A stretch of 64,000 nucleotides of DNA from NCBI GenBank assembly GCA_016191115.1, contig JACPPG010000030.1, forward strand, positions 1 through 64,000, given 5' to 3'. The position numbers were made by a program, and so were the translations under genes. Below, piece by piece: positions 1 to 64,000 of this stretch (positions are counted from its first letter, which is position 1; every line of letters starts with the position of its first letter). This stretch comes from Planctomycetia bacterium. Its GTDB lineage: Bacteria; Planctomycetota; Planctomycetia; Pirellulales; JACPPG01. The notes below the pieces were generated by a model, which saw only the letters and a list, made by a program, of their open reading frames with translations, did not search any database and was not told the origin of the DNA.

Positions 1-142
1 CTTCACTCGAAATCCCTCCGTGGCGATGGGGATGGTGGCTTTCAACAACCATCCATACCCTGCAAATCGCCGAAGGATTTCGAGTTTTTTGTCGCGCCGC
101 CCCATCGAAGCGTCCCGGATACGCTTGGTTAGGGGCTAGTTC

Positions 143-1045
143 CTAATCGCTAATTACTTCGCTACCGCTGCCGAGATGTAACTGGCCACCCCAGCCGAGC
201 TTCTCGCGGAGGGTGCGATAATACCCCTGACCCGCGACTTCGACCAGCTTGAATCGGGCCACGGACCGCTCGACCCGCACACGATCGCCGGGCTCGATCC
301 TATGGACGACGTGCCCATCCACGACGACGGCCGTTCCTTCGTGCGGTCGAGGGACCACTAGCTCGTAGGTCCGTTCGGCACTGTCCACGACCGGGCGATT
401 GGTCAGCGTGTGCGGGCTGAGGGCCAGCACGACGAAGGCCTGCAAATCCTTACGCAGGATGGGGCCGCCCGCCGACAGGCTGTGGGCCGTCGAACCGACC
501 GGAGTGCTCACGATCAGGCCATCGCAACTGTAAGTGGTGACCAGTTCTGCGTCGACGTACAGATGAATGTCGAGCATGGCGAACGGCGGGCCTGCCAGCA
601 CTGCTACTTCGTTGAGACCGAGATGCTGGCTGAGCACCTGTCCGGCGCGCTCGATGCGGCACTCGAACATCAGGTGCTCGACGACGCGAAACTCGCCGCG
701 GCTCACGCGGGGCAATGTGTCCAGCAGTTCCTCGCCCGAAAGGTCGGCCAGGAACCCCAGTCTTCCCAGATTCACCGCGAGGACCGGCAATTGCCTGTAC
801 CCCATCTGGTGCGCCGCGCGCAGGATCGATCCATCGCCGCCGAAAACGATGGCCATGTCGGCCTCGAAGCCGGCCAGCGGCTGAGCGAACGAGAGGTCCC
901 ACAGCGCGATGTCGGCCCACGCGGCGATCGCCGGGCGAAATCCTTCGGCCCGCTGGTGAATGTGCGGGCGGTCTCCCGCGCACAAGACGACGACCTTGGG
1001 CCGCCTCTGCGGCGTCGCGCCTGTGGTAGCAGTGATGTCGGGCAT
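143..1045 (-). CDS. nadK: NAD kinase
   Basis: Predicted cytoplasmic NAD kinase, which phosphorylates NAD to NADP using ATP or polyphosphate. The 300-residue length is typical of the family. The GGDGS nucleotide-binding motif is present (FGGDGSILRAAH), followed by the conserved NE pair (LGLNEVAVL) and the substrate-loop signature DGLIVSTPVGSTAHSLSAGG. I chose the ATG at 1045, which gives MPDITATTG, because the frame upstream can only be opened by a TTG at 1081 and adds 12 residues of unconserved sequence. It faces away from the lipid-transport cluster that starts at 1358, so the 312-base gap between them probably holds divergent promoters. Family assignment is very safe; the start is likely but not proven. 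Confidence 0.95.
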   Translation of the reverse strand: MPDITATTGATPQRRPKVVVLCAGDRPHIHQRAEGFRPAIAAWADIALWDLSFAQPLAGFEADMAIVFGGDGSILRAAHQMGYRQLPVLAVNLGRLGFLADLSGEELLDTLPRVSRGEFRVVEHLMFECRIERAGQVLSQHLGLNEVAVLAGPPFAMLDIHLYVDAELVTTYSCDGLIVSTPVGSTAHSLSAGGPILRKDLQAFVVLALSPHTLTNRPVVDSAERTYELVVPRPHEGTAVVVDGHVVHRIEPGDRVRVERSVARFKLVEVAGQGYYRTLREKLGWGGQLHLGSGSEVISD

Positions 1046-1357
1046 GTCTCGATCATAGCGCACGCCCAACGCGAGGGGCAATAGTCGCCCCTCCTGGGCC
1101 TTGCAAGCACAGCCGCGCGGCGAGTCGGAAACTGCCTGGTTTCAGCAGATCGCCGGGTTCGGTTGATCGCTATTGTTTGTTCAAGCGACACCTTCAGGAG
1201 GTCGAAGAATCTCTAGAAGCGCCAGGGAAGGTCCGCGCGAGGGTTAAGGTTGCGCGCGTCGTTGTTCTGCGCAATCTGTGAAATCTGCGGATGCCTTCCG
1301 ACCGCATCGAGCGACGGCTATTGCGCCCGATGCCGCATGGTGCACGTATAGGATGGC

Positions 1358-2239
1358 ATGATGAGCACCGGTTCCGAAAACGCGTTTGCCAACCGTCACG
1401 AGCGGCTCGCGGGATTCCCCATCGCGGTCGGCTCGTGGGCGATTGATTTCTGGGATATGTTGATCACCTGGATCACGGCCCTGGGCGACATCGTCGTTTT
1501 CGGCGGGCGGACGATGTCGTGGCTTGTATCGCGGCTGCCGCAGCGCGAGACAATCCTGCCGAACTTCTACCAGATCGGCGTGCTCAGCCTGCCGGTGGTG
1601 GCGCTGACCGGCACGTTCATCGGCATGGTGCTGGCGGTGCAGAGCTATTCGCAGTTCCGCGTAGTGAACCTGGAGACGCGGCTGGGCGCGATCATCAATA
1701 TGTCGCTGGTGCGCGAGTTGGGACCGGTGCTGGCGGCCACGATGCTCGCCGGCCGCGTCGGCAGCGCCATGGCGGCCGAGCTGGGCACCATGCGCGTGAC
1801 CGAACAGATCGACGCCCTGTCGAGCATGGGCGCCAACCCCATCCAGTACCTGGTCGTGCCGCGGTTTCTCGGTTGCCTCGTGCTCATCCCCACGCTGACG
1901 ATCATGGCCGACTTCATGGGCGTGGTCGGCGGCTGGTTCTACAGCGTGTACCGACTGGGCATCGACAACCATCACTACTGGGAAAACTCGCAGAAGTTTG
2001 TCGGCGCGTTCGATCTGTTCGGCGGCGTGTTCAAGAGCCTGTTCTTCGGCGCCGCGATCGCGCTGATCAGTTGCCATCGCGGATTCCATTGTGATCCGGG
2101 CGCCGAAGGCGTGGGCCGCGCCGCCTATAGCGCCTTCGTCAATTCGTTCGTCGTGATCCTGATGCTCGACCTGACGCTGGGGATCGCGCTCGACTCGCTG
2201 TACTTGTACCTGTGGCCGCAAGGAGCGTCGTTCATTTAG
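1358..2239 (+). CDS. mlaE: MlaE-type ABC transporter permease
   Basis: Inner-membrane permease of an Mla/MCE lipid-transport ABC system, which moves phospholipids or similar lipids between envelope membranes. The 293-residue protein has an N-terminal amphipathic stretch and then several hydrophobic segments. The MlaE core is clear: GTFIGMVLAVQ, the RELGPVLAATMLAGRVGSA loop and GTMRVTEQIDALSSMG. The C-terminal part contains GAEGVGRAA. Two ATG codons stand at 1358 and 1361 and either could start translation; the upstream Shine-Dalgarno is weak. It is followed by the ATPase (2429) and the MCE protein (3475), the usual order for this system, although the gaps here are filled with short repeats. 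Confidence 0.93.
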   Translation: MMSTGSENAFANRHERLAGFPIAVGSWAIDFWDMLITWITALGDIVVFGGRTMSWLVSRLPQRETILPNFYQIGVLSLPVVALTGTFIGMVLAVQSYSQFRVVNLETRLGAIINMSLVRELGPVLAATMLAGRVGSAMAAELGTMRVTEQIDALSSMGANPIQYLVVPRFLGCLVLIPTLTIMADFMGVVGGWFYSVYRLGIDNHHYWENSQKFVGAFDLFGGVFKSLFFGAAIALISCHRGFHCDPGAEGVGRAAYSAFVNSFVVILMLDLTLGIALDSLYLYLWPQGASFI

Positions 2240-2243
2240 GAAA

Positions 2244-2309
2244 GTAGGCAGCGGGCAGTAGGCGGTAGGTCGTAAGCAATGATGAATGCGGAATGATGAA
2301 TGATGAATG
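2244..2309. repeat. Composite intergenic repeats (GTAGGCAG and GATGAATG families)
   Basis: This stretch between mlaE and mlaF combines two short repeat families. The first is GTAGGCAGCGGGCAGTAGG. Relatives lie at 29443-29460 and 44488-44515, and an inverted copy lies at 44735-44757. The second is a run of GAATGATGAATGATGAATG, with an inverted relative at 40453-40483. None of the copies lies inside a recognised gene body. Their role is unknown. Confidence 0.6.
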
Positions 2310-2320
2310 CGAGGACGTTC

Positions 2321-2341
2321 GTAGGGTGCTCTGCGAGCACC
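2321..2341. repeat. GTAGGGTGCTCTGCGAGCAC repeat, copy 1
   Basis: A 21-base element that recurs exactly at 2372-2392, with one mismatch at 40236-40256, and inverted with one mismatch at 41199-41219. It contains the small palindrome GGTGCTCTGCGAGCACC, so it could form a short hairpin. The two copies upstream of mlaF are read in frame with that gene and create a spurious repeated peptide FVGCSAST at the front of the open frame. Confidence 0.7.
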
Positions 2342-2371
2342 GGGACTAGGAGCCTCGCCCGCACGAAGTTC

Positions 2372-2392
2372 GTAGGGTGCTCTGCGAGCACC
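2372..2392. repeat. GTAGGGTGCTCTGCGAGCAC repeat, copy 2
   Basis: Exact second copy of the element at 2321-2341, 51 bases downstream and in the same orientation. It lies just upstream of the preferred mlaF start at 2429. Confidence 0.7.
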
Positions 2393-2428
2393 GATGGGTC
2401 AAACGCGCACGTATGCAGTGAGATTTCC

Positions 2429-3292
2429 GTGAGCTCGCCATCCGCCAAATCCGCCGATGCTCGCGCGCCGCTGGTGCAGGTCCGCGGCTTGTACGTCCAG
2501 TTTGGGCGGCAGAAGGTGCTGCGCAATATCCGACTCGACGTGCCCAAAGGACAGACGTTGGCCCTGATCGGCGAGAGTGGTTGCGGCAAAACGGTGCTCC
2601 TGAAGTCGATCATTGGCCTCGTGCATCCTACGGCAGGGCAGGTGCTCTTCGACGGCGTCGATCTATCGCACATGAGCGACAAGGAGCTCACGCGGCAGCG
2701 GATTCGGTTCGGCTTTCTGTTTCAGCAGGCGGCCCTGTTCGACAGCATGAACGTGGCCCAGAACGTGTCCTTTCCGCTCCGCCAACACACGCACAAGACG
2801 CCGGAGGAAATTCACGAGATCGTGCTCAGCCGTCTGGCCGAGGTGGGCCTGCCCGAATCGGTTCTCACCAAAAAGCCGGCGGAGTTGTCGGGCGGGATGC
2901 GGAAGCGCGTCGGCCTGGCGCGGGCCTTGGCGCTCGATCCGGAGATCATGCTGTACGACGAGCCGACGACCGGCCTGGACCCGATCATGAGCGACGTCAT
3001 CAACGAGCTGATCGTGCGCACCCGGAAGCGATATCTGGTGACCAGCATCGTCGTGACGCACGACATGAACACGGCGCGGAAGGTGGGGGACCGGGCGGTG
3101 ATGCTCTATCCGCTCGTGCGTTTGTCGGCGGACGAGCCACAGATCATCTTCGACAGCGTGCCGACGGAGCTGGCGGACTGCTCCGACCGGCGCGTGTCGC
3201 AGTTCGTCAACGGCGAGGCCGGCGAGCGATTGATGGAAATGCGCGAGGCGGCCGAAACGAGCGGCTTGTGGTCGGCACGCAGCCGGCTGTAG
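2429..3292 (+). CDS. mlaF: MlaF-type ABC transporter ATP-binding protein
   Basis: Cytoplasmic ATPase that powers the lipid transporter formed with the permease at 1358 and the MCE protein at 3475. The Walker A motif is GESGCGKT, the ABC signature is LSGGMRKRVGLARAL and Walker B runs into IMLYDEPTTGLD; an H-loop follows in IVVTHDMN. I chose the GTG at 2429, giving 287 residues that begin VSSPSAKSADARAP. The frame stays open back to 2300, but that upstream part is made of two copies of an intergenic repeat and is unlikely to be translated as part of this protein. A weak purine-rich stretch precedes the GTG. Confidence 0.92.
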   Translation: MSSPSAKSADARAPLVQVRGLYVQFGRQKVLRNIRLDVPKGQTLALIGESGCGKTVLLKSIIGLVHPTAGQVLFDGVDLSHMSDKELTRQRIRFGFLFQQAALFDSMNVAQNVSFPLRQHTHKTPEEIHEIVLSRLAEVGLPESVLTKKPAELSGGMRKRVGLARALALDPEIMLYDEPTTGLDPIMSDVINELIVRTRKRYLVTSIVVTHDMNTARKVGDRAVMLYPLVRLSADEPQIIFDSVPTELADCSDRRVSQFVNGEAGERLMEMREAAETSGLWSARSRL

Positions 3293-3424
3293 CAGTAGTG
3301 GACGGTGATCGGTGAACAGTGAGGAATTCCGGCACTCGGCCGATCGGGCTGGACCAACCCTTGGGGCTTAGCCGCCGCGGCCACGCGGCGCAGCGAAACA
3401 GCAAAAGGACCCCCTGAAGCGGGT

Positions 3425-3458
3425 GTCAGCTCCGGCTAATTGCTAGTCGCTAATTGCT
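3425..3458. repeat. 34-base CTAATTGCTAGTCGC repeat, copy 1
   Basis: The 34 bases from GTCAGCTCCGG to CGCTAATTGCT are identical to 29591-29624. A diverged inverted copy lies at 29466-29492, and a partial relative (GGGGCTAGTTCCTAATCGC) at 132-159. Here it sits directly in front of the mlaD start, between the ATPase and MCE genes. Confidence 0.75.
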
Positions 3459-3474
3459 AGCTGCTCTTACGATC

Positions 3475-4548
3475 ATGGACGAACGCGTCGTTCAATTTCG
3501 CGTGGGCGTGATGGTGCTGGCGAGCTTGATCATCGCCGGCATCCTGGTGGTGTTGTTTGGCTCGCTCCCGAGCGTGACAACGCCCAAGCTCACGATCTAT
3601 ATCAGCTTCCCCCAGGCCACGGGGGTCTCGCGCGACACGCCGGTGCGCAGGTCCGGCATCCTGATCGGGCACGTCACGGAGGTCGAGTTCGCGGACGACG
3701 GCAGCGTGCTCGTAACCGCCGAGATATACGATAGTCCCAAGTGGAAACTCTTCACCAATGAAGTCTGCCAGGTGAGCGGCTCGCTTCTGGGTGGCGACGC
3801 CGTGATCCAATTCGTCGGGACGAACAACAAGCCCAGGGAGCCCGTCACAAACGGCGCCCGCTTCGTCGGCTTGCCCGCCGTCGACCCCCTTCAGGCCCTG
3901 AGCAGTCTGGAGGGAACGCTGACGCAAGCGGTTACCAGCGTCACGACCACCAGCGACGAGATCGGCCGGCTGGCCCGCCGCGTTAGCGACTTGCTGGAAA
4001 GCAGCGACGAGCAGGTGGGCCGCGTCGCCACCAAGGCCGAGGACACGCTCGACCGGCTGAACTCGATCGCCAAGAACACGGACTACGTGCTGGGCGACGA
4101 GAAGGTCCGCGACAATCTTAAGCAAGCCTTCTTGGACCTGCCGGACGTGATCCGCGACACGAGGGAGGCCGTCAACGGCTTCAAAACCACGCTCGACACC
4201 GCCGACCGAAACTTGCAGAACATCGAGGGGCTCACCAAGCCCCTGGGCCAGCGGGGCGGCCAATTGGTCGAGAACATCGAGCGCACCACGCAGAAACTCG
4301 ACCGCGTGCTGACGGAGATGTCGCAGTTCAGCGCGGCGCTCAACAACCCACGCGGGTCGATCGGTCAGCTCCTGGACGATCCCGACCTGTATCGCCGCAT
4401 CAAGTCGGCCGTGACGAATATCGAAACTCTGACCCAGCAGATGCGGCCGATCATTCGCGACGCGCGGGTCTTCTCCGACAAGATCTCGCGCCATCCAGAA
4501 GTGCTGGGCATCCGCGGCGCGATCGCCCCCAGCAGCGGGGCGAAGTAG
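3475..4548 (+). CDS. mlaD: MlaD/MCE-domain substrate-binding protein
   Basis: Periplasm-facing, membrane-anchored lipid-binding subunit of the Mla/MCE transporter. The 357-residue protein has a short cytoplasmic N-terminus (MDERVVQFRVG) and one transmembrane helix (VMVLASLIIAGILVVLFGSL). The MCE domain follows from about residue 35 to 130 (GVSRDTPVRRSGILIGHV and SLLGGDAVIQFV). The rest, about residues 140-350, is a long helical region typical of MCE proteins (TSDEIGRLARRVSDLLESS and similar). I chose the ATG at 3475 because the only upstream start is a TTG inside the 34-base repeat. It completes the set with the permease and ATPase. Confidence 0.92.
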   Translation: MDERVVQFRVGVMVLASLIIAGILVVLFGSLPSVTTPKLTIYISFPQATGVSRDTPVRRSGILIGHVTEVEFADDGSVLVTAEIYDSPKWKLFTNEVCQVSGSLLGGDAVIQFVGTNNKPREPVTNGARFVGLPAVDPLQALSSLEGTLTQAVTSVTTTSDEIGRLARRVSDLLESSDEQVGRVATKAEDTLDRLNSIAKNTDYVLGDEKVRDNLKQAFLDLPDVIRDTREAVNGFKTTLDTADRNLQNIEGLTKPLGQRGGQLVENIERTTQKLDRVLTEMSQFSAALNNPRGSIGQLLDDPDLYRRIKSAVTNIETLTQQMRPIIRDARVFSDKISRHPEVLGIRGAIAPSSGAK

Positions 4549-4556
4549 CCTGCGGG

Positions 4557-4576
4557 GGGCGGGAATCCTGCCCGCC
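4557..4576. terminator. GGCGGGNATCCTGCCCGCC hairpin after mlaD
   Basis: A near-perfect palindrome, GGCGGGAATCCTGCCCGCC, that begins 8 bases after the mlaD stop. The same element occurs at 11718-11736, 39061-39079 and 40350-40368. Three of the four copies lie within 30 bases downstream of a stop codon. There is no T-run, so calling it a terminator is inference; it could be a dispersed REP-like element. Confidence 0.45.
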
Positions 4577-4592
4577 TTGGTTTTCCACCGTG

Positions 4593-5918
4593 TCAACGAC
4601 CCTCTGGCGGACGACGCCTCGCGGACCGCCTCTCCGACGACCACTGCGCCGCCAACGCGACAGCGGCGAGCCCCGCGAGCGCGACCGACGACGGCTCCGG
4701 CACAGCCACGCCCAGCTCAAACGGCGAGAAGCTGTCGGTCATGTACGTGATCGTGTCGGCCGAGGGATCGACCGTGCCACCGAATTCCCACTGATTGCGC
4801 AATGAGCTGAAGTGCCAGATGCCCAACTGCGACTCGTCGGTCCCTTGCGGGAGCAGCGCCGGATCGTAGTGGAACACGAGCGTCGCCATGCCGCCGTTCA
4901 AGCTTCCCGCGTATTGGACGTCCCAGATCTGCGCGTTCGCCGACAGGCTGGCAGTTGATGCGAGAAAGAGCGGGTTGGCGGCCAGTGCGTCGAGCGCCGC
5001 GGGTGTCAGCGCCGTGTTGTCGGGAACCTGCTGCACGCTCAAGGCGCCACCGGTTGTCGTCTCGTTGAAGTCGACCGTCACTCCGCCGGTCGTCCCGGCC
5101 CCGCCCAGCGCTTCGGCTTGAACCGGAGAGCCCATCGGCGGCGGAACCGTGGCCACATTTGCCGCGCCAAACTGGGCCGTCGACACAATGTGTCCGAACT
5201 CATGGACGGTCCCTGCGTAGCGGGGCGATGTGCTGGCGCCGGTGTCGTAGGTGTAGTCGAACGTCTCGTCCAAACTCAGGGTCCACGCGCCCGATCCCGG
5301 CGCCGACTGGCTGAGGGTCCAGGTGCCCGTCGTCAGATGGTTCTGTCCGAGCAGGCTGCCCCTGCTGGCTACGCCGTTGACGATCGCGTCGCTGTACCCT
5401 TGTTTGACGTTGAACGAAGTGGCGTCCGGGAAACTGCCGCCGGTGCCTGCGATGGGTGCGCTGCTGAAATCCCACACTATATTTCGGTACGCGAATTGTA
5501 TTTCGCCGCCGGCGGTCCTGCCGGCAATGTTCGCGGGATCCGGCGTCGATAGCGATAAGCCGGGAGCGGCGCCCGGCAAACCCGAATTCGTCGAGGCGTA
5601 TTGGAAATACCCATTATTGGGATAACCGTTGAGACTTCCAAGCACCTGAATGGTTGCCGGCGTGTCGCTCAAGGGGTCGAAGCTGACAAGGAAGTGTCCG
5701 CTAGCCGTGGCTGTCAGGCTGTCGGTTGACTGTGGTTGAAACGCGCCGAGGACATTGTCTGTGGGCAACGTGGTTAAAGCGGTCTGAGTCGGGTCGATCG
5801 TGAAGATAACTTGTTCCGCGTTTGCCGTGGCCGTGAAGACAGAGAGGCAGCACGCCAAGACCGCCGCTGGAACGAGCACCGATTTCACCAAGTCACGTCG
5901 CGGTTTGTTCGCCGTCAT
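4593..5918 (-). CDS. PEP-CTERM exported protein
   Basis: Predicted exported protein of 441 residues with unknown function. It has an N-terminal signal peptide (KSVLVPAAVLACCLSVFTATANA, cleavage likely after ANA). Its C-terminus carries a PEP-CTERM sorting signal: VPEPSS, then a hydrophobic stretch (VALAGLAAVALAA) and an Arg-rich tail. Proteins of this class are processed by exosortase, often in organisms that make exopolysaccharide. The body is rich in Thr, Ser, Gly and Asn, with no catalytic motif I recognise. I chose the ATG at 5918 because AAAGGGA precedes it and it overlaps the upstream gene's stop as ATGA. That overlap suggests translational coupling with the HAF-repeat protein. Confidence 0.82.
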   Translation of the reverse strand: MTANKPRRDLVKSVLVPAAVLACCLSVFTATANAEQVIFTIDPTQTALTTLPTDNVLGAFQPQSTDSLTATASGHFLVSFDPLSDTPATIQVLGSLNGYPNNGYFQYASTNSGLPGAAPGLSLSTPDPANIAGRTAGGEIQFAYRNIVWDFSSAPIAGTGGSFPDATSFNVKQGYSDAIVNGVASRGSLLGQNHLTTGTWTLSQSAPGSGAWTLSLDETFDYTYDTGASTSPRYAGTVHEFGHIVSTAQFGAANVATVPPPMGSPVQAEALGGAGTTGGVTVDFNETTTGGALSVQQVPDNTALTPAALDALAANPLFLASTASLSANAQIWDVQYAGSLNGGMATLVFHYDPALLPQGTDESQLGIWHFSSLRNQWEFGGTVDPSADTITYMTDSFSPFELGVAVPEPSSVALAGLAAVALAAQWSSERRSARRRPPEGR

Positions 5919-7411
5919 GAGCGTCCCTTTGCTGGAAATGATGCGGAGTCGCGATCGGTTGATCGAGCCGTTAAAGCGCGGTCGGATCGCGCCATCATGC
6001 TCGCGCGGAATCGGCGATTGCATACGACGCCCATCAGGCTCGCCGCGACGGCGGCGAGCACGATGCCGGTGGGTTCAGGCACCGTGATCGGCGTCATCGT
6101 CACGTTGACTTCGCCGCCCGCGACGAAGCTGACCGTCGCGGGAAATGCCAGCGGGTTGGCCGGATCCAATGCCGCGGTGGGATCGATTCCCAAGACGCGG
6201 AAACGACTCACGCCAGTCACTCCCAGCGACAGCGTCACACCGGGCGCCAACTGCTGGTAGAAGACGTATTGGCTGCCGTTCCAAACGTCGATCTCGTACA
6301 TGCTCGCGCCGATCGCGGGCAGGAGGATCGACTGGAAACTTGGTCCGCCGGAAGTCGCGAACTCGTAGCCGACGGCAACCACGGGGTCCAAAACGATCGG
6401 CGACCCTCCCACGACAAACAGATGAAACTGAAATGCGCCGCCTGGACCGGGGACGGATCCGGTCGGGAAAATCGGAATGCTGCTACCAACTGGAGTCGCC
6501 AAGAACCCATGCTGCCGGCTGTTACTGTCCGAGAAACTTCCAACAATCTGTCCCAGATTGTTGACGTCGAGCGCGCTGGAATACGACGAACCGGGAGGGG
6601 CGACGGTGACATAGGTGTCCCCGGAGAGGAAGAAGCCGGTACGCCCATAGACTCCTACAACTTGTCCGAGATCGTTAATTCCGAAGGCCCCGCCAACGGG
6701 AAGCGGTACAAACGCACCGTTGTGGAAATTCAAGACGCCGACGACCTGCGAGGACATCCCGTAATCGCGAACGCCGACGATGTCGCCGGAATTATTGGGC
6801 CCCCCAAAGGGAATAAAGTTGTCGAGCGATGCGACGTGGTCCGAAATCGCGAAACCATGTAAGACGTAAGAGGGATCCGTCCAATTGCCAGCCATCTCGC
6901 TGTGATCGTTGATGCCCGCGATGAAGGTAGGGTCGGACGGGTTGGGCCCCGCTTCGATCGGCACGAAGACGCCGTTCGTGATCAGGAACCCGGCGAACCG
7001 CGTGTTAGATGGGGTGGGGTCGACGTCAAAGCTGCCGACGACCTGGCCTGCGTCGTTGATGCCGCGCGGGACTGTAAGCCCGAATGTGCCGGGGTTGGGA
7101 TTGTCAATCCGCAAAAAAGGAGTGAAGGGAGGGGGCGACAGCAGGAAGCCGTGGGTAGTTCCCGCTGCGTCGCTGTAGCTTCCCACGATCTGACCGAGGT
7201 TGTTGATGCCCGAGGCGGCCGTCGACTGCGCACCTTGTATGTCGAAGATGCTGTAGGTGTAGTCGATGCCGCTGAAAGTCTGCGCCGCGGTAACGCCGGG
7301 CCACCAGCAAGCGATAAAGGCCACAGTGATGAGAAGCCCTTGGCCGCCGGACACGCCGGCCGCCGGACGCAGCGATAGCGATCCTGGCGCACCGCGATGG
7401 ACAACTCGCAT
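5915..7411 (-). CDS. HAF-repeat PEP-CTERM exported protein
   Basis: Predicted exported protein of 498 residues. After a hydrophobic leader (LLITVAFIACWWPGVTAAQ) come about six repeats of the extracellular HAF type, each near a GIN-D/N-GQ-VVG core: GINNLGQIVGSYSD, GINDAGQVVGSFD, GINDHSEMAGNWTD, GINDLGQVVGVYG and DVNNLGQIVGSFSD. These repeats probably form beta-propeller-like blades. The C-terminus has VPEPTGIVLAAVAASLMG, a PEP-CTERM-like signal, but is followed by an unusually long 30-residue tail. I chose the ATG at 7411 because GAAGGAG lies 8 bases upstream; a more distal start at 7438 lacks that. It is the first gene of a two-gene operon with the PEP-CTERM protein downstream. Confidence 0.82.
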   Translation of the reverse strand: MRVVHRGAPGSLSLRPAAGVSGGQGLLITVAFIACWWPGVTAAQTFSGIDYTYSIFDIQGAQSTAASGINNLGQIVGSYSDAAGTTHGFLLSPPPFTPFLRIDNPNPGTFGLTVPRGINDAGQVVGSFDVDPTPSNTRFAGFLITNGVFVPIEAGPNPSDPTFIAGINDHSEMAGNWTDPSYVLHGFAISDHVASLDNFIPFGGPNNSGDIVGVRDYGMSSQVVGVLNFHNGAFVPLPVGGAFGINDLGQVVGVYGRTGFFLSGDTYVTVAPPGSSYSSALDVNNLGQIVGSFSDSNSRQHGFLATPVGSSIPIFPTGSVPGPGGAFQFHLFVVGGSPIVLDPVVAVGYEFATSGGPSFQSILLPAIGASMYEIDVWNGSQYVFYQQLAPGVTLSLGVTGVSRFRVLGIDPTAALDPANPLAFPATVSFVAGGEVNVTMTPITVPEPTGIVLAAVAASLMGVVCNRRFRASMMARSDRALTARSTDRDSASFPAKGRS

Positions 7412-7618
7412 TAGCTCTACTCCTTCGGGCAAGGACATCGAATCGAGCGACTTTTGTGACGGGCGCGGGGAGCGTTGCGCCGCTGGTGACCACAGCCCCC
7501 CAAATAGGAAATGGGAATTCCCGAACGAGAGCGGCCAACTTTTTCCCGTGGCATCAGCACTTTGCCGCAGGCGGATTTCATTTGAATGGCCCCTTTTGGG
7601 GGGCTAGAATCGCCTTCT

Positions 7619-8265
7619 ATGTCAGGCACCACGTGGGACGAGGATGTGCGGTTTTCGCGGCTGGCGGACCGGCTTTCGGCGGGGGACGCGGACGCCGCCA
7701 CGCTTGTGGTCCGTCGCTTCACGATCCAACTCGTGGCCCTCGCCCGCCGCCACCTGGCGCAGCGGATTCGCGGCAAAACGGCGCCGGAGGACGTGGTGCA
7801 GTCGGCCTTCCGCACTTTTTTCAAGCGGCTTCGTCGCGGGCAATTCGACCTCGACAGTTGGGATGGGCTGTGGTCGCTATTGGTCGTGATCACCGTCCGC
7901 AAATGCGCCGCGCGCCGCGGGCACTTCTTTGCCGCCCGCCGCGATGTCCGCCGTGAAGCCCTGTCAGGCGGTTCGCGCGAGCACGGCGCGGAGTGCATCG
8001 CGCTCGCCCGCGCTCCCCGGCCCGAGGAGGCCGCGGCGCTCGCCGAGCTGGTCGAGCAGCTTCTGTCGGGCCTAAGCGACGGCGAACAGCAAATCGTTCG
8101 ACTGCGCTTGCAGGGCTACAGTATCGGGGAGGTTTCCCAGGCGGTGGGTCGGGCCGACCGCACGGTGCGTCGGGCGTTGGCGCGGCTCCGCCTGCGGGCC
8201 TTGCGGTTGACGGACATCGACGAGGAGGACGCGCTGGCGTTGCTTCATCGCGCGGAGCACGAGCC

Positions 8266-8269
<4 letters not shown>
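7619..8269 (+). CDS. ECF-type RNA polymerase sigma factor
   Basis: Predicted extracytoplasmic-function sigma factor of 216 residues. Region 2 is visible in VVRRFTIQLVALARRHL with APEDVVQSAFRTFFKRL. Region 4 is a helix-turn-helix near the C-terminus (LSDGEQQIVRLRLQGYSIGEVSQAVGRADRTVRRALARLR). The ATG at 7619 gives MSGTTWDEDV; an ATG at 7586 would add 11 residues that look non-coding. Its stop overlaps the GTG start of the kinase gene (GTGA at 8266-8269), so the pair is probably translated together. This sigma-kinase pairing is common in Planctomycetota and suggests the kinase controls or responds with this sigma factor. Confidence 0.9.
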
Positions 8270-11691
<3,422 letters not shown>

Positions 11692-11717
11692 CCGGCTCGG
11701 CGGCGCCTTTGACGGGG

Positions 11718-11736
11718 GGCGGGCATCCTGCCCGCC
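11718..11736. terminator. GGCGGGCATCCTGCCCGCC hairpin after the kinase gene
   Basis: A perfect palindrome with an 8-base stem (GGCGGGCA/TGCCCGCC) around a TCC loop, 26 bases after the kinase stop and between convergent genes. The copy at 39061-39079 is identical and 40350-40368 is the same element inverted. Its position suits a bidirectional terminator, but no U-tract follows. Confidence 0.5.
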
Positions 11737-11807
11737 TTTGGCCCTTGGCACGTTTGCCGCAGGCAAAAACGCCGTCGATCACAATGGCCGCGAGTTGGCA
11801 CGCCGCG

Positions 11808-12464
11808 CTACTGCCCCGGTGGCGGCGTGGTCATCGATTGGCCGCCCGGTGGAAGCGTTTGGTACTGCGGCTGCCCCGCCGCCCTGGACGGTGGTGGCAG
11901 CACCTGGTACGGCGGCTGGCCGGGCGGAACCAGTGGCGTTTGCAGGCCCGGCTGCCCCGGAGGGGCAAGCGGCGTGGGCGGTACGAGTGGCGCGGCGCCG
12001 GGCCCGGTCACGGCTTGTGGCGGCGGCGCGACGATCTGCGGCGGGGGATTGGCGCGGCGCATTTCCTCGGCGCGGCCCATCAATTGCTCCCGCGGCGGAA
12101 TCTGCTGCGGAATGAGCTGGAAGTTCAACGTCCGCTCGTCGCGAATCTTGAACGGCACGACGTTTTCGCTCACAAAATCGAGGCCGTACCACTCGTACCA
12201 CGGCGCCCGGACGTCCTGGTCCGTTGTCAACGTCTCGAACCCGTCGCGGACCAGCCGGAACTGACGCCGGCCGTAATACACGTAGTCGGTCGACACCGGC
12301 GTGACGCCGATCGGGTAGTTGTCGACGTACACGAAGGCGCCCGGCGGATTGGAGCGGATGGTCATCCGCCGCGTCACGCACCCGGCTGCGCAGAGGGCCA
12401 CCAAGGCCACGGCGACAAGCCCGCGGCGAGCGGCGATCGACCAAACTGGTGCGGGCGAGATCAC
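11808..12464 (-). CDS. PEGA-domain lipoprotein
   Basis: Predicted lipoprotein of 218 residues. The leader SIAARRGLVAVALVALCAAGC ends in a plausible lipobox (CAAGC). The mature part begins with a PEGA domain (MTIRSNPPGAFVYVDNYPIG and TPVSTDYVYYGRRQFRLVRDG), a small beta domain often found on exported surface proteins. The C-terminal 80 residues are a low-complexity Pro/Gly/Gln stretch that probably spans or contacts the wall. I chose the GTG at 12464, which puts the signal peptide at the N-terminus; the frame is open to 12989 but the upstream part has no protein-like character. It converges on the kinase gene. Confidence 0.78.
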   Translation of the reverse strand: MISPAPVWSIAARRGLVAVALVALCAAGCVTRRMTIRSNPPGAFVYVDNYPIGVTPVSTDYVYYGRRQFRLVRDGFETLTTDQDVRAPWYEWYGLDFVSENVVPFKIRDERTLNFQLIPQQIPPREQLMGRAEEMRRANPPPQIVAPPPQAVTGPGAAPLVPPTPLAPPGQPGLQTPLVPPGQPPYQVLPPPSRAAGQPQYQTLPPGGQSMTTPPPGQ

Positions 12465-12972
12465 GCGAGACGTTTCACCTTCAATGTCGACGGGCCGGAA
12501 GCTTTGGGGCGCGCAAACGCGGCGCGCGATGCTGGATCGCGGTCGCAGCCGCGGTTGCCAGCCGGACGAGGATAACCAGGGAATCGAAGAAGACGTGGGC
12601 CGCGGAGTATAGCGAGCGACCGCCGGCCCATCCAGGCCGATAGCACGGCCCGCGATCGAGTGGGGTGCGCCGGCAAAGGAGGAAGAATCACCACAAAGCC
12701 ACGAAGGACACAAAGAGGAGATTGCTGGCATCGCGGGAGGGGCAGCTTCGTTGAGGCCCGACGACCGCCAGGATTCCCGTCTCTGCCCGCTTCTTCTTTG
12801 TGCCCTTTGTGCCTTTGTGGTTGAATTCCTTCCCGCGGCGAGGGATGCGGCGAAAGTCAGCGGCCACGAAGCGTCTACAACCGGCGGGGAAAGCGAGTTA
12901 AGATGAGCACGGTAGGGCCTCTGGCAAGGCTCCCAAAGCGTGCCCAGGAAGTGCGGCGACCCGGAATCTGTG
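12465..12972. other. Intergenic region with CACAAAG-type inverted repeat
   Basis: About 500 bases between the divergent PEGA and phosphatase genes. It holds an imperfect inverted repeat: a left arm at 12681-12720 (ACCACAAAGCCACGAAGGAC core) and a right arm at 12791-12830 (CTTTGTGCCTTTGTGGTTGA core), with 70 bases between. I see no convincing gene in the rest. Confidence 0.6.
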
Positions 12973-14265
12973 ATGCCTGCTACCGACACAGCCTGGCACG
13001 ATGCGGTCGACTATGCCGCCGCGAGCGACCTTGGCCTGCGCCGCGCCAACAATCAGGACTCCTACGTCGTCGTCGTCACGCCCGAACGGAACGAGTGGCT
13101 CAGACGCGGCCATCTGTTCATGGTGGCTGACGGGATGGGCGCCCACGCTGCGGGCGAGTTGGCCAGCAAAATGGCCACCGATTTCATCTCACTGACCTAC
13201 TACAAGGCCCCCGACGAGTCGCCGGTCGACGCCGTGCGTGGCGCCTTTAGCGACGCCAACGAGCGAATCTATACCCGCGGCCAAAGCAATCCCGACTTCC
13301 GCGGCATGGGCACCACGGCCAGCGTGCTCTTGCTTCTGCCCGAGGGCGCCGTCGTCGCCCACGTGGGCGATAGCCGCGTGTACCGCCTGCGCGCCGGGCT
13401 TCTCGAGCAGTTGTCGTTCGACCACAGCCTGGTGTGGGAGATGCAGGCCATCGGCAAGCTCCGCCCCGAGGAGCTGAACGTCCCAAAGAACATCATCACG
13501 CGCTCGCTGGGCCCCTACCCGCAAGTGCAGGTCGACCTCGAAGGCCCGTTCCCGCTGGCGGTGGGCGATACGTTTCTGTTGTGCAGCGACGGGCTGTCGG
13601 GGCAGGTCGAGGACGAGGAGATGGGCTGCATCCTGGCGGCCTTGCCGCCCGCCGAGGCCGTGCAGGCGCTCGTGGATCTGGCCAACCTGCGCGGCGGGCC
13701 CGACAACATCACGGTGATCGTCGGCCGGGTCGCGGGAGCCGACATCATCGGCGGTGGAGTGGACATGTCGCCGGCCGAGGCGCGCCGCGCGCCCGGCCGC
13801 CGCACGGTGCATCTCGGCTGGTGGATCGCGCTGGGCGTGCTCGTGCTGGCCTCGCTGACGATGACGCTCGTGCAGCGCTTCATCGTGGCTGGCGCAACGG
13901 CCGCGGCGGCAGTTCTCGTCGCGCTGTGGATCGCGCTACAGCGAACGAGCGCCGCCGGCGACGGCCAGATCGGTCAGGGCCAGTTGGGAAAGGCGCCCTA
14001 CCGCGCGACCTACTGCGAGGCCAACAGCCGCGTCGTCGAACAGCTCGCCAAGGTCGTCAACCAGTTGCGCGCCGCCGCCGCCGAGGAACACTGGCAGGTC
14101 GACTGGGACCGCTTCAACGCCTACAGCCAGCGGGCCGCGGCCGCCGACCGGGAGAAGAACTACCAGCAAAACGTCCGCGAACACTGCCACGCCATCAGCT
14201 TCATGATGGAAGAACTCCGCCAGCAACCACTGCGGAAAAACGGGGACGGGGCGAGCGAAGGGTGA
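12973..14265 (+). CDS. PP2C-family Ser/Thr protein phosphatase with membrane anchor
   Basis: Predicted PPM/PP2C phosphatase of 430 residues, likely opposing Ser/Thr kinases such as the one at 8266. Metal-binding motifs are present: RRANNQDSY and FMVADGMGAHAAGE near the N-terminus, then VAHVGDSRVYR, LLCSDGLSGQV and GGPDNITVIV. The catalytic domain ends near residue 255. Two close hydrophobic segments follow (WWIALGVLVLASLTMTLV and FIVAGATAAAAVLVALWIAL), then a charged helical tail of about 100 residues. I chose the ATG at 12973 (MPATDTAWHDAV). The tail resembles no domain I can name and may be cytoplasmic, since both termini would lie on the same side of a two-helix hairpin. Confidence 0.9.
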   Translation: MPATDTAWHDAVDYAAASDLGLRRANNQDSYVVVVTPERNEWLRRGHLFMVADGMGAHAAGELASKMATDFISLTYYKAPDESPVDAVRGAFSDANERIYTRGQSNPDFRGMGTTASVLLLLPEGAVVAHVGDSRVYRLRAGLLEQLSFDHSLVWEMQAIGKLRPEELNVPKNIITRSLGPYPQVQVDLEGPFPLAVGDTFLLCSDGLSGQVEDEEMGCILAALPPAEAVQALVDLANLRGGPDNITVIVGRVAGADIIGGGVDMSPAEARRAPGRRTVHLGWWIALGVLVLASLTMTLVQRFIVAGATAAAAVLVALWIALQRTSAAGDGQIGQGQLGKAPYRATYCEANSRVVEQLAKVVNQLRAAAAEEHWQVDWDRFNAYSQRAAAADREKNYQQNVREHCHAISFMMEELRQQPLRKNGDGASEG

Positions 14266-14380
14266 GCCCGGCGCCGGGCGAGGGTCGTCGCTGCCGCGGC
14301 TGCCGCCGGAATGACGAATGTCTAAAAAAAAAAGGCAAATGACAAAAGGTCGCCTCGCACGCCCTCTGCCCGCTGCCGCC

Positions 14381-14995
14381 TCACCTCAGTTGCCACTGCT
14401 TGATGGCTTCAAAAGGGTAAAAGAGCATCAAAATGTTGAGCGTCAGGTTGTCGCGGACGAAGTACAGCGATAACAGCTCGACCGCCACGACAAACAGCAG
14501 CATCCATTTCCAGCCGCACCTCCATGCCAGCCAGAACCCGACCATGGCGGCCGTCAAATCGAATGTCGAATTCAGGATGCTGTCGCCATAGTAGTCGAGC
14601 GAGGCCGTGGCGGTGCGATAGCGATCGATGATGAAGGGAGAGTTTTCGAGGATTTCCCAGGAAGCCTCGATCAGGCTTGCCGTGAGGAAACGGGCTCTGA
14701 CGCCGAGCGATCGAGAAAGCGGAAGCAGCAGCCAATAGAAGAAGATGCCGTGCAGAACGTGCGAAAAGGTGTAGGGGTCGACCATCCATTGCGACGTGTC
14801 GTGCGTCCAAGCACCGGCCCAAACGCCGAAGCCCGAATCGCTCAGGATTCCACGGCCCATCAGCCACAGCACCAGCCAGAACGCAACAAAGAGCGGCACG
14901 ATCACGCTGACCACGCGCGGCGTGGACAGATCACGAGTCGCGGCCGCCTCGGTACGCCCGCCGCTCGTGCCGTTTGGTGATGATTGTGAGAGCAT
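14381..14995 (-). CDS. DUF2585/UPF0314-type membrane protein
   Basis: Predicted inner-membrane protein of 204 residues with about five hydrophobic segments and unknown function. It carries the family's characteristic stretch: DPYTFSHVLHGIFFYWLL, then EASWEILENSPFIIDRYR, TATASLDYYGDSILNS and VRDNLTLNILMLFYPFEAIK. The conserved charged residues (H, E, E, D, R, R, D) suggest an enzymatic or binding site in the membrane. I chose the ATG at 14995; a TTG at 15019 would extend it by eight residues. It is transcribed away from the REP-flanked region to the right. Confidence 0.82.
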   Translation of the reverse strand: MLSQSSPNGTSGGRTEAAATRDLSTPRVVSVIVPLFVAFWLVLWLMGRGILSDSGFGVWAGAWTHDTSQWMVDPYTFSHVLHGIFFYWLLLPLSRSLGVRARFLTASLIEASWEILENSPFIIDRYRTATASLDYYGDSILNSTFDLTAAMVGFWLAWRCGWKWMLLFVVAVELLSLYFVRDNLTLNILMLFYPFEAIKQWQLR

Positions 14996-15062
14996 TGGTT
15001 CGCCTGCTGTTTCGCGCAACTACGCTTGGATTCGGCCGCTCACCAACTTTAAGAAAGAAGAG

Positions 15063-15114
15063 AAAAAGGGGACATTCTACTTTAATCGTTGAAAAAGTAG
15101 AATGTCCCCTTTTT
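15063..15114. repeat. REP hairpin A (AAAAAGGGGACATTCTACTTT)
   Basis: A perfect inverted repeat with 21-base arms at 15063-15083 and 15094-15114 and a 10-base loop (AATCGTTGAA). The identical arms recur at 15934-15986 with a different loop. The family looks like the REP palindromes mobilised by RAYT transposases. The right arm contains an ATG at 15102 that opens a reading frame beginning MSPFW, which is not evidence of a gene by itself. Confidence 0.88.
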
Positions 15115-15460
15115 GGGGTTGGAAGGTAGACAGTATTCGACTGCTGTGTGAGAGAGCGACTATTGACTTCGCCTTCGAGGTATATGTGGAACCTAGACGA
15201 GGGACGCCCTTCAACGTCTCTTACGTCGCCGCGACTACACCCAGCAATTTGGAGCGAGGAGTTCCCGTGCCATACACGCTGCCGACATCCTCTGGGCATG
15301 AGGAGGAATTCCTTGAGGAGATGCTCGGGCTGCTTGCCTTAGGCCTTGAGTGGTTTCGCGACTATGCGACGCCTGATATGTGCCTTCTCCCCATCAAGAG
15401 AGTCTGCCGGCCAACGGCAGATGTACTCTACGGGCCAGCGGGAGCGCGAGCGCGTGCCGC
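15115..15460 (+). other. Unresolved possible gene fragment between REP hairpins
   Basis: The frame from the ATG in the REP arm (15102) reads through about 90 residues with ordinary composition (for example VDSIRLLCERATIDFAFEVY and EEEFLEEMLGLLALGLEWF) before turning into Ser/Arg/Pro-rich sequence at about 15400. It may be a fragment of an old gene whose start was replaced by the REP element, or chance. I recognise no domain. Confidence 0.3.
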
Positions 15461-15679
15461 TACAACGCCCAGGGCGAAGTTTTCCACAAGGCCGACGACT
15501 ATGCCGCATTCATCGCGCTCTTCGAGCGCGCCTGCGAGCGGATTCCCATGCGAATCCTGGGTTGGTGCGTACCGCAGCACGGTCAGCAAGTGCTCGTCGC
15601 GTTCGATGGGAAGCCGGTGCCATCGAGCGCGGCCAACGGCACCGTCGCGGGCAGGTTTCGCTGCCACTTGGCGAGGTGA
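15461..15679 (+). pseudogene. Decayed REP-associated tyrosine transposase (RAYT) fragment
   Basis: One frame reads EVFHKADDYAAFIALFERA followed by CERIPMRILGWCV, which matches the N-terminal part of RAYT/IS200-like Y1 transposases (typically a VFHKxxDYxAF...LPMRLLGYCLMPNH pattern). The essential His-hydrophobic-His motif that should follow is lost: the sequence reads VPQHGQQVLVAFDG instead of an MPNHFHLVLWP-like stretch. The remaining text may rejoin the family near GTVAGRFR, implying an internal deletion. The fragment lies between two perfect REP hairpins, as expected for a relic of the enzyme that mobilises them. It has no start codon of its own and cannot be active. Confidence 0.6.
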
Positions 15680-15933
15680 ATCGTTAGGCAGTTGTGCTGC
15701 CCCCCGTTCTGCTAGCAGCGTTCTCAGCGCTGCGCAATCGCTAAACCTTGCCGCGCCCACTGCTGGTAAATGCTTCGTCTGCTGGGCGTGCCGGGAGTCA
15801 ACCGATAACAGATTCGGACGCGCCGCGCGCGTCGTTCAGCAGGGAGAGTCCCCTTTTCGGCCAGGGAGTTCGATGTGAGCCGAGCGCAGCACAGCAATTG
15901 CGAAACGGCCCGTCTCGCCACCGCGGGAGAAAT

Positions 15934-15986
15934 AAAAAGGGGACATTCTACTTTATTGGCCAAGAAAAGTAGAATGTCCCCTTTTT
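15934..15986. repeat. REP hairpin B, overlapping the start of a WD40 gene
   Basis: Perfect inverted repeat with 21-base arms at 15934-15954 and 15966-15986, identical to the arms of hairpin A, around an 11-base loop. The right arm supplies the ATG at 15974 and the first residues (MSPFW) of the WD40 protein gene that follows. Confidence 0.88.
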
Positions 15987-16996
15987 GGGCGGCGTTGGCG
16001 GTGGTGCTGTCGGCGGCTGGCATCTCGGTGGCCGGCGAATCGGTCGGGCTGCAGGCCCAGCGGGTCATGCCCCTGCGCGCCGGGAACGGCACGGCCGTGC
16101 TGCCGGTGCTGACGGCCGTGAGCCTCAGTCCCGACGGCCGGCAGTTCGCCACCGGCGGCGACGATCACATGGTCCGCGTCTGGAACGTCGGCGACGGAAA
16201 GCTCGTCCGCGAGTTGCGCGGCCACACCGATTGGGTGCGGGCCGTCGTCTACAACCCGACCGGGCAGGTGCTGGCCACTGGCGGCGACGATCATCGCGTC
16301 ATCTATTGGGACGTAGCGACCGGGCAGGCCCGCCGCACGCTCCCCGGACCGTCGCAGGTGATCTACTGTCTGGCCTACAGCCAGGACGGCAAACTGCTGG
16401 CGGCCACCGGCTTCGACAACAAGGTCCGGCTGTACGACGGCGTCAGCGGAGACCTGGTGCGCGAGCTGGCGGGCACGTGCGACGACATTCGCGCCGTGGC
16501 GTTCTCACCCGACGGCAAGTTGCTCGCCGCCGCCGGGCGCGACGGCAAGGTGCACATCTGGGACCGCACGACAGGCAGGGTCGCGCACGACATCAGCGCC
16601 CACAAGCAACGCGTTCGCGCGCTCGCGTTCTCGGCCGACGGTTCGCAATTGGCCACCGGCGGGGAAGACCGCTTCCTGCGCATCTGGAACCCGCACACGG
16701 CCGCCGAGTTGCACGCCATTGCCAGCCGGCCGGGCAAGATCCAGTCGCTTGTCTACCTGGGGCCCGGGCGACTGGCGGCCGGCGCCAGCGACAACGCGAT
16801 CCGCATCTGGAACGTCACGACCGAAAAGGAGGAAGCCCGCCTGGTGGGGCACACCGGCAGCGTTTCCTCGCTGGATTATCAGGCGCAAGCGGGCATTCTA
16901 ATCTCGGCCAGCTTCGATACGTCCGTGCGGATTTGGAATCCGCCGGGCGCTGACCGCAAGGTCGTCGAGGGTCCCGACCGCCGCATCACCCGCTAG
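15974..16996 (+). CDS. Exported WD40-repeat protein
   Basis: Predicted secreted or periplasmic beta-propeller of 340 residues. A signal peptide (AALAVVLSAAGISVAGESVG) precedes seven WD40-like blades, each with a recognisable core such as MVRVWNVGDGKLVREL, RVIYWDVATGQARRTL, KVHIWDRTTGRVAHDI, FLRIWNPHTA, AIRIWNVTTE and SVRIWNPPGAD. Such proteins act as binding scaffolds; the partner is unknown. The start is unusual: the best ATG (15974) lies inside the right arm of a REP hairpin, and the next upstream start at 15875 adds 33 residues running through the hairpin. Either the REP element replaced the original start or the true start is a rare codon further in. The ORF remains intact. Confidence 0.78.
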   Translation: MSPFWAALAVVLSAAGISVAGESVGLQAQRVMPLRAGNGTAVLPVLTAVSLSPDGRQFATGGDDHMVRVWNVGDGKLVRELRGHTDWVRAVVYNPTGQVLATGGDDHRVIYWDVATGQARRTLPGPSQVIYCLAYSQDGKLLAATGFDNKVRLYDGVSGDLVRELAGTCDDIRAVAFSPDGKLLAAAGRDGKVHIWDRTTGRVAHDISAHKQRVRALAFSADGSQLATGGEDRFLRIWNPHTAAELHAIASRPGKIQSLVYLGPGRLAAGASDNAIRIWNVTTEKEEARLVGHTGSVSSLDYQAQAGILISASFDTSVRIWNPPGADRKVVEGPDRRITR

Positions 16997-17067
16997 CCAA
17001 GCCTCAAGCTCCACAGAATTTCACCAGCTCGCCGCCGCACGCCACCGCGCTCACAAGGAGGTTGATC

Positions 17068-20000
17068 GTGGGTCTGTTCAGCACCATGCTGCGATTCTCG
17101 CGACGGCGGGGCGTCGCGCCTGTGCCGGCGCCGGCCCGCGCCAGCGCGACACCTTACCGGCGGTGCCGCGTCGAGGAGGTGGAGCCGCGGAAGCTCCTGG
17201 CGGCCGACGTTCAGGTGGGCGCCGTGTACTTCGACCCAGGAAGCGGCTTCGACGAAACGCCCAACACGATCCAGATCACGTGGAAGGGGGGCGCGGCCGG
17301 CACCGAGCTCGCAAAATTGACGATCGACGCCGACAAAGTTGGCGACGGCCTGACGATCGGCGACACCTTCTTCGACATCGCCGACGGCGGCAAGGGCGCC
17401 TACGCCTCGCATCCCTTCCAGCTTGTCTCGCACGACGGCTTCGAGGTGACAAACGTCTCGGTGGTCGATGGCGGGCAGCTCCTGGAATTCACGTTCTCCG
17501 GCTTCACGTCCGACAAAAAGCTGATTTTCACCATCGACGTCGACGAGCAAGGATTCTTGAAGGCCAACTCGGTCGCCGAAGGGGCCGAATTCGAGGGCTC
17601 GAAGCTCACCGCCACGTTCCAGGCCCCGCACTACTACGACTTCACGGGCACGGACATCTTCTTCGACGACTTCGACGAGAAGTTCGCCGGCAGTGGCTTG
17701 AACCTGCCCAACAACGACTATCAGCCGCCGGCCCTCGAGCCCTCGCCCGTGCTGACGGCCGGGGCGATCATCAAGGGGCCGCAGGTGCCGCTGCCCAGCA
17801 GCCTCAGCGGCTTCGTCTACGACGACCTCAACCTGGACAACTCGCAGGAAGGCGGGGAGCCGGGCATCGGCGGCGTGCAGCTCTCGCTTTTGGAGTGGAA
17901 CGGATCGAGTTACGTTGCCACGGGGCTGACGACGACCACCGACGCGAATGGCGCCTACCGTTTCGAAAACTTGCTGCCCGCCCAGTACCGCGTCGTCGAA
18001 ACGCAGCCCACCGGCTACTTCAGCATCGGGGCCAAGGCCGGCACGATCAATGGCACCACCGTCGGCGCCGTCACCTCGCCCGACATCATTAGCGACGTCG
18101 TGCTTCTGGGCGGCGAGGACAGCGTCCACAACGATTTTGCCGAGGCGCGGCCCGGCCGGATCACAGGCATCGTGCACGCCGATCTCAATGGCGACTGCGT
18201 CTACCAGCCCGGCGAGCCGCTCCTGGCGGGCGTCACGATCAAACTGTTGAACGCGCAGCTCCAGGTCGTTGCCACTACGCAGACCAATGCCAGCGGGCAG
18301 TACGAGTTCACGAACCTCAGGCCCGGCGCCTACACCGTAATGGAGGATCAGCCGCAGGGCTATCTCGACGGTGGCGACGAAGTCGGCTCGGCGGGCGGAA
18401 TTCTGGCGCCGCCCGACGGCATCACCGATATCGTGCTGCTGTCCGGCACGAACGGAGTTGACTACAACTTCTGCGAAATTCCGCCGGCCAGGCTGGCCGG
18501 CAAAGTCTATCTGGACACCAATAATAACGGAGTGTTCGACGCCGCGGAGCGCGGCATCGGCGGCGTGACGCTAGCGCTTCTCGATGGCGGCGGAAACCCC
18601 CTGGGCGTGACCACGGTAACAGACGCGAGCGGTGCCTATCGCTTCGAGAACTTGGCGCCGGGCGCGTACGGCGTCGCGGAAATCCAGCCGGCGGGCTACC
18701 TTGATGGGCTGGATGCTGCAGGCAGCGCCGGCGGAACGGCGCTAAATCCAGGTGACAAGATCACGGGGGCCGTCCTCGTCGCCGCCATGAGCGCCGTCAA
18801 CTACAACTTCGGCGAGCTGCTGCCCAACAGCATCTCCGGCCGCGTGCACGTCGACACCAACGCCGACTGCCAATTCGATGCGGACGAAAAACCTTTGGCC
18901 GGCGTCGTGCTCAAATTGCTCGACGGACAGAATCAGGTCATCGCCACGACGCAGACCGACGCCACCGGCCAATACAAGTTCGACAACCTTCCGCCCGGAA
19001 CCTACACCGTTGTCGAGGTACAGCCGTCGGGGTACCTGGACGGCGACGACCACGTGGGCTCCGTCGGCGGCGTGCTCGTGCCGCCGGACAGCATCGCGCA
19101 GATCGCGCTTGTCTCGGACGTGCATGGCACGGAATACAACTTCTGCGAGCTGCCGCCGGCAACCCTGGCTGGAAACGTGTACGTCGACGACAACAACGAC
19201 GGCCTGTTCGATGCGACCGAGCACGGCATCGGCGGCGTGACGGTGATCCTTTTGGGCGCCGATGGAACGCCGCTCGGGCCCACCACGGTGACGGACGCGG
19301 CCGGCGCTTATCGCTTCGAGAATCTGCCGCCAGGCACGTACGGCGTGGCGGAAGTGCAGCCCGCCGGCTACTTCGACGGACTGGACACGGCCGGCAGCGC
19401 CGGCGGCACGGCGCAGAATCCCGGTGACAAAATCACGGGAGCCGTGCTCGTCGCCGGCATCAACGCCGTTGACTACAACTTCGGCGAACTGCGGCCGGCG
19501 AGTCTGTCGGGCATGATCCACGCCGATCTCAACGGAGACTGCGTCTTCCAGCCAGGCGAACCGCAGCTTGCGGGAGTGACGGTCCAATTGTTTGGCGCGC
19601 AAGGACAACTGGTGGCCGCGACCACGACCAACGCGCAAGGAGAGTATTCCTTCGGCAATCTGGCACCGGGGACGTACACCGTGCGCGAGGTGCAGCCGGC
19701 CGGCTATTTCGATGGCGGCGAGGAAGCCGGCAGCGCCGGCGGACTGGTCGGCAACGACACGATCGCGGCTATATCGCTCGGCTCGGGAGTTGCGGCCGTC
19801 GGCTACAACTTCTGCGAAATCCCGCCCGCGACTTTGGCCGGCAACGTCTATGTCGACGACAACAATAACGGCGTATTCGACCCTGCGGAGCTCGGCATCG
19901 GTGGTGTGGAGTTGATCCTTCTGGGCGCCGACGGAACGCCGCTTGGGCCCACCACGGTGACGAACGCGGCTGGCGCTTATCGCTTTGAGAATCTGCCGCC

Positions 20001-21681
20001 AGGCGCCTACGGCGTGGCTGAGGTGCAGCCGGCCGGCTATTTCGATGGACTGGACACGGCCGGCAGCGCCGGCGGCACGGCGCAGAATCCCGGTGACAAG
20101 ATCACCGGGGCGGTGCTTGTGGCTGGCATGAACGCCATCAATTACAACTTTGGCGAGATCCCCCCGGCCAGCATCTCGGGGAGGGTGTTCGTCGACCGCA
20201 ACGGAGAGTGCGTCTTCCAGCCGGGCGAGACGCTCTTGTCCGGCGTCACGATCCAGCTTTTGGACCCGGGCGGCAACGTGATCGCCACGACGACGACCAA
20301 CGCCGCCGGCCAGTACTCGTTTACGGGTCTGCCGCCCGGCACGTACGGCGTGCACGAAATCCAGCCCAGCGACTTACTCGAAGGCGGTAATAACGTCGGC
20401 AGCGCCGGCGGCGTGGTTTTCGACGTCGACACCCTTATCGCCATTCCACTGGGGGCGGGCGTGGCAGCGGTGGACTACAACTTCTGCGAGACGGTGCCGC
20501 AGAACACGGTCATCCTGCCTACTTCGCCGATCGTCATTCCCGAATTGCGGCCGCTGGCCCTGCCGCCGCAGCCGCGGGTGATTATCCCTTTCATTCCCGA
20601 AGACGTCCCCATCCCGCGGCTGACATTGTACTACGGCGGCGGCTACGCGATGGGTTACACCTGGCACTTGAGCATCATCGATGCCGGCCGGCCGCGCGGC
20701 GATCAATCATCGTCCGACCAGCGGTTGGCGCTCATCAGCATGCAGCCGACCGAGCCCTTCGAGCGCGGAGAGGAAGAGGTGCACAACTCGCAATGGCTGG
20801 TGGGCGCCGACGACACGGAAGACGGCGGCCGGCAGGTGTTCCGCTTCGGCATGCGTAACGGCATCCCCGTCACCGGCGACTTCAACGGCGACGGCATCAC
20901 CGACATCGGCTTCTACTACAAGGGCGAGTGGTTCATCGATCTCGACGGCAACGGCGCGTGGGATTCCGGCGACCTGTGGGCCAAGCTCGGCTACGACGGC
21001 GACAAGCCCGTCACCGGCGATTGGGATGGCGACGGCAAGACCGATATCGGCATCTTCGGCCGCGCCTGGCCGGGCGATCCGAAGGCCGTGAAGCTCGAGC
21101 CCGGCCTGCCCGCCCCGCACAACACGCTCATCACGGGCAAGAAGAAGAACGTCCCGCCCCCCACCGAGCAAGCCACCTTCGGCTGGCGGTTGCTGAAGCA
21201 CACCGCGCAGGGCGAGTACCGCTCGGACCTGATCGACCACGTGTTCCACTACGGCACGCCGGGCGACATCCCCATCACCGGCGACTGGCACGGCACGGGC
21301 GTCCACACGATCGGACTCTTCCACAAGGGGCGGTGGCTGTTGGATGCCAACGGCGACGGCCGCCCCAACGAGCTCGATTACGACTTCCAATATGGTGACG
21401 ATGGCGACCTGCCGGTCATCGGCGACTTCAACGGCGACGGCATCGACGAGCTGGGGGTATATCGCAACGGCGCGTGGTACATCGACACCAACAACGATCG
21501 CGTGCTCGACGCCCGCGACAAGCTGTTCGAGCTGGGCGGCCCAGGCGACGTGCCGGTTGTCGGCGACTGGAACGGCGACGGCACGGACGAGCCGGGAGTG
21601 TATCGGGAAGGCGCCGCGGCCGGCCCCGCCCCCGCGCCGGCTGCCACGACCGCGGCGGTGCCAACGCCGGCGGCTCAGTGA
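17068..21681 (+). CDS. Giant SdrD-type surface protein with FG-GAP-like C-terminus
   Basis: Predicted exported surface protein of 1537 residues. A basic N-terminus holds VEEVEPRKLLAADVQVG, resembling the EPRxLLA signature of large planctomycete extracellular proteins. A unique region to about residue 240 is followed by eight SdrD B/Cna-B-like domains of about 110 residues (to about 1140). The domains mostly alternate between two types: VYVDDNNNGVFDPAE-like (starting TLAGN) and HADLNGDCVFQPGEP-like (starting SLSGM). The Asp/Asn-rich loops suggest calcium binding. After a Pro-rich linker come FG-GAP/dockerin-like repeats with DFNGDGITDIGFYY, DWDGDGKTDIGIFG and DFNGDGIDELGVYRNG. The GTG at 17068 has an AAGGAGG six bases upstream. 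Function is likely structural or adhesive. Confidence 0.85.
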   Translation: MGLFSTMLRFSRRRGVAPVPAPARASATPYRRCRVEEVEPRKLLAADVQVGAVYFDPGSGFDETPNTIQITWKGGAAGTELAKLTIDADKVGDGLTIGDTFFDIADGGKGAYASHPFQLVSHDGFEVTNVSVVDGGQLLEFTFSGFTSDKKLIFTIDVDEQGFLKANSVAEGAEFEGSKLTATFQAPHYYDFTGTDIFFDDFDEKFAGSGLNLPNNDYQPPALEPSPVLTAGAIIKGPQVPLPSSLSGFVYDDLNLDNSQEGGEPGIGGVQLSLLEWNGSSYVATGLTTTTDANGAYRFENLLPAQYRVVETQPTGYFSIGAKAGTINGTTVGAVTSPDIISDVVLLGGEDSVHNDFAEARPGRITGIVHADLNGDCVYQPGEPLLAGVTIKLLNAQLQVVATTQTNASGQYEFTNLRPGAYTVMEDQPQGYLDGGDEVGSAGGILAPPDGITDIVLLSGTNGVDYNFCEIPPARLAGKVYLDTNNNGVFDAAERGIGGVTLALLDGGGNPLGVTTVTDASGAYRFENLAPGAYGVAEIQPAGYLDGLDAAGSAGGTALNPGDKITGAVLVAAMSAVNYNFGELLPNSISGRVHVDTNADCQFDADEKPLAGVVLKLLDGQNQVIATTQTDATGQYKFDNLPPGTYTVVEVQPSGYLDGDDHVGSVGGVLVPPDSIAQIALVSDVHGTEYNFCELPPATLAGNVYVDDNNDGLFDATEHGIGGVTVILLGADGTPLGPTTVTDAAGAYRFENLPPGTYGVAEVQPAGYFDGLDTAGSAGGTAQNPGDKITGAVLVAGINAVDYNFGELRPASLSGMIHADLNGDCVFQPGEPQLAGVTVQLFGAQGQLVAATTTNAQGEYSFGNLAPGTYTVREVQPAGYFDGGEEAGSAGGLVGNDTIAAISLGSGVAAVGYNFCEIPPATLAGNVYVDDNNNGVFDPAELGIGGVELILLGADGTPLGPTTVTNAAGAYRFENLPPGAYGVAEVQPAGYFDGLDTAGSAGGTAQNPGDKITGAVLVAGMNAINYNFGEIPPASISGRVFVDRNGECVFQPGETLLSGVTIQLLDPGGNVIATTTTNAAGQYSFTGLPPGTYGVHEIQPSDLLEGGNNVGSAGGVVFDVDTLIAIPLGAGVAAVDYNFCETVPQNTVILPTSPIVIPELRPLALPPQPRVIIPFIPEDVPIPRLTLYYGGGYAMGYTWHLSIIDAGRPRGDQSSSDQRLALISMQPTEPFERGEEEVHNSQWLVGADDTEDGGRQVFRFGMRNGIPVTGDFNGDGITDIGFYYKGEWFIDLDGNGAWDSGDLWAKLGYDGDKPVTGDWDGDGKTDIGIFGRAWPGDPKAVKLEPGLPAPHNTLITGKKKNVPPPTEQATFGWRLLKHTAQGEYRSDLIDHVFHYGTPGDIPITGDWHGTGVHTIGLFHKGRWLLDANGDGRPNELDYDFQYGDDGDLPVIGDFNGDGIDELGVYRNGAWYIDTNNDRVLDARDKLFELGGPGDVPVVGDWNGDGTDEPGVYREGAAAGPAPAPAATTAAVPTPAAQ

Positions 21682-21738
21682 TTTTTTGAATAATTTGCTA
21701 CCCGTGACGAGGATGACCTTGTTGTGCTCCTGCGGCTA

Positions 21739-22221
21739 TCAGACATGGACATAAAACGCCCCCAGGATCGCGCCAAAGGCGACATGGGCCAGGACGACTG
21801 AGATCGGCGTCCGAACCCCATAATGCATCGCCAGAAAACCCGGCGGCTCCAACTGGCGGACGACCGTCGGACCATATTGCTCGTTGGCCATGCGAGGGTG
21901 CAGCGCGGGCAAGAGAGGCATGCCCACGGTGAGCACAAAGGTGGCGTGGACGAGGCCCATCCCCGCACCCAGCCACCAACTGGCCGTCCCCCAGGCATGG
22001 AACGCCGCGATATACAGGAGCGCAAAAATCCAGCCGTTGACGAAGTGGATGACGAGCCCGACCAGCTTGGCCCGGTCCCGGTCCGGCGTGAAGATCGTCC
22101 CGAGCAGGTACGGGATGTTCATTCGCGTCATTCCCAACCCCTGGCTCCCCGCCAGGATGGCGGTCAAGACGACCGTGCCAACAAAGCCCCACAAGAGGTG
22201 CGAAAAAAGGTCCAAATTCAT
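21739..22221 (-). CDS. Four-helix membrane protein of unknown function
   Basis: Predicted integral membrane protein of 160 residues (MNLDLFSHLLWGFVGTVV at the N-terminus). It has about four hydrophobic segments: FVGTVVLTAILAG, GLVIHFVNGWIFALLYIAAF, WWLGAGMGLVHATFVLTVGM and SVVLAHVAFGAILGAFYV. Histidines in or next to the helices (VIHFVNG, LVHATF, VLAHVAFG) are striking and could bind a metal or ligand, which is inference only. The ATG at 22221 overlaps the GH15 stop as ATGA, so the two genes form an operon. I do not recognise the family with certainty. Confidence 0.8.
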   Translation of the reverse strand: MNLDLFSHLLWGFVGTVVLTAILAGSQGLGMTRMNIPYLLGTIFTPDRDRAKLVGLVIHFVNGWIFALLYIAAFHAWGTASWWLGAGMGLVHATFVLTVGMPLLPALHPRMANEQYGPTVVRQLEPPGFLAMHYGVRTPISVVLAHVAFGAILGAFYVHV

Positions 22222-24107
22222 CGGCGTGCCTCCGGGAGCAGCCGTTCGCGCGCCACGGCCGGCGAACTCGTCCGCTCGGCCTCGTTGTCCTCCCGATGGC
22301 CCTTTTTCTCGCGCTCGACCAACGACAGCGCGGCGTTGAGGAGGCCCACGTGGGTGAACGCCTGGGGGAAGTTGCCCAGCGCGTCGCCGGTTTGCGGATC
22401 GACCTCCTCCGCGAACAGGCCGAGGTCGTTGGCGTAGGCGAGGGTCTGCGCGAAGGCGCGATGGGCTTCCTCCGGGGTCCCGCCTCCTCGGGCGAGGAAG
22501 TCGGCGATCCAGAAGCTGCACATGGCGAAGGCGCCCTCCCTGCCCTCGAAGCTTTGCTCGTAACGATAAAGCAGCCCCGGACCTCCACCCAGCTTCTCTT
22601 GAATTCGCTGGTAGGTCCGCCGCATCCGCCACGACGACGCCTCCTCGAACCCGTGGAAGGCCAGGAGCAGAACGGTGGCGTCGAACGTATCGCCGCCGAG
22701 CACCTGCGTGTAACTCTCCAGGTTCGGGTTCCAGCTCCGCTCTTCGATGTCCCGGCGAATCTGTGCGCGGTGCCTGGCACATTTCTCAGCGGGCAGGTTG
22801 CTGATCCGGCCCTGCGCGTGCATTTCCAACAACCGGTCCAGGGCTACCCAGCACAGCAAGCGCGAGTGCGTGAAATGCTGGCGCTCGCCGCGCGGCTCCC
22901 AGATGCCGTTGTCCGGCTCGTGCCAGTGGTCGCACACGAAGTCGCCGAAGTGCCGCAGCATGGCCTGCGTTTCCCGGTCTAGGCGCCCTTCCCGCCACAC
23001 GAAATGGGTCACCGCCTCGATGACCTCCCCGTACACGTCGAGTTGGAGCTGGTTGCGGATCGCGTTTCCGATCCGCACCGGCCGCGACCCCCTGTACCCT
23101 TCGAGATGAGGGAGCTCCGTTTCCTCGGGGTTGCTTTCACCGAATACATCATAGATGACCCGAAGTTCCGGGCGGGTCAGGCGGGTGGCGTGCAGCATCC
23201 AACTGACGAAGGCCTCGGCCTCCTCCTCATACCCCAGCCCGAAAAGGGCCCGCGCCGTGAACGCGGCGTCGCGCAGCCAGCAGAAGCGGTAGTCCCAGTT
23301 GAGGTCCCCGCCGACGCGCTCGGGCAGGGACGTGGTGGGCGCGGCGACGATGGCACCGGACGGCGCGTAGGACATGAGTTTCAGCGCGAGCGCGCTGCGT
23401 ACCACCTGGTCCCGGTACGGCCCGCTGTACCGGGCACGGCTTGCCCAACGCCGCCACCAGGCGACGGTGAGCGCGAGCTTCTCGGAGATAAGCTCGCCCA
23501 GCGGCGGGAGAACGGCCGGTCCTTCCGCGCTGTAGGTGAGCGAGAAGGCCATTGACTCACCCGCTCTGACTTTGAGCCGTGCCGACGCGCCGCCCTCGGC
23601 GACGGGATTGAACTTCACGTCGCTGCGAAGCGTGACGAGACTTGCCCCCATCTCGATGCGCAGGCCCATCGCCCCTGCGTCGCGGATGGCGATCCTGGCA
23701 CGGCCATAGTCTGGGCGCGGGTCGAAGCGGACCTGGACTTCGACCTCGCCCTGCTCACATTCCACCTTCCTGACGAGTTCATGCTCAGGCCACGGCATCC
23801 GCCGCTTCTGCTCCTCGGCAGCGGCCGGCATGAAGTCGGTGAGGACGATTGCCCCCGTGGCCGCGTGGAACCGAGTCTGGAGGACGTTCGTCTGGTCAAG
23901 GTAGCGGCGCTCCACTCGTGCCGGCTCCGTGGGAGATATGCTCCAATCACCGCCGGCACGCCGGTCGAGGAGGCCGCCGAAAAAAGACGGGCTGTCAAAC
24001 CGGGGCCAACACAGCCAGTCGATGGAGCCGTCGCGCGACACCAGCGCGGCGGAGCGCCCGTCGCCGATGGCAGCATAATCCTGGATTTTTGGCGTCGGTC
24101 TCATCAT
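22218..24107 (-). CDS. Glycoside hydrolase family 15 protein (glucoamylase/trehalase type)
   Basis: Predicted cytoplasmic GH15 enzyme of 629 residues, hydrolysing alpha-linked glucosides such as trehalose or maltodextrins by inversion. The N-terminus is characteristic (IQDYAAIGDGRSAALVSRDGSIDWLCWPRFDSPS). The central (alpha/alpha)6 domain shows APTTSLPERVGGDLNWDYRFCWLRDA and GYRGSRPVRIGNAIRNQLQLDVYGE, the latter near a catalytic Glu. The C-terminal part carries FLARGGGTPEEAHRAF and GNFPQAFTHVGLLNAAL. There is no signal peptide. I placed the start at the ATG at 24107; the ATG at 24104 is an alternative with better spacing to GGTG, and a TTG at 24119 is also possible. It is upstream in a two-gene operon with the membrane protein. 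Confidence 0.9.
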   Translation of the reverse strand: MMRPTPKIQDYAAIGDGRSAALVSRDGSIDWLCWPRFDSPSFFGGLLDRRAGGDWSISPTEPARVERRYLDQTNVLQTRFHAATGAIVLTDFMPAAAEEQKRRMPWPEHELVRKVECEQGEVEVQVRFDPRPDYGRARIAIRDAGAMGLRIEMGASLVTLRSDVKFNPVAEGGASARLKVRAGESMAFSLTYSAEGPAVLPPLGELISEKLALTVAWWRRWASRARYSGPYRDQVVRSALALKLMSYAPSGAIVAAPTTSLPERVGGDLNWDYRFCWLRDAAFTARALFGLGYEEEAEAFVSWMLHATRLTRPELRVIYDVFGESNPEETELPHLEGYRGSRPVRIGNAIRNQLQLDVYGEVIEAVTHFVWREGRLDRETQAMLRHFGDFVCDHWHEPDNGIWEPRGERQHFTHSRLLCWVALDRLLEMHAQGRISNLPAEKCARHRAQIRRDIEERSWNPNLESYTQVLGGDTFDATVLLLAFHGFEEASSWRMRRTYQRIQEKLGGGPGLLYRYEQSFEGREGAFAMCSFWIADFLARGGGTPEEAHRAFAQTLAYANDLGLFAEEVDPQTGDALGNFPQAFTHVGLLNAALSLVEREKKGHREDNEAERTSSPAVARERLLPEARR

Positions 24108-24598
24108 CTCACCGGCCAAGGCCGACGATGCCGAACTTCATGGCAAAACTCCGCGGCGCAATCCTCCCAGGGATGGCGAGGCGACCTTCCGTGACTGTGG
24201 TCGTTCTCCTTGGGCGCCGCCGAGGAACCCTCCTTCGCGACTTGGCAGTTTAGAGGACAGTTTGGGGGTCTGCCACTCAGCCCGGCTGTCCGATCAATGC
24301 GGTGGGGTTGGCAGCCCGTAAGTCCCTATCGACGCCAGTACCAGCAGCGGCCACAGCGCAAACGTCAGACTCCAGCCTGAATTCCTCGACTATGGAACTT
24401 GTCCCTTTTCCCTTTTCTTGCAATTCATGTGCCGCGGCATGCCCTTTGCGGTACTCGAAGGTGACTGCGCTGCTACCCGAAGCATCGCACCGCTTGGGTT
24501 TCGCCTGGATGAAGGGCGCCTGGGGTTTCCTTCATGCACGCGAATACATTTCCCGAGCGCATCAGAGATTCAGAGTTTTTTTCAAAAGGAGATGTTCC
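24108..24598. other. Divergent intergenic region upstream of the MNIO operon
   Basis: About 490 bases between GH15 (leftward) and the first TIGR03067-type gene (rightward). A reading frame extends back from the latter to 24302 but has no protein-like signal before the RBS at 24586-24592. It likely contains the promoters for both directions. I see no recognisable operator, riboswitch or repeat. Confidence 0.5.
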
Positions 24599-25063
24599 AT
24601 GCGCTGGTTTGCCCTGACGAGTTTCGCGGTCGGCTTGGTCATGGCCGCCGCCGGCACCGCTGCCGCCGATCATTTGACCAAGTGTCCTGGGACCTGGGAG
24701 ATGGTCTCTGGCGAACGGGACGGCAAGGCCCTGCCCAAGGAGGACGTCGAACACGTCACCATGACCTGCAAGGCGGAAGGGAAGGACCTCAAGATCGTCG
24801 TGAAGAAGCACGACAAGGTCGTGACCGAGGCGACGGCCAAGCTCGCCAAGGAGGGCAAGGACCACGACCAGTACGACATCACCTACGCCAAAGGCACCAG
24901 CCCCAAGGGCGAGGACCTTAAGGGCAAGACCGTTCACGGCATCATTTCCGTGGCCGGCGACACCATGAAGGTCTGCTGGCACGGCGGGGAAGGCTACCCG
25001 AAGGAGTTCACCGGGGCCAAGGATTCCCACTGCGCCCTGCGGACCTACAAGCGCGTCAAGTGA
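24599..25063 (+). CDS. Secreted TIGR03067-type protein (single domain)
   Basis: Predicted exported protein of 154 residues. The signal peptide is MRWFALTSFAVGLVMAAAG with cleavage near TAAA-DH. The mature part is one domain of the planctomycete TIGR03067 type, a lipocalin-like beta fold: CPGTWEMVSGERDGKALP at its start and TMKVCWHGGEGYPKEF near its end. Unlike many relatives it has four cysteines in the mature part (CPG, MTCK, VCWH, HCAL). An AAAGGAG Shine-Dalgarno lies just upstream, and the ATG at 24599 fits it. It is the first of five co-directional genes ending with the MNIO enzyme and its partner, so it may be part of that operon as a substrate, carrier or accessory, or merely adjacent. 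Confidence 0.82.
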   Translation: MRWFALTSFAVGLVMAAAGTAAADHLTKCPGTWEMVSGERDGKALPKEDVEHVTMTCKAEGKDLKIVVKKHDKVVTEATAKLAKEGKDHDQYDITYAKGTSPKGEDLKGKTVHGIISVAGDTMKVCWHGGEGYPKEFTGAKDSHCALRTYKRVK

Positions 25064-25191
25064 CTGAACCGCCGCGATGACGGAAGCAGCCACGCAAGCC
25101 GAATTTGTTCCGACCGCAAGTCCGCCGAGCCCGGGACGGTCCCGTTGCCGTGGCGGCTTGCGAACTCTCATCAAGCAGAAGGAGTGTTCTC

Positions 25192-25332
25192 ATGACCGTC
25201 GTCACCAAACCCGCGGCCCCGAAGAAGGCCATTCGCGAGTTGAAGAACCTGCGCACCTCGACCCGCGGCCAGAGCCTGAAGCTGGCGTTCTGCCACGGCT
25301 GCCACGCGGTCCACCCGGACCGCAGCAAGTAG
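25192..25332 (+). CDS. 46-residue peptide with C-terminal CHGCH motif, candidate MNIO substrate
   Basis: Small open frame with a strong Shine-Dalgarno (AGAAGGAG) 7 bases before the ATG at 25192. The peptide has a basic, helical-looking N-terminal part (KKAIRELKNLRTSTRGQ) and a C-terminal cluster, FCHGCHAVHPD, with Cys at 34 and 37 and His at 35, 38 and 41. This leader-like plus Cys-core layout resembles ribosomally made precursors of MNIO (DUF692) enzymes, which modify cysteines. CHGCH also fits a CxxCH heme motif, but no signal peptide is present, so cytochrome c is unlikely. It lies about 1 kb upstream of the MNIO gene on the same strand. Assignment as precursor is inference from context; I do not recognise a family. 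Confidence 0.6.
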   Translation: MTVVTKPAAPKKAIRELKNLRTSTRGQSLKLAFCHGCHAVHPDRSK

Positions 25333-25411
25333 CTCAGGAGCGGGTCGGAAGTCATTGGCGCATTACCGCGACCGTGACTTCTGACCTTTCCTTTTTCCGA
25401 AGAGGTGCTTT

Positions 25412-26245
25412 ATGAGCGTGTGTGCTCTGGTGGTCTGTCAGGCCGGCTTGGTTCTCGCCGCCAACCGAGCTGCCGCCGACGACCTCCACAAGCTGTCGGG
25501 GACCTGGAAGCTCGTCGCCCTCGAACGGGATGGTAAGCCCTTGCCCCAGGGGGAAGTTGCCGATGAACTCGTCATCACTCGTCTCAAGGGCGACAACAGT
25601 GGGTGGCAAGTCATAGTGAACCAGGACGGTAAGGTCCGGGCCGAGGCGACGATTCAGCCCACCAAGGGCGAGAAGCACGGCGATAGCACGTACACCAAAT
25701 TCGATGTCACGTACAGCAAGGGCCGCCACACGGGCAAGACCCTTCACGCCTTCATCCACCTGGACGGCGACACGCTCAAGGCGTTCTGGACCAAACCCGA
25801 TGAGGGGGGCGAGGGTGCCGAGAAGACCTTCCACACCTTCAAGCGTGCTGCCGATGGCGGCGGCGACGCCGCGAAACTGTCGGGAACCTGGAAACACATC
25901 TCCGCCGAACGAGATGGCAAGCCCCTGGCCAAGGAGGAATTCGACAAGTACCCCAGTCACGTCGTGATCACGCGCCGCGAGGGCGCCAAAGGGGAGTTCA
26001 AGGTCGTGATGAAGATCGGCGAGGAGGTCGTGGCCGAAGCGACGATCAAGCGCTCCGAGGGCGAGAAGGGTGCGGAAGAAAACCAGTACGACGCAGCGTA
26101 CTCGAAAGGCCGCCACAAGGGCATGACCCTGCGCGCCACCATCCAGGTGGACGGCGATACCCTGAACTCCTGCTGGACCAGAGCCGACGAGAGGGGCGAA
26201 GACGCCAGCCAGACCTGCCATACGTTTGAACGCGTCAAGGAATGA
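25412..26245 (+). CDS. Secreted TIGR03067-type protein with two domains
   Basis: Predicted exported protein of 277 residues. A short hydrophobic leader (MSVCALVVCQAGLVLAANRAAA) precedes two tandem TIGR03067-type domains separated by a Gly/Asp linker (RAADGGGDAAK). Domain one runs from KLSGTWKLVALERDGKPLP to KTFHTFKR; domain two from KLSGTWKHISAERDGKPLA to QTCHTFERVKE. Domain two carries two cysteines (NSCWTR and TCHTF), matching cysteine positions in the single-domain protein at 24599. The ATG at 25412 follows GAAGAGGTG. It lies 89 bases upstream of the MNIO gene. The family's molecular function is not known to me. Confidence 0.82.
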   Translation: MSVCALVVCQAGLVLAANRAAADDLHKLSGTWKLVALERDGKPLPQGEVADELVITRLKGDNSGWQVIVNQDGKVRAEATIQPTKGEKHGDSTYTKFDVTYSKGRHTGKTLHAFIHLDGDTLKAFWTKPDEGGEGAEKTFHTFKRAADGGGDAAKLSGTWKHISAERDGKPLAKEEFDKYPSHVVITRREGAKGEFKVVMKIGEEVVAEATIKRSEGEKGAEENQYDAAYSKGRHKGMTLRATIQVDGDTLNSCWTRADERGEDASQTCHTFERVKE

Positions 26246-26334
26246 AATGTCGTGACGCCCGAGGGGCCGGACAACCCCAGAGCGCGGGTGGGAGCGTGTC
26301 GTTACCGCAGCGGCAATCCAGAAGGGATCTTCGC

Positions 26335-27225
26335 ATGGCTGTTTCCGTCAAGTCTGTCATCGAGAAACCGGGGCTCCTGCCGCCGCCGAAGAGTCGCAGG
26401 GTGCCGGCAATCGGCTACGCCCTGTGGGAGGAGAACTGCCACGTCCTCGACGATCCGGCCCTGAACGCCGTCGAGATCACTTTTGAACGCGCCGACGATC
26501 CGTTACGGCGGGGCCGCTACCTCGGCGAGCGGGACTTCGACTACGTCAGCGTTCACGCCCTGAAGTTGTCGCCAGCCAGCCCCGAGCCGCCGGCGCGCGT
26601 CTACCTAGACGCCTTGCGGGCACTGGCAGAGGAGAATGGGGCGGTTGCCGTGAGCGACCACCTGGGGTTCACCCGCGACGGCGATGGCGGAGTAGAGATC
26701 GGCCACTTCGCGCCGCCCCCGTTCACCACCGCCGCCCTGGACGCTACCTGCCGGAATCTCGACCTCATTCAGGGCTACTTCCGCGGCTTGCCTTTTTATC
26801 TGGAGAACATCGCCTCCCTGTTCCGGTTTCGCGGGGAGATGAGCGAGGCCGAGTTCCTGACCCGTGTGCTGGAGCGAACCGGCTGCGGCTGGCTTCTGGA
26901 TGTGACCAACCTGTACGCCAACGCCCGCAACCACGGTTACGACGCCTCCGGCTTCCTGCGCCAGGTGGTGCCGACTGCGACGAGGCTGCAAATGCACCTG
27001 TCGGGCGGGTACTTCGACGCCGAGGCCGGCCTGTACATGGACAGCCATTCGCGTCCCGTGCCCGCTGAAGTCTGGAACCTGTACCACGAAGCACTGTTGC
27101 TGAGCCGGGGTAAGGTTGACGCCGTCTTCATCGAGCGCGACCAGGACTTTCCCGACGAGGCTGGCTGGCGCGTCGAGGTCCGCCAAGCTCGCGGCATTGC
27201 CGACGCGGTGGAGGCCGAACCATGA
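26335..27225 (+). CDS. DUF692-family multinuclear non-heme iron oxidase (MNIO)
   Basis: Predicted cytoplasmic TIM-barrel iron enzyme of 296 residues, of the family that includes MbnB, TglH and ChrH, which oxidatively modify cysteines in ribosomal peptides. The metal-site signature residues are visible: H74 (SVHALKLS), H109 (SDHLGF), H124 (EIGHFAPP), E157-N158 (YLENIASLFRF), D189, N192 and H200 (LLDVTNLYANARNHG), H221 (QMHLSGGY), D236 and H238 (MDSHSRPVP) and E267 (FIERDQD). I chose the ATG at 26335 because GAAGGGA lies just upstream; the frame is open to 26242 without merit. Its stop overlaps the partner gene start (ATGA), as is usual for MNIO-partner pairs. Substrate is unknown; the nearest candidate is the peptide at 25192. 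Confidence 0.9.
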   Translation: MAVSVKSVIEKPGLLPPPKSRRVPAIGYALWEENCHVLDDPALNAVEITFERADDPLRRGRYLGERDFDYVSVHALKLSPASPEPPARVYLDALRALAEENGAVAVSDHLGFTRDGDGGVEIGHFAPPPFTTAALDATCRNLDLIQGYFRGLPFYLENIASLFRFRGEMSEAEFLTRVLERTGCGWLLDVTNLYANARNHGYDASGFLRQVVPTATRLQMHLSGGYFDAEAGLYMDSHSRPVPAEVWNLYHEALLLSRGKVDAVFIERDQDFPDEAGWRVEVRQARGIADAVEAEP

Positions 27226-27983
27226 TCGACCAAGGCCAGCGTGACCGAGCTTATCGCGACGAACTGCGCCGCTGGGTGCCTGCTTTGGTCGGGGTCCAGG
27301 CCATGAACGGCGTGTGTGAGGCCCTCGACCCGGGTTCCTCGCCCGCCGGCCTGAAGTTATTCGCCGAGGGCAACCTCGGCAAACGCCGCGAGAAACTCCA
27401 CGCCCAGCTCGAATTCGTAGCGGAGGCATTCGACGATTTTGAAGACCTCGCGTCGGCTTACATCCGAAGTGTTCCCCCGGCCGCCTACGACACGACCGCC
27501 AGCGACGGCGAGCGGTTCCTGTCGTGGCTGGAGCGGGCCGGCGCGCTGACCCCCCGGCAGCGCGATTACGTCGCTTGTCAGCGGGCCCGCCTGGGCGTCG
27601 AGGCCGCGGCCCGTGCCGACCGCCGCGGCCATCTCGGCTTCCAGGAACTCTGGAACTCGGCCCTCCAACGGGCAGCGACGTTGGACATGGCCCCCGGCTT
27701 GCGGGTCTACCTGAACCCGAGCCGCGCCTGGTCACAGTTCATAACCGCGGCACTGCTGGACGACGATGCGACCTTGCCAGCTGACGTGCTGTTCTTCGCC
27801 GCGGGCGAGGCGATCCGCACGGCGGTCTTGGAACCAAACGGCAGGGCGCTGATCGAAGAACTGGCCTCGTGTGGTCCCTGCACGTTCGACGAATGGGCAG
27901 CCCTGAGTCGGCATGCTGACCGGCGGGAACTCGTTGAATTCTGCCGCGACTTGGCCGAGATGGGCCTGGTGGCCTTCGATTAG
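27222..27983 (+). CDS. MNIO partner protein (TglI/MbnC-like in position)
   Basis: Predicted cytoplasmic protein of 253 residues overlapping the MNIO stop by ATGA. The first 190 residues are helical (DELRRWVPALVGVQ, RREKLHAQLEFVAEAFDDFED) with YLNPSRAWSQF in the middle. The last 60 residues look like a winged helix (RALIEELASCGPCTFDEWAA and ELVEFCRDLAEMGLVAFD), comparable to the peptide-binding end of known partners. Partner proteins of MNIO enzymes recruit the precursor peptide; this role is inferred from operon position and layout, not from confident sequence similarity. Two cysteines in SCGPC may be structural. It is the last gene of the run. Confidence 0.72.
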   Translation: MIDQGQRDRAYRDELRRWVPALVGVQAMNGVCEALDPGSSPAGLKLFAEGNLGKRREKLHAQLEFVAEAFDDFEDLASAYIRSVPPAAYDTTASDGERFLSWLERAGALTPRQRDYVACQRARLGVEAAARADRRGHLGFQELWNSALQRAATLDMAPGLRVYLNPSRAWSQFITAALLDDDATLPADVLFFAAGEAIRTAVLEPNGRALIEELASCGPCTFDEWAALSRHADRRELVEFCRDLAEMGLVAFD

Positions 27984-28150
27984 CGCCTGGCCTCAACTCA
28001 GTCTCAGTGAAAACGCGCGAAGTGCCGGGTGAGGCAACACGCTGGGGAAGGAGTAATTGTGGTTCATCCGGGAAATGCGCGCCTCATTGAAAGAGAGTGG
28101 ACATGTCGTTCTGATCTGGAGTTGCAAAACCAACTAGGCCAGGAGCGAAC

Positions 28151-28475
28151 ATGTCCACGAGTTTGTTGTATCACACTTGTGGGATTCGAGGCTACGAGTA
28201 CCGGTCGACAGAGTACGTTTGGGGCACGACAGTCGTGCACATCGAGCAACCGCGGGTGAAGCTGCGGTGTCCCCATTGCGGGAGGGGGAAGTGTCGGTCC
28301 GGGGAAGGAGCGTGTCTTTCGCAGCATTCCGATCGGGAGCAAGCCGGTGGCGATCGTCCTGGAAGTTGCTCGCGTCTATTGCGCGAAGTGCAATGCGAGC
28401 CGGCACGTGCGGGTCGGCTTCGCGGACGAATACCGCCGGCACACGCGGGCGCTTGCCGGCTGTATCAGCACTTGC
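28151..28475 (+). pseudogene. Truncated, frameshifted ISL3-family transposase
   Basis: The N-terminal part of an ISL3 transposase is recognisable: MSTSLLYHTCGIRGYEY, then RVKLRCPHCGR, which is the start of the family's zinc-binding region. The frame then breaks near 28270-28310 in G-rich runs, and the continuation appears in two other frames (EGEVSVRG, then KERVFRSIPIGSKPVAIVLE and VYCAKCNASRHVRVGFADEY). The sequence stops near RRHTRALAGCI, so about three quarters of the gene, including the catalytic DDE region, are missing. A 10-base inverted repeat (GTGGACATGT) spans 28097-28158 at its upstream side. It ends at the convergent ABC gene. It marks a past insertion at the right edge of the MNIO block. 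Confidence 0.72.
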
Positions 28476-28506
28476 TGCCCTCTGCCCACCCCTACTATCT
28501 ACTTCC

Positions 28507-29433
28507 TTACGACGTGATTCCCTTGGTCAACTCCATGAACGCCGTCTCCAGGTTGATTTCTTCTTCCTTGAACATGGTCAACCGGTGGCCGGCGCCGACC
28601 AACAGGGTTGGCAACTCGCTGTAATCCTGTACGTCGGGCAAAAGCGTTACGGTCAGAACGCCGTCGCTTGAGTCGACTTTCTCGACGCTGGTCTGCTGTT
28701 CGAGGAGCTTCGCGGCCCCGTCCATGTCGTCCTTCACGCCGATCTTCAGCACCGGCTGGCGGCGGACTTTGCGCATCACGTCCGCCACGTCGGCGTTTTC
28801 CAAGAGCACGCCCTTCTCGATGATGCCGATCTTGTTGCAAATGTCGGCCAGCTCCGGCAGGATGTGACTAGAGACCATGATGGTCTTCCCCATGTTGCGC
28901 AGCTCTTTCAAGAGACCGCGGATTTCGATTCTGGCCCGGGGATCGAGGCCGCTGGCGGGCTCGTCGAGCAACAGCACCTGCGGATCGTGCAATAGCACGC
29001 GGGCCAGACCGAGCCGCTGCGTCATGCCGCGCGACAGGCTGGTGACGAAGGCCTCGCGCTTGTAGCCCAGGTCCACCAGTTCGAGCACCTCGTCGCAAAT
29101 CTTGCGGCGGGCCGCTCCTTTGATCCGGTACGCCGCGGCGAAGAACTCCAAGTACTCGATCACCTTCATGTCGTCGTACACGCCGAAGAAGTCGGGCATG
29201 TAGCCGATGACGCGGCGAATTTCCTTCGGCCGCGTGTAGATCGAGTAGCCGCAGACGTACGCCTCGCCGAACGTGGGATTCAGAAGCGTGGCCAGGATCC
29301 GCATGGTGGTCGTCTTACCGGCGCCGTTGGGGCCGATGAAGCCGAACACGTCGCCACGCTCGAGCTTCAGATCGAGATGGTTGATGGCGTGCAACTGGCC
29401 GTACGTCTTGGTGAGGTCTTTGGTTTCAATCAT
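28507..29433 (-). CDS. ABC transporter ATP-binding protein (CcmA/drug-exporter type)
   Basis: Predicted ATPase of 308 residues for an ABC exporter. Walker A is GPNGAGKT, the signature region is LSRGMTQRLGLARVLLHDP, with LSRGM in place of the common LSGGQ, Walker B is VLLLDEPASGLD and the H-loop is VSSHI. A C-terminal domain (about 215-308) is typical of the ABC-2 exporter class. No membrane subunit with the same style lies directly beside it; the next gene upstream encodes a large protein with membrane segments (29629-31821) and is separated by 195 bases of repeats. Whether they work together is unknown. The ATG at 29433 gives MIETKDLTKTYGQ, a typical start. Confidence 0.9.
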   Translation of the reverse strand: MIETKDLTKTYGQLHAINHLDLKLERGDVFGFIGPNGAGKTTTMRILATLLNPTFGEAYVCGYSIYTRPKEIRRVIGYMPDFFGVYDDMKVIEYLEFFAAAYRIKGAARRKICDEVLELVDLGYKREAFVTSLSRGMTQRLGLARVLLHDPQVLLLDEPASGLDPRARIEIRGLLKELRNMGKTIMVSSHILPELADICNKIGIIEKGVLLENADVADVMRKVRRQPVLKIGVKDDMDGAAKLLEQQTSVEKVDSSDGVLTVTLLPDVQDYSELPTLLVGAGHRLTMFKEEEINLETAFMELTKGITS

Positions 29434-29442
29434 GCGAAGAAG

Positions 29443-29492
29443 TAGGCAGTAGGCAGTGAGGAGCGACTAGCAACTAGCGACTAGCAAATAGC
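29443..29492. repeat. GTAGGCAG and inverted CTAGCAATTAGCG-type repeats
   Basis: GTAGGCAGTAGGCAGTGA (29443-29460) belongs to the family at 2244 and 44488. Directly after it, 29466-29492 (ACTAGCAACTAGCGACTAGC and onward) is a diverged reverse complement of the 34-base element at 29591, so the two could pair as a long hairpin across about 100 bases. Confidence 0.6.
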
Positions 29493-29590
29493 CGGCGCTC
29501 GCGCCCGCGAGAGAATTGATATTTGGAGTGGAAGGAGGGCCATACGCGTGGCTGTCGTTTCGTTGCCGCTAATGCGGGCGATATCTGGGC

Positions 29591-29624
29591 GTCAGCTCCG
29601 GCTAATTGCTAGTCGCTAATTGCT
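29591..29624. repeat. 34-base CTAATTGCTAGTCGC repeat, copy 2
   Basis: Exact copy of 3425-3458, 26 kb away, in the same orientation. It lies in the gap downstream of the gene ending at 29629 and upstream of the ABC gene, five bases from the stop of the former. Confidence 0.75.
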
Positions 29625-29628
29625 CCTT

Positions 29629-31821
29629 CTATTTTCTCGCGGCGCTCGGACGCTTTACCGCGAAGATGAAGCGGTACACGGTCCAATGTTGGTCTTCCGG
29701 CCCGGCGAGGGCCGCGCCGCCGTCGACCAGTTGCGCTGCCTGCTTTTGCGCGCGGCCGACCAGGATCGCGCGGTCAAGTGTCAGTAAATGCGAAAGATCG
29801 ACGAATTGCTGGTACGAGTTCGACAAGCCCGCCTCGTTGCGGCCCGCCGCCTTGTAAAACATCATCTGTTGCAGGGTATCCATGACGCTGCCGGCCAGCG
29901 CCTCGTTGTATGCGTTATTCGGTCTCACTTGAGCGGCGCGGAGCGATGCGTCGTGCAGCACGTTGGGCAAGTCGCGCTGCTCGCCCGGCTTCAGTTGCAC
30001 GACCTGGCCGGATTTCAAGTCGCCCAGCAGATAGGCCCAACGTCCCGAGACCACCATGCACTCGGCCAGATCGATCGGCAGGGTGTTGGTGATGGTCCCT
30101 TCGGGGACCTGCTCGGGACCCATCGTCAGGTCGGCCTTCACGAGATCGCGCGACGGATATGAGGAGCGGCCGATAAAGCTCTTGGTGGACCAGACCTGGA
30201 TCGGCACGCCGATCAACCGGTCGAGCGAAGGCGCGAAGACGTACTGCCCGCTGAAAAAACCGCTCGCGCCGCGGCTGTACTGATTCATGTCCGATCCTAG
30301 CCAGGCGAACAGCCGCGAGCCGTCGGCAACGTCGGCGCCGCTTACGTCGCGGGGCACAAGCTCCAGGTCGAACGGCTTAGTCTGCGGCGTAAACAGGTTG
30401 AGCCACGTGGTGCCGCGCGCCACGCCGCTTTGCACGTCGACGTCCACCAGGTCCACCTGGTTGAGCCGCAAGTCGTCTCCCTTGGTGTACAAAGCGAGCG
30501 CGTACGCGCCTGCGCTCACCAGCACGACCCATAGCGGAAACGTGATCCACGTCAGCTCCATCCGCTTGAGCAAACGTTTGACCAGGAAGTAGTCGCCCGG
30601 GCCGATGAGGACGATGTAGCCCAGGATCAATAGCGCGACGACGGCGAAGGAGATGGTCGTCACGTTGCGGAAGTTGTCGAGCCCGAGGCGCAACTGATTC
30701 GCGAGGTCGGCGCTGCCGCGCGCGAAAGCGCGGGGCGTCACCATCACGCCCGGCTGATTGTTGGCGTTCGTGCTGGTGGGTTCGGGAAAGCCGAGCAGCC
30801 GGTTCACGAGTGGGCCGCGGCCGTCCCAATCCACGAACGGCTGCTGGTCGAGGTCGACGGCCACAAAGACGATCTCGCCGAACCGCCGCGGCGAGCGAAC
30901 CACCATCGGCAGATCTCCCTCCGCGATTTCGACCTTGCCGTCGACTTTTTCCAGACGGGGAACGGAGAGCGTCAACTCGCGCCCCGTGGGTCGCACCTTG
31001 CGGGCACCGCCGATGTAACCCTCCAGTCCCGTTGTCTTCCGCAAGGTCGTAACTTCGACGAAGCGGCCGGGCGCAAACCGCGCCAGCGGCGCATCGGGCG
31101 CAAGAACCGTGGGGGCCGACGCCCCCGCGACCAGCACGAGCTTTCCGCCCTGCTCGATCCATTCCGCGAGCGCCGCCACACGCGCGCCCGTATCGAGCAG
31201 CTTCGCGAACATTTCGGGCTGGCTGGTAGAAATGATCAAGGCGTCGACGCCGTCGTACCCATACCACTCCGTGGGTAACTGAGAGACGTCCCCGAGGTGC
31301 ACGACCTCGATCGGTTGTTGGTTCGGGTATTGATGGAGGCGGATCGCCTCCTCGACTCCGATCGAGGAGCCCAGCGTGACGATCAGCGGCTGCTCGACTT
31401 GCATCGCCCACGGAACCATCAACCGATCGGGGCCGGGCTGATTGTCGAACTCGCGGTCGATGACCGCCTTTCCCTCGACGCGGAAAACAATCCTCAAACC
31501 GCCGTCGATCCGCCCGAACTTGGCGCACATGAGCACCTTGGTCTGCTGCCCGGGCAACAATTGCACGGGCCGCGGCGCGATGACCCGGCTGGGCGTGCCG
31601 TCGCCGTCGGGCAGGATGAGCTCGACCTGACCCACCAGCGGCGTTGTGCCGCCCTGGAACGTGATCTCGATCGGCGCCCAGTGCGCGATTTTGTAGTGCT
31701 CGTCGAAACCGACGCGCAGGGCGGCGATCGTCGGCGGATTCAGGTCCTGGCCGTGCGCTCGGGCGGCGAGGCCGGCCGCGAACAGGCAACAGAGCAACGG
31801 TAGGGCAAGCTGCTTGCTCAT
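29629..31821 (-). CDS. Large exported/membrane protein of unknown function
   Basis: Predicted protein of 730 residues. A signal peptide (MSKQLALPLLCCLFAAGLAA, cleavage near AHGQ) leads a long extracytoplasmic region of mixed beta type. Near residues 385-435 two transmembrane helices follow (ISFAVVALLILGYIVLIGPG and ITFPLWVVLVSAGAYALALY) with the conserved-looking GPGDYFLVKRLLKR between them. The C-terminal half is again soluble. The layout resembles envelope proteins found beside ABC-2 exporters, so cooperation with the ATPase at 28507 is plausible but unproven. I chose the ATG at 31821, which puts the signal peptide first and overlaps the MazG stop as ATGA. Confidence 0.85.
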   Translation of the reverse strand: MSKQLALPLLCCLFAAGLAARAHGQDLNPPTIAALRVGFDEHYKIAHWAPIEITFQGGTTPLVGQVELILPDGDGTPSRVIAPRPVQLLPGQQTKVLMCAKFGRIDGGLRIVFRVEGKAVIDREFDNQPGPDRLMVPWAMQVEQPLIVTLGSSIGVEEAIRLHQYPNQQPIEVVHLGDVSQLPTEWYGYDGVDALIISTSQPEMFAKLLDTGARVAALAEWIEQGGKLVLVAGASAPTVLAPDAPLARFAPGRFVEVTTLRKTTGLEGYIGGARKVRPTGRELTLSVPRLEKVDGKVEIAEGDLPMVVRSPRRFGEIVFVAVDLDQQPFVDWDGRGPLVNRLLGFPEPTSTNANNQPGVMVTPRAFARGSADLANQLRLGLDNFRNVTTISFAVVALLILGYIVLIGPGDYFLVKRLLKRMELTWITFPLWVVLVSAGAYALALYTKGDDLRLNQVDLVDVDVQSGVARGTTWLNLFTPQTKPFDLELVPRDVSGADVADGSRLFAWLGSDMNQYSRGASGFFSGQYVFAPSLDRLIGVPIQVWSTKSFIGRSSYPSRDLVKADLTMGPEQVPEGTITNTLPIDLAECMVVSGRWAYLLGDLKSGQVVQLKPGEQRDLPNVLHDASLRAAQVRPNNAYNEALAGSVMDTLQQMMFYKAAGRNEAGLSNSYQQFVDLSHLLTLDRAILVGRAQKQAAQLVDGGAALAGPEDQHWTVYRFIFAVKRPSAARK

Positions 31822-32162
31822 GGCTTCTCCGCATCGGCACAGGCACAAACGAACTGTCCGCAGCCCGGGCAGCCCTGGCCGTATTTGCGCGCCACGGCCT
31901 CGCTCAGATCGACGCCGGCGACGTTGGCGATCGTCGCCAGCCACGCCAGCACGTCGGCGAATTCTTCCATCCGCTCCTGGTGGGTCCCGTTACGCAAGCA
32001 AGCGGCCAGCTCGCCCACTTCCTCCATCAGCCACATGAACGTGCCGTCGATACCTCGCGCCACGTCCTTGTCGAGGTACATTTGGCGGATCAGCCGCTGG
32101 AACGCGGCCAGCGTCATTTCCGCCGTCGCGCCGTTGGCGGCGTGTGGGGGCTGGTCAATCAC
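31818..32162 (-). CDS. MazG-like nucleotide pyrophosphohydrolase-fold protein
   Basis: Predicted all-alpha NTP pyrophosphohydrolase-type protein of 114 residues. The helix signature is FMWLMEEVGELAACLRNGT, then MEEFADVLAWLATIANVAGVD, giving the EExxE and ExxD metal-binding pattern of the MazG family. The C-terminus is short and has five cysteines (GQGCPGCGQFVCACADAEK), which suggests a small zinc-binding tail not usual for MazG. I chose the GTG at 32162, overlapping the stop of the TPR gene as GTGA; an internal ATG (MTLAAFQ) is a possible alternative. Its stop overlaps the next gene's ATG. Its place between two large envelope-related genes is unexpected for a housecleaning enzyme. Confidence 0.82.
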   Translation of the reverse strand: MIDQPPHAANGATAEMTLAAFQRLIRQMYLDKDVARGIDGTFMWLMEEVGELAACLRNGTHQERMEEFADVLAWLATIANVAGVDLSEAVARKYGQGCPGCGQFVCACADAEKP

Positions 32163-35017
32163 TCGGCAAGGTCCCTTTGTAACGCCGTGGCGCGGGTGTT
32201 TCCCGGCTCCAGCTCTAATACTTTCTCGAGTGCCGCTTGAGCGCGCTTCTTCCGGCCGGCCTTCGCACACGACTCGGCCAAGGCCAACTGCAGCGAGACT
32301 TCCTTCGGCGACAGTTTCACCGCTACTTCGTATTCGTCCGCCGCTGGGCCGAATTCTCTCGCACCGGCCCGCGCCTCGCCCAGCATCCGGTGCACGTCCA
32401 CGTCCATCACGTCGATGAAGAGCGCCTCGCGCGACCACCGCGCCGCCGCCGCGAAGTCGCCGGCCGCTAGCGCCAGTTGCGCGAGCTTCTTGCGGACCGG
32501 CAGGTCATCCGCATCGAGTGGCGCCAGGCGCGACAGCACTTCTGTCAGCTTAACGTCATTTTTCTGGGCAAGATACACCCTGGCCAGGGAGCGGAGCCAC
32601 GCGGCGTCGGCCGGATTGCGCTTTTCCCCCAATGCGTATAGTTCGGCCGCGGTATCGAATTCTTCCGCTTTCAGCTTGAGACCCGCCAGCAGGTTGAGCA
32701 GGTTCGGATCGGGGTTTTGACGGTCGAGGTGGTCCGCGAGCAGCTTCAAGGCGGCGGCGTTTTCGCCCACTACCAGCCGGACGCGGGCGAGCACGTAGGC
32801 CGCCAACTGTCCCGCGCGCGGGTCGCCAAGCGCCCCCTCGGCCAACTGCCGAGCCTTGGCGTAGTCCTTGCGGGCAAGATACGCGTGGGCCAACCGCGCG
32901 AGCACTTGTGCGTCATCGGGCCGCGACTCGCGCGCTCGCTCGAGCTGGGCCAAGGTCTCGGCAGCGGCGGCCGGACGGATCGCCTGGTCGGCCGTGACGC
33001 GGCGGACGTAGTCGACGTAGCCGCGCTCGAAGTCGGCCGTGTCGACCGCGAATTCGCGCTTTAGCGCCGCCGCCGTGTCGAGATTGTCGCGGTAGGCCGA
33101 GAGCATCTTGGCAAGTGCCGTCGCGCCGTACGTCTCGGTTATGTAGCGCGCGTACAAATCCGCCTGGCAGTAGGCCATTTGCCAGTCATTGCTCGACTGG
33201 GGCCGCACGAAGCCCAGGTTGATCGTGTCCAGGTTGAACAACTGCCCCTTCGGCACGCGCTCGGCCAATAGCTCGTTCCAAATCTGCGGCCGTGGGAAGC
33301 CTTCGCTGCCGACCGCCAGCGCCTCGGTAAACCAGTGCGGAATGGCGAAATCGGTCTGCTGCAAATTCAAGACGTGAACGAATTCGTGCTTCAGCACCCG
33401 CGCCCAATTGAACTTCTTCGGCATGTCGCCCGGCGAGGCGAGCGCGACGATCTTCCCGGCGCAGGCGCCCACCGTGTGCACGAAGGGAAGGCCCACCATC
33501 CGGGCGCTGAACCAGCCGTGGCCGCTGGTATTGCGGGCACGACTAAAGATCTCAAAGAGCGATTTTCCTTGCGGCTCAAAGCCGAACCGCTCGCATAGCT
33601 GCGGGTAGACCTCTTCCTCCAGATACCGCGCGGCGTACTGGGCCATGATCTCATCGGCGCCGCGATCGAACTTAATGACGAAGTGCGGCGTTTCGAGCAA
33701 GGCGTAGCCATCGAGCACCTCCAGCACCTTGAGCGTATTGGCGACGCGCACGTTGAACGGGTCGATCGTGAACGCCTCGTCCAATAGTTGCTTCGCGTCG
33801 ACCTCCTCCCCAAGGCGCATGGCCACCAGCCCCAGCTCGGCGTGTGGCTCGACCAGTTGGGGCATCCGCGCGATCGCTTCGCGGTAGTAGCGGGCGGCGG
33901 CGGGGAAGCGACGGCTTTCGTCCAGCGCCCGCGCGAGCGATGCATGGAATTCGCCGCAGTGCTTGTTGCGCGTGGTCGCCTGGTCGATGGTCCGGCCCAT
34001 GCGCGTTCCGGAGAGGTCGGCAGACAAGCCGTCGACAACGCCGTACGCGGCCGCCAGCCGGCCCAGTGCCGTCTCCGACGCCGGGTTGATCTGGCAGGCC
34101 TTTTCGAAAATCGCGATCGCTTCCGCCGCCTGGAAGTTGGCCAGCAGTATGTCGCCGCGGGCCAGGTGCGCATCGAGCAACCGCGGATTCAATTCGCCGG
34201 CCCGATCGACCGCCTGCCGGGCCGTGTCGAGCTCGTAATTTTGCAGCGCCAAGCGGGCGAGCGCTGCGTGGACGCAGGCCGCGTTGGGATTCTGGGCGAG
34301 CGCCGCCTTGAGCTCGCGGGCCGCCTCGGCCTGGTTGTACTTTTCGAGATAGAGAAGACCCGCGTAGTAATGCGCGGGCCACCAGTTCGGCTCGATCTTC
34401 AGCGCGTCGGGATACAGCTCGTTCACCAGGAAGCCGAACTGGTCCTTGAGCCGGTTCCAACGGGCGAACTGCGCGGCGGCCAGCCCGATCCACTCGATCG
34501 CTTCGACGCTGTTCACGTCATGGCCGTTGTAGTAGTCGACGAACCACTTGTAGCCGGCGTTGGCCTCGTCGAGCCGGCCGGCCATGCGGTGCAGCTCGGC
34601 TTGCACCCACCGCGCGGCCAACTGCTCGGGATCGATTGCCAGCGCCGCGTCGGCCAGTTTTTTCGCGTCTTCGATGGCGCCCCGCGAGAGCGCGAGTTGC
34701 GCGGCTTCGGCCGGCAATTGGGCGGCCCGCGACTGCCGCATGGTTGCCGCCAGGAGGATTTTGGCCGCTTCATCGAGCTGTCCCGTGCTGGACTTAGCTC
34801 GCGCAAGCCCCAGGGCGGCGCCGACAGGATCCCGTTCGTCGAGCGCCTGGTAGGCCTCGATCGCTTCTTCGTACTTGCCTGCCAAAAACAGTGCCCGGGC
34901 CGTGGCAAGGGTTTCATCGCCGTGCGCCGGCGTTGGCGCGAACGCCTGGGCGACGGCGCAGCCTAGCCAGAGCAGCACGCGAACCGGTGCTCGCAGTGGA
35001 GCCTTCACGCGATACAT
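32159..35017 (-). CDS. Exported TPR protein with embedded HExxH metallopeptidase-like domain
   Basis: Predicted exported protein of 952 residues. A leader (MYRVKAPLRAPVRVLLWLGC to PAHGDE) precedes about ten TPR units to about residue 430 (for example AALAQNPNAACVHAALARLA). The middle domain, about 440-650, resembles gluzincin peptidases of the MA clan: ARVLKHEFVHVLNLQQ (H544, E545, H548) and PHWFTEALAVGSEG with a likely third ligand at about E564. More TPRs fill 660-952. The catalytic set looks intact, so it may be an active envelope protease with TPR arms for substrate binding; the target is unknown. It starts a three-gene overlapping operon with the MazG-like and membrane proteins. Confidence 0.85.
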   Translation of the reverse strand: MYRVKAPLRAPVRVLLWLGCAVAQAFAPTPAHGDETLATARALFLAGKYEEAIEAYQALDERDPVGAALGLARAKSSTGQLDEAAKILLAATMRQSRAAQLPAEAAQLALSRGAIEDAKKLADAALAIDPEQLAARWVQAELHRMAGRLDEANAGYKWFVDYYNGHDVNSVEAIEWIGLAAAQFARWNRLKDQFGFLVNELYPDALKIEPNWWPAHYYAGLLYLEKYNQAEAARELKAALAQNPNAACVHAALARLALQNYELDTARQAVDRAGELNPRLLDAHLARGDILLANFQAAEAIAIFEKACQINPASETALGRLAAAYGVVDGLSADLSGTRMGRTIDQATTRNKHCGEFHASLARALDESRRFPAAARYYREAIARMPQLVEPHAELGLVAMRLGEEVDAKQLLDEAFTIDPFNVRVANTLKVLEVLDGYALLETPHFVIKFDRGADEIMAQYAARYLEEEVYPQLCERFGFEPQGKSLFEIFSRARNTSGHGWFSARMVGLPFVHTVGACAGKIVALASPGDMPKKFNWARVLKHEFVHVLNLQQTDFAIPHWFTEALAVGSEGFPRPQIWNELLAERVPKGQLFNLDTINLGFVRPQSSNDWQMAYCQADLYARYITETYGATALAKMLSAYRDNLDTAAALKREFAVDTADFERGYVDYVRRVTADQAIRPAAAAETLAQLERARESRPDDAQVLARLAHAYLARKDYAKARQLAEGALGDPRAGQLAAYVLARVRLVVGENAAALKLLADHLDRQNPDPNLLNLLAGLKLKAEEFDTAAELYALGEKRNPADAAWLRSLARVYLAQKNDVKLTEVLSRLAPLDADDLPVRKKLAQLALAAGDFAAAARWSREALFIDVMDVDVHRMLGEARAGAREFGPAADEYEVAVKLSPKEVSLQLALAESCAKAGRKKRAQAALEKVLELEPGNTRATALQRDLAE

Positions 35018-35203
35018 TGTCCTGTCAGCGGCGGGAAGAAAGTCAGCGCGTCACCTATTTCACCGTATCCCGCCGTCTACATTCCTTCAAGGCGACGGTT
35101 CGTCGCGGCGCCATAGCCGGGCAGGAATCCAAGACTTGCTCGGCATCCATCTGCCGATGCCGCCCAGCGCCGTTCACAGATTCAAGCTTGCCGGCGGCGC
35201 ACC

Positions 35204-35292
35204 GGCGGGAAAGTGGGACAGGCACCGAGACGCAACGTTGGTCTGAAAGGATTTGCGCTGTTTATGCTCGGAGCCAGTCCCATTTTCCCGCC
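35204..35292. repeat. REP-like inverted repeat, second family (GGCGGGAAAGTGGGACAGG)
   Basis: Arms at 35204-35226 (GGCGGGAAAGTGGGACAGGC core) and 35270-35292 (AGCCAGTCCCATTTTCCCGCC core reversed) match in 20 of 23 positions, with a 43-base centre. The GTGGGACAGGCACC core is typical of RAYT-associated elements in Planctomycetota. It differs in sequence from hairpins A and B. The surrounding 35018-35375 gap holds no gene I can support. Confidence 0.72.
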
Positions 35293-35375
35293 TCGCCATT
35301 TTGAAAAACAGGATGGCCCTGCGATGCCGCCGACGCTAGTTGTCTCCCGCGGCCCGCGGACGGTAAGATGTCCGC

Positions 35376-35618
35376 GTGCAAACGGCGTCGCCCAAGCCCG
35401 CGCGATGGTATCAATTCAGTCTGCGGACGATGCTTGTGCTGTTGGCGCTGGTCGCGGTGGGCTGCGTGGCAACGAAATACGCGCTTCCGCGGCTCGACGA
35501 GCAACGACGGAGAGCGCGAGCACGCGTTCAGCGGGTGCAGACCCTGGAAATGTGGGACGTGCCCAGCATCTCAGTGAAGATGGATGAGACGAAAATGGAC
35601 GAGGTGCCACCGCGGTAG
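35376..35618 (+). CDS. Small membrane-anchored protein
   Basis: Predicted 80-residue protein with one transmembrane helix (FSLRTMLVLLALVAVGCVA) preceded by a basic N-terminus, then a charged, Arg-rich helical segment (LDEQRRRARARVQRVQ). The phrase WYQFSLRTMLVLLALVAV is a recurrent type in planctomycete small membrane proteins. The start is a GTG at 35376 with only a weak ribosome site. It stops 7 bases before the tRNA-binding gene, so they may be co-transcribed. Function unknown. Confidence 0.6.
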   Translation: MQTASPKPARWYQFSLRTMLVLLALVAVGCVATKYALPRLDEQRRRARARVQRVQTLEMWDVPSISVKMDETKMDEVPPR

Positions 35619-35625
35619 CTGATTC

Positions 35626-35961
35626 ATGGAAACCAAACCGACGATTGCGTATGCCGATTTCGCCAAGCTCGACCTGCGCGTGGCCAAGGTTGTCGCGGCC
35701 CGCGAGCACCCCAATGCCGACAAGCTCTTGTTGCTCACGATCCGGGTCGGCGAGGTGGAGAAGCAGATCGTGGCCGGAATCCGCGCGCACTACCCTGCCG
35801 AGTCGCTGGTGGGCCGTTCGATCGTGGTGGTCAGCAATCTTGAGCCGGCCATGATCCGCGGCGAAGAGTCTGGCGGCATGCTCCTGGCCGCGAGCGACGC
35901 CGCCGGCGTCACGCTCCTGACTCCCGACCGCGACTGCGAGTGCGGCGCCGGCATCAAGTAG
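35626..35961 (+). CDS. tRNA-binding domain protein (MetRS beta-like/CsaA-like)
   Basis: Predicted free-standing tRNA-binding OB-fold protein of 111 residues. The domain matches the C-terminal part of methionyl-tRNA synthetase and related small proteins: FAKLDLRVAKVVAAREHPNA, ADKLLLLTIRVGE, QIVAGIRAHY, VVVSNLEPAMIRGEESGGM and LLTPDRD. It would bind the elbow of tRNA or assist a MetRS that lacks its own domain. It is complete and has a clear ATG at 35626. No synthetase gene is in the window. Confidence 0.92.
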   Translation: METKPTIAYADFAKLDLRVAKVVAAREHPNADKLLLLTIRVGEVEKQIVAGIRAHYPAESLVGRSIVVVSNLEPAMIRGEESGGMLLAASDAAGVTLLTPDRDCECGAGIK

Positions 35962-36291
35962 CCGTTCGTTCGCTTCCGCACGCTCATCACGGAGCCACGG
36001 AGAGGAAGCAAGAGAGCCACGAGAATCGAAGCAGGCCGCGGATTCGCGCTGATGGACGCGGATCAAAGCTCGATGACAAGGCACCGTCTCGCAGCATCCG
36101 CGTCTGTCCGCGCAAATCCGTGGCTGCCCCTCTTCGTGCGGGTTCTTCTCCATCCCTCCGCGGTGATTCTCTCGCGGCCTACGCACCCTGTTCGCATTCC
36201 GTCCGCGCGGGGCATTGTGCTATCTTATCTGTAGTGGCCGTGCCGCGCGAGGGATCGCGCCCGCGGCGCCGCGGCCGCGGAAGAAGCGCCC
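35962..36291. other. Intergenic region with CCGCGGATT-type inverted repeat
   Basis: Between the tRNA-binding gene and ppx/gppA. It holds an imperfect inverted repeat, 36035-36063 (CCGCGGATTCGCGCTGATGG core) and 36093-36122 (GTCTGTCCGCGCAAATCCG core), preceded by GGAGCCACGGAGAGGAAG. These motifs look like the filler repeats that surround many genes here. No gene is evident. Confidence 0.55.
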
Positions 36292-37965
36292 ATGGACGAG
36301 AAACAGATCTTCCTGTCGCCCGACCTGGCCTATCGGCTGGCGGCGATCGATATCGGCACCAACAGCATCCGGCTGATCATCGCCGAGCCGCTGCGCGACG
36401 GCACGTATCGTATTCTGGACGAGGAAAAAGAGACCACCCGGCTGGGCAAGAACCTCAGCAAAACCGGCCGGCTCGATCCGCAGGCCGTGGCCGCGTCGCT
36501 CGACGCGCTGCGGCGGATGCGCGAGATCGCCGCCGGCTTCCAGGCCCGCGAGGTCCGCGTGATCGCCACCTGCGCCGTCCGCGAGGCGGCCGACGGCGAC
36601 GACTTCTGCCGCCGCGCCGCGGATGAACTGGGGTTGGCGGTCGAGGTGATCAGCGGCGAGCAGGAGGCCCGGCTGGCCTTCTACAGCGTCGCCCGTAGTT
36701 TTCAACTGGCGGGCAAGAACGTGGCGGTCGCCGATATCGGCGGCGGCAGCACCGAGATCATTCTGGCATCGGGCAACATGATCGAGGCCATTCACACCAC
36801 GCCACTGGGCGCCGTGCGGCTGACCGACGAGTTTCTTGGCGCCGGTGACACGGACCTTGCCGACTTCGGCCGGATGGTCAAGGCCATCGACCGCAAGCTC
36901 CGCCGCGCCACCAAGAAGCGGTTCTTTCAGCCGCACTTGTTGATCGGCTCCGGCGGGACGTTCACCAGCCTGGCCGACATGGTGATGTCGCTCAAAGGGC
37001 AGACCGGTCTACCGCTGCGGGGCTACGAGGTGACGCACGCCGAAGTGCGGCACGTGCTGGATCGCCTGTGCAAGATGCCGGCCAAGGCGCGGCGTAGTGT
37101 GCCGGGCCTCAGCTCGGACCGGGCCGACATCATCGTGGCCGGCCTGGCGATCGTCGACCGGCTGATGCGCCGCTTCAAGGTGAATCGGCTGCAAGTCCAC
37201 AATCGCGGCATCCGCGACGGGTTGCTGTTGACGATGATCGACAGCACGCTGGGCACGACCAGCCAGGATCCGCACGACCAGGACGCGGCCATCGAGCGGT
37301 TCGCCGCCGGCTGCGGCGTCGATCTGGCGCATGGGCGGCAGGTGGCGCGGCTTGCCGGGTCTATCTTCGCCCAACTGCGCGAGCGCTTTGGGCTGCCGGC
37401 CGAGGATGGGCCGATGCTGGAAGCGGCCGCGCGACTTCAGGACGTCGGCTACTTGATCGACTACGACCGGCACCACAAGCACAGTTACCACTTGATCCTC
37501 AACAGCCGTTTGGCCGGCTTTCGCCCGCAGGAGCTGGAGCTGATCGCCAACATTGCCCGTTATCATCGCGGCGGCAAGCCCAAGGCCAAGCACGCGAACT
37601 TCGAGCGGCTGGCGCCGGCCGATCGCGAGCGGGTCCGCCACCTGGCCGCCATATTGCGCGTCGCGGGCGGGCTCGACCGCAGCCACAGCCAGCGGGTGCG
37701 CGGCGTGCGCCTGGAATTCGACAACGGCGCGATCACGATGCACGTCACCGCCGACGACTTGCCGGAAGTCGACCTGTGGGGTGCCCGCCGTCGGTGCAAA
37801 TTCTTCACCTGGGTGTTCGATACGCCGCTGTCGGTTGAATGGGTCGACGCGCACGGGGCCCCGCAAGACAAGTCGGGCGACGCGATACCGTCCGCCAACG
37901 GGCTGTCGACAAACGGTGCTTCCGAGAAGAAGAAACGCTCCGAGACGGGCACCAGCACGGGTTGA
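36292..37965 (+). CDS. Ppx/GppA exopolyphosphatase-type phosphatase with HD-like C-terminus
   Basis: Predicted cytoplasmic enzyme of 557 residues that hydrolyses polyphosphate or pppGpp. The ASKHA-type N-terminal domain has AAIDIGTNSIRLIIAEP (phosphate-1 motif), EEKETTRLG, VIATCAVREAADG, EVISGEQEARLAF, VADIGGGSTEIIL (phosphate-2) and LIGSGGTFTSLADM. From about residue 330 an HD-type helical domain follows (LQDVGYLIDYDRHHKHSYHL, IARYHRGGKPK). A 60-residue tail extends beyond the usual end (LSTNGASEKKKRSE). The ATG at 36292 is well placed. Which substrate it prefers cannot be read from sequence alone. Confidence 0.92.
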   Translation: MDEKQIFLSPDLAYRLAAIDIGTNSIRLIIAEPLRDGTYRILDEEKETTRLGKNLSKTGRLDPQAVAASLDALRRMREIAAGFQAREVRVIATCAVREAADGDDFCRRAADELGLAVEVISGEQEARLAFYSVARSFQLAGKNVAVADIGGGSTEIILASGNMIEAIHTTPLGAVRLTDEFLGAGDTDLADFGRMVKAIDRKLRRATKKRFFQPHLLIGSGGTFTSLADMVMSLKGQTGLPLRGYEVTHAEVRHVLDRLCKMPAKARRSVPGLSSDRADIIVAGLAIVDRLMRRFKVNRLQVHNRGIRDGLLLTMIDSTLGTTSQDPHDQDAAIERFAAGCGVDLAHGRQVARLAGSIFAQLRERFGLPAEDGPMLEAAARLQDVGYLIDYDRHHKHSYHLILNSRLAGFRPQELELIANIARYHRGGKPKAKHANFERLAPADRERVRHLAAILRVAGGLDRSHSQRVRGVRLEFDNGAITMHVTADDLPEVDLWGARRRCKFFTWVFDTPLSVEWVDAHGAPQDKSGDAIPSANGLSTNGASEKKKRSETGTSTG

Positions 37966-38059
37966 GCAAGCGCGCGTACCGCTGGGCTTTCCTTCTCGCG
38001 TCGCGAAGCCCACCCGCGGTGCCGGGTGGGGTATAATGGGGCGCTGTGGAGGAGTTCGC

Positions 38060-38278
38060 ATGACCAATCTGCTGAAGAGGGCATTCGACGTAGCCTCGAA
38101 GCTCTCGCCAGCCGAGCAAGACGTGCTGGCGTCGCGGCTCCTCGCCGAGCTGGCCGCTGAAGACGAATTCGATCAGGCGATCGGCCGCACGTCCGATCAG
38201 CTTACCAAGCTGGCGAGGGAAGCCATCGAGGAGCATCGCGCCGGGAAAACCGAGGAACTGGACCCGGAGCGGCTATGA
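38060..38278 (+). CDS. Type II antitoxin-like protein
   Basis: Predicted 72-residue helical antitoxin. The form is typical of small planctomycete and cyanobacterial antitoxins: KLSPAEQDVLASRLLAELAAED in the first part and a C-terminal toxin-binding tail (AREAIEEHRAGKTEELDP). GGAGGAG lies 6 bases before the ATG at 38060. Its stop overlaps the ATG of the RelE-like gene at 38275 (ATGA), the classic toxin-antitoxin layout. A DNA-binding domain is not obvious, so autoregulation may rely on another region or the complex. Confidence 0.82.
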   Translation: MTNLLKRAFDVASKLSPAEQDVLASRLLAELAAEDEFDQAIGRTSDQLTKLAREAIEEHRAGKTEELDPERL

Positions 38279-38544
38279 AGTCGCGCACGACGCGGCGATT
38301 TCGGGAGCGGTTTGCGAAGCTGCCCGACCGCATCAAAAGTCAGGCGCGCGACGCCTATCGCCTGTTCGCTCAGAATCCGGCGCACCCCGGCCTGCGGTTC
38401 AAGCAGGTACTATCAAATCCCCCAACGTACTCAGCGCGCGTTGGAATCGGACACCCCGCCGTGGGTTCGCTGGAAGGCGACATGATAATCTGGTTCTGGA
38501 TCGGCACGCACGCGGAATACGACAAGCTCCTGCACCAACTTTAA
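38275..38544 (+). CDS. RelE/ParE-type toxin-like protein
   Basis: Predicted toxin of 89 residues. The start fits the RelE/ParE superfamily (TTRRFRERFAKLPDRIKSQA) with the typical beta strands FKQVLSNPPTYSARVGIG and DMIIWFWIGTHAEYDKLL at the end. The conserved pattern for a ribosome-dependent RNase is present only loosely (Arg, and the His-Xaa-Xaa-Tyr of HAEYDKLL), so whether it cuts mRNA or acts on another target is unclear. It is encoded in an operon with the antitoxin by a 4-base overlap. Confidence 0.82.
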   Translation: MKSRTTRRFRERFAKLPDRIKSQARDAYRLFAQNPAHPGLRFKQVLSNPPTYSARVGIGHPAVGSLEGDMIIWFWIGTHAEYDKLLHQL

Positions 38545-38705
38545 ATCGTGAGCGGGCCCACGTCGTAGCTCCTTTCCGCCGGCCAAGATGCGTCGCGGCG
38601 GGTGGCCTGCGCCTTGGCGTCGTGTAAAATGATGGGCATCTTCCGCGGTTGTGCGACGCGTCTGTCGCAGAACTCTTTGACCAGTCGGTCGAAAAGGAGG
38701 GGGCC

Positions 38706-39053
38706 GTGCATTCCGACAATCGCCCTGATTCGCCATCGCTGGAAACGCAACTTGCCGAGGCCGAGAAACGAGTGGACGCAAATCGCCGCTTCGCGCGGTG
38801 GTCCGCCGTGTTCGCCGGTGTGTTGATTGCGTGTCTCTTCTTGCCTGCCGCGCGCGGCGTGGTGATGGCCCTGGTCACATTGCCCGAGCGGCTGCTCGTG
38901 GAGTTGGAGGTGATCACCGGCGTCGGGATGCGCGCCGCCTTGCAGCCGTCTCCGCTGCGGGCGCTCGCGGCGGCCACGGTGGTTGTCATCATCGTGGCTG
39001 CGCTATTGCACCTCCGCGGCGGTGCGCGGCCCGACAGCGCGCCGAAGGCGTAG
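38706..39053 (+). CDS. Small two-helix membrane protein
   Basis: Predicted 115-residue protein with an N-terminal helical segment (LETQLAEAEKRVDANRRFAR) and two transmembrane helices (WSAVFAGVLIACLFLPAARG and ALAAATVVVIIVAALLHLRG). I chose the GTG at 38706, which follows AAAGGAGG at the right distance; the frame also opens at 38649. I do not recognise a family. It is followed 8 bases downstream by the GGCGGGCATCC hairpin. Confidence 0.65.
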   Translation: MHSDNRPDSPSLETQLAEAEKRVDANRRFARWSAVFAGVLIACLFLPAARGVVMALVTLPERLLVELEVITGVGMRAALQPSPLRALAAATVVVIIVAALLHLRGGARPDSAPKA

Positions 39054-39060
39054 CGGAATG

Positions 39061-39079
39061 GGCGGGCATCCTGCCCGCC
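39061..39079. terminator. GGCGGGCATCCTGCCCGCC hairpin
   Basis: Identical to 11718-11736 and 8 bases downstream of the stop of the gene ending at 39053. A second potential stem (CCTGCCCGTGGCCGGGCAGG) follows at 39086-39105. Terminator function is inferred from position only. Confidence 0.45.
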
Positions 39080-39144
39080 TCATGACCTGCCCGTGGCCGG
39101 GCAGGCTAAACCGGTCGCGCGGCCGATGGTGCACGCAGTGCACC

Positions 39145-40110
39145 CTACTTCTTTCCCAACCCGCCGGGGAAGCGGTGGCCGGCCACCGCCATCGGCAGCG
39201 CGTAGACGCTCGTTCGCGCGGTGACGTACAGCGTCTTGAAGTCCGGGCCGCCGAAGGCGCAGTTCGACGGCGGCTTCGCAAGCTCGATCGTCCCCAGCGG
39301 CTGGCCGCTCGCGTCGAACACTTGCAGACCGGCCCCCGTGGCAATGTACAGGTTGCCGCGGACGTCGACCGCCGCTCCGTCGCCGCCGGCGCCGCTGCTT
39401 CCCGCCTTGGGCTTCAGCGTGCAGAACACCCGCCCCGCGCCCAGCTTGCCCGGCGACTCGATCGGAAACGCCATGATCTCGGCTCGCACCGTGGGGATGA
39501 CGTACAACGTCTTCTCGTCGGGCGACAGCCGCACGCCGTTGGGCGCAACTACGTTGTCGACGATTCGCGTCACCTTGCCGTCCGGGGCGACGTAGTACAC
39601 GCCCGAAACACCCTGGTTCGACGGCTGCCCGCCCACGTTGAACGACGGGTCGCTGAAGTAGACGCCGCCGGCCCGATCGAGCGCCAGGTCGTTGGGCCCG
39701 TTGAACGGCTTGCCGCCGTATTCGGTGGCGAGCATCCGCTGGCTACGGCCGTCGGCGGTGACCGCGGCGATGCCGCCGCGCTGGCAGCAGATGATCTCTC
39801 CGGCCGCGTTGAACACCTGGCCGTTGGTGCGGTTCGAGTTGTCCCGCACCAGCGCGCTCTTATTGCCGGGCTCGACTTTGTAGACCTTGTTGTTCGGTAC
39901 GTCGGTGAAATAGACGACACCCGCGGCATCGGCCGCCGGCCCCTCGGTGAACTTGAACGTGCCGTCGATCTCGACGGCGTCGCCCGTGGGACCGATGCCG
40001 GGGATAGGCGTGCCGGCGGCTGCGGCCACCGTGGCGGCGTGGACTGTGCAGACCAGGAAGGTGGCCAGACATGCGGTGCAAATCACCCACGTTGAAGATC
40101 GAGCGGACAT
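39145..40110 (-). CDS. SMP-30/gluconolactonase-type beta-propeller protein
   Basis: Predicted exported protein of 321 residues with a signal peptide (STWVICTACLATFLVCTVHAA). The six-bladed propeller of the SMP-30/gluconolactonase/LRE family is shown by FTEGPAADAAGVVYFTDVPN near the start, ICCQRGGIAAVTADG, KPFNGPNDLALDRAGGVYFSD and DGKVTRIVDNVVAPNGVRLSPDE. The metal ligands are the Glu of TEGP, the Asn of GPND and the Asn of APNG. It would act as a lactonase or similar hydrolase in the envelope. I chose the ATG at 40110; the frame remains open upstream to 40455 through repeat-rich sequence and is not credible there. Confidence 0.88.
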   Translation of the reverse strand: MSARSSTWVICTACLATFLVCTVHAATVAAAAGTPIPGIGPTGDAVEIDGTFKFTEGPAADAAGVVYFTDVPNNKVYKVEPGNKSALVRDNSNRTNGQVFNAAGEIICCQRGGIAAVTADGRSQRMLATEYGGKPFNGPNDLALDRAGGVYFSDPSFNVGGQPSNQGVSGVYYVAPDGKVTRIVDNVVAPNGVRLSPDEKTLYVIPTVRAEIMAFPIESPGKLGAGRVFCTLKPKAGSSGAGGDGAAVDVRGNLYIATGAGLQVFDASGQPLGTIELAKPPSNCAFGGPDFKTLYVTARTSVYALPMAVAGHRFPGGLGKK

Positions 40111-40773
40111 GACGGTGCGACTCCGAAAGAAGGGGATGGCACGCGTGCCACTGGCTGTGCCAGTGTGTGGCGCGACGCGCCCGACAGAATAGCCGATGGC
40201 AAGCGCCGCCGGCAGTAGGCGCGCTGGCGCGGTCCGTAGGGTGCTCTGCGGGCACCTGTGCTGGCGCATCGACCGTGGAAAATGAAATCTGGGCTCGCGG
40301 GCGTCCTGCCCGCTTCGTGTCATCGCAACCACTGACATGCAACGCGAAAGGCGGGCAGGATGCCCGCCCCCCTCGAGACGATCCATCGTTTCGCGCTGGT
40401 CGGAAGCGGTGCAGAAACCGGGGGCCGCACGCGCCGACCGCTCACCCGCCCACATTCGTCATTCATCATTCCGCATTCATTCATTGAATCCGCTCCCCAT
40501 CCGTTGGCCGGCAACCAACTTGGGGCCACCCGCCGGATGCCCCGGCGCGAGCGGCGGCGACCGGCGCGCAGCCGATTTTGCGGTTGCCAGCACTTGTCGC
40601 GTTGTTTCTAATGTTCAGGTGTCAACCACGCGAGGGCGGCCCGGCGGGCGTCCGACCAGCGTTCAGCCCGGCGGGACGCGCACGGTGGGCCGCTGCGGCG
40701 AGCGGAACGAGTTCGCGCAAGAGCACGTCAAAATCAGCTATCGCACATCCAGACTCGAAGGACGAAAAGAACG
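40111..40773. other. Repeat-rich intergenic region upstream of the HU gene
   Basis: About 660 bases without a credible gene. It contains, in order, a GTAGGGTGCTCTGCGGGCAC copy (40236-40256), the hairpin GGCGGGCAGGATGCCCGCC (40350-40368) and an inverted GAATGATGAATG-type run (40453-40483). HU and SMP-30 are transcribed away from each other, so promoters should lie here too, but I cannot point to one. Confidence 0.6.
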
Positions 40774-41097
40774 ATGACAGCAGACGCATCGAAGAAACCG
40801 CCGAGCAAGACGGAGATTCTCAACGCCATCGCGGAGAAGACCCAGCTTGCCCGCAACCAGGTGAGTGCGGTCCTGGACGCCCTGAGCGAGGAGATCGGCA
40901 AGAGCTTGAACGGCGCCGGCTCGTTCACGGTTCCCGGCCTGGTGAAGATCGAGAAGAAGCACGTGCCGGCGAAGCCGGCGCGGACCGGCGTCCCCAACCC
41001 CTTCAAGCCGGGGGAATTGATGGACGTGCCGGCCAAGCCCGCCTCGACCAAAATCACCGTCCGGGCCCTCAAGCAGCTCAAGGACATGGGCAAGTAG
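40774..41097 (+). CDS. HU-family histone-like DNA-binding protein
   Basis: Predicted nucleoid protein of 107 residues. The HU/IHF fold is evident in ILNAIAEKTQLARNQVSAVLDALSEEIGKSLNGAGSFTVPGLVKI, the last part being the beta-arm approach. The usual beta-arm sequence (GRNPxTGxxI) is replaced by RTGVPNPFKPGELMDVPAKP, which keeps the arm length with a different tip and a Pro-rich form. A second half of the domain follows (STKITVRALKQLKDMG). The ATG at 40774 has a weak RBS. It is likely autonomous, with a strong promoter in the long upstream gap expected but not seen. Confidence 0.88.
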   Translation: MTADASKKPPSKTEILNAIAEKTQLARNQVSAVLDALSEEIGKSLNGAGSFTVPGLVKIEKKHVPAKPARTGVPNPFKPGELMDVPAKPASTKITVRALKQLKDMGK

Positions 41098-41167
41098 CTT
41101 GTGGTCGGTGGGCCGCGGTCAGTCGTCAGGATTTCTCCTCCGCCCGCTGATCACTGACCGCTAGACA

Positions 41168-41219
41168 GTAGGGTTGTCCTGCGGACACCCGTTGGGTCGG
41201 TGCTCGCAGAGCACTCTAC
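41168..41219. repeat. Inverted copies of the GTAGGGTGCTCTGCGAGC family
   Basis: 41199-41219 is the reverse complement of the element at 2321 with one mismatch. A diverged direct relative (GTAGGGTTGTCCTGCGGACA) lies at 41168-41189, so the two can pair. The right edge overlaps the TAG stop of the M20 peptidase gene (41216-41218), so the repeat supplies that stop codon. Confidence 0.6.
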
Positions 41220-42400
41220 GGAACGCTTCCCGGGCAATAAAGCGCGGCCACATGTGCGTAAAGATGGGCCACGCGCACCAGGTCGTCGATCGACGCCCAT
41301 TCGTTCACGGTGTGCTGGCCGGCGGCCAGCGGCCCGTGCGTGATCGAGGGGACCCGGGCGATCGACCAGAAGCTGTTGCCATCGTCGACAAACGCCTTGC
41401 GACCTTGGGCAAGCTCGCGACCGGCCTGCTGTGAGTAGGCCGCTTGAAACGTGGTGACGATAGGGTCGCTGGTCGCGAGCGCGAACGCGCCGCGAACCAG
41501 CCGCCAGTCGACCAAGGCTTGCGTGCCGCTTGTCTGCGCAACCACGTCCGCCATGGTCCGGAACTCGCGCTCGACCGCGCTCGCATCGGCCTCCGGCAGC
41601 CAGCGGCGCGTCCCTTCCAGCCAGCACTCTTGCGGGTACTGGTTGTAGATCTCGCCACTGTGCACCTGGCCGACGAAGACGCTTTCGCTACCCGCGATCG
41701 GGTGCGTCAGCGTCGAGAGGCGGTTCGACAACTGACCGAGGTCTTCGATGAATCGCGCCCCGGCGGCGATCACGCTCGGCTCGTTGGCCGGCCGCATCAC
41801 TTCGTGGACCGGCGGGCCTGCGCGGCGGAACGTCACTTTCCACGTCGCCGCGCCCCGCCCGGCCACTGGCAGCACGTCGCACATGGGCTCGGGGATGAGC
41901 ACCGCGTCGCCGTGCAGACCGGCGGCGATCAATGCGTTCAATTGCTCTCCCAATCCCCACGGCGCCTCGTGTAGCTCGTGCGCGACAAAGAGGATCGATC
42001 CGGCGGCCGGCAGTCCCGCGTCGCGGAGCGCCCGGAGCGCCTCGACCGCGGCCGCCACGCCCGATTTCATGTCCGCCGCGCCGCTGCCGGTGATCTTCCC
42101 ATCCACCACTTGCGGCGCCACAAACGGCAGATGGACCGTATCGAGATGGCCGTCGAACTGGAGCGTTCTGCCGGGCCGGCCACTGTCGAGCCGCACCACA
42201 ACCGCCGCAGCCGACGGGTGGCCACCGGCCGGCCGCTCGACCGCGAAGCCGTCGGCCGCGAGCAATTGCGCCAGGCAGGCGGAGACTGCCGCCGCATCGC
42301 TCGTCGGGCTGGGCACGGCCACCAGGCGCACGGCCGTATCGACCAGCCGCTCTCGTTGGACGGCGGCTCGCAAGCGATCGCTCAATTCGGTGAGTGCCAT
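41216..42400 (-). CDS. M20-family metallopeptidase (ArgE/DapE type)
   Basis: Predicted cytoplasmic zinc hydrolase of 394 residues that removes an acyl or amino-acid group from a small substrate. First metal motif: LQFDGHLDTVHLPF; second: GSGAADMKSGVAAAVEALR; the catalytic loop reads VAHELHEAPWGLGEQ, where the second E of the usual EE pair is placed differently; then VLIPEPMCDVLP; the final metal His may lie in PSITHGPLAAGQHTVNEW. The dimerisation domain is present in the middle. The ATG at 42400 is preceded by GGAG. Its last bases coincide with a dispersed repeat, so the C-terminus may have been trimmed. Confidence 0.87.
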   Translation of the reverse strand: MALTELSDRLRAAVQRERLVDTAVRLVAVPSPTSDAAAVSACLAQLLAADGFAVERPAGGHPSAAAVVVRLDSGRPGRTLQFDGHLDTVHLPFVAPQVVDGKITGSGAADMKSGVAAAVEALRALRDAGLPAAGSILFVAHELHEAPWGLGEQLNALIAAGLHGDAVLIPEPMCDVLPVAGRGAATWKVTFRRAGPPVHEVMRPANEPSVIAAGARFIEDLGQLSNRLSTLTHPIAGSESVFVGQVHSGEIYNQYPQECWLEGTRRWLPEADASAVEREFRTMADVVAQTSGTQALVDWRLVRGAFALATSDPIVTTFQAAYSQQAGRELAQGRKAFVDDGNSFWSIARVPSITHGPLAAGQHTVNEWASIDDLVRVAHLYAHVAALYCPGSVP

Positions 42401-42805
42401 ATTGAACTCCGGGAGGAGTGATCGAGCGTTTTGCCTGGCAATTCGTGCAAGCCCTGCAAGCCAGTATATGAAAGCTGGTCACGGTTTCGTATTTGCACGG
42501 GGCGATGCTTCGCGTTCTTGGCTACGTAACACGCACGTAAGGAGCCGGGCACAGCTTCCCTTGCTCGCGCTTCGGGCTTGTATGTCCGGTGGAAAGAGAG
42601 GCCGAATACACCGTGGGCGCAAGCAGTGCCGTGCGTGTTACTCGCATTGCGCGTTGACAAGATTTGCCCTGGCGGAATACCATGCCCGGCCCGAACAGGG
42701 TCCAAAGTTGCCCCAACTCGCCGGACGATAGAGTGCGGCATGCGGCACGCCGCCGCCCGAGTTGCGTCTCCCTCGGACTACGAACCCTCCTCGACGACCG
42801 ATCCC
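42401..42805. other. Intergenic region upstream of the M20 gene
   Basis: About 400 bases. Reading frames here are not protein-like. A stretch at 42564-42586 (CTTGCTCGCGCTTCGGGCTT) resembles a filler repeat that I believe is frequent in planctomycete genomes, but only one copy is in this window. No RNA gene or operator is evident. Confidence 0.4.
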
Positions 42806-43006
42806 ATGCACGACCTGGCGAAGATCGATCTGCTGCTCTTGATCGGCCTGGGCGTTGCGATCATCGCCATTGCAGGGGGCGTGCGGGGCGTCTACGCGGT
42901 GGCGGCCTCATCGCGGCGCGAACGGAACAATAGCACGACGTCTGTGCCGGCGGTCGCGCGCAAATCGCCGTCCTCCACGCCCGCTAAACGCCGCAAGGCG
43001 GCCTAG
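42806..43006 (+). CDS. Small single-helix membrane protein
   Basis: Predicted 66-residue protein with one transmembrane helix (KIDLLLLIGLGVAIIAIAGG) and a basic, Ser/Lys/Arg-rich C-terminus (ARKSPSSTPAKRRKAA). The ATG at 42806 is the natural start after an out-of-frame-looking stretch upstream. No family recognised; the gene could be real or a chance frame in GC-rich DNA. Confidence 0.45.
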   Translation: MHDLAKIDLLLLIGLGVAIIAIAGGVRGVYAVAASSRRERNNSTTSVPAVARKSPSSTPAKRRKAA

Positions 43007-43028
43007 CCACCGGCGCTTGTCGGCGCGC

Positions 43029-43709
43029 TCACTCGGCGGTGACCCAATCAAGCTTCCAGAATGGGTTACCGCATTGACGGCATTCCTCGCCGCCTTCCAT
43101 CAGGCGTGCTCGACACGCGTGGCAATCGGCCAGGTTCGGCAGCAAGTTCAACTGCTGACGGCGCATCTCCTCGGCCATTGGCTGGTCGGCGAAGGCCGTC
43201 GCCGTGACGATCCACACTGCCGGGGGAAACAACCGGTACATCGCCAGTGGCGCGCGAGCGGCCTCGGGCAGCGTTCGACCGAGCGCGCTTTCGAACGCCA
43301 GTCGCCGCGCGTCCGGCGGCTTCGCCCCGTACACGCCCACGCGAGCGGCCACGCCCGGTTCCTCGAATAGCTCACCCAAGCGCAACCGGCCGAGCCAGCG
43401 GACGTACCACTCAGGGTCGCCGTGCAGGTAGCCCCCGGCACGGGCTGCGTCGGCCGATTCGACCGCCTGGTAGATTTCGACTTCCTTGCGAGCGTTCATC
43501 TGTCCCTTGACGGCCGAGACAGGCAGAAGCATCGAGTCGGCGCCGAATTCCCGTTCGACGTCGGTTGAGATGCGGGCCAGCATCAGGTTCGTCAGCGTAT
43601 CGAGCCCGGCCATCAAGCTGGCGGCGATGCGCTCGCCGTCGTCGCGCCCCTCGTGCAGATTGAAGGCCATGGCCGCTTCATGGCGCGTGGACGGCTCGCC
43701 CAGACTCAT
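43029..43709 (-). CDS. Hypothetical protein with C-terminal zinc ribbon
   Basis: Predicted cytoplasmic protein of 226 residues. The first 190 residues are helical and unfamiliar (RDDGERIAASLMAGLDTLTN, GQMNARKEVEIYQAVESADA). The end has a likely zinc ribbon with paired cysteines: ADCHACRARL and EECRQCGNPFW. There is no signal peptide or membrane helix. The ATG at 43709 follows a GAGGGGGG Shine-Dalgarno. Neighbours give no clue. Confidence 0.75.
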   Translation of the reverse strand: MSLGEPSTRHEAAMAFNLHEGRDDGERIAASLMAGLDTLTNLMLARISTDVEREFGADSMLLPVSAVKGQMNARKEVEIYQAVESADAARAGGYLHGDPEWYVRWLGRLRLGELFEEPGVAARVGVYGAKPPDARRLAFESALGRTLPEAARAPLAMYRLFPPAVWIVTATAFADQPMAEEMRRQQLNLLPNLADCHACRARLMEGGEECRQCGNPFWKLDWVTAE

Positions 43710-43903
43710 GGCTCGATCCCCCCTCGAAGAATCGACGGTGCGGCGGCGGTGCGGCCACCGAACGTCAATCTACATCTTGGCGGAAGGGGAAGCCAGCAAC
43801 CGCAGCGCCACGGGGGCACAAGCTTTTGCCTGTAGGAGGCGACTCCCGTCGCCGACGGCACCGGCTTTCGAGCCACCGCCGCCGATTTGGTATCATCTTG
43901 GGG

Positions 43904-44074
43904 ATGGACGCCCAACCCGCCGATGATGAGCTCGGCACGCCGACGGACGACGCCGACTTTGCAGCGTGCGTAGCCGCCCTTCGGGCCGCAATGGAGGAGA
44001 TCCGCGCCGGGAAAACGCGACCACTCAAAGATGTCCTCGCCGACATCGCGGCGAGCCATGGGATCTCGCTTTGA
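43904..44074 (+). CDS. Antitoxin-like small protein without partner
   Basis: Predicted 56-residue acidic helical protein (DDADFAACVAALRAAMEEIR, then AGKTRPLKDVLADIAASHGI). The C-terminal AGKT...LKDVLADI pattern resembles small antitoxins such as the one at 38060 (HRAGKTEELDP). No toxin-like gene follows it; the next gene is the convergent STAS protein. It may be an orphan or a decayed pair. The ATG at 43904 has GGGG upstream. Confidence 0.5.
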   Translation: MDAQPADDELGTPTDDADFAACVAALRAAMEEIRAGKTRPLKDVLADIAASHGISL

Positions 44075-44098
44075 AGGGATGCTTTCGCACCCGCCTCC

Positions 44099-44473
44099 CT
44101 AACCAAAGAAGCCGCGCTTCTCGAATGACTTGACGGCGTCTTCCTCGGTGTTGCAGATATCGAAGACCTTGTTGAGGTTCGTGATCTTGAAGACTTCCAT
44201 CAGGTTTGAGTTGATGCCGCACAGCTTGAGCTTGATCTTGTCGTTCTTGCACCGCTTGAGTAGCGGCAGGAGCTTACCGAGCATGGCCGAGGCCATGAAC
44301 TTGACTCCCTGGAAGTTGACCACCAGCTTGCGGTTGCCGGCGGCCTCCAGGGCCACGTCCGACAGCTCGTTGCCGATCTGCTCGATTACGGTTTGGTCGA
44401 TGATCGAGCCAGAGACGAAATACGTGACCAGCACCTCGCCCTGGTCCTGCAATCGCAAATGCGTATAGGGCAC
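44099..44473 (-). CDS. STAS-domain protein (anti-sigma antagonist type)
   Basis: Predicted 124-residue STAS protein of the anti-anti-sigma class. Strand-helix landmarks are LVTYFVSGSIIDQTVIEQIG, NRKLVVNFQGVKFMASAMLG and KLKLCGINSNLMEVFKITNL. The phosphorylatable Ser is probably in MASAML; the usual Asp-Ser pair is altered, so regulation may differ. I chose the GTG at 44473 because AAGGAG lies just upstream. A single gene here with no linked kinase. It probably controls a sigma or other regulator through an unlinked partner-switching system. Confidence 0.85.
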   Translation of the reverse strand: MPYTHLRLQDQGEVLVTYFVSGSIIDQTVIEQIGNELSDVALEAAGNRKLVVNFQGVKFMASAMLGKLLPLLKRCKNDKIKLKLCGINSNLMEVFKITNLNKVFDICNTEEDAVKSFEKRGFFG

Positions 44474-44760
44474 GGGAACTCCTTGAGTAGGCAGCAGGCC
44501 GAGGACAGCAGGCAGTAAAGGCAGCACGCCCGGGGGTCTATCCCCCAGGTCTTCCCTAGCGCCGCGCGGCCAGAGCGCGGCCCTCCCCTTGTACCACAAA
44601 TCGGCGGCGAAATCGTGAGGGAGCTGCTTGCAAGACGACAACGGCTGATCCGCCCGCGCGGGCGGATCAGCCCAAAGGTTCTTTCGGGTCGTTCGGCCGA
44701 GCGCCGGCCCGTTCGAGATTCCTTTGAGATTCAACTGCCTACTGCCGCCTACCGCCATTT

Positions 44761-46044
44761 TCACCGTATCGTGGCCAGCGCGCGATCCGAGATATCCTTG
44801 CGGCACCAGGCGCCGTCCCAGCGGATGGCTTTGACTGCCGTGTAGGCGTTGAGCTTGGCGGCGGGGATCGTGGCGCCAAGCGCGGTGACTGCCAGCACGC
44901 GCCCGCCATCGGTGACGACCTGCCCCGCCACGCTCGCCGTGCCTGCGTGGAAAACCTTCACGTCCTTCAGTAGCGCCGCGTCGTCGAGTCCGCGGATCGG
45001 CTTGCCCCCTTGGTACTTGCCGGGATAGCCCTCGGAAGCCATCACGACGCACACCGCCGGACGCGGGTCCCATTCCAAGGGCGCGATTGTATCGAGCCGC
45101 CCTTCGGTCGCCGCCAGCAGCACGTCCAATAGATCGGTCTTCAGCCGCATCAAGAGGGGCTGGCATTCCGGATCGCCGAACCGGACGTTGTACTCGAGTA
45201 CCTTGGCGCCCTGGTTGGTGAGCATCAAGCCCGCGTACAAAACGCCGCGGAACGGCCGCCGCGACCGTTTCATGGCATGCACCGTGGGCACGAGGACGTG
45301 TTCCTCGATGCGGCGGAGCATGTCGTCGTCCACCACGGGGGCAGGGCAGTAGGCCCCCATGCCTCCGGTGTTCGGCCCGGTGTCGCCGTCGCCGGCCCGC
45401 TTGTGATCCTGCGTAGGCGGCAGGGTGACGATCGTCTGCCCGTCGGTGATCGCCAGCACGCTCGCTTCCTGCCCGTCCAGCCGCTCCTCGATCACCAACT
45501 GGTCGCCGGCAGCGCCAAATTCCTTCTTGCGCGCGATGCGGTCGACGGCCTCGAGCGCCTCGGTCCGGCCGGCACACACGATCACTCCCTTGCCGGCCGC
45601 CAGGCCATCGGCCTTGACCACCACGGGCACGTCTTCCCGGTCCTTCAGAAACGTGGTGGCGCTCTCGGCGTTGCGAAAGACGCGATAGTCGCCCGTCGGG
45701 ACGTCGGCGTGCCGCAGCAGGTTTTTGCAGAATACCTTGCTCCCTTCGAGCTCGGCGGCTGCTTTCGTGGGACCAAAGACGCGGAGCTTCTCGGCGGTGA
45801 AGGCGTCGACGATGCCCAAGGTCAGTGGGGCCTCGGGGCCGACCACCGTCAGGCCGATATCGTTCTGCTGGGCAAACTTGATCAGCCGCGGAAAGTCGGT
45901 GGGGGCGATATCGACGTTCTCGGCTTCCCGGGCCGTGCCGGCGTTGCCTGGCGCAACGAAGATCCGTTCGACGCCCGGACTTTGCGCCAACTTCCATGCC
46001 AGCGCGTGCTCTCGCCCGCCGCTACCGATGATGAGGACGTTCAT
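44761..46044 (-). CDS. purD: Phosphoribosylamine-glycine ligase (GARS)
   Basis: Second step of de novo purine synthesis: ligates glycine to phosphoribosylamine with ATP. The 427-residue length is standard. The N domain has IGSGGREHALAWKLAQSPG and FVAPGNAGTA; the ATP-grasp shows VVKADGLAAGKGVIVC, VIEERLDGQEASVLAITDG and DHKRAGDGDTGPNTGGMGAY; the C domain has LEYNVRFGDPECQPLL. The ATG at 46044 gives MNVLIIGSGGREH. It is a single transcription unit as far as the window shows. Confidence 0.96.
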   Translation of the reverse strand: MNVLIIGSGGREHALAWKLAQSPGVERIFVAPGNAGTAREAENVDIAPTDFPRLIKFAQQNDIGLTVVGPEAPLTLGIVDAFTAEKLRVFGPTKAAAELEGSKVFCKNLLRHADVPTGDYRVFRNAESATTFLKDREDVPVVVKADGLAAGKGVIVCAGRTEALEAVDRIARKKEFGAAGDQLVIEERLDGQEASVLAITDGQTIVTLPPTQDHKRAGDGDTGPNTGGMGAYCPAPVVDDDMLRRIEEHVLVPTVHAMKRSRRPFRGVLYAGLMLTNQGAKVLEYNVRFGDPECQPLLMRLKTDLLDVLLAATEGRLDTIAPLEWDPRPAVCVVMASEGYPGKYQGGKPIRGLDDAALLKDVKVFHAGTASVAGQVVTDGGRVLAVTALGATIPAAKLNAYTAVKAIRWDGAWCRKDISDRALATIR

Positions 46045-46209
46045 GACTGCTTCGCACTCAAATCAAGTCGATAATCAAGATGATGGATGCGCGGGCGGGT
46101 CGGGGTGCCACGCGCTGGCGATTCTAGCGCCATGGTCGTGGACAAACAAGCGGCGACGGCTCTCGACCGACACCCCTGTCCCGTGCGGCGAAGGGAGAAT
46201 CCACGGCGC

Positions 46210-47466
46210 TCATCCCCTCAGGCACAAATCGCGAATGCCAGCAAATACCTGCAGGTAGGTCTCCAATGGCAGCCCGTCCACGCTTAGTTCCTTGCGGGCC
46301 GTGACGCCGTCGACAGCGCCGGCGTCATGAACCAATGACTCGATGAGCGCACGCACGACGGGGACGTCCCAGCCAGCCGCTTCATCGCACCGGCCGCGCA
46401 GCCGTGCGGTAGCTAGCGCAAGGGCATAACCGGCCCAATCGCTGATCCCCGCCACGAGCGTATAGTCGGTCGGAATGCGGCACGCCAGGCGACCGGTGGG
46501 TCCCAGGGTGATCGCCGCGCGGAGCGTCTCCCAGGGAATCGTTCCCATGCCTATTTCATTGCCGCCGTCGCCGATGCCGATCGTGGTCACGCGCGGTTGT
46601 CGGGCGGTCGCTGCTTCAAACAGCCGATGTACTGGCGCGGTGCAAGCATCGATCGGTGCGCCACGCATATTGTGGCAGACGTCGCGGTGCGCCTCGGGCA
46701 CTTCGCGGCAGAAATCAGCCGTCGGCGCCGGCCGGGTGCGCTTCTGGGCCGCCAGCGACGCAAGGGTGTGGCTCGGCCCGACTCGTTCGATGGCAATCAA
46801 GTGGGAGAGCTTCGTACCGACGCCCGAATGCAGGAACTCGCGGACCCAAGCGTCCACGGACGCGTCGCCCGCTGTGGCTTGCGGCACATCGGCATCCGCG
46901 CCCCCTGCCGGTCGCACAAGCGGAAACTCGCGAAGCATCTCGCGAGGCAGGCCCCATCGGTCACAACCGACTTCCAGAAGCGGAAGCCCGTAGCGATCGC
47001 CGATGAGCAGCGTCTCGATGCCCAACGATCGAAGCGTGCGGGCGAGAAACAGCGCGCTCGGGGGACCATCGGTCTCCGCCGCGGGTGGAGTGGCATCGAC
47101 GATGCAGAATCCGGTAACAACGGCGACGGCGGTGCCATTGTCGGCAAGGTCGCGAGCGGCGGCGGCAAGGTGACCTTCGCAAAGGGCACCGTCGGGCCCG
47201 CTGTAGCTTGCCAGTCCGCGGCGCGTCGGGTCCCGGCGAAGGAGAGACTCAAGCGTGGCCCAGGGGATGGCAGGATCGGTCGGCAAGGTGTCTCGGAAGG
47301 GCTTCGGGCTGGCGCGTTCGGCGACCGGTCTACGGACTAAAAGCGGGCGGGGCTCGGCGCGGCAGGACGATTTGGATACTCTACATCGCCTGTAATTAGA
47401 TTCCGCCGGGAAATGCTTGGGGAATCGCGCTGACGGCTTTGGCAATCTAGTGGGGGTGGTTGACAA
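46210..47466 (-). CDS. DUF4392 protein (D-glutamate cyclase-like)
   Basis: Predicted protein related to the D-glutamate cyclase/DUF4392 family of about 280-300 residues. The landmarks are GFCIVDATPPAAETDGPPSA, ALFLARTLRSLGIETLLIGD, LIAIERVGPS, the region CHNMRGAPIDACTAPVHRLF and the signature TTIGIGDGGNEIGMG, then GRLACRIPTDYTLVAGISDW. The enzyme would convert D-glutamate to 5-oxo-D-proline; whether it does so here is not certain. The open frame allows 418 residues, but the first about 50 look non-coding and no good start with RBS is visible, so the true start may be well downstream of 47466. Confidence 0.8.
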   Translation of the reverse strand: MSTTPTRLPKPSARFPKHFPAESNYRRCRVSKSSCRAEPRPLLVRRPVAERASPKPFRDTLPTDPAIPWATLESLLRRDPTRRGLASYSGPDGALCEGHLAAAARDLADNGTAVAVVTGFCIVDATPPAAETDGPPSALFLARTLRSLGIETLLIGDRYGLPLLEVGCDRWGLPREMLREFPLVRPAGGADADVPQATAGDASVDAWVREFLHSGVGTKLSHLIAIERVGPSHTLASLAAQKRTRPAPTADFCREVPEAHRDVCHNMRGAPIDACTAPVHRLFEAATARQPRVTTIGIGDGGNEIGMGTIPWETLRAAITLGPTGRLACRIPTDYTLVAGISDWAGYALALATARLRGRCDEAAGWDVPVVRALIESLVHDAGAVDGVTARKELSVDGLPLETYLQVFAGIRDLCLRG

Positions 47467-47657
47467 TCGTGGCGGTTAGGATAGAAATGTAGTCGGGAGT
47501 TCGTGAAAAATCTCACAAGCCCCCTCATTCAGGGCAACGGCAAGCCCTAAACTGCTTTTTCACAGCCTGTTGCGTCGTGCGTCTGGCTAGGCTCCGCGAA
47601 AGCCTAAGTCGGTAAAAGGCGAACGGCGCGGCGTGTGCTGAAGGCGAGTGCAGCCGC

Positions 47658-48749
47658 ATGGCCGAAAAGAAAAAGATGTCGACGGCCGACATTCTGGCGG
47701 CCGCTCGCAAGGGCAGCGCCGCAAGCGCTGCCCAACCAGCGGGGAATCCTGAAGCGTCCGAGTCGCCGGCAGCCGAATCACCTGCCACGGAAGCGTCACC
47801 CGCTGAAACGACTGCTCCGGCCGCATCGTCTCCACCGGCTGCAGCCAAGCCCGGGGGTGCCAGGCTAAGCGTTGCCGAGATTCTGGCGATGGCCCGCAAA
47901 GCTGCGCCTGCTGCCGCAAAGCCGGCCGCCGCTGCTGCCAAACCGGCGGCGGCGAAGGCGGTAGACAAGCCGGCGCCCAAACCCAAAGTGGAGCGCCCGG
48001 CGGCCAAGGCCGTTGACGGCGAGGGAACGGCACCGGCCGTGCGCGACACGTCGAGTATTCTCGCGGCGGCGCGCGGCGCGGCAAAGCCCGGTCCGATGAG
48101 CAAGGCCGAAGCGGCGGCGCGGATGAAACCCTCGGCGCCTGCCAAGCCGGCCAAGGGCGAGGCCGCCGTCGTGCCGCCGATGCCGGCCAAGCCCGAGTAC
48201 GCCAAACCCAAGCCCGCGAAGGCCGCCCCCGCGCCCGAGGGCGACCGGCGTTTCTTTTTGGGCGTTCTTGTGGGCTCGGCTCTGGGGGTCGGGTTCACGA
48301 CGGTCGCCGCCACGACGGGGTTGTGGACATTGGCGTTCGCTCGCTTCATGTTCCCCAACGTGCTGACGGAGCCGCCGAGCAAGTTCAAGATCGGCTTTCC
48401 CAGCGATTTCCCGCCCGGCGTGGTGGAAGAGAAATACAAAGCCCAGTTCGGCATCTGGCCGGTGAGCACCGAGTACAAAGGGCTGCGGCAGATCGTGGCC
48501 CTGAAGACGGTGTGCACGCACCTGGGGTGCACGCCGAACTGGCTCGAGGCGGAGCAGAAGTTCAAGTGCCCCTGCCACGGCAGTGGATTCTACAAGGACG
48601 GAATCAATTTCGAGGGTCCGGCGCCGCGGCCGCTGGAACGGTACGCGATCCGCCTGGCCGATGACGGTCAGTTGGAAGTCGATAAGAGTCGAACGTTTCA
48701 AGAAGAATTGGGCCAGTGGAGCGACCCAGCCTGTTTCGTCGCAGTCTAG
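47658..48749 (+). CDS. Rieske iron-sulfur protein with repeated Ala-rich N-terminal extension
   Basis: Predicted Rieske subunit of a quinol-oxidising cytochrome b complex, 363 residues. The [2Fe-2S] domain is C-terminal with CTHLGC (C286, H288, C291) and CPCHGS (C304, C306 by position, H307), and ends at the usual FEGPAPRPL. A membrane anchor lies near residues 198-225 (FFLGVLVGSALGVGFTTVAA). The first 195 residues are an Ala/Lys/Pro-rich extension with three copies of a short motif: ADILAAARKG, EILAMARKA and SSILAAARGA. Such a tail is unusual for Rieske proteins and may bind the membrane surface or a partner. It is followed by cytochrome b after a strong terminator-like hairpin. Confidence 0.93.
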   Translation: MAEKKKMSTADILAAARKGSAASAAQPAGNPEASESPAAESPATEASPAETTAPAASSPPAAAKPGGARLSVAEILAMARKAAPAAAKPAAAAAKPAAAKAVDKPAPKPKVERPAAKAVDGEGTAPAVRDTSSILAAARGAAKPGPMSKAEAAARMKPSAPAKPAKGEAAVVPPMPAKPEYAKPKPAKAAPAPEGDRRFFLGVLVGSALGVGFTTVAATTGLWTLAFARFMFPNVLTEPPSKFKIGFPSDFPPGVVEEKYKAQFGIWPVSTEYKGLRQIVALKTVCTHLGCTPNWLEAEQKFKCPCHGSGFYKDGINFEGPAPRPLERYAIRLADDGQLEVDKSRTFQEELGQWSDPACFVAV

Positions 48750-48826
48750 CGGCATCGGCGCAGGGCCGAGCGCGCGGCTGTGTGCGCGCGGGCGACCGTA
48801 GGATCGAGAGCGTGTGAATACTGATA

Positions 48827-48859
48827 GCGGCGGACCCCTTAGGCGGTCCCCGCTTTTTT
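48827..48859 (+). terminator. Rho-independent terminator-like hairpin between Rieske and cytochrome b genes
   Basis: Stem GCGGCGGACC (48827-48836) with GGTCCCCGC (48845-48853), pairing nine bases around one bulged C and an 8-base loop, followed by six T at 48854-48859. It lies 78 bases after the Rieske stop and 70 before the cytochrome b start. This suggests that the cytochrome genes have their own promoter or that read-through is partial. Confidence 0.7.
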
Positions 48860-48929
48860 CGTTAACAAAACTCCCCGTGCCCGGATGTTGTCACCCGGCC
48901 GGCCTGAGGCGGAAAGCGGACTAAGCGCC

Positions 48930-49703
48930 ATGTCACTCGGCGAATCGATTCGTAACTCGCAGCTCTGGAAGAGCGTCTTCCGCCACCCGATGCCGCTCGA
49001 TCGGCGAAACCGCATCGTGGTGATGCTCACCAATTTCTTCCTGCACCTCCACCCGGTGTCGATCAAGAAGCAGGGCATCGGTCTCTCCTACACGTGGTGC
49101 ATGGGTGGAGTGACGTTTTTCTTGTTCCTGGTCGAGACGGTCACCGGCGTCTTGCTGATGTTCTATTACCGCCCCACGTTGGAATGGGCCTATAACGACA
49201 TCCTGGCACTGCGCGACGTAACCAGCTTGGGCATCATGCGCGAACTGCACCGGTGGGGCGCGCACGCCATGGTGATCACCACGTGGCTGCACATGTACCG
49301 CGTGTTTCTCACCGGAAGTTACAAGCCGCCGCGAGAATTCAACTGGGTCGTCGGCGTGATACTGTTATTGCTTACGCTGCTGCTGTCCTTCACCGGCTAC
49401 CTTTTGCCGTGGGACCAGTTGGCGATCTGGGCCATCACGGTCGGATCGAATATGGCGCGGGCGACGCCCGTTCTGGGGCACGAAGGCCCGTTCGCCAAGC
49501 TGTTGACGGTCGACGGCATTCCGATGATCACCAACGGCTCGGACGCGCGGTTCCTGACGATCGGCGCCCGGTTCGTCGGCGAGGAGACGTTGAACCGTTT
49601 TTACGTGCTGCACTGCATCGGTATCCCGCTGGCAGTGGCGCTGCTGCTGGCCATCCACTTCTGGCGGGTGCGCAAGGACGGCGGCATCAGCGGGCCGCTT
49701 TGA
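48930..49703 (+). CDS. Cytochrome b, N-terminal half (cytochrome b6-like)
   Basis: Predicted heme-b-carrying subunit of the quinol:acceptor oxidoreductase, 257 residues with four to five transmembrane helices. The heme ligand pairs are in helices B and [26 protein letters not shown] (His pair about 14 apart) and [21 protein letters not shown] (His pair). [17 protein letters not shown] is the conserved quinone-site loop. I chose the ATG at 48930 ([11 protein letters not shown]); an ATG at 48885 adds 15 residues. It corresponds to the b6 part of a split cytochrome b; the other half is the next gene, 18 bases downstream. Confidence 0.92.
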
Positions 49704-49721
49704 AGGATCTGGTGAACTTCC

Positions 49722-51143
49722 ATGCACAGCGATCCTGAGTTCATCTCCCGCGTCGCCACGCCGTTGGGCTTCTACTACCTGATCCTGTGCGCGCTCAATT
49801 GGGGCGCGGCGGCGCTTCTGTGGCGGCGGGGCGCCAAGACGTTTTTCCACGTGCCGCTCCCCGGCCGGCGCAATGGGAATGGTCACGCGGCGGCCGTGGC
49901 GGTCGACGCGCACGGCGCGACGAACGGAAACGGCGCGATCGCCATCACCGACGTGCTGGTGTGGCTGGCCGTCGGTTTCGCGTTCTTCATTCTCGCCCCT
50001 TTGGCCATGATCGGCGAGCCCTTGGAGCTTCCCTCGGCCGTCAAGCAGACCGTCAACGAGCTGTCGGGACCGGTGACGCTGGCGCTGGGCTCGCTGGTGG
50101 TCTTCGCCATCTTCTTCGTCTTCCGGCGGTTCTTTACGCAGCCCATCGTCGCCTGGGTCTTCCTGAACCTGGCACTGTTGGTGATGGGCATGTCGATGAC
50201 AGACCCCAATTTTACGTCCATCGTCGCCAAACCCGACAATGTGCCCATCGTCGGTCTGGTGTTTCTGCTGGGCTTCTTCACATGGCTGGCGACGTACAAG
50301 GCCGTGGTCAACGACGATCGCATCGCCCGGGGCTTGCCTCCGGTGGAGAAGGAAGACAGCGAGAAAGTGCTCGTCTGGCCGGACCTGGTCTACACCGAGC
50401 TGATCTGCATGATCGCGCTGACGGCGTTCCTCTTGGTATGGGGCATCGGACTGCAAGCGCCGTTGGAGGAGCCATCGAGCAGCGTGAAGACGCCCAATCC
50501 CTCGAAGGCGCCGTGGTACTTCCTGGGCTTGCAGGAAATGCTCGTGTACTACGACCCGTGGATGGCGGGCGTGGTGCTCCCTAGCGTGGTGCTGTTGGGG
50601 TTGATGGCCATTCCGTACCTGGATTTCAACCGCAAGGGTTGCGGCTACTACACGATCAGCGAGCGCAAGTTCGCCTACCTCATCTTTCAATTCGGTTTTT
50701 TGGAGTTGTGGGTGATTCTGATCTTGCTGGGGACCTTTTTGCGCGGGCCGAACTGGAACTTCTTCGGCCCGTTCGAAACGTGGGACGCGCACAAGGTGCT
50801 GGCGCTCAACAACATTAACCTGTCGGAGATCTTCTGGATCAAGGGGCTCGATCAAAGCCTGCCCAAGGCACCGCCCAATTCGTCCGCGCTGCGGGAGATC
50901 GCATACATCCTGGTCCGGGAGGCGCCGGGGATCATTTTGGTGGGGGCGTATTTCGTCGTGCTGCCACCGATCATGGCCGCCACGATCTTTCGCAAGTTCT
51001 TCGTGAAGATGGGCTTCATTCGCTTCATGTTGATGGCCAACCTGCTGCTGCTGATGGGCGCCCTGCCGCTGAAGATGGTGGCCCGCTGGACCATCAACTT
51101 GAAATACTTCATCGCTATTCCCGAGTACTTCCTCAACTTCTGA
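49722..51143 (+). CDS. Cytochrome b C-terminal-half protein (subunit IV-like, extended)
   Basis: Predicted membrane protein of 473 residues with about nine hydrophobic segments. The C-terminal half of cytochrome b should have three helices, so this one is longer: an N-terminal region (residues 1-200) with two or three extra helices, then EEPSSSVKTPNPSKAPWYFLGLQEML, the PEWY-like quinone-site equivalent (here KAPWYF), then IPYLDFN and the last helices. The end has EAPGIILVGAYFVVLPPIMA. It would complete the quinol sites with the subunit before it. The next gene starts 9 bases downstream, so they are co-transcribed. Confidence 0.88.
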   Translation: MHSDPEFISRVATPLGFYYLILCALNWGAAALLWRRGAKTFFHVPLPGRRNGNGHAAAVAVDAHGATNGNGAIAITDVLVWLAVGFAFFILAPLAMIGEPLELPSAVKQTVNELSGPVTLALGSLVVFAIFFVFRRFFTQPIVAWVFLNLALLVMGMSMTDPNFTSIVAKPDNVPIVGLVFLLGFFTWLATYKAVVNDDRIARGLPPVEKEDSEKVLVWPDLVYTELICMIALTAFLLVWGIGLQAPLEEPSSSVKTPNPSKAPWYFLGLQEMLVYYDPWMAGVVLPSVVLLGLMAIPYLDFNRKGCGYYTISERKFAYLIFQFGFLELWVILILLGTFLRGPNWNFFGPFETWDAHKVLALNNINLSEIFWIKGLDQSLPKAPPNSSALREIAYILVREAPGIILVGAYFVVLPPIMAATIFRKFFVKMGFIRFMLMANLLLLMGALPLKMVARWTINLKYFIAIPEYFLNF

Positions 51144-51152
51144 CCACTTCCC

Positions 51153-54100
51153 ATGCCTGCAACGGAACAAACCTGGCGCGACGTCAAGTGGATGCACGTC
51201 CTATTCGGCGTGTCAGGCGTGGCGATGCTGGTGACGACGGTGTGGATGCTGGCCGCCGACCACTACCGCGAATGGAAGCCGGTGCAGCGCAAGTTCCGCG
51301 ACATCGAGGCCTGGTTTACGCAGGCCCGCATCAGCGACCAGGATAGCGCCCAGTACGAGCAAAGGGGCGTCGAGCTCGCGCAAGCGTTGGCCGAGGCGCA
51401 GGCCGAGCCGCCGCCGGAAGCGCTCGTCGCCGAGTTTATCGCCCAGGCCAAACCGCGCGCCGCCGACAACGGTTACGATCTGGCGGCGATCGAAAAGTAC
51501 GACCGCGAGATCCGCGGCCTCGAGCAGACCGGCGACAGCAGTGCCCAGCCCGCCGCCGACAGCCAGGCGCAGTTCGACCAGGCCGCCTACCAGGTCGACG
51601 TGGTCGAGGCCCGCAGGAGCCTCGTCGACGCGATGAGGAAGGTCGTCCGCAAGGCGCAATTCGACGAGGATAAGGAATTCACGCTGCTCAAGGGGCGCCG
51701 CGCGGAATTGGACGTCGAGCGCAGCCGGTACAACCTGGGCGTTGGCGAGGGACTGCCCGAGCAGGAGCTTGAAGAGCGTCAAATGGACGTCGACAAGGCG
51801 AAGGCGGACGTCGATCAGATGACGGCCAAGTACGAGCAGGCCAAGACGCATCGCATCGAGCTGGAGCGGATCGTCGCCGAGGCGACGGCACGCGAAACCG
51901 CCGCCGCCAAGGACCTCGAAGACCACAATTCCAAAATTAAGCAATTGGAGAAGGCCAAGAAGGACCGCCAATTGACGGTCGCCAAGGAGTTCCTCGACCT
52001 GCCGATCTTCGATGGCTTCAACAGCCCCCTAAAGATCGAGCAGATCTGGCTTCCCAAGCTGACCTTGAACAATAACTTCCGCGACGTGGCCCGCTTCGAC
52101 CGTTGCACGACGTGCCACCAGGCGATCGACAAGACGGGCAGCGGCGGCGGGGCGGTGCCGGCCTATCCGCCGCGCCCGCACGAGATGATCACCTTGACCC
52201 TGGCGACGCCGGCCGAGCCGCCGCCGGAGTTATTGGCCGCGCCGCCCCGCAACGAAGAAGAGCGCAGCAAGTGGCTGCAAACTCTTTACGGCCTGGAGCT
52301 GGCCGACAAGGGGCTCATCGACCCGCGCGACGTCACCGTTCGCGTGGTCCGCTCGTTGTCGCCCGGTGCCGAGGCGCGGCTGGAGATTGGCGACATCTTC
52401 CGGTACATCAACGACGTGGCCGTCGACAAGAGTCGCGACCTCGTCTATCGCTATCTGCTCGAAACGGTCTCGTGGGGTAAACCCATCACGCTCCGCGTCG
52501 ACCGCGGCCTGCCGAATCCTTATAGCTCGCACCCGCGGCTCGATCTGTACCTCGGATCGCGCAGCCCTCACAAGATGATGGAGCTGGGCTGCACCATCTG
52601 TCACGAAGGGCAAGGGAGCGGCACGAGCTTCCAATGGGCCTCGCACACGCCCAACGCGCCGCAAGAGGCGAAACGATGGAAGGATGAGCACGGCTGGTTC
52701 AACAACCATCACTGGATTTTCCCGATGCGGCCCGAGCGGTTCATCGAGAGCGGCTGCTTGAAGTGCCACCAGGACGTCGCCGAGCTCGAGCCCAGCGAGC
52801 GTTTCCCCGACCCGCCCGCGCCCAAGCTGATGGCCGGCTACAACGTCATCCGGCAGTACGGTTGCTTCGGCTGCCATGAGATCAACGGGTACGACGGGCC
52901 GACGCGTCGCCGCGGTCCGGACATGCGGGCCGAGCCGAATTACACCGCTGCCGCGGCCCAAGTGCTCATCGATCCGGGGCTCGACGATCGGGAACGCGAG
53001 TTGGCGCACGACGTCATCGAGCACCCCGATCGGACGGAGCTTCGCAAGCGGCTGGCCGAATTGATCGATGAAGACGCCGCCCGCGCTGCCAAGCCCGCGG
53101 GCGCACCGTCGACCGCGAGCGAAGGGGCCGAAGCGGGTGGCGACGGCGGCGCCTCGGCCGAGCCCGCGAAACTAACCGCGGGCACGCACGCCATGGCGAC
53201 GATTCTCGGCGCCGATGATGAAACGCCCGGCAAGTACCGGAAGGTCGGACCCAGCCTGCGCTACGTGAAGAGCAAGCTTTCCGGCGATTTCCTGTACAGT
53301 TGGATTCGCGATCCGGTCGGTTTCCGTCCCACCACGCGCATGCCCAAGTTCTTCGGCCTGGACGACCACTTGCGCGAGATTCGCCGCGACCAGTACGGCC
53401 GCCCGCAGATGGAGCCCAAGCGCGACGAGCAGGGCGCCGAGGTCGTGGACGAAGAGGGCCACCCGGTGCTCGTGCCCGTATACGTCGAGAGTCCGGGCTT
53501 GGAGTTGTCTCGAAAGTTCGAGCCGGTCGAGATTCGCGCCGTCAGCGAATACCTGCTCCATTTCAGCCAGCCGTTCGAATACGCCCAGAAACCCAAGGGC
53601 GTTACCGACCAGCCGTCGGCCGAACGGGGCAAGCAGGTCTTCGAGCGGCGCGGTTGCCTCGCTTGCCACCAGCACGCCGCCTTCCCCGACTTCAAGGCCA
53701 CGCAGGGTCCCGACTTGTCGCGCATCGGCGACAAGCTGACGACGCCCGAGGGTGCGCAGTGGCTGTACAGTTGGGTCCGCGAGCCGAACCGCTATCACGC
53801 GCGGACCGTGATGCCCAACTTGTTCCTCGAGCCGGTCGAAGGGGCGGACGGCAAAGTGAGCGACCCCGCGGCCGACGTCGCGGCGTTCCTACTGGGCTCG
53901 CATCAGGATTGGAAGCCCCAGCAGGCGCCGGACGTGGTGGCCGACAACCTGGACACACTCGCCGCGGAATATCTCTCGGCCAGCTTCACGAAGAGTCAAA
54001 CGAAGGAATACCTGCAAAACGGCATTCCCGAGAAGCTCCGCAACCAGGTGAAGGTCGACGAGCAACTGCTCGTCGCGACCGAAGGAATGACACCCGAGGA

Positions 54101-55694
54101 GAATAGCCGACACAAGCTATTGTACGTCGGCCGCCGCACCATCGGGCGGCTCGGGTGCGCCGGTTGTCACGACATCCCGGGCTTCGAGGATGCCAAGAGT
54201 ATCGGCACCGGGCTGGCCGACTGGGGACGCAAGGAGCCCTCGAAGCTGGCCTTCGAGCAGGTCGTGCAGTACATCGCGCAGCAGAACTTCATTCACGGCC
54301 ACGGGCAGGTGCACAATATCGGGCAGGCGCTCGACCCGCACCACATGGACCCCGATACGGGCTTCTTCACCGAGGCGGTGCTCTCGCACGAGCGCGAGGG
54401 GTTTATCTGGCAGAAGCTTCGCGAGCCGCGCAGCTATGACTACCGGATGACCGAGAACAAGCAGTACATCGAGCGGCTGCGGATGCCGAAGTTCAATATC
54501 GATGAGCAGCAGATCGAGTCGGTCATCACGTTCGTGCTGGGACTGGTGGCCGAGCCGCCGGCCGCGCAATACGTCTACAAGGCCGACCCGCGCCGGCAGG
54601 CGATCCTGGACGGTGAGCGGCTGGTCGACAAGTTCAATTGCGGCGGCTGCCACACGTTCGCCCAGGAAACGTGGGAGTTCGACTACGACCCCCGCTCCTT
54701 CCCCGATCCGCCAGCCTTCGACGGGTATCCGTTCGAGCTGCCGCACTTTACTCCGCAGCAATTGGCCGATTCGACGAAGGTCGATCGCCGCGGCCTGGGC
54801 CACGCCACCGTCACCGGCATGGTCAACCCCGAAGTGGCCGAGGACGACGAGGGCAAGCCGCTGTACTTCTTCGGCCTGTGGAAGTCGGTGCCGATCAACG
54901 GGCACCCGTGGATCGTGGGCGGGCAGGAGATCGAGATTCCGCAGGCGCGCATTACCAAGAAGGTGCCGCCCGTCGGCGGCGATTTTGCCCGGCTCTTGCA
55001 GCCGGTGGCCCTGGCCATGGAGCAGGCCACGAATCCCAACGCCAAATCGAGCGACGCTTGGGGCTGGGTGCCGCCCCCCTTGGTGGGCGAGGGGCGCAAG
55101 GTCCAGACGCAATGGCTGCACGACTTCCTGTTGAATCCCTACCGCATCCGGCCCGCCGTTGTGTTGCGGATGCCGAGGTTCAACATGTCGAGCCAGGAAG
55201 CCGCGCAACTGGCGAACTATTTTGCCGCCGTCGACGGAGCGCAATATCCCTATCAGCTCGATCACCGTACGGAGAGCAGCTATCTGGCCGCGCAAGAGAC
55301 CGCCCATCCGCACCGCTTCCAGAACGCGCTAACGCTTGTGACCAGCAACAAGTTCTGCGTGCAATGCCACTTGCTGGGCGATTACACGCCGCCGGGCAGC
55401 GTCGCGGCTCTTGCGCCCAATCTGGATCGCGTGTACCAGCGATTGCGCGGCGACTGGCTGCAAATCTGGCTGGCCAAGCCGAAGCGGGAGTTGCCCTACA
55501 CCGGAATGCCGGAGAACCTCCTGCCCGGCAAGCCGGCGCCGCAGGATTTGTATCCCGGGACGGCGCTCGAGCAATTGGAAGGGGTCGAGGACTTTCTGTT
55601 GAACTACGACGCGTACATGAAGGACCGCACGTCGATCAAGCCGATGGTGAAGCCGGCGCCCCCTGAGACCGCGGCCGGCGGCGGAAGCGAGTAG
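51153..55694 (+). CDS. Octaheme cytochrome c with coiled coil and PDZ-like segment
   Basis: Predicted membrane-anchored multiheme cytochrome of 1513 residues, much larger than the usual mono- or diheme partner of a bc complex. One transmembrane helix near the start (HVLFGVSGVAMLVTTVWML) anchors it. A coiled coil fills about residues 150-295. A PDZ-like segment lies near 388-452 (RVVRSLSPGAEARLEIGDIF). Eight CxxCH heme sites are present, at residues 318 (CTTCH), 480 (CTICH), 535 (CLKCH), 571 (CFGCH), 835 (CLACH), 1002 (CAGCH), 1163 (CGGCH) and 1402 (CVQCH). It is placed right after split cytochrome b, so it probably accepts electrons from the Rieske subunit and passes them on. Confidence 0.92.
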   Translation: MPATEQTWRDVKWMHVLFGVSGVAMLVTTVWMLAADHYREWKPVQRKFRDIEAWFTQARISDQDSAQYEQRGVELAQALAEAQAEPPPEALVAEFIAQAKPRAADNGYDLAAIEKYDREIRGLEQTGDSSAQPAADSQAQFDQAAYQVDVVEARRSLVDAMRKVVRKAQFDEDKEFTLLKGRRAELDVERSRYNLGVGEGLPEQELEERQMDVDKAKADVDQMTAKYEQAKTHRIELERIVAEATARETAAAKDLEDHNSKIKQLEKAKKDRQLTVAKEFLDLPIFDGFNSPLKIEQIWLPKLTLNNNFRDVARFDRCTTCHQAIDKTGSGGGAVPAYPPRPHEMITLTLATPAEPPPELLAAPPRNEEERSKWLQTLYGLELADKGLIDPRDVTVRVVRSLSPGAEARLEIGDIFRYINDVAVDKSRDLVYRYLLETVSWGKPITLRVDRGLPNPYSSHPRLDLYLGSRSPHKMMELGCTICHEGQGSGTSFQWASHTPNAPQEAKRWKDEHGWFNNHHWIFPMRPERFIESGCLKCHQDVAELEPSERFPDPPAPKLMAGYNVIRQYGCFGCHEINGYDGPTRRRGPDMRAEPNYTAAAAQVLIDPGLDDRERELAHDVIEHPDRTELRKRLAELIDEDAARAAKPAGAPSTASEGAEAGGDGGASAEPAKLTAGTHAMATILGADDETPGKYRKVGPSLRYVKSKLSGDFLYSWIRDPVGFRPTTRMPKFFGLDDHLREIRRDQYGRPQMEPKRDEQGAEVVDEEGHPVLVPVYVESPGLELSRKFEPVEIRAVSEYLLHFSQPFEYAQKPKGVTDQPSAERGKQVFERRGCLACHQHAAFPDFKATQGPDLSRIGDKLTTPEGAQWLYSWVREPNRYHARTVMPNLFLEPVEGADGKVSDPAADVAAFLLGSHQDWKPQQAPDVVADNLDTLAAEYLSASFTKSQTKEYLQNGIPEKLRNQVKVDEQLLVATEGMTPEENSRHKLLYVGRRTIGRLGCAGCHDIPGFEDAKSIGTGLADWGRKEPSKLAFEQVVQYIAQQNFIHGHGQVHNIGQALDPHHMDPDTGFFTEAVLSHEREGFIWQKLREPRSYDYRMTENKQYIERLRMPKFNIDEQQIESVITFVLGLVAEPPAAQYVYKADPRRQAILDGERLVDKFNCGGCHTFAQETWEFDYDPRSFPDPPAFDGYPFELPHFTPQQLADSTKVDRRGLGHATVTGMVNPEVAEDDEGKPLYFFGLWKSVPINGHPWIVGGQEIEIPQARITKKVPPVGGDFARLLQPVALAMEQATNPNAKSSDAWGWVPPPLVGEGRKVQTQWLHDFLLNPYRIRPAVVLRMPRFNMSSQEAAQLANYFAAVDGAQYPYQLDHRTESSYLAAQETAHPHRFQNALTLVTSNKFCVQCHLLGDYTPPGSVAALAPNLDRVYQRLRGDWLQIWLAKPKRELPYTGMPENLLPGKPAPQDLYPGTALEQLEGVEDFLLNYDAYMKDRTSIKPMVKPAPPETAAGGGSE

Positions 55695-55739
55695 GCGGCA
55701 ACGAGCAACACAGTTCGAACAAGAGGAGATGAAATCAAC

Positions 55740-56504
55740 ATGTCACACGTCTCATATCGCATCGCTTTCTTGACCGCGGCGCTTGTGGCGTGCCTGACCG
55801 TCAATGCCGGGGCCCAGCAGTGGGGTAACCTCAAGGGCAAATTCGTCTACGAGGGCACGCCCCCCAAGCCGGCGAAGTTGAATATTACCAAGGACCCAGA
55901 AGTGTGTGGCAAGCACGACCTGGTCGACGAGGCGCTGTTGGTCGGCCCGAACGGCGGGCTGAAAAACGCCGTCGTCTATGTCCGCTCGTCGAAGACGCTG
56001 AAAGTGAACCCGGAGTACGACAAGGACAAGGCGGCCGAGATCGTGCTCGACAATAAGAACTGCCGTTTCGAGCCGCACGTGCTGCCGATCCAGTTGACGC
56101 AGACGTTGGTGATCAAGAACAGCGACCCGAACATCTCGCACAATAGCAACGTGTCGCCGCTGGGGGACGCCGCCACGAATCCGTTGATCCCCGCCGCCGG
56201 CGAAGCCAAGCACAGTTTCAAGCGCGCCCAGACCATCCCGCAGCCCGTCTCGTGCAACATCCACCCGTGGATGAAAGGTTACGTCGTGCCGCGCGACAAT
56301 CCGTACACGGCCGTTTCGGCGGCCGATGGGACGTTTGAGATCAAGAACCTGCCGGTGGGCAAGGTCGACTTCCAAGCCTGGCAGGAGAAGTCGGGCTACC
56401 TCGACACGAAGGCCTGGCCCAAGGGCCGCTTCACCTACGACATCAAGCCCGGCGACAACGACCTGGGCACGATCAAGCTGCCGGCGTCGTTGTTCAACAA
56501 GTAG
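55740..56504 (+). CDS. Exported cupredoxin-like protein, paralogue 1
   Basis: Predicted periplasmic protein of 254 residues with a signal peptide (FLTAALVACLTVNAGAQQW). Its body is of the cupredoxin-like type found near methylamine-utilisation and planctomycete cytochrome clusters. A likely type-1 copper site is formed by His in PNISHNSNVSP and the group PVSCNIHPWMKGYV (Cys, His, Met). The final part (GTFEIKNLPVGKVDFQAWQE) is a beta domain. It would carry electrons between the multiheme cytochrome and the oxidase. First of three tandem paralogues; the ATG at 55740 follows AGAGGAG. Confidence 0.85.
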   Translation: MSHVSYRIAFLTAALVACLTVNAGAQQWGNLKGKFVYEGTPPKPAKLNITKDPEVCGKHDLVDEALLVGPNGGLKNAVVYVRSSKTLKVNPEYDKDKAAEIVLDNKNCRFEPHVLPIQLTQTLVIKNSDPNISHNSNVSPLGDAATNPLIPAAGEAKHSFKRAQTIPQPVSCNIHPWMKGYVVPRDNPYTAVSAADGTFEIKNLPVGKVDFQAWQEKSGYLDTKAWPKGRFTYDIKPGDNDLGTIKLPASLFNK

Positions 56505-56566
56505 CGAGAGCGAGTGAAGTGGAGATTCTCGTCGCGTCGGCGATGTGATCGCTACGTTTCAAAATG

Positions 56567-56591
56567 TGAGATTTGAAATCTGAGATTTCAG
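56567..56591. repeat. TGAGATTTGAAATCTGAGAT intergenic repeat, copy 1
   Basis: AT-rich element between paralogues 1 and 2. A similar one (AAATTTGAAATCTGAGATAT) lies at 57396-57430 between paralogues 2 and 3. It includes the self-complementary GATTTGAAATC. Both are in the same orientation and position relative to the genes, so they may have been duplicated with them. Confidence 0.6.
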
Positions 56592-56618
56592 ATGTGGTGG
56601 GCAAGGAGAGATCGGAAC

Positions 56619-57368
56619 ATGATGAGCGCCAGCTTGCGAGCCGCCACGATCGGCACCGCGCTTGCGCTGGCATGCGCCACACCGGCCGCCGCGCAGTGGG
56701 GCAACTTGCGCGGCAAGTTCGTCTACGACGGCGACCCGCCGCAGCCGGCCGCATTGAACATCGCCCGTCGCGGTGTGCCGGCGAACCTGGTGGACGAAAG
56801 CCTGCTGGTCGACGCCAAGACGGGCGGCGTCAAGAATGTCGTCATCTTTGTTCGCTCAAAGTATGTCCCCGTGCATCCCGATCTCATCGAGAAAGCGAAG
56901 GCGGACGTAGTCTGGAATATCAGGGGCAGCCGGCTCGATCCGCACGTGCTGCCTTTGGTCACGAGTCAGACGCTCGTGATTCAGAATAACGATCCTGTGG
57001 CGTGCAACGTCAACGTTACCCCGCTGGGCGACGTTGCCTTCAATCCTCTGATCGCCGCTGGCAACAGCTTCCGTTGGACATTCAGGCGTGCGCAGTCGAT
57101 TCCGCAGCCGGTGACCGACAACATCCAACCGTGGATCAAAGGCTATGTGCTGCCGCTCGGCACGCCATACGTCGCCATTTCGAACGACGATGGCACGTTT
57201 GAGATCAAGAACCTGCCGCTGGGAAAGCTGGAGTTCCAGGTTTGGCACGAGAAGGCCGGCTTCGTCGAGGTGCGCGACTGGGCGAAGGGCCGCTTCGAGC
57301 GGGAGATCAAGCCTGGAACGCACGACATGGCGACGATCAAACTGCCGCCGGCGATCTTCAACAAGTAA
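56619..57368 (+). CDS. Exported cupredoxin-like protein, paralogue 2, copper ligands lost
   Basis: Predicted periplasmic protein of 249 residues, close to paralogue 1 (QWGNLRGKFVYDGDPPQPA against QWGNLKGKFVYEGTPPKPA) and with a signal peptide (AATIGTALALACATPAAAQ). The copper site differs: the His of paralogue 1 (PNISHNSN) is replaced (DPVACNVN), and SCNIHPWMKGY reads TDNIQPWIKGY, so Cys, His and Met are all changed. The rest is well conserved to the end (DGTFEIKNLPLGKLEFQVW), which argues against decay. It may be a structural or docking subunit. I chose the ATG at 56619, which follows AAGGAGA. Confidence 0.85.
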   Translation: MMSASLRAATIGTALALACATPAAAQWGNLRGKFVYDGDPPQPAALNIARRGVPANLVDESLLVDAKTGGVKNVVIFVRSKYVPVHPDLIEKAKADVVWNIRGSRLDPHVLPLVTSQTLVIQNNDPVACNVNVTPLGDVAFNPLIAAGNSFRWTFRRAQSIPQPVTDNIQPWIKGYVLPLGTPYVAISNDDGTFEIKNLPLGKLEFQVWHEKAGFVEVRDWAKGRFEREIKPGTHDMATIKLPPAIFNK

Positions 57369-57395
57369 AGCGGCAGACGAGCCGTCCACAGTCCG

Positions 57396-57430
57396 AAATT
57401 TGAAATCTGAGATATCTGAGATTTGAGATT
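57396..57430. repeat. TGAGATTTGAAATCTGAGAT intergenic repeat, copy 2
   Basis: Second copy of the AT-rich element of 56567-56591, extended by another GAGATATCTGAGATTTGAG stretch. It lies between paralogues 2 and 3. Confidence 0.6.
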
Positions 57431-57448
57431 ACTCACCCGGGGGGAGCC

Positions 57449-58324
57449 GTGAACCGTTTCTTTGCGATCGTTAGCCTGCTCGCCTGCGGCGCGCTGGTCA
57501 TAGCCGCGTCCGGTTGTCGCCGCGCCCGGGTTCTTGAGCCACTGCCTGACATGAAGCTGGTCGCCGCGCTCCGCGCCGGCGGCGGCGGGAGCGCCGAAGC
57601 GGTCGTCGCCGAGGCCACCGGCACCGGCTGGGGCACGCTCAAGGGCCGCTTCCTCTATGCCGGCGATCCGCCCAAGCTGGGCTTCGTCTCCACCGGCGGC
57701 AAGGACGGCGCCGTGTGCGGCGCGCAGGTGCCCAACCAGGCGCTCGTGGTCGATTCGGCCACGAAGGGAATCGCCAACATCGTCCTCTACGCCCGCAAGG
57801 CGCCGCGCGTTTTCAAGCCGGAGGATGGGGCGGCGCCGGCCGCCGCGCCGCAGCCGATTTTCGATCAGAAGGGCTGCCTGTTCCTGAGCCACGTCTTCGG
57901 CATCGAAGTCAAGGACACGCTCGAAGTGAAGAATAGCGACCCGATCTCGCACAACACGAGCATCAGTCCGCCCGGCAATCCGTCGACTAATCCGCTCTTG
58001 CCACCCAATGCGACGTCGACGTACCAGTTCAAGCGTCAGCTCAGCGCCCCGGCCGAGGTCACCTGCAGCATCCACCCGTGGATGAAGGCCTATATCATCG
58101 CCCGCGACGACCCGTACTTCGCCGTGACGGGCCTGGACGGTTCGTTCGAGATCAAGAACCTGCCGGCGGGCGAGGACGTCGAGTTCCAGGTGTGGCACGA
58201 GCAAGCCACGACCGGCTTGGAAGCGAAGCCGGGATGGTCGAAGGGGCGGTTCAAGGTCAAGGTGCCCGCCGACGGCGTGGAGGATTTGCAAACCATCGAG
58301 GTGCCGGCCACCGCGTTTCACTAA
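57449..58324 (+). CDS. Cupredoxin-like lipoprotein, paralogue 3
   Basis: Predicted lipoprotein of 291 residues. The leader RFFAIVSLLACGALVIAASGC ends in a good lipobox (AASGC). After a linker of about 50 residues the body matches paralogues 1 and 2 (WGTLKGRFLYAGDPPKLG). The copper ligands are present: His in DPISHNTSIS and Cys, His, Met in TCSIHPWMKAY. It would tether a copper carrier to the membrane near the oxidase. The GTG at 57449 follows GGGGGAG. It is the last of the three. Confidence 0.85.
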   Translation: MNRFFAIVSLLACGALVIAASGCRRARVLEPLPDMKLVAALRAGGGGSAEAVVAEATGTGWGTLKGRFLYAGDPPKLGFVSTGGKDGAVCGAQVPNQALVVDSATKGIANIVLYARKAPRVFKPEDGAAPAAAPQPIFDQKGCLFLSHVFGIEVKDTLEVKNSDPISHNTSISPPGNPSTNPLLPPNATSTYQFKRQLSAPAEVTCSIHPWMKAYIIARDDPYFAVTGLDGSFEIKNLPAGEDVEFQVWHEQATTGLEAKPGWSKGRFKVKVPADGVEDLQTIEVPATAFH

Positions 58325-58334
58325 GGCAATCGAA

Positions 58335-58414
58335 CAATACTCCCTTTCCCCCAGCGGGATAGGGCGAGCTAACAACACTCCCTCTCCCCTGGCGGGAGAG
58401 GGCCGGTGTGAGGG
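58335..58414. repeat. Tandem CTCCCTCTCCCC/GGGAGAGGG intergenic repeats
   Basis: Two related units, each a hairpin-like run: ACTCCCTTTCCCCCAGCGGG (from 58339) and ACTCCCTCTCCCCTGGCGGG (from 58377), each followed by GATAGGG or AGAGGG. They lie in the gap before the diheme cytochrome gene. Confidence 0.55.
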
Positions 58415-58452
58415 GGCCGAACGTTTTGTCAGAGTTCCCAAGAACCATCGCC

Positions 58453-59763
58453 ATGAACAAGCTTTCTCCTGCTGGCCTTCGCACGGCATGCGTCGCCGCG
58501 GCTGTGCTTTGCGCCCTGGTACTTCTTCCGGGTTGCTCGAAGACCGAGCCGCCGCAATTCCGGCTGAATCTGCAGGGACGCAACCCGGATGATTTTATCT
58601 TCGCGAGCGGCGACAACGAAGAGACGCGCGCGAGCAAGGAGCAGAACAAGGCGTCGCTCGACACGATCTCGACCGTGATGTACGCGTTTTTCGGCGAGCC
58701 GAACGATCCCTACGTCCTCGCGGAGACGGGGCTCGACGCGCGCAAGATTCAGATGGCGGCCGGACCCACCGGCGGCGACCCATCGAAGCACCAGCGTGGG
58801 CTGTACCGGCAGCACTGCGCCCACTGCCACGGCATCAGCGGCGACGGCGCCGGGCCTACATCCGCTTTTCTCAATCCCTATCCGCGCGACTATCGGCAGG
58901 GCCAGTTCAAGTTCAAGAGCACGGAGCGCCCCGCCAAGCCCACCACCGACGATCTGATACGCGTCCTCAAGGACGGGATCGCGGGCACGGCCATGCCGTC
59001 GTTCTTGCTTTTGCCGGACGACGAGGTCGAGGCCCTGGTCGAGTACGTGAAATACCTGAGCATTCGCGGCCAGGTCGAGCAATCGCTGACCATCACGCTT
59101 TTGGACGATGGAAATCCGCTCGACATGAACCCCTCGGCGATCATCGCCGAGCACGTGGCGCCGATCGTGGAGACGTGGAACACGGCCGAGAGCGCGATCA
59201 TCGACCCGCCCGACCGGCCGCCGATCGACACGCCCGAACTGCACGCCGAATCGATCGCCAAGGGCGCGGAGCTGTTCCGCGGGCAGAAGGCGCAGTGCAT
59301 GAAGTGCCACGGGCCGACGGGGCTGGGAGACGGCGGCGACGAGCAACTGTTCGACGACTGGAACAAGGTAAAGAAGTTCGCCGATCTTGCGAAGCAGATC
59401 GCCGCGGCGGAGGACATCACCGACCGCGCCGAGCGGCGCACGCAGCTAAAGCAACTGTACGACCGGCTTGAGATCGAGAAGCGAAGCTGGCTGTTGCCGC
59501 CCCAACAGTTGCAACCGCGCAATTTGCGCTTAGGGGTCTACCGCTTTGGGCGGCGGCCGGCGGACCTGTTCCGCCGCATCTACGCCGGAGTGAACGGCAC
59601 CCCTATGCCGCAAGGCGGCGCCAACGCGTCGAACCCGAGCGGGCTGACGAGCGAAGAGATCTGGCATCTGGTCGATTACGTGGCGTCGCTGCCGTACGAC
59701 AAAGTGAGCGAGCCGGGCGTGGGACGTGGTCACCTGGCGGGCATCGGTCAGTGGCATGAGTAA
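58453..59763 (+). CDS. Diheme cytochrome c lipoprotein
   Basis: Predicted lipoprotein of 436 residues. The leader (GLRTACVAAAVLCALVLLPGC) ends at a lipobox (LPGC). Two cytochrome c domains follow: the first around residue 115-205 with CAHCHGISGDG, the second around 265-430 with CMKCHGPTGLGDGG. Methionine ligands are likely in GTAMPSFLL and GTPMPQGG. A linker region separates them. It would hand electrons to the CuA site of the oxidase encoded directly downstream. I chose the ATG at 58453, which begins MNKLSPAGLR; the frame upstream is not convincing. Confidence 0.9.
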   Translation: MNKLSPAGLRTACVAAAVLCALVLLPGCSKTEPPQFRLNLQGRNPDDFIFASGDNEETRASKEQNKASLDTISTVMYAFFGEPNDPYVLAETGLDARKIQMAAGPTGGDPSKHQRGLYRQHCAHCHGISGDGAGPTSAFLNPYPRDYRQGQFKFKSTERPAKPTTDDLIRVLKDGIAGTAMPSFLLLPDDEVEALVEYVKYLSIRGQVEQSLTITLLDDGNPLDMNPSAIIAEHVAPIVETWNTAESAIIDPPDRPPIDTPELHAESIAKGAELFRGQKAQCMKCHGPTGLGDGGDEQLFDDWNKVKKFADLAKQIAAAEDITDRAERRTQLKQLYDRLEIEKRSWLLPPQQLQPRNLRLGVYRFGRRPADLFRRIYAGVNGTPMPQGGANASNPSGLTSEEIWHLVDYVASLPYDKVSEPGVGRGHLAGIGQWHE

Positions 59764-59837
59764 CGCGGGGCGAAGAACGGAAATGAACGGTAGCCAGCTA
59801 AAACGTCGGCTGTTGAGTCGGCGACGAGAATCCGGGT

Positions 59838-59897
59838 GCCGTGCTCACCCTCGCGTGAGCATGCCCACGCTGCTAGCGCGACGTGGGCATGGCACCC
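59838..59897. repeat. GCATGCCCACG inverted repeat before coxB
   Basis: CATGCCCACG (59860-59869) pairs with CGTGGGCATG (59882-59891). A smaller stem (GCTCAC/GTGAGC) overlaps its left side. It is close upstream of the coxB start at 59919. It could influence expression of the oxidase genes or be one of the local filler repeats. Confidence 0.5.
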
Positions 59898-59918
59898 CTG
59901 CGCATGTGGAGGACAACC

Positions 59919-60673
59919 GTGGGTAGGTTTTGGAGCCTGCTATTCTTGTCGGTGCCGATCTTCGGCGTCGGCGTCTTCGTGTGGGCGCCCAGCCATGGCT
60001 ACGGGCTGCCCAAGGACGTCTCGGCGCACGGCCACCAGATCGACCACTTGTGGAATTTCATCTTGATACTGACTGGCCTGGTGTTCGTGGCCACCGAGGT
60101 CGTGCTGTTCTGGTTCCTGTGGCGGTATGACGCCGCGCGGCACGCCGATCCCGTGAAATACACGCACGGCAGCCACAACCTGGAAGTCATCTGGACGATC
60201 CTGCCCGCCGCCACCCTGCTGTTCATCGCTATCTACCAGATGAACGCCTGGGCGGACGTGAAGATCCGCAACCCGGGCGCCGAGGGGATGCCGATCACGG
60301 TCGAAGTCACCGGGCGGCAGTTCGAGTGGCGCTTGCGCTACCCCGGCAAGGACGGCAAGCTGGGTACGCCCGACGACATCTATCACGTCAACGACCTGCA
60401 CATTCCGGTCAACGAGGAGATCCTCGTGGCGCTGAAGAGCGCCGACGTGTTGCACGATTTCTTCCTGCCCGAGCTGCGCATCAAGCAAGACGCGGTGCCG
60501 GGGATGCAGATTCCCGTGTGGTTCAAGGCTACGGAAACAGGTTGGTACGACCTGGTGTGCGCCGAGTTGTGCGGGTGGGGGCATTACAAGATGAAAGGCC
60601 GGCTGACCGTCGAGTCGCGCAAGGACTACGACAAGTGGCTGGACGATATGTACGCGGCCCAAGAGGCGACGAA

Positions 60674-60677
<4 letters not shown>
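59919..60677 (+). CDS. coxB: Cytochrome c oxidase subunit II
   Basis: CuA-carrying oxidase subunit, 252 residues. Two transmembrane helices (LLFLSVPIFGVGVFVWAP and FILILTGLVFVATEVVLFWF) precede the cupredoxin domain. The CuA motif is complete: CAELCGWGHYKM with C214, E216, C218, H222 and M225, plus the more upstream His in SADVLHDFFLPEL. I chose the GTG at 59919, which has GGAGG at 59908-59912; ATGs at 59883 and 59904 are alternatives. It is complete and overlaps the coxA start (ATGA at 60674). No fused cytochrome c domain is present, so the separate diheme cytochrome may serve. Confidence 0.93.
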
Positions 60678-62485
<1,808 letters not shown>

Positions 62486-62488
62486 AAC

Positions 62489-63517
62489 GTGAACCAAGCG
62501 CACTTCCAAACCGACAGTCCCTGGCCGCATCGCGCGGCGGTGCTCTTGGTCTGCGCCACGTTTCCCTTGATCTGGGTCGGCGGGCTGGTGACGACCTACA
62601 ACGCCGGCATGGCCGTGCCCGACTGGCCCACCACGTTCGGCTACAACTTGTTTCTCTATCCGTGGCAAACGTGGATCGCCGGTCCGTGGGACTTGTTCAT
62701 CGAGCACGGCCATCGCTTGTTCGGCGCGGCGGTGGGCGTCTTGACGATCGCCCTGGTGGCTGCCGCGTTCCGCTACGACCGGCGGCCGTGGTTCCGCGCC
62801 ATGACGCTCGTGGCGGTGGCCCTGGTGATTTTCCAGGGCGTGCTAGGGGGCCTGCGCGTGCGGCTCGACCAGAGGCTGTTGGCACAACTGCACGGCTGCA
62901 CCGGGCCGGCCTTTTTCGCGCTGACCGTGGCTTTGGCCGTTTGGACGTCGCGGCGCTGGCGGGACGGAGTGGATCATTCACCGGCCGCCGCCGGCGATCG
63001 CAGTGCGGCCCGCTTTCAACGATTGGCATGGCTGACGACGGCGCTGGCGTGCGTGCAACTGGTGTTGGGCTCGCAATTGCGGCACGTTCGCGTCGAGGTC
63101 GACGCGTCGGTGTTCCGCGCCGCGGTGTGGCTGCATTTGTTCATGGCCGCGGCGCTTACGATTCACGTCGCGCTTGTGGCCGCGCGCTCGCTCCGCTTTT
63201 GGAACACGGCTGGCTGGCTCGCGCGGCCCGCGGTCTGCCTGGGGGCACTGCTCCTGGTGCAGCTTGGATTGGGCGGAGGCGCCTGGGTGGTGAACTATGG
63301 CTGGCCCGCCGGCTGGTTTGGTCAGCAAGCGTGGGCCCAAGGCTTTGTCGTGGCCCAGGAGAGCAGCACGCAGGCCATCGTCACGACGGCGCACGTCGCC
63401 ACGGGGTCGCTCATTTTGGCGACGGCGCTTTTGGTGGCGCTGCGGTCGATGCTGCTGCCGGCTTCGCGGCCGCTTGGCACCGCGGCCCGATTTGCCCGAC
63501 AGGAGGCGCTCGCGTGA
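62489..63517 (+). CDS. ctaA: Heme A synthase (CtaA/COX15 type)
   Basis: Converts heme O to heme A for the oxidase. Predicted membrane protein of 342 residues with eight helices in two repeats. Key residues include the early GGLVTTYNAGMAVPDWP, the His in FIEHGHRLFGA, LLAQLHGCTGPAFF and, in the second half, the His in AAVWLHLFMAAAL and IVTTAHVATGSL. A GTG at 62489 starts the gene, 3 bases after the coxA stop. The usual Cys pair for regulation in Bacillus is not obvious. It overlaps ctaB as GTGA. Confidence 0.92.
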   Translation: MNQAHFQTDSPWPHRAAVLLVCATFPLIWVGGLVTTYNAGMAVPDWPTTFGYNLFLYPWQTWIAGPWDLFIEHGHRLFGAAVGVLTIALVAAAFRYDRRPWFRAMTLVAVALVIFQGVLGGLRVRLDQRLLAQLHGCTGPAFFALTVALAVWTSRRWRDGVDHSPAAAGDRSAARFQRLAWLTTALACVQLVLGSQLRHVRVEVDASVFRAAVWLHLFMAAALTIHVALVAARSLRFWNTAGWLARPAVCLGALLLVQLGLGGGAWVVNYGWPAGWFGQQAWAQGFVVAQESSTQAIVTTAHVATGSLILATALLVALRSMLLPASRPLGTAARFARQEALA

Positions 63518-64000
63518 GCACAATCCTTGCCATTGCGCCGACCGCCAGCCGCGCGAGCGGCTGGGTGCGCGTGCGCGACTATGTCGAGCTGACCAAACCG
63601 AGAATTGCCGTGCTGGAATTGGTCACGGTGGCCGTGGCCGCGTTCGTCGCGCGGTGGGGCGCGCCCGACGCCTATCGGTTGACGGCCGCGCTTGTGGGAA
63701 CGGCGCTCGTGGCCGCGGGCGCCAGCGCCTGGAACCAATGGATCGAGCGCCGCAGCGACGCGCTCATGGCGCGGACCCTGAATCGCCCGCTGCCGGCCGG
63801 GCGCCTTTCCACGCGCGAAGTGCTGTGGTTCGGCAGCCTGGCGACGATCGCGGGCGTGGCGTGGCTGGCCGCGACGGTCAACGCAGTGACCGCCGTGCTC
63901 GCCGCGGCCACTTGGGCCACGTACGTTTGCGTCTACACGCCGCTCAAGTCGCGCTCGATCCACAACACGGCCGTCGGCGCCGTGGCCGGCGCGATGCCGA
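63514..64000 (+). CDS. ctaB: Heme O synthase (protoheme IX farnesyltransferase), N-terminal part
   Basis: Predicted UbiA-family farnesyltransferase that makes heme O from protoheme. About 162 residues are in the window before the right edge. The start is a GTG at 63514 overlapping the ctaA stop. The N-terminal motifs fit: DYVELTKPRIAVLELVTVA, ASAWNQWIERRSDALMARTL with the Asp-rich substrate site, NRPLPAGRLSTREV and VCVYTPLKSRSIHNT with GAVAGAMP at the very edge. The rest lies beyond the window. Confidence 0.9.
   Translation, partial: MSTILAIAPTASRASGWVRVRDYVELTKPRIAVLELVTVAVAAFVARWGAPDAYRLTAALVGTALVAAGASAWNQWIERRSDALMARTLNRPLPAGRLSTREVLWFGSLATIAGVAWLAATVNAVTAVLAAATWATYVCVYTPLKSRSIHNTAVGAVAGAMP

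Follow-up and report, generated by a model that had tools for sequence, protein, structure and literature searches.

The window, by which we mean the whole 64,000-nucleotide stretch of DNA analysed here, contains an operon in which genes for an MNIO enzyme and its partner protein lie downstream of a short cysteine-containing peptide gene, itself set between two genes for proteins of the TIGR03067 type. The following features were assigned:

24599..25063, forward strand: TIGR_A, a TIGR03067 protein of 154 aa (NCBIfam, 50.9 bits) with a hydrophobic N-terminus (by eye)
25177..25184, forward strand: ribosome-binding site AGAAGGAG of the peptide gene (from the sequence, by eye)
25192..25332, forward strand: precursor peptide gene, 46 aa, MTVVTKPAAPKKAIRELKNLRTSTRGQSLKLAFCHGCHAVHPDRSK (homology, substitution pattern and profile)
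25231..25260, forward strand: leader motif IRELKNLRTS, residues 14-23, the probable recognition sequence of the partner (family conservation)
25291..25305, forward strand: core motif CHGCH (Cys34, Cys37), the predicted modification site (family conservation)
25412..26245, forward strand: TIGR_B, a protein of 277 aa with two TIGR03067 domains (NCBIfam, 59.1 bits for the whole protein)
26335..27225, forward strand: MNIO enzyme (DUF692, PF05114 MbnB_TglH_ChrH), 296 aa, of a distinct Planctomycetota subfamily (Pfam, 177.9 bits)
27222..27983, forward strand: partner protein, 253 aa, with a helical DUF2063-like part and a C-terminal winged-helix (RRE-like) part (AF2, Foldseek)

All five frames of the original prediction were recovered at these positions, together with the ribosome-binding site of the peptide gene and the ATGA by which the partner start overlaps the MNIO end. 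In the nearest relative of the window, locus L039, the peptide gene is preceded by a similar sequence, AAAAGGAG. Among the proteins scanned, no metal-resistance gene was recognised adjoining the window operon.

The enzyme had been described as a DUF692 iron oxidase with the expected His/Asp/Glu/Asn ligands, and this assignment holds: its PF05114 score is far above the gathering cut-off of 25, and H74, D108, H109, E157, D189, N192, H221, D236, H238 and E267, which we take to be metal ligands, are invariant in 16 of 16 aligned members of its subfamily. Residues E157, D189, N192, H221, D236 and H238 align with chain 8hci_D of TglH, to which the enzyme is distantly related (best stretch 128-268, E 1.7e-15). 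The nearest NCBIfam models are BufB (146.7 bits, cut-off 310) and HvfB (119.1 bits, cut-off 360), and the score is below the cut-off for both, as it is for the equivalogs ApyH (62.3 against 400), MbnB (29.5 against 325) and ChrH (29.1 against 600). The 42 rows of the window subfamily group as a single clade (SH-aLRT 100, branch length 2.35) in a quick tree, which has SH-aLRT support only and several distant rows on long branches; the tree program warned about L022 joining this clade. The matches G949, G906 and G963 (the loci L134, L132 and L133, respectively) and a second match in G991 were left out of the tree.

A genuine gene occupies 25192-25332, and its product belongs to a family of precursor peptides encoded beside this one MNIO subfamily. 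Between the window and L039, DNA identity is 80.7% in the peptide gene and falls to 69.3% and 61.3% in the spacers on either side, and the peptide has dS 0.37, dN 0.16 and dN/dS 0.43; ten pairs of peptides with Cys-Cys-Arg (CCR) repeats give dN/dS of 0.06-0.17. Judged by these substitutions, selection on the frame is purifying, the opposite of the non-coding pattern that the original prediction had named as evidence against itself. The window contains one instance of a leader-plus-CxxC pattern, and 150 sequences of 64 kb generated with a first-order Markov model contain none; this control is lenient because the pattern was written after the family had been seen. Membership in a known family was rejected: the window peptide matched no NCBIfam or Pfam family, the NCBIfam scan returned no family at E <= 5 for any of 11 members, and the Pfam scan gave only weak matches in some relatives (best E 0.0037, DUF2477).

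The frame is also conserved beside homologous MNIO genes of Planctomycetota; a lack of such conservation would have told against the original prediction. A homologous short frame with a leader around RELxxLR lies upstream of the MNIO gene on the same strand in 31 of the 42 clade loci, while four loci have another, mersacidin-type leader and in seven the precursor was not recognised. This linkage and the purifying substitution pattern support the claim that the peptide is an MNIO precursor; the four loci with the other leader, the seven without a recognised precursor and three further loci outside the tree (L132-L134), where none was recognised either, count against it. Profile A1, built from 11 sequences, detected a homologue on the same strand in 19 of 26 held-out loci (E <= 3.6e-11; nine of the 19 from one genus), with 90-438 bp between its end and the MNIO match. 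The test examined 37 loci; L125-L128 are wider copies of L090, L092, L094 and L096, and L089/L124, L097, L098, L099, L100 and L102, whose peptides are the same as A1 members and which were judged to be the same records, were excluded from the held-out set. A profile of 31 peptides, made without those of the window and L039, retrieved the window peptide with E=3.4e-6 as the best of the six-frame segments from the window and five other loci. The occurrence of the peptide without the enzyme was rejected, since across 396 genomes, each with 18 candidates scored, the only A1 matches better than E=0.003 were four MNIO-adjacent peptides, all of which belonged to the profile itself.

The peptides of the family are 37-59 aa long. 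The leader motif [VI]RE[LIV] is present in 30 of 32 distinct peptides and CxxC in 32 of 32, a figure that overstates its invariance because CxxC or the leader guided the picking of most of the first 11 peptides and of the one from L122. In 11 aligned peptides, C34 is invariant and C37 conserved in at least 90%. The original view of the core needs correction: CxxC is the common element of the family, but CHGCH itself is atypical, a reduced version of the (CCR)n repeats in which most of the relatives' peptides end, and the window type aside, the number of core cysteines varies from 4 to 11.

The peptide could also work as it is, unmodified, as a metal chaperone or as a redox or regulatory accessory, either of the MNIO or of some separate substrate. 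It is short and basic, and CHGC and CCRC can bind metals without any modification. Moreover, the clade includes MNIOs at L040, L090, L092, L094, L115 and L120 for which no peptide was recognised; at L121, likewise lacking a recognised precursor, the locus extends just 148 bp upstream of the MNIO match. No other convincing CxxC frame with either leader was found in L040, L120, L125, L126, L127 and the listed regions of L115 and L121. An antisense frame of L125 (5636-5779) has CCVCCRCEC at its start and was not counted. Against an unmodified peptide, a conserved leader followed by a core so variable in length and repeats is typical of RiPP precursors, and L108 encodes three peptide copies upstream of one MNIO. 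In addition, peptides of a related branch possess a known RiPP leader, TIGR03898 (mersacidin/lichenicidin), with 62.1 and 60.8 bits in L043 and L046 (cut-off 23.5; scores for two of the four mersacidin-type peptides), and a C39-type transporter is encoded in two loci of that branch. On balance, we consider an unmodified function improbable. The same branch contains a LanM dehydratase-like protein; the window peptide had no match to TIGR03898.

The partner gene is present in 40 of the 42 clade loci, being absent from L040 and L094, and also from L132 outside the tree. Its best AF2 model has a mean pLDDT of 81 (five models, 81 to 41), and a Foldseek search of 350,542 PDB chains ranked 3dee NGO1945 and 8hci_A TglI first and second, both known MNIO partners, at modest E-values of 2e-3 and 0.05. 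The model and the fold matches are consistent with the C-terminal winged helix suggested earlier. The partner shows the features of PME-type 2: its gene follows that of the MNIO, its predicted fold is NGO1945/TglI-like, and no DUF2063 Pfam signature was detected at E <= 1.

The two proteins flanking the peptide are indeed of the TIGR03067 type, with whole-protein scores above the cut-off of 40.15, although the two matched stretches of TIGR_B score below it when taken singly in the genome search (39.4 and 25.2 bits). The AF2 model of TIGR_A (mean pLDDT 79) has fatty-acid- and bile-acid-binding proteins as its best Foldseek matches (best E 7e-4, TM by query ~0.4-0.5), and a calycin fold, similar to fatty-acid-binding proteins and lipocalins, is predicted. 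The original prediction had named an involvement of these secreted cysteine-containing proteins as its alternative; a rival explanation is that they are the substrates of the MNIO, with the peptide incidental. Every TIGR03067 match of the window genome (3/3) and of G024 (4/4) lies in this operon, and some putative MNIO substrates are long and have signal peptides, according to PMC12452194. Yet TIGR03067 substrates are disfavoured because the genes stand beside the enzyme only in the window and L039 among 19 neighbourhoods compared and because the two window proteins lack CxxC (by eye). On the strength of the neighbourhoods, a general role in the system was rejected. All nine other genomes that have both this MNIO subfamily and TIGR03067 matches carry the latter on other contigs, which in draft assemblies is not absolute; TIGR_A has four cysteines, and the closest relative has Val in place of Cys29; and through the clade the enzyme is accompanied by the peptide, not by TIGR03067. 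The TIGR03067 genes are lineage-specific, and it is very unlikely that they encode the substrates beside an incidental peptide.

The least likely alternative, in our estimation, is that the operon copy in the window is in decay or was acquired recently, and is a remnant that may be silent. Such an origin would fit the absence of MNIO matches (E <= 1e-10) from all four other genomes of the genus, the restriction of genes common to the window and L039 neighbourhoods to those of the operon (among the genes compared), and the reduction of the core to two cysteines. However, the five frames are intact and preceded by ribosome-binding-like sequences (by eye), and the reduced CHGCH core is conserved, with dN < dS, in a genome of another family whose MNIO is 80% identical. 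No viral origin was confirmed in one viral-contig scan, with a reach of close relatives only. A plasmid origin was also rejected: 188 plasmid records match P0003, all at less than 60% identity, with 32-40% among the ten matches listed.

Several known systems resemble parts of this one. In the captophorins, bufferins and oxazolin (BufB, HvfB and FonB, with a DUF2063 partner and 5-thiooxazole), a partner of the same general fold is likewise encoded after the MNIO, the enzymes are the nearest by NCBIfam score, and a Cys-rich, often repetitive precursor lies upstream. Unlike these systems, the window has an enzyme scoring below both cut-offs and a partner without a DUF2063 match; their precursors possess a Sec signal peptide and EGKCG or DUF2282, whereas the window family has a leader instead (by inspection) and repeats of three residues (CCR). 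Bacillus bacteriocins with Cys-Xaa-Xaa repeats, whose precursors are presumably those of heterocycloanthracin, are made by a cyclodehydratase and not by an MNIO. Their repeated Cys-Xaa-Xaa core, as given in PMC2674419, is the point of likeness to the window family. TglHI (pearlin, 3-thiaglutamate) and other PME-type 2 MNIOs share with the window a precursor without a signal peptide and a partner of NGO1945/TglI fold without a Pfam signature; the TglH enzyme, however, is only distantly similar, and its substrate is a C-terminal Cys added enzymatically, according to PMC9016710, in contrast to a CxxC or CCR-repeat core. The adjamnio-7 precursors (Novilysobacter representative) are also signal-less, contain CxxC and lie beside an MNIO, but the passages of PMC12452194 considered here mention neither a RELxxLR leader nor CCR repeats, and the two groups are set apart by description, not by sequence. 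Among the open-access texts listed in the literature searches, we found no description of this peptide family; it is apparently undescribed in that sense, in line with the earlier suggestion that the system may be new.

The explanation that we favour, with a probability of about 0.8, is that the 46-aa peptide is a RiPP precursor, that the partner binds its leader, and that the MNIO oxidises the CxxC motif at one or both of its cysteines. The partner would bind the leader around IRELKNLRTS through its C-terminal winged-helix domain and present the C-terminal CHGCH core to the enzyme, which would use iron and oxygen for the oxidation. The candidate modification, 5-thiooxazole (loss of 4 H per cysteine), is a guess by analogy; the chemistry is uncertain, since the enzyme's scores fall far short of the cut-offs for BufB and HvfB and thiooxazole makers have a partner of the DUF2063 Pfam type, which this one is not. 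Enzymes of this kind would, in most of the relatives, have a longer core of the form (CCR)n or (CRx)n as substrate, so that modified cysteines end up densely arrayed. The mature peptide probably serves to bind metal or to protect against stress; 5-thiooxazole is found in fontiphorin and its relatives, which bind copper (PMC13097082). An ABC_membrane_3 gene is present in 22 of the 42 clade loci and absent from the window and L039, and since the window core also has only two cysteines, the product or its export may differ in the window lineage, where binding or transport of the product may fall to the secreted TIGR03067 proteins of calycin type. The gene family, its linkage to the enzyme, its coding nature, the enzyme subfamily and the predicted fold of the partner are results of the analysis; leader binding, modification of the CxxC cysteines, the thiooxazole, metal binding and a role for TIGR03067 are inferred from them.

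More tentatively, and with a good deal of doubt, the loci may be read together as a Planctomycetota-specific RiPP class. One MNIO subfamily would modify CxxC units, which range from the lone CHGC of the window to arrays of (CCR)n and (CRx)n; leaders would have been exchanged, RELxxLR being used in most loci and the related branch pairing a mersacidin-type leader with a LanM dehydratase-like protein; and the mature peptides would be poly-heterocyclic metal ligands, bound in the window lineage by a secreted TIGR03067 calycin. TIGR03067 was named in no paper found in the literature searched, and the operon offers a first functional setting for these proteins. The cysteine chemistry of MNIO enzymes is unusual, and time and again new reactions have come to light with new substrate classes. 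Here, a defined enzyme subfamily comes with 32 distinct precursors short enough to be synthesised and tested together. The adjacent cysteines of the CCR repeats raise the question of whether an MNIO can modify neighbouring residues, and the change of leader inside one enzyme clade makes the substrate choice of the partner proteins testable.

All five reading frames of the original prediction were found in the window at their predicted positions, and both the DUF692 identity of the enzyme and the ATGA overlap with its partner gene were borne out:

24599-25063, TIGR_A, NCBIfam TIGR03067 above cut-off over the whole protein
25192-25332, gene for the 46-residue peptide, no family match in Pfam or NCBIfam scans
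25412-26245, TIGR_B, NCBIfam TIGR03067 above cut-off over the whole protein
26335-27225, MNIO enzyme (P0003), Pfam MbnB_TglH_ChrH at 177.9 bits
27222-27983, partner protein, ATGA overlap with the MNIO gene, no DUF2063 model matched

P0003 is the only MNIO seen in the window's genome (94% complete), and matches to it at E <= 1e-10 are absent from 4/4 other genomes of the genus. Of the 396 genomes of the order that were searched, 72 contain a match at E <= 1e-15; nine of the matches, spread over eight genomes with the window counted, are 55-100% identical to P0003, and the others among the matches listed are at <=41%. The scan of genome contigs yielded nine loci at 63-80% identity, all belonging to Planctomycetota records, of which at least two (L047 and L051) repeat loci found before, besides four distant MNIO loci at 29-38% identity. 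A profile of 16 MNIO members (E <= 1e-60) matched 6/392 genomes drawn from the phylum, 3/241 genomes of one family and 34/170 of another. In a quick tree of 68 MNIO rows, 42 rows including the window form a single clade (SH-aLRT 100, branch of 2.35 changes per column). Also observed was a 55-residue frame in Nonomuraea (L056, 3864-4031), which ends in SCSGCGSCSGCAHSGCSGCAH, lies 5' of a distant MNIO (38% identity) and is another candidate CxxC-repeat precursor.

The nearest relative of the operon, L039 in a genome (G024) of the same order and a different family, has all five genes in unchanged order; its TIGR_B is longer (404 aa). The two peptides are 69.6% identical; in aligned DNA the peptide gene is 80.7% identical and the spacers on either side 69.3% and 61.3%, and dN (0.16) is lower than dS (0.37). 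Ten pairs among five peptides from a single relative group give dN/dS values of 0.06-0.17.

The leader of the window peptide, around RELxxLR, is shared with short frames 5' of the MNIO gene in nine further loci. A profile of these nine peptides with those of the window and L039 (11 sequences) matched 19 of the 26 loci left out of it, at E <= 3.6e-11 and on the same strand as the enzyme, the closest copy lying 5' of the MNIO match with 90-438 bp between the two; these 19 loci represent 11 genera, one of them in common with the profile, and nine of the loci come from a single genus. The peptide of L122 was overlooked by the profile and picked up by eye. In L108 / L145 (G950), three precursor genes with near-identical leader and core lie 5' of one MNIO. 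When a profile of 31 peptides without those of the window and L039 was scored on segments from all six frames of the window and of five further loci, the window peptide was the top match (E=3.4e-6; second 0.057). As had been proposed as a check, the same peptide does occur beside related MNIO genes: 31/42 clade loci have a homologous frame of the RELxxLR type, 4/42 a precursor of another type, and in 7/42 (L040, L090, L092, L094, L115, L120, L121) none was seen. Elsewhere in the 396 genomes, with 18 candidates scored per genome, the 11-sequence profile found no copy better than E 0.003, its four strong matches being profile members themselves. Among 32 distinct peptides, [VI]RE[LIV] is present in 30, CCRC in 28 and CxxC, which was partly a criterion for choosing the first ones, in all 32. 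Typical cores are CCRCCRCCRGGR; the four exceptions are L041 with (CRS)n, L122 with (CRx)n, and the window and L039, both with CHGCH.

The partner was found in 40/42 clade loci, L040 and L094 being those without it; in the stretches read of L040/L051 (G171), L094/L127 (G482) and L132 (G906), whose MNIOs fall in or near the clade, neither partner nor precursor was detected. The best partner model (mean pLDDT 81; the remaining four 74 to 41) is helical over its first 150 residues, which are followed by strands and a helical C-terminal part. The C-terminal winged helix proposed in the original prediction is compatible with this model, in which we read the C-terminal part as a putative winged helix. 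The top two PDB matches are 3dee (NGO1945; E 2.2e-3, probability 1.00) and 8hci_A (TglI; E 0.053, probability 0.97), the third having a probability of 0.08. The partner type corresponds to "PME-type 2" of PMC12452194.

It had also been suggested that the TIGR03067 proteins, with a predicted calycin barrel fold, are involved. All TIGR03067 matches of the window's genome (3/3) and of G024 (4/4) do sit inside the operon. In 9/9 further examined genomes with both TIGR03067 matches and this MNIO subfamily, the matches lie on contigs other than that of the MNIO; five more examined MNIO-bearing genomes have zero matches, and four same-genus genomes without MNIO have 1-4 each. The TIGR03067 genes are therefore an addition specific to this lineage, which speaks against that suggestion.

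A gene directly 3' of the partner is present in 22/42 loci, a count for which the sequence past the partner is too short in L049, L103, L113 and L115 and about 700 bp long in L118; it encodes ABC_membrane_3 (Pfam) in 3/3 scanned, and the window and L039 are without it. In the window, a frame at 28151-28624 opens with MSTSLLYHTCGIRGYEYRSTEYVWG, contains CPHCG and by eye resembles the start of an ISL3-type transposase; because it has no Pfam match at E <= 1e-4, it may be a fragment adjoining the operon. A glycoside hydrolase 15/trehalase-like protein (22218-24119, minus strand) also adjoins the operon, and at 17062-21681 lies a protein of 1539 aa in which SdrD_B-like domains are repeated. The cytochrome c and cytochrome oxidase genes (Cytochrom_C, COX1, COX15-CtaA) at 51153-63517, about 23 kb away, are probably unrelated.

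A branch within the clade (L043-L046) has an enzyme and partner of the same kind, with a peptide encoded 3' of the partner. These peptides carry the mersacidin/lichenicidin leader TIGR03898 (62.1 and 60.8 bits against 23.5 in the two scanned of four) and end in CSSCHGS/CSGCHG; a core example is CSSCHGSKACRVR. Thus, a single line of enzymes seems to act with two leaders that are unrelated, the CxxC being retained. Together with MNIO and partner, the 3' regions make up hybrid clusters (L043 6918-11788, L044, L045 and L046): a DUF4135 (LanM dehydratase-like) protein is next in 4/4, its cyclase part slight or unrecognisable, since LANC_like matches weakly in L045 and L046 and not at all in the other two loci. 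L043 and L044 continue with a C39-peptidase ABC transporter. An AcrB-type RND pump (PF00873; L045 3295-6384) ends 184 bp 5' of the MNIO start and another RND frame lies at L046 158-2986; an efflux link of this branch is possible.

According to PMC12452194 and PMC13097082, MNIO precursors are bound at the leader by the winged-helix domain of the partner, and their core cysteines are oxidised by the MNIO. By analogy, the partner's winged-helix domain would bind the leader of the window peptide, and the MNIO would oxidise cysteines of its core, the element common to cores over the clade being CxxC. By NCBIfam score, P0003 is nearest to the MNIOs of bufferin and HvfB type, for which PMC13097082 describes 5-thiooxazole formation and copper-binding products. 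Since these nearest-scoring enzymes make copper-binding 5-thiooxazoles, we would first guess that each modified cysteine loses 4 H and that the product binds metal; a 5-thiooxazole as such is a tentative assignment, at somewhat less than even odds. Neither exporter nor leader protease was found within the window operon, and since the peptide has no signal peptide by eye, export and leader cleavage would have to be performed by proteins encoded outside it.

PMC12452194 catalogues MNIO precursor groups; its main text has zero occurrences of "Planctomyc-" and mentions "Pirellula" once, for a TIGR04222 protein. Its adjamnio-7 group, compared by description only, resembles the window peptide in having CxxC and no signal peptide.
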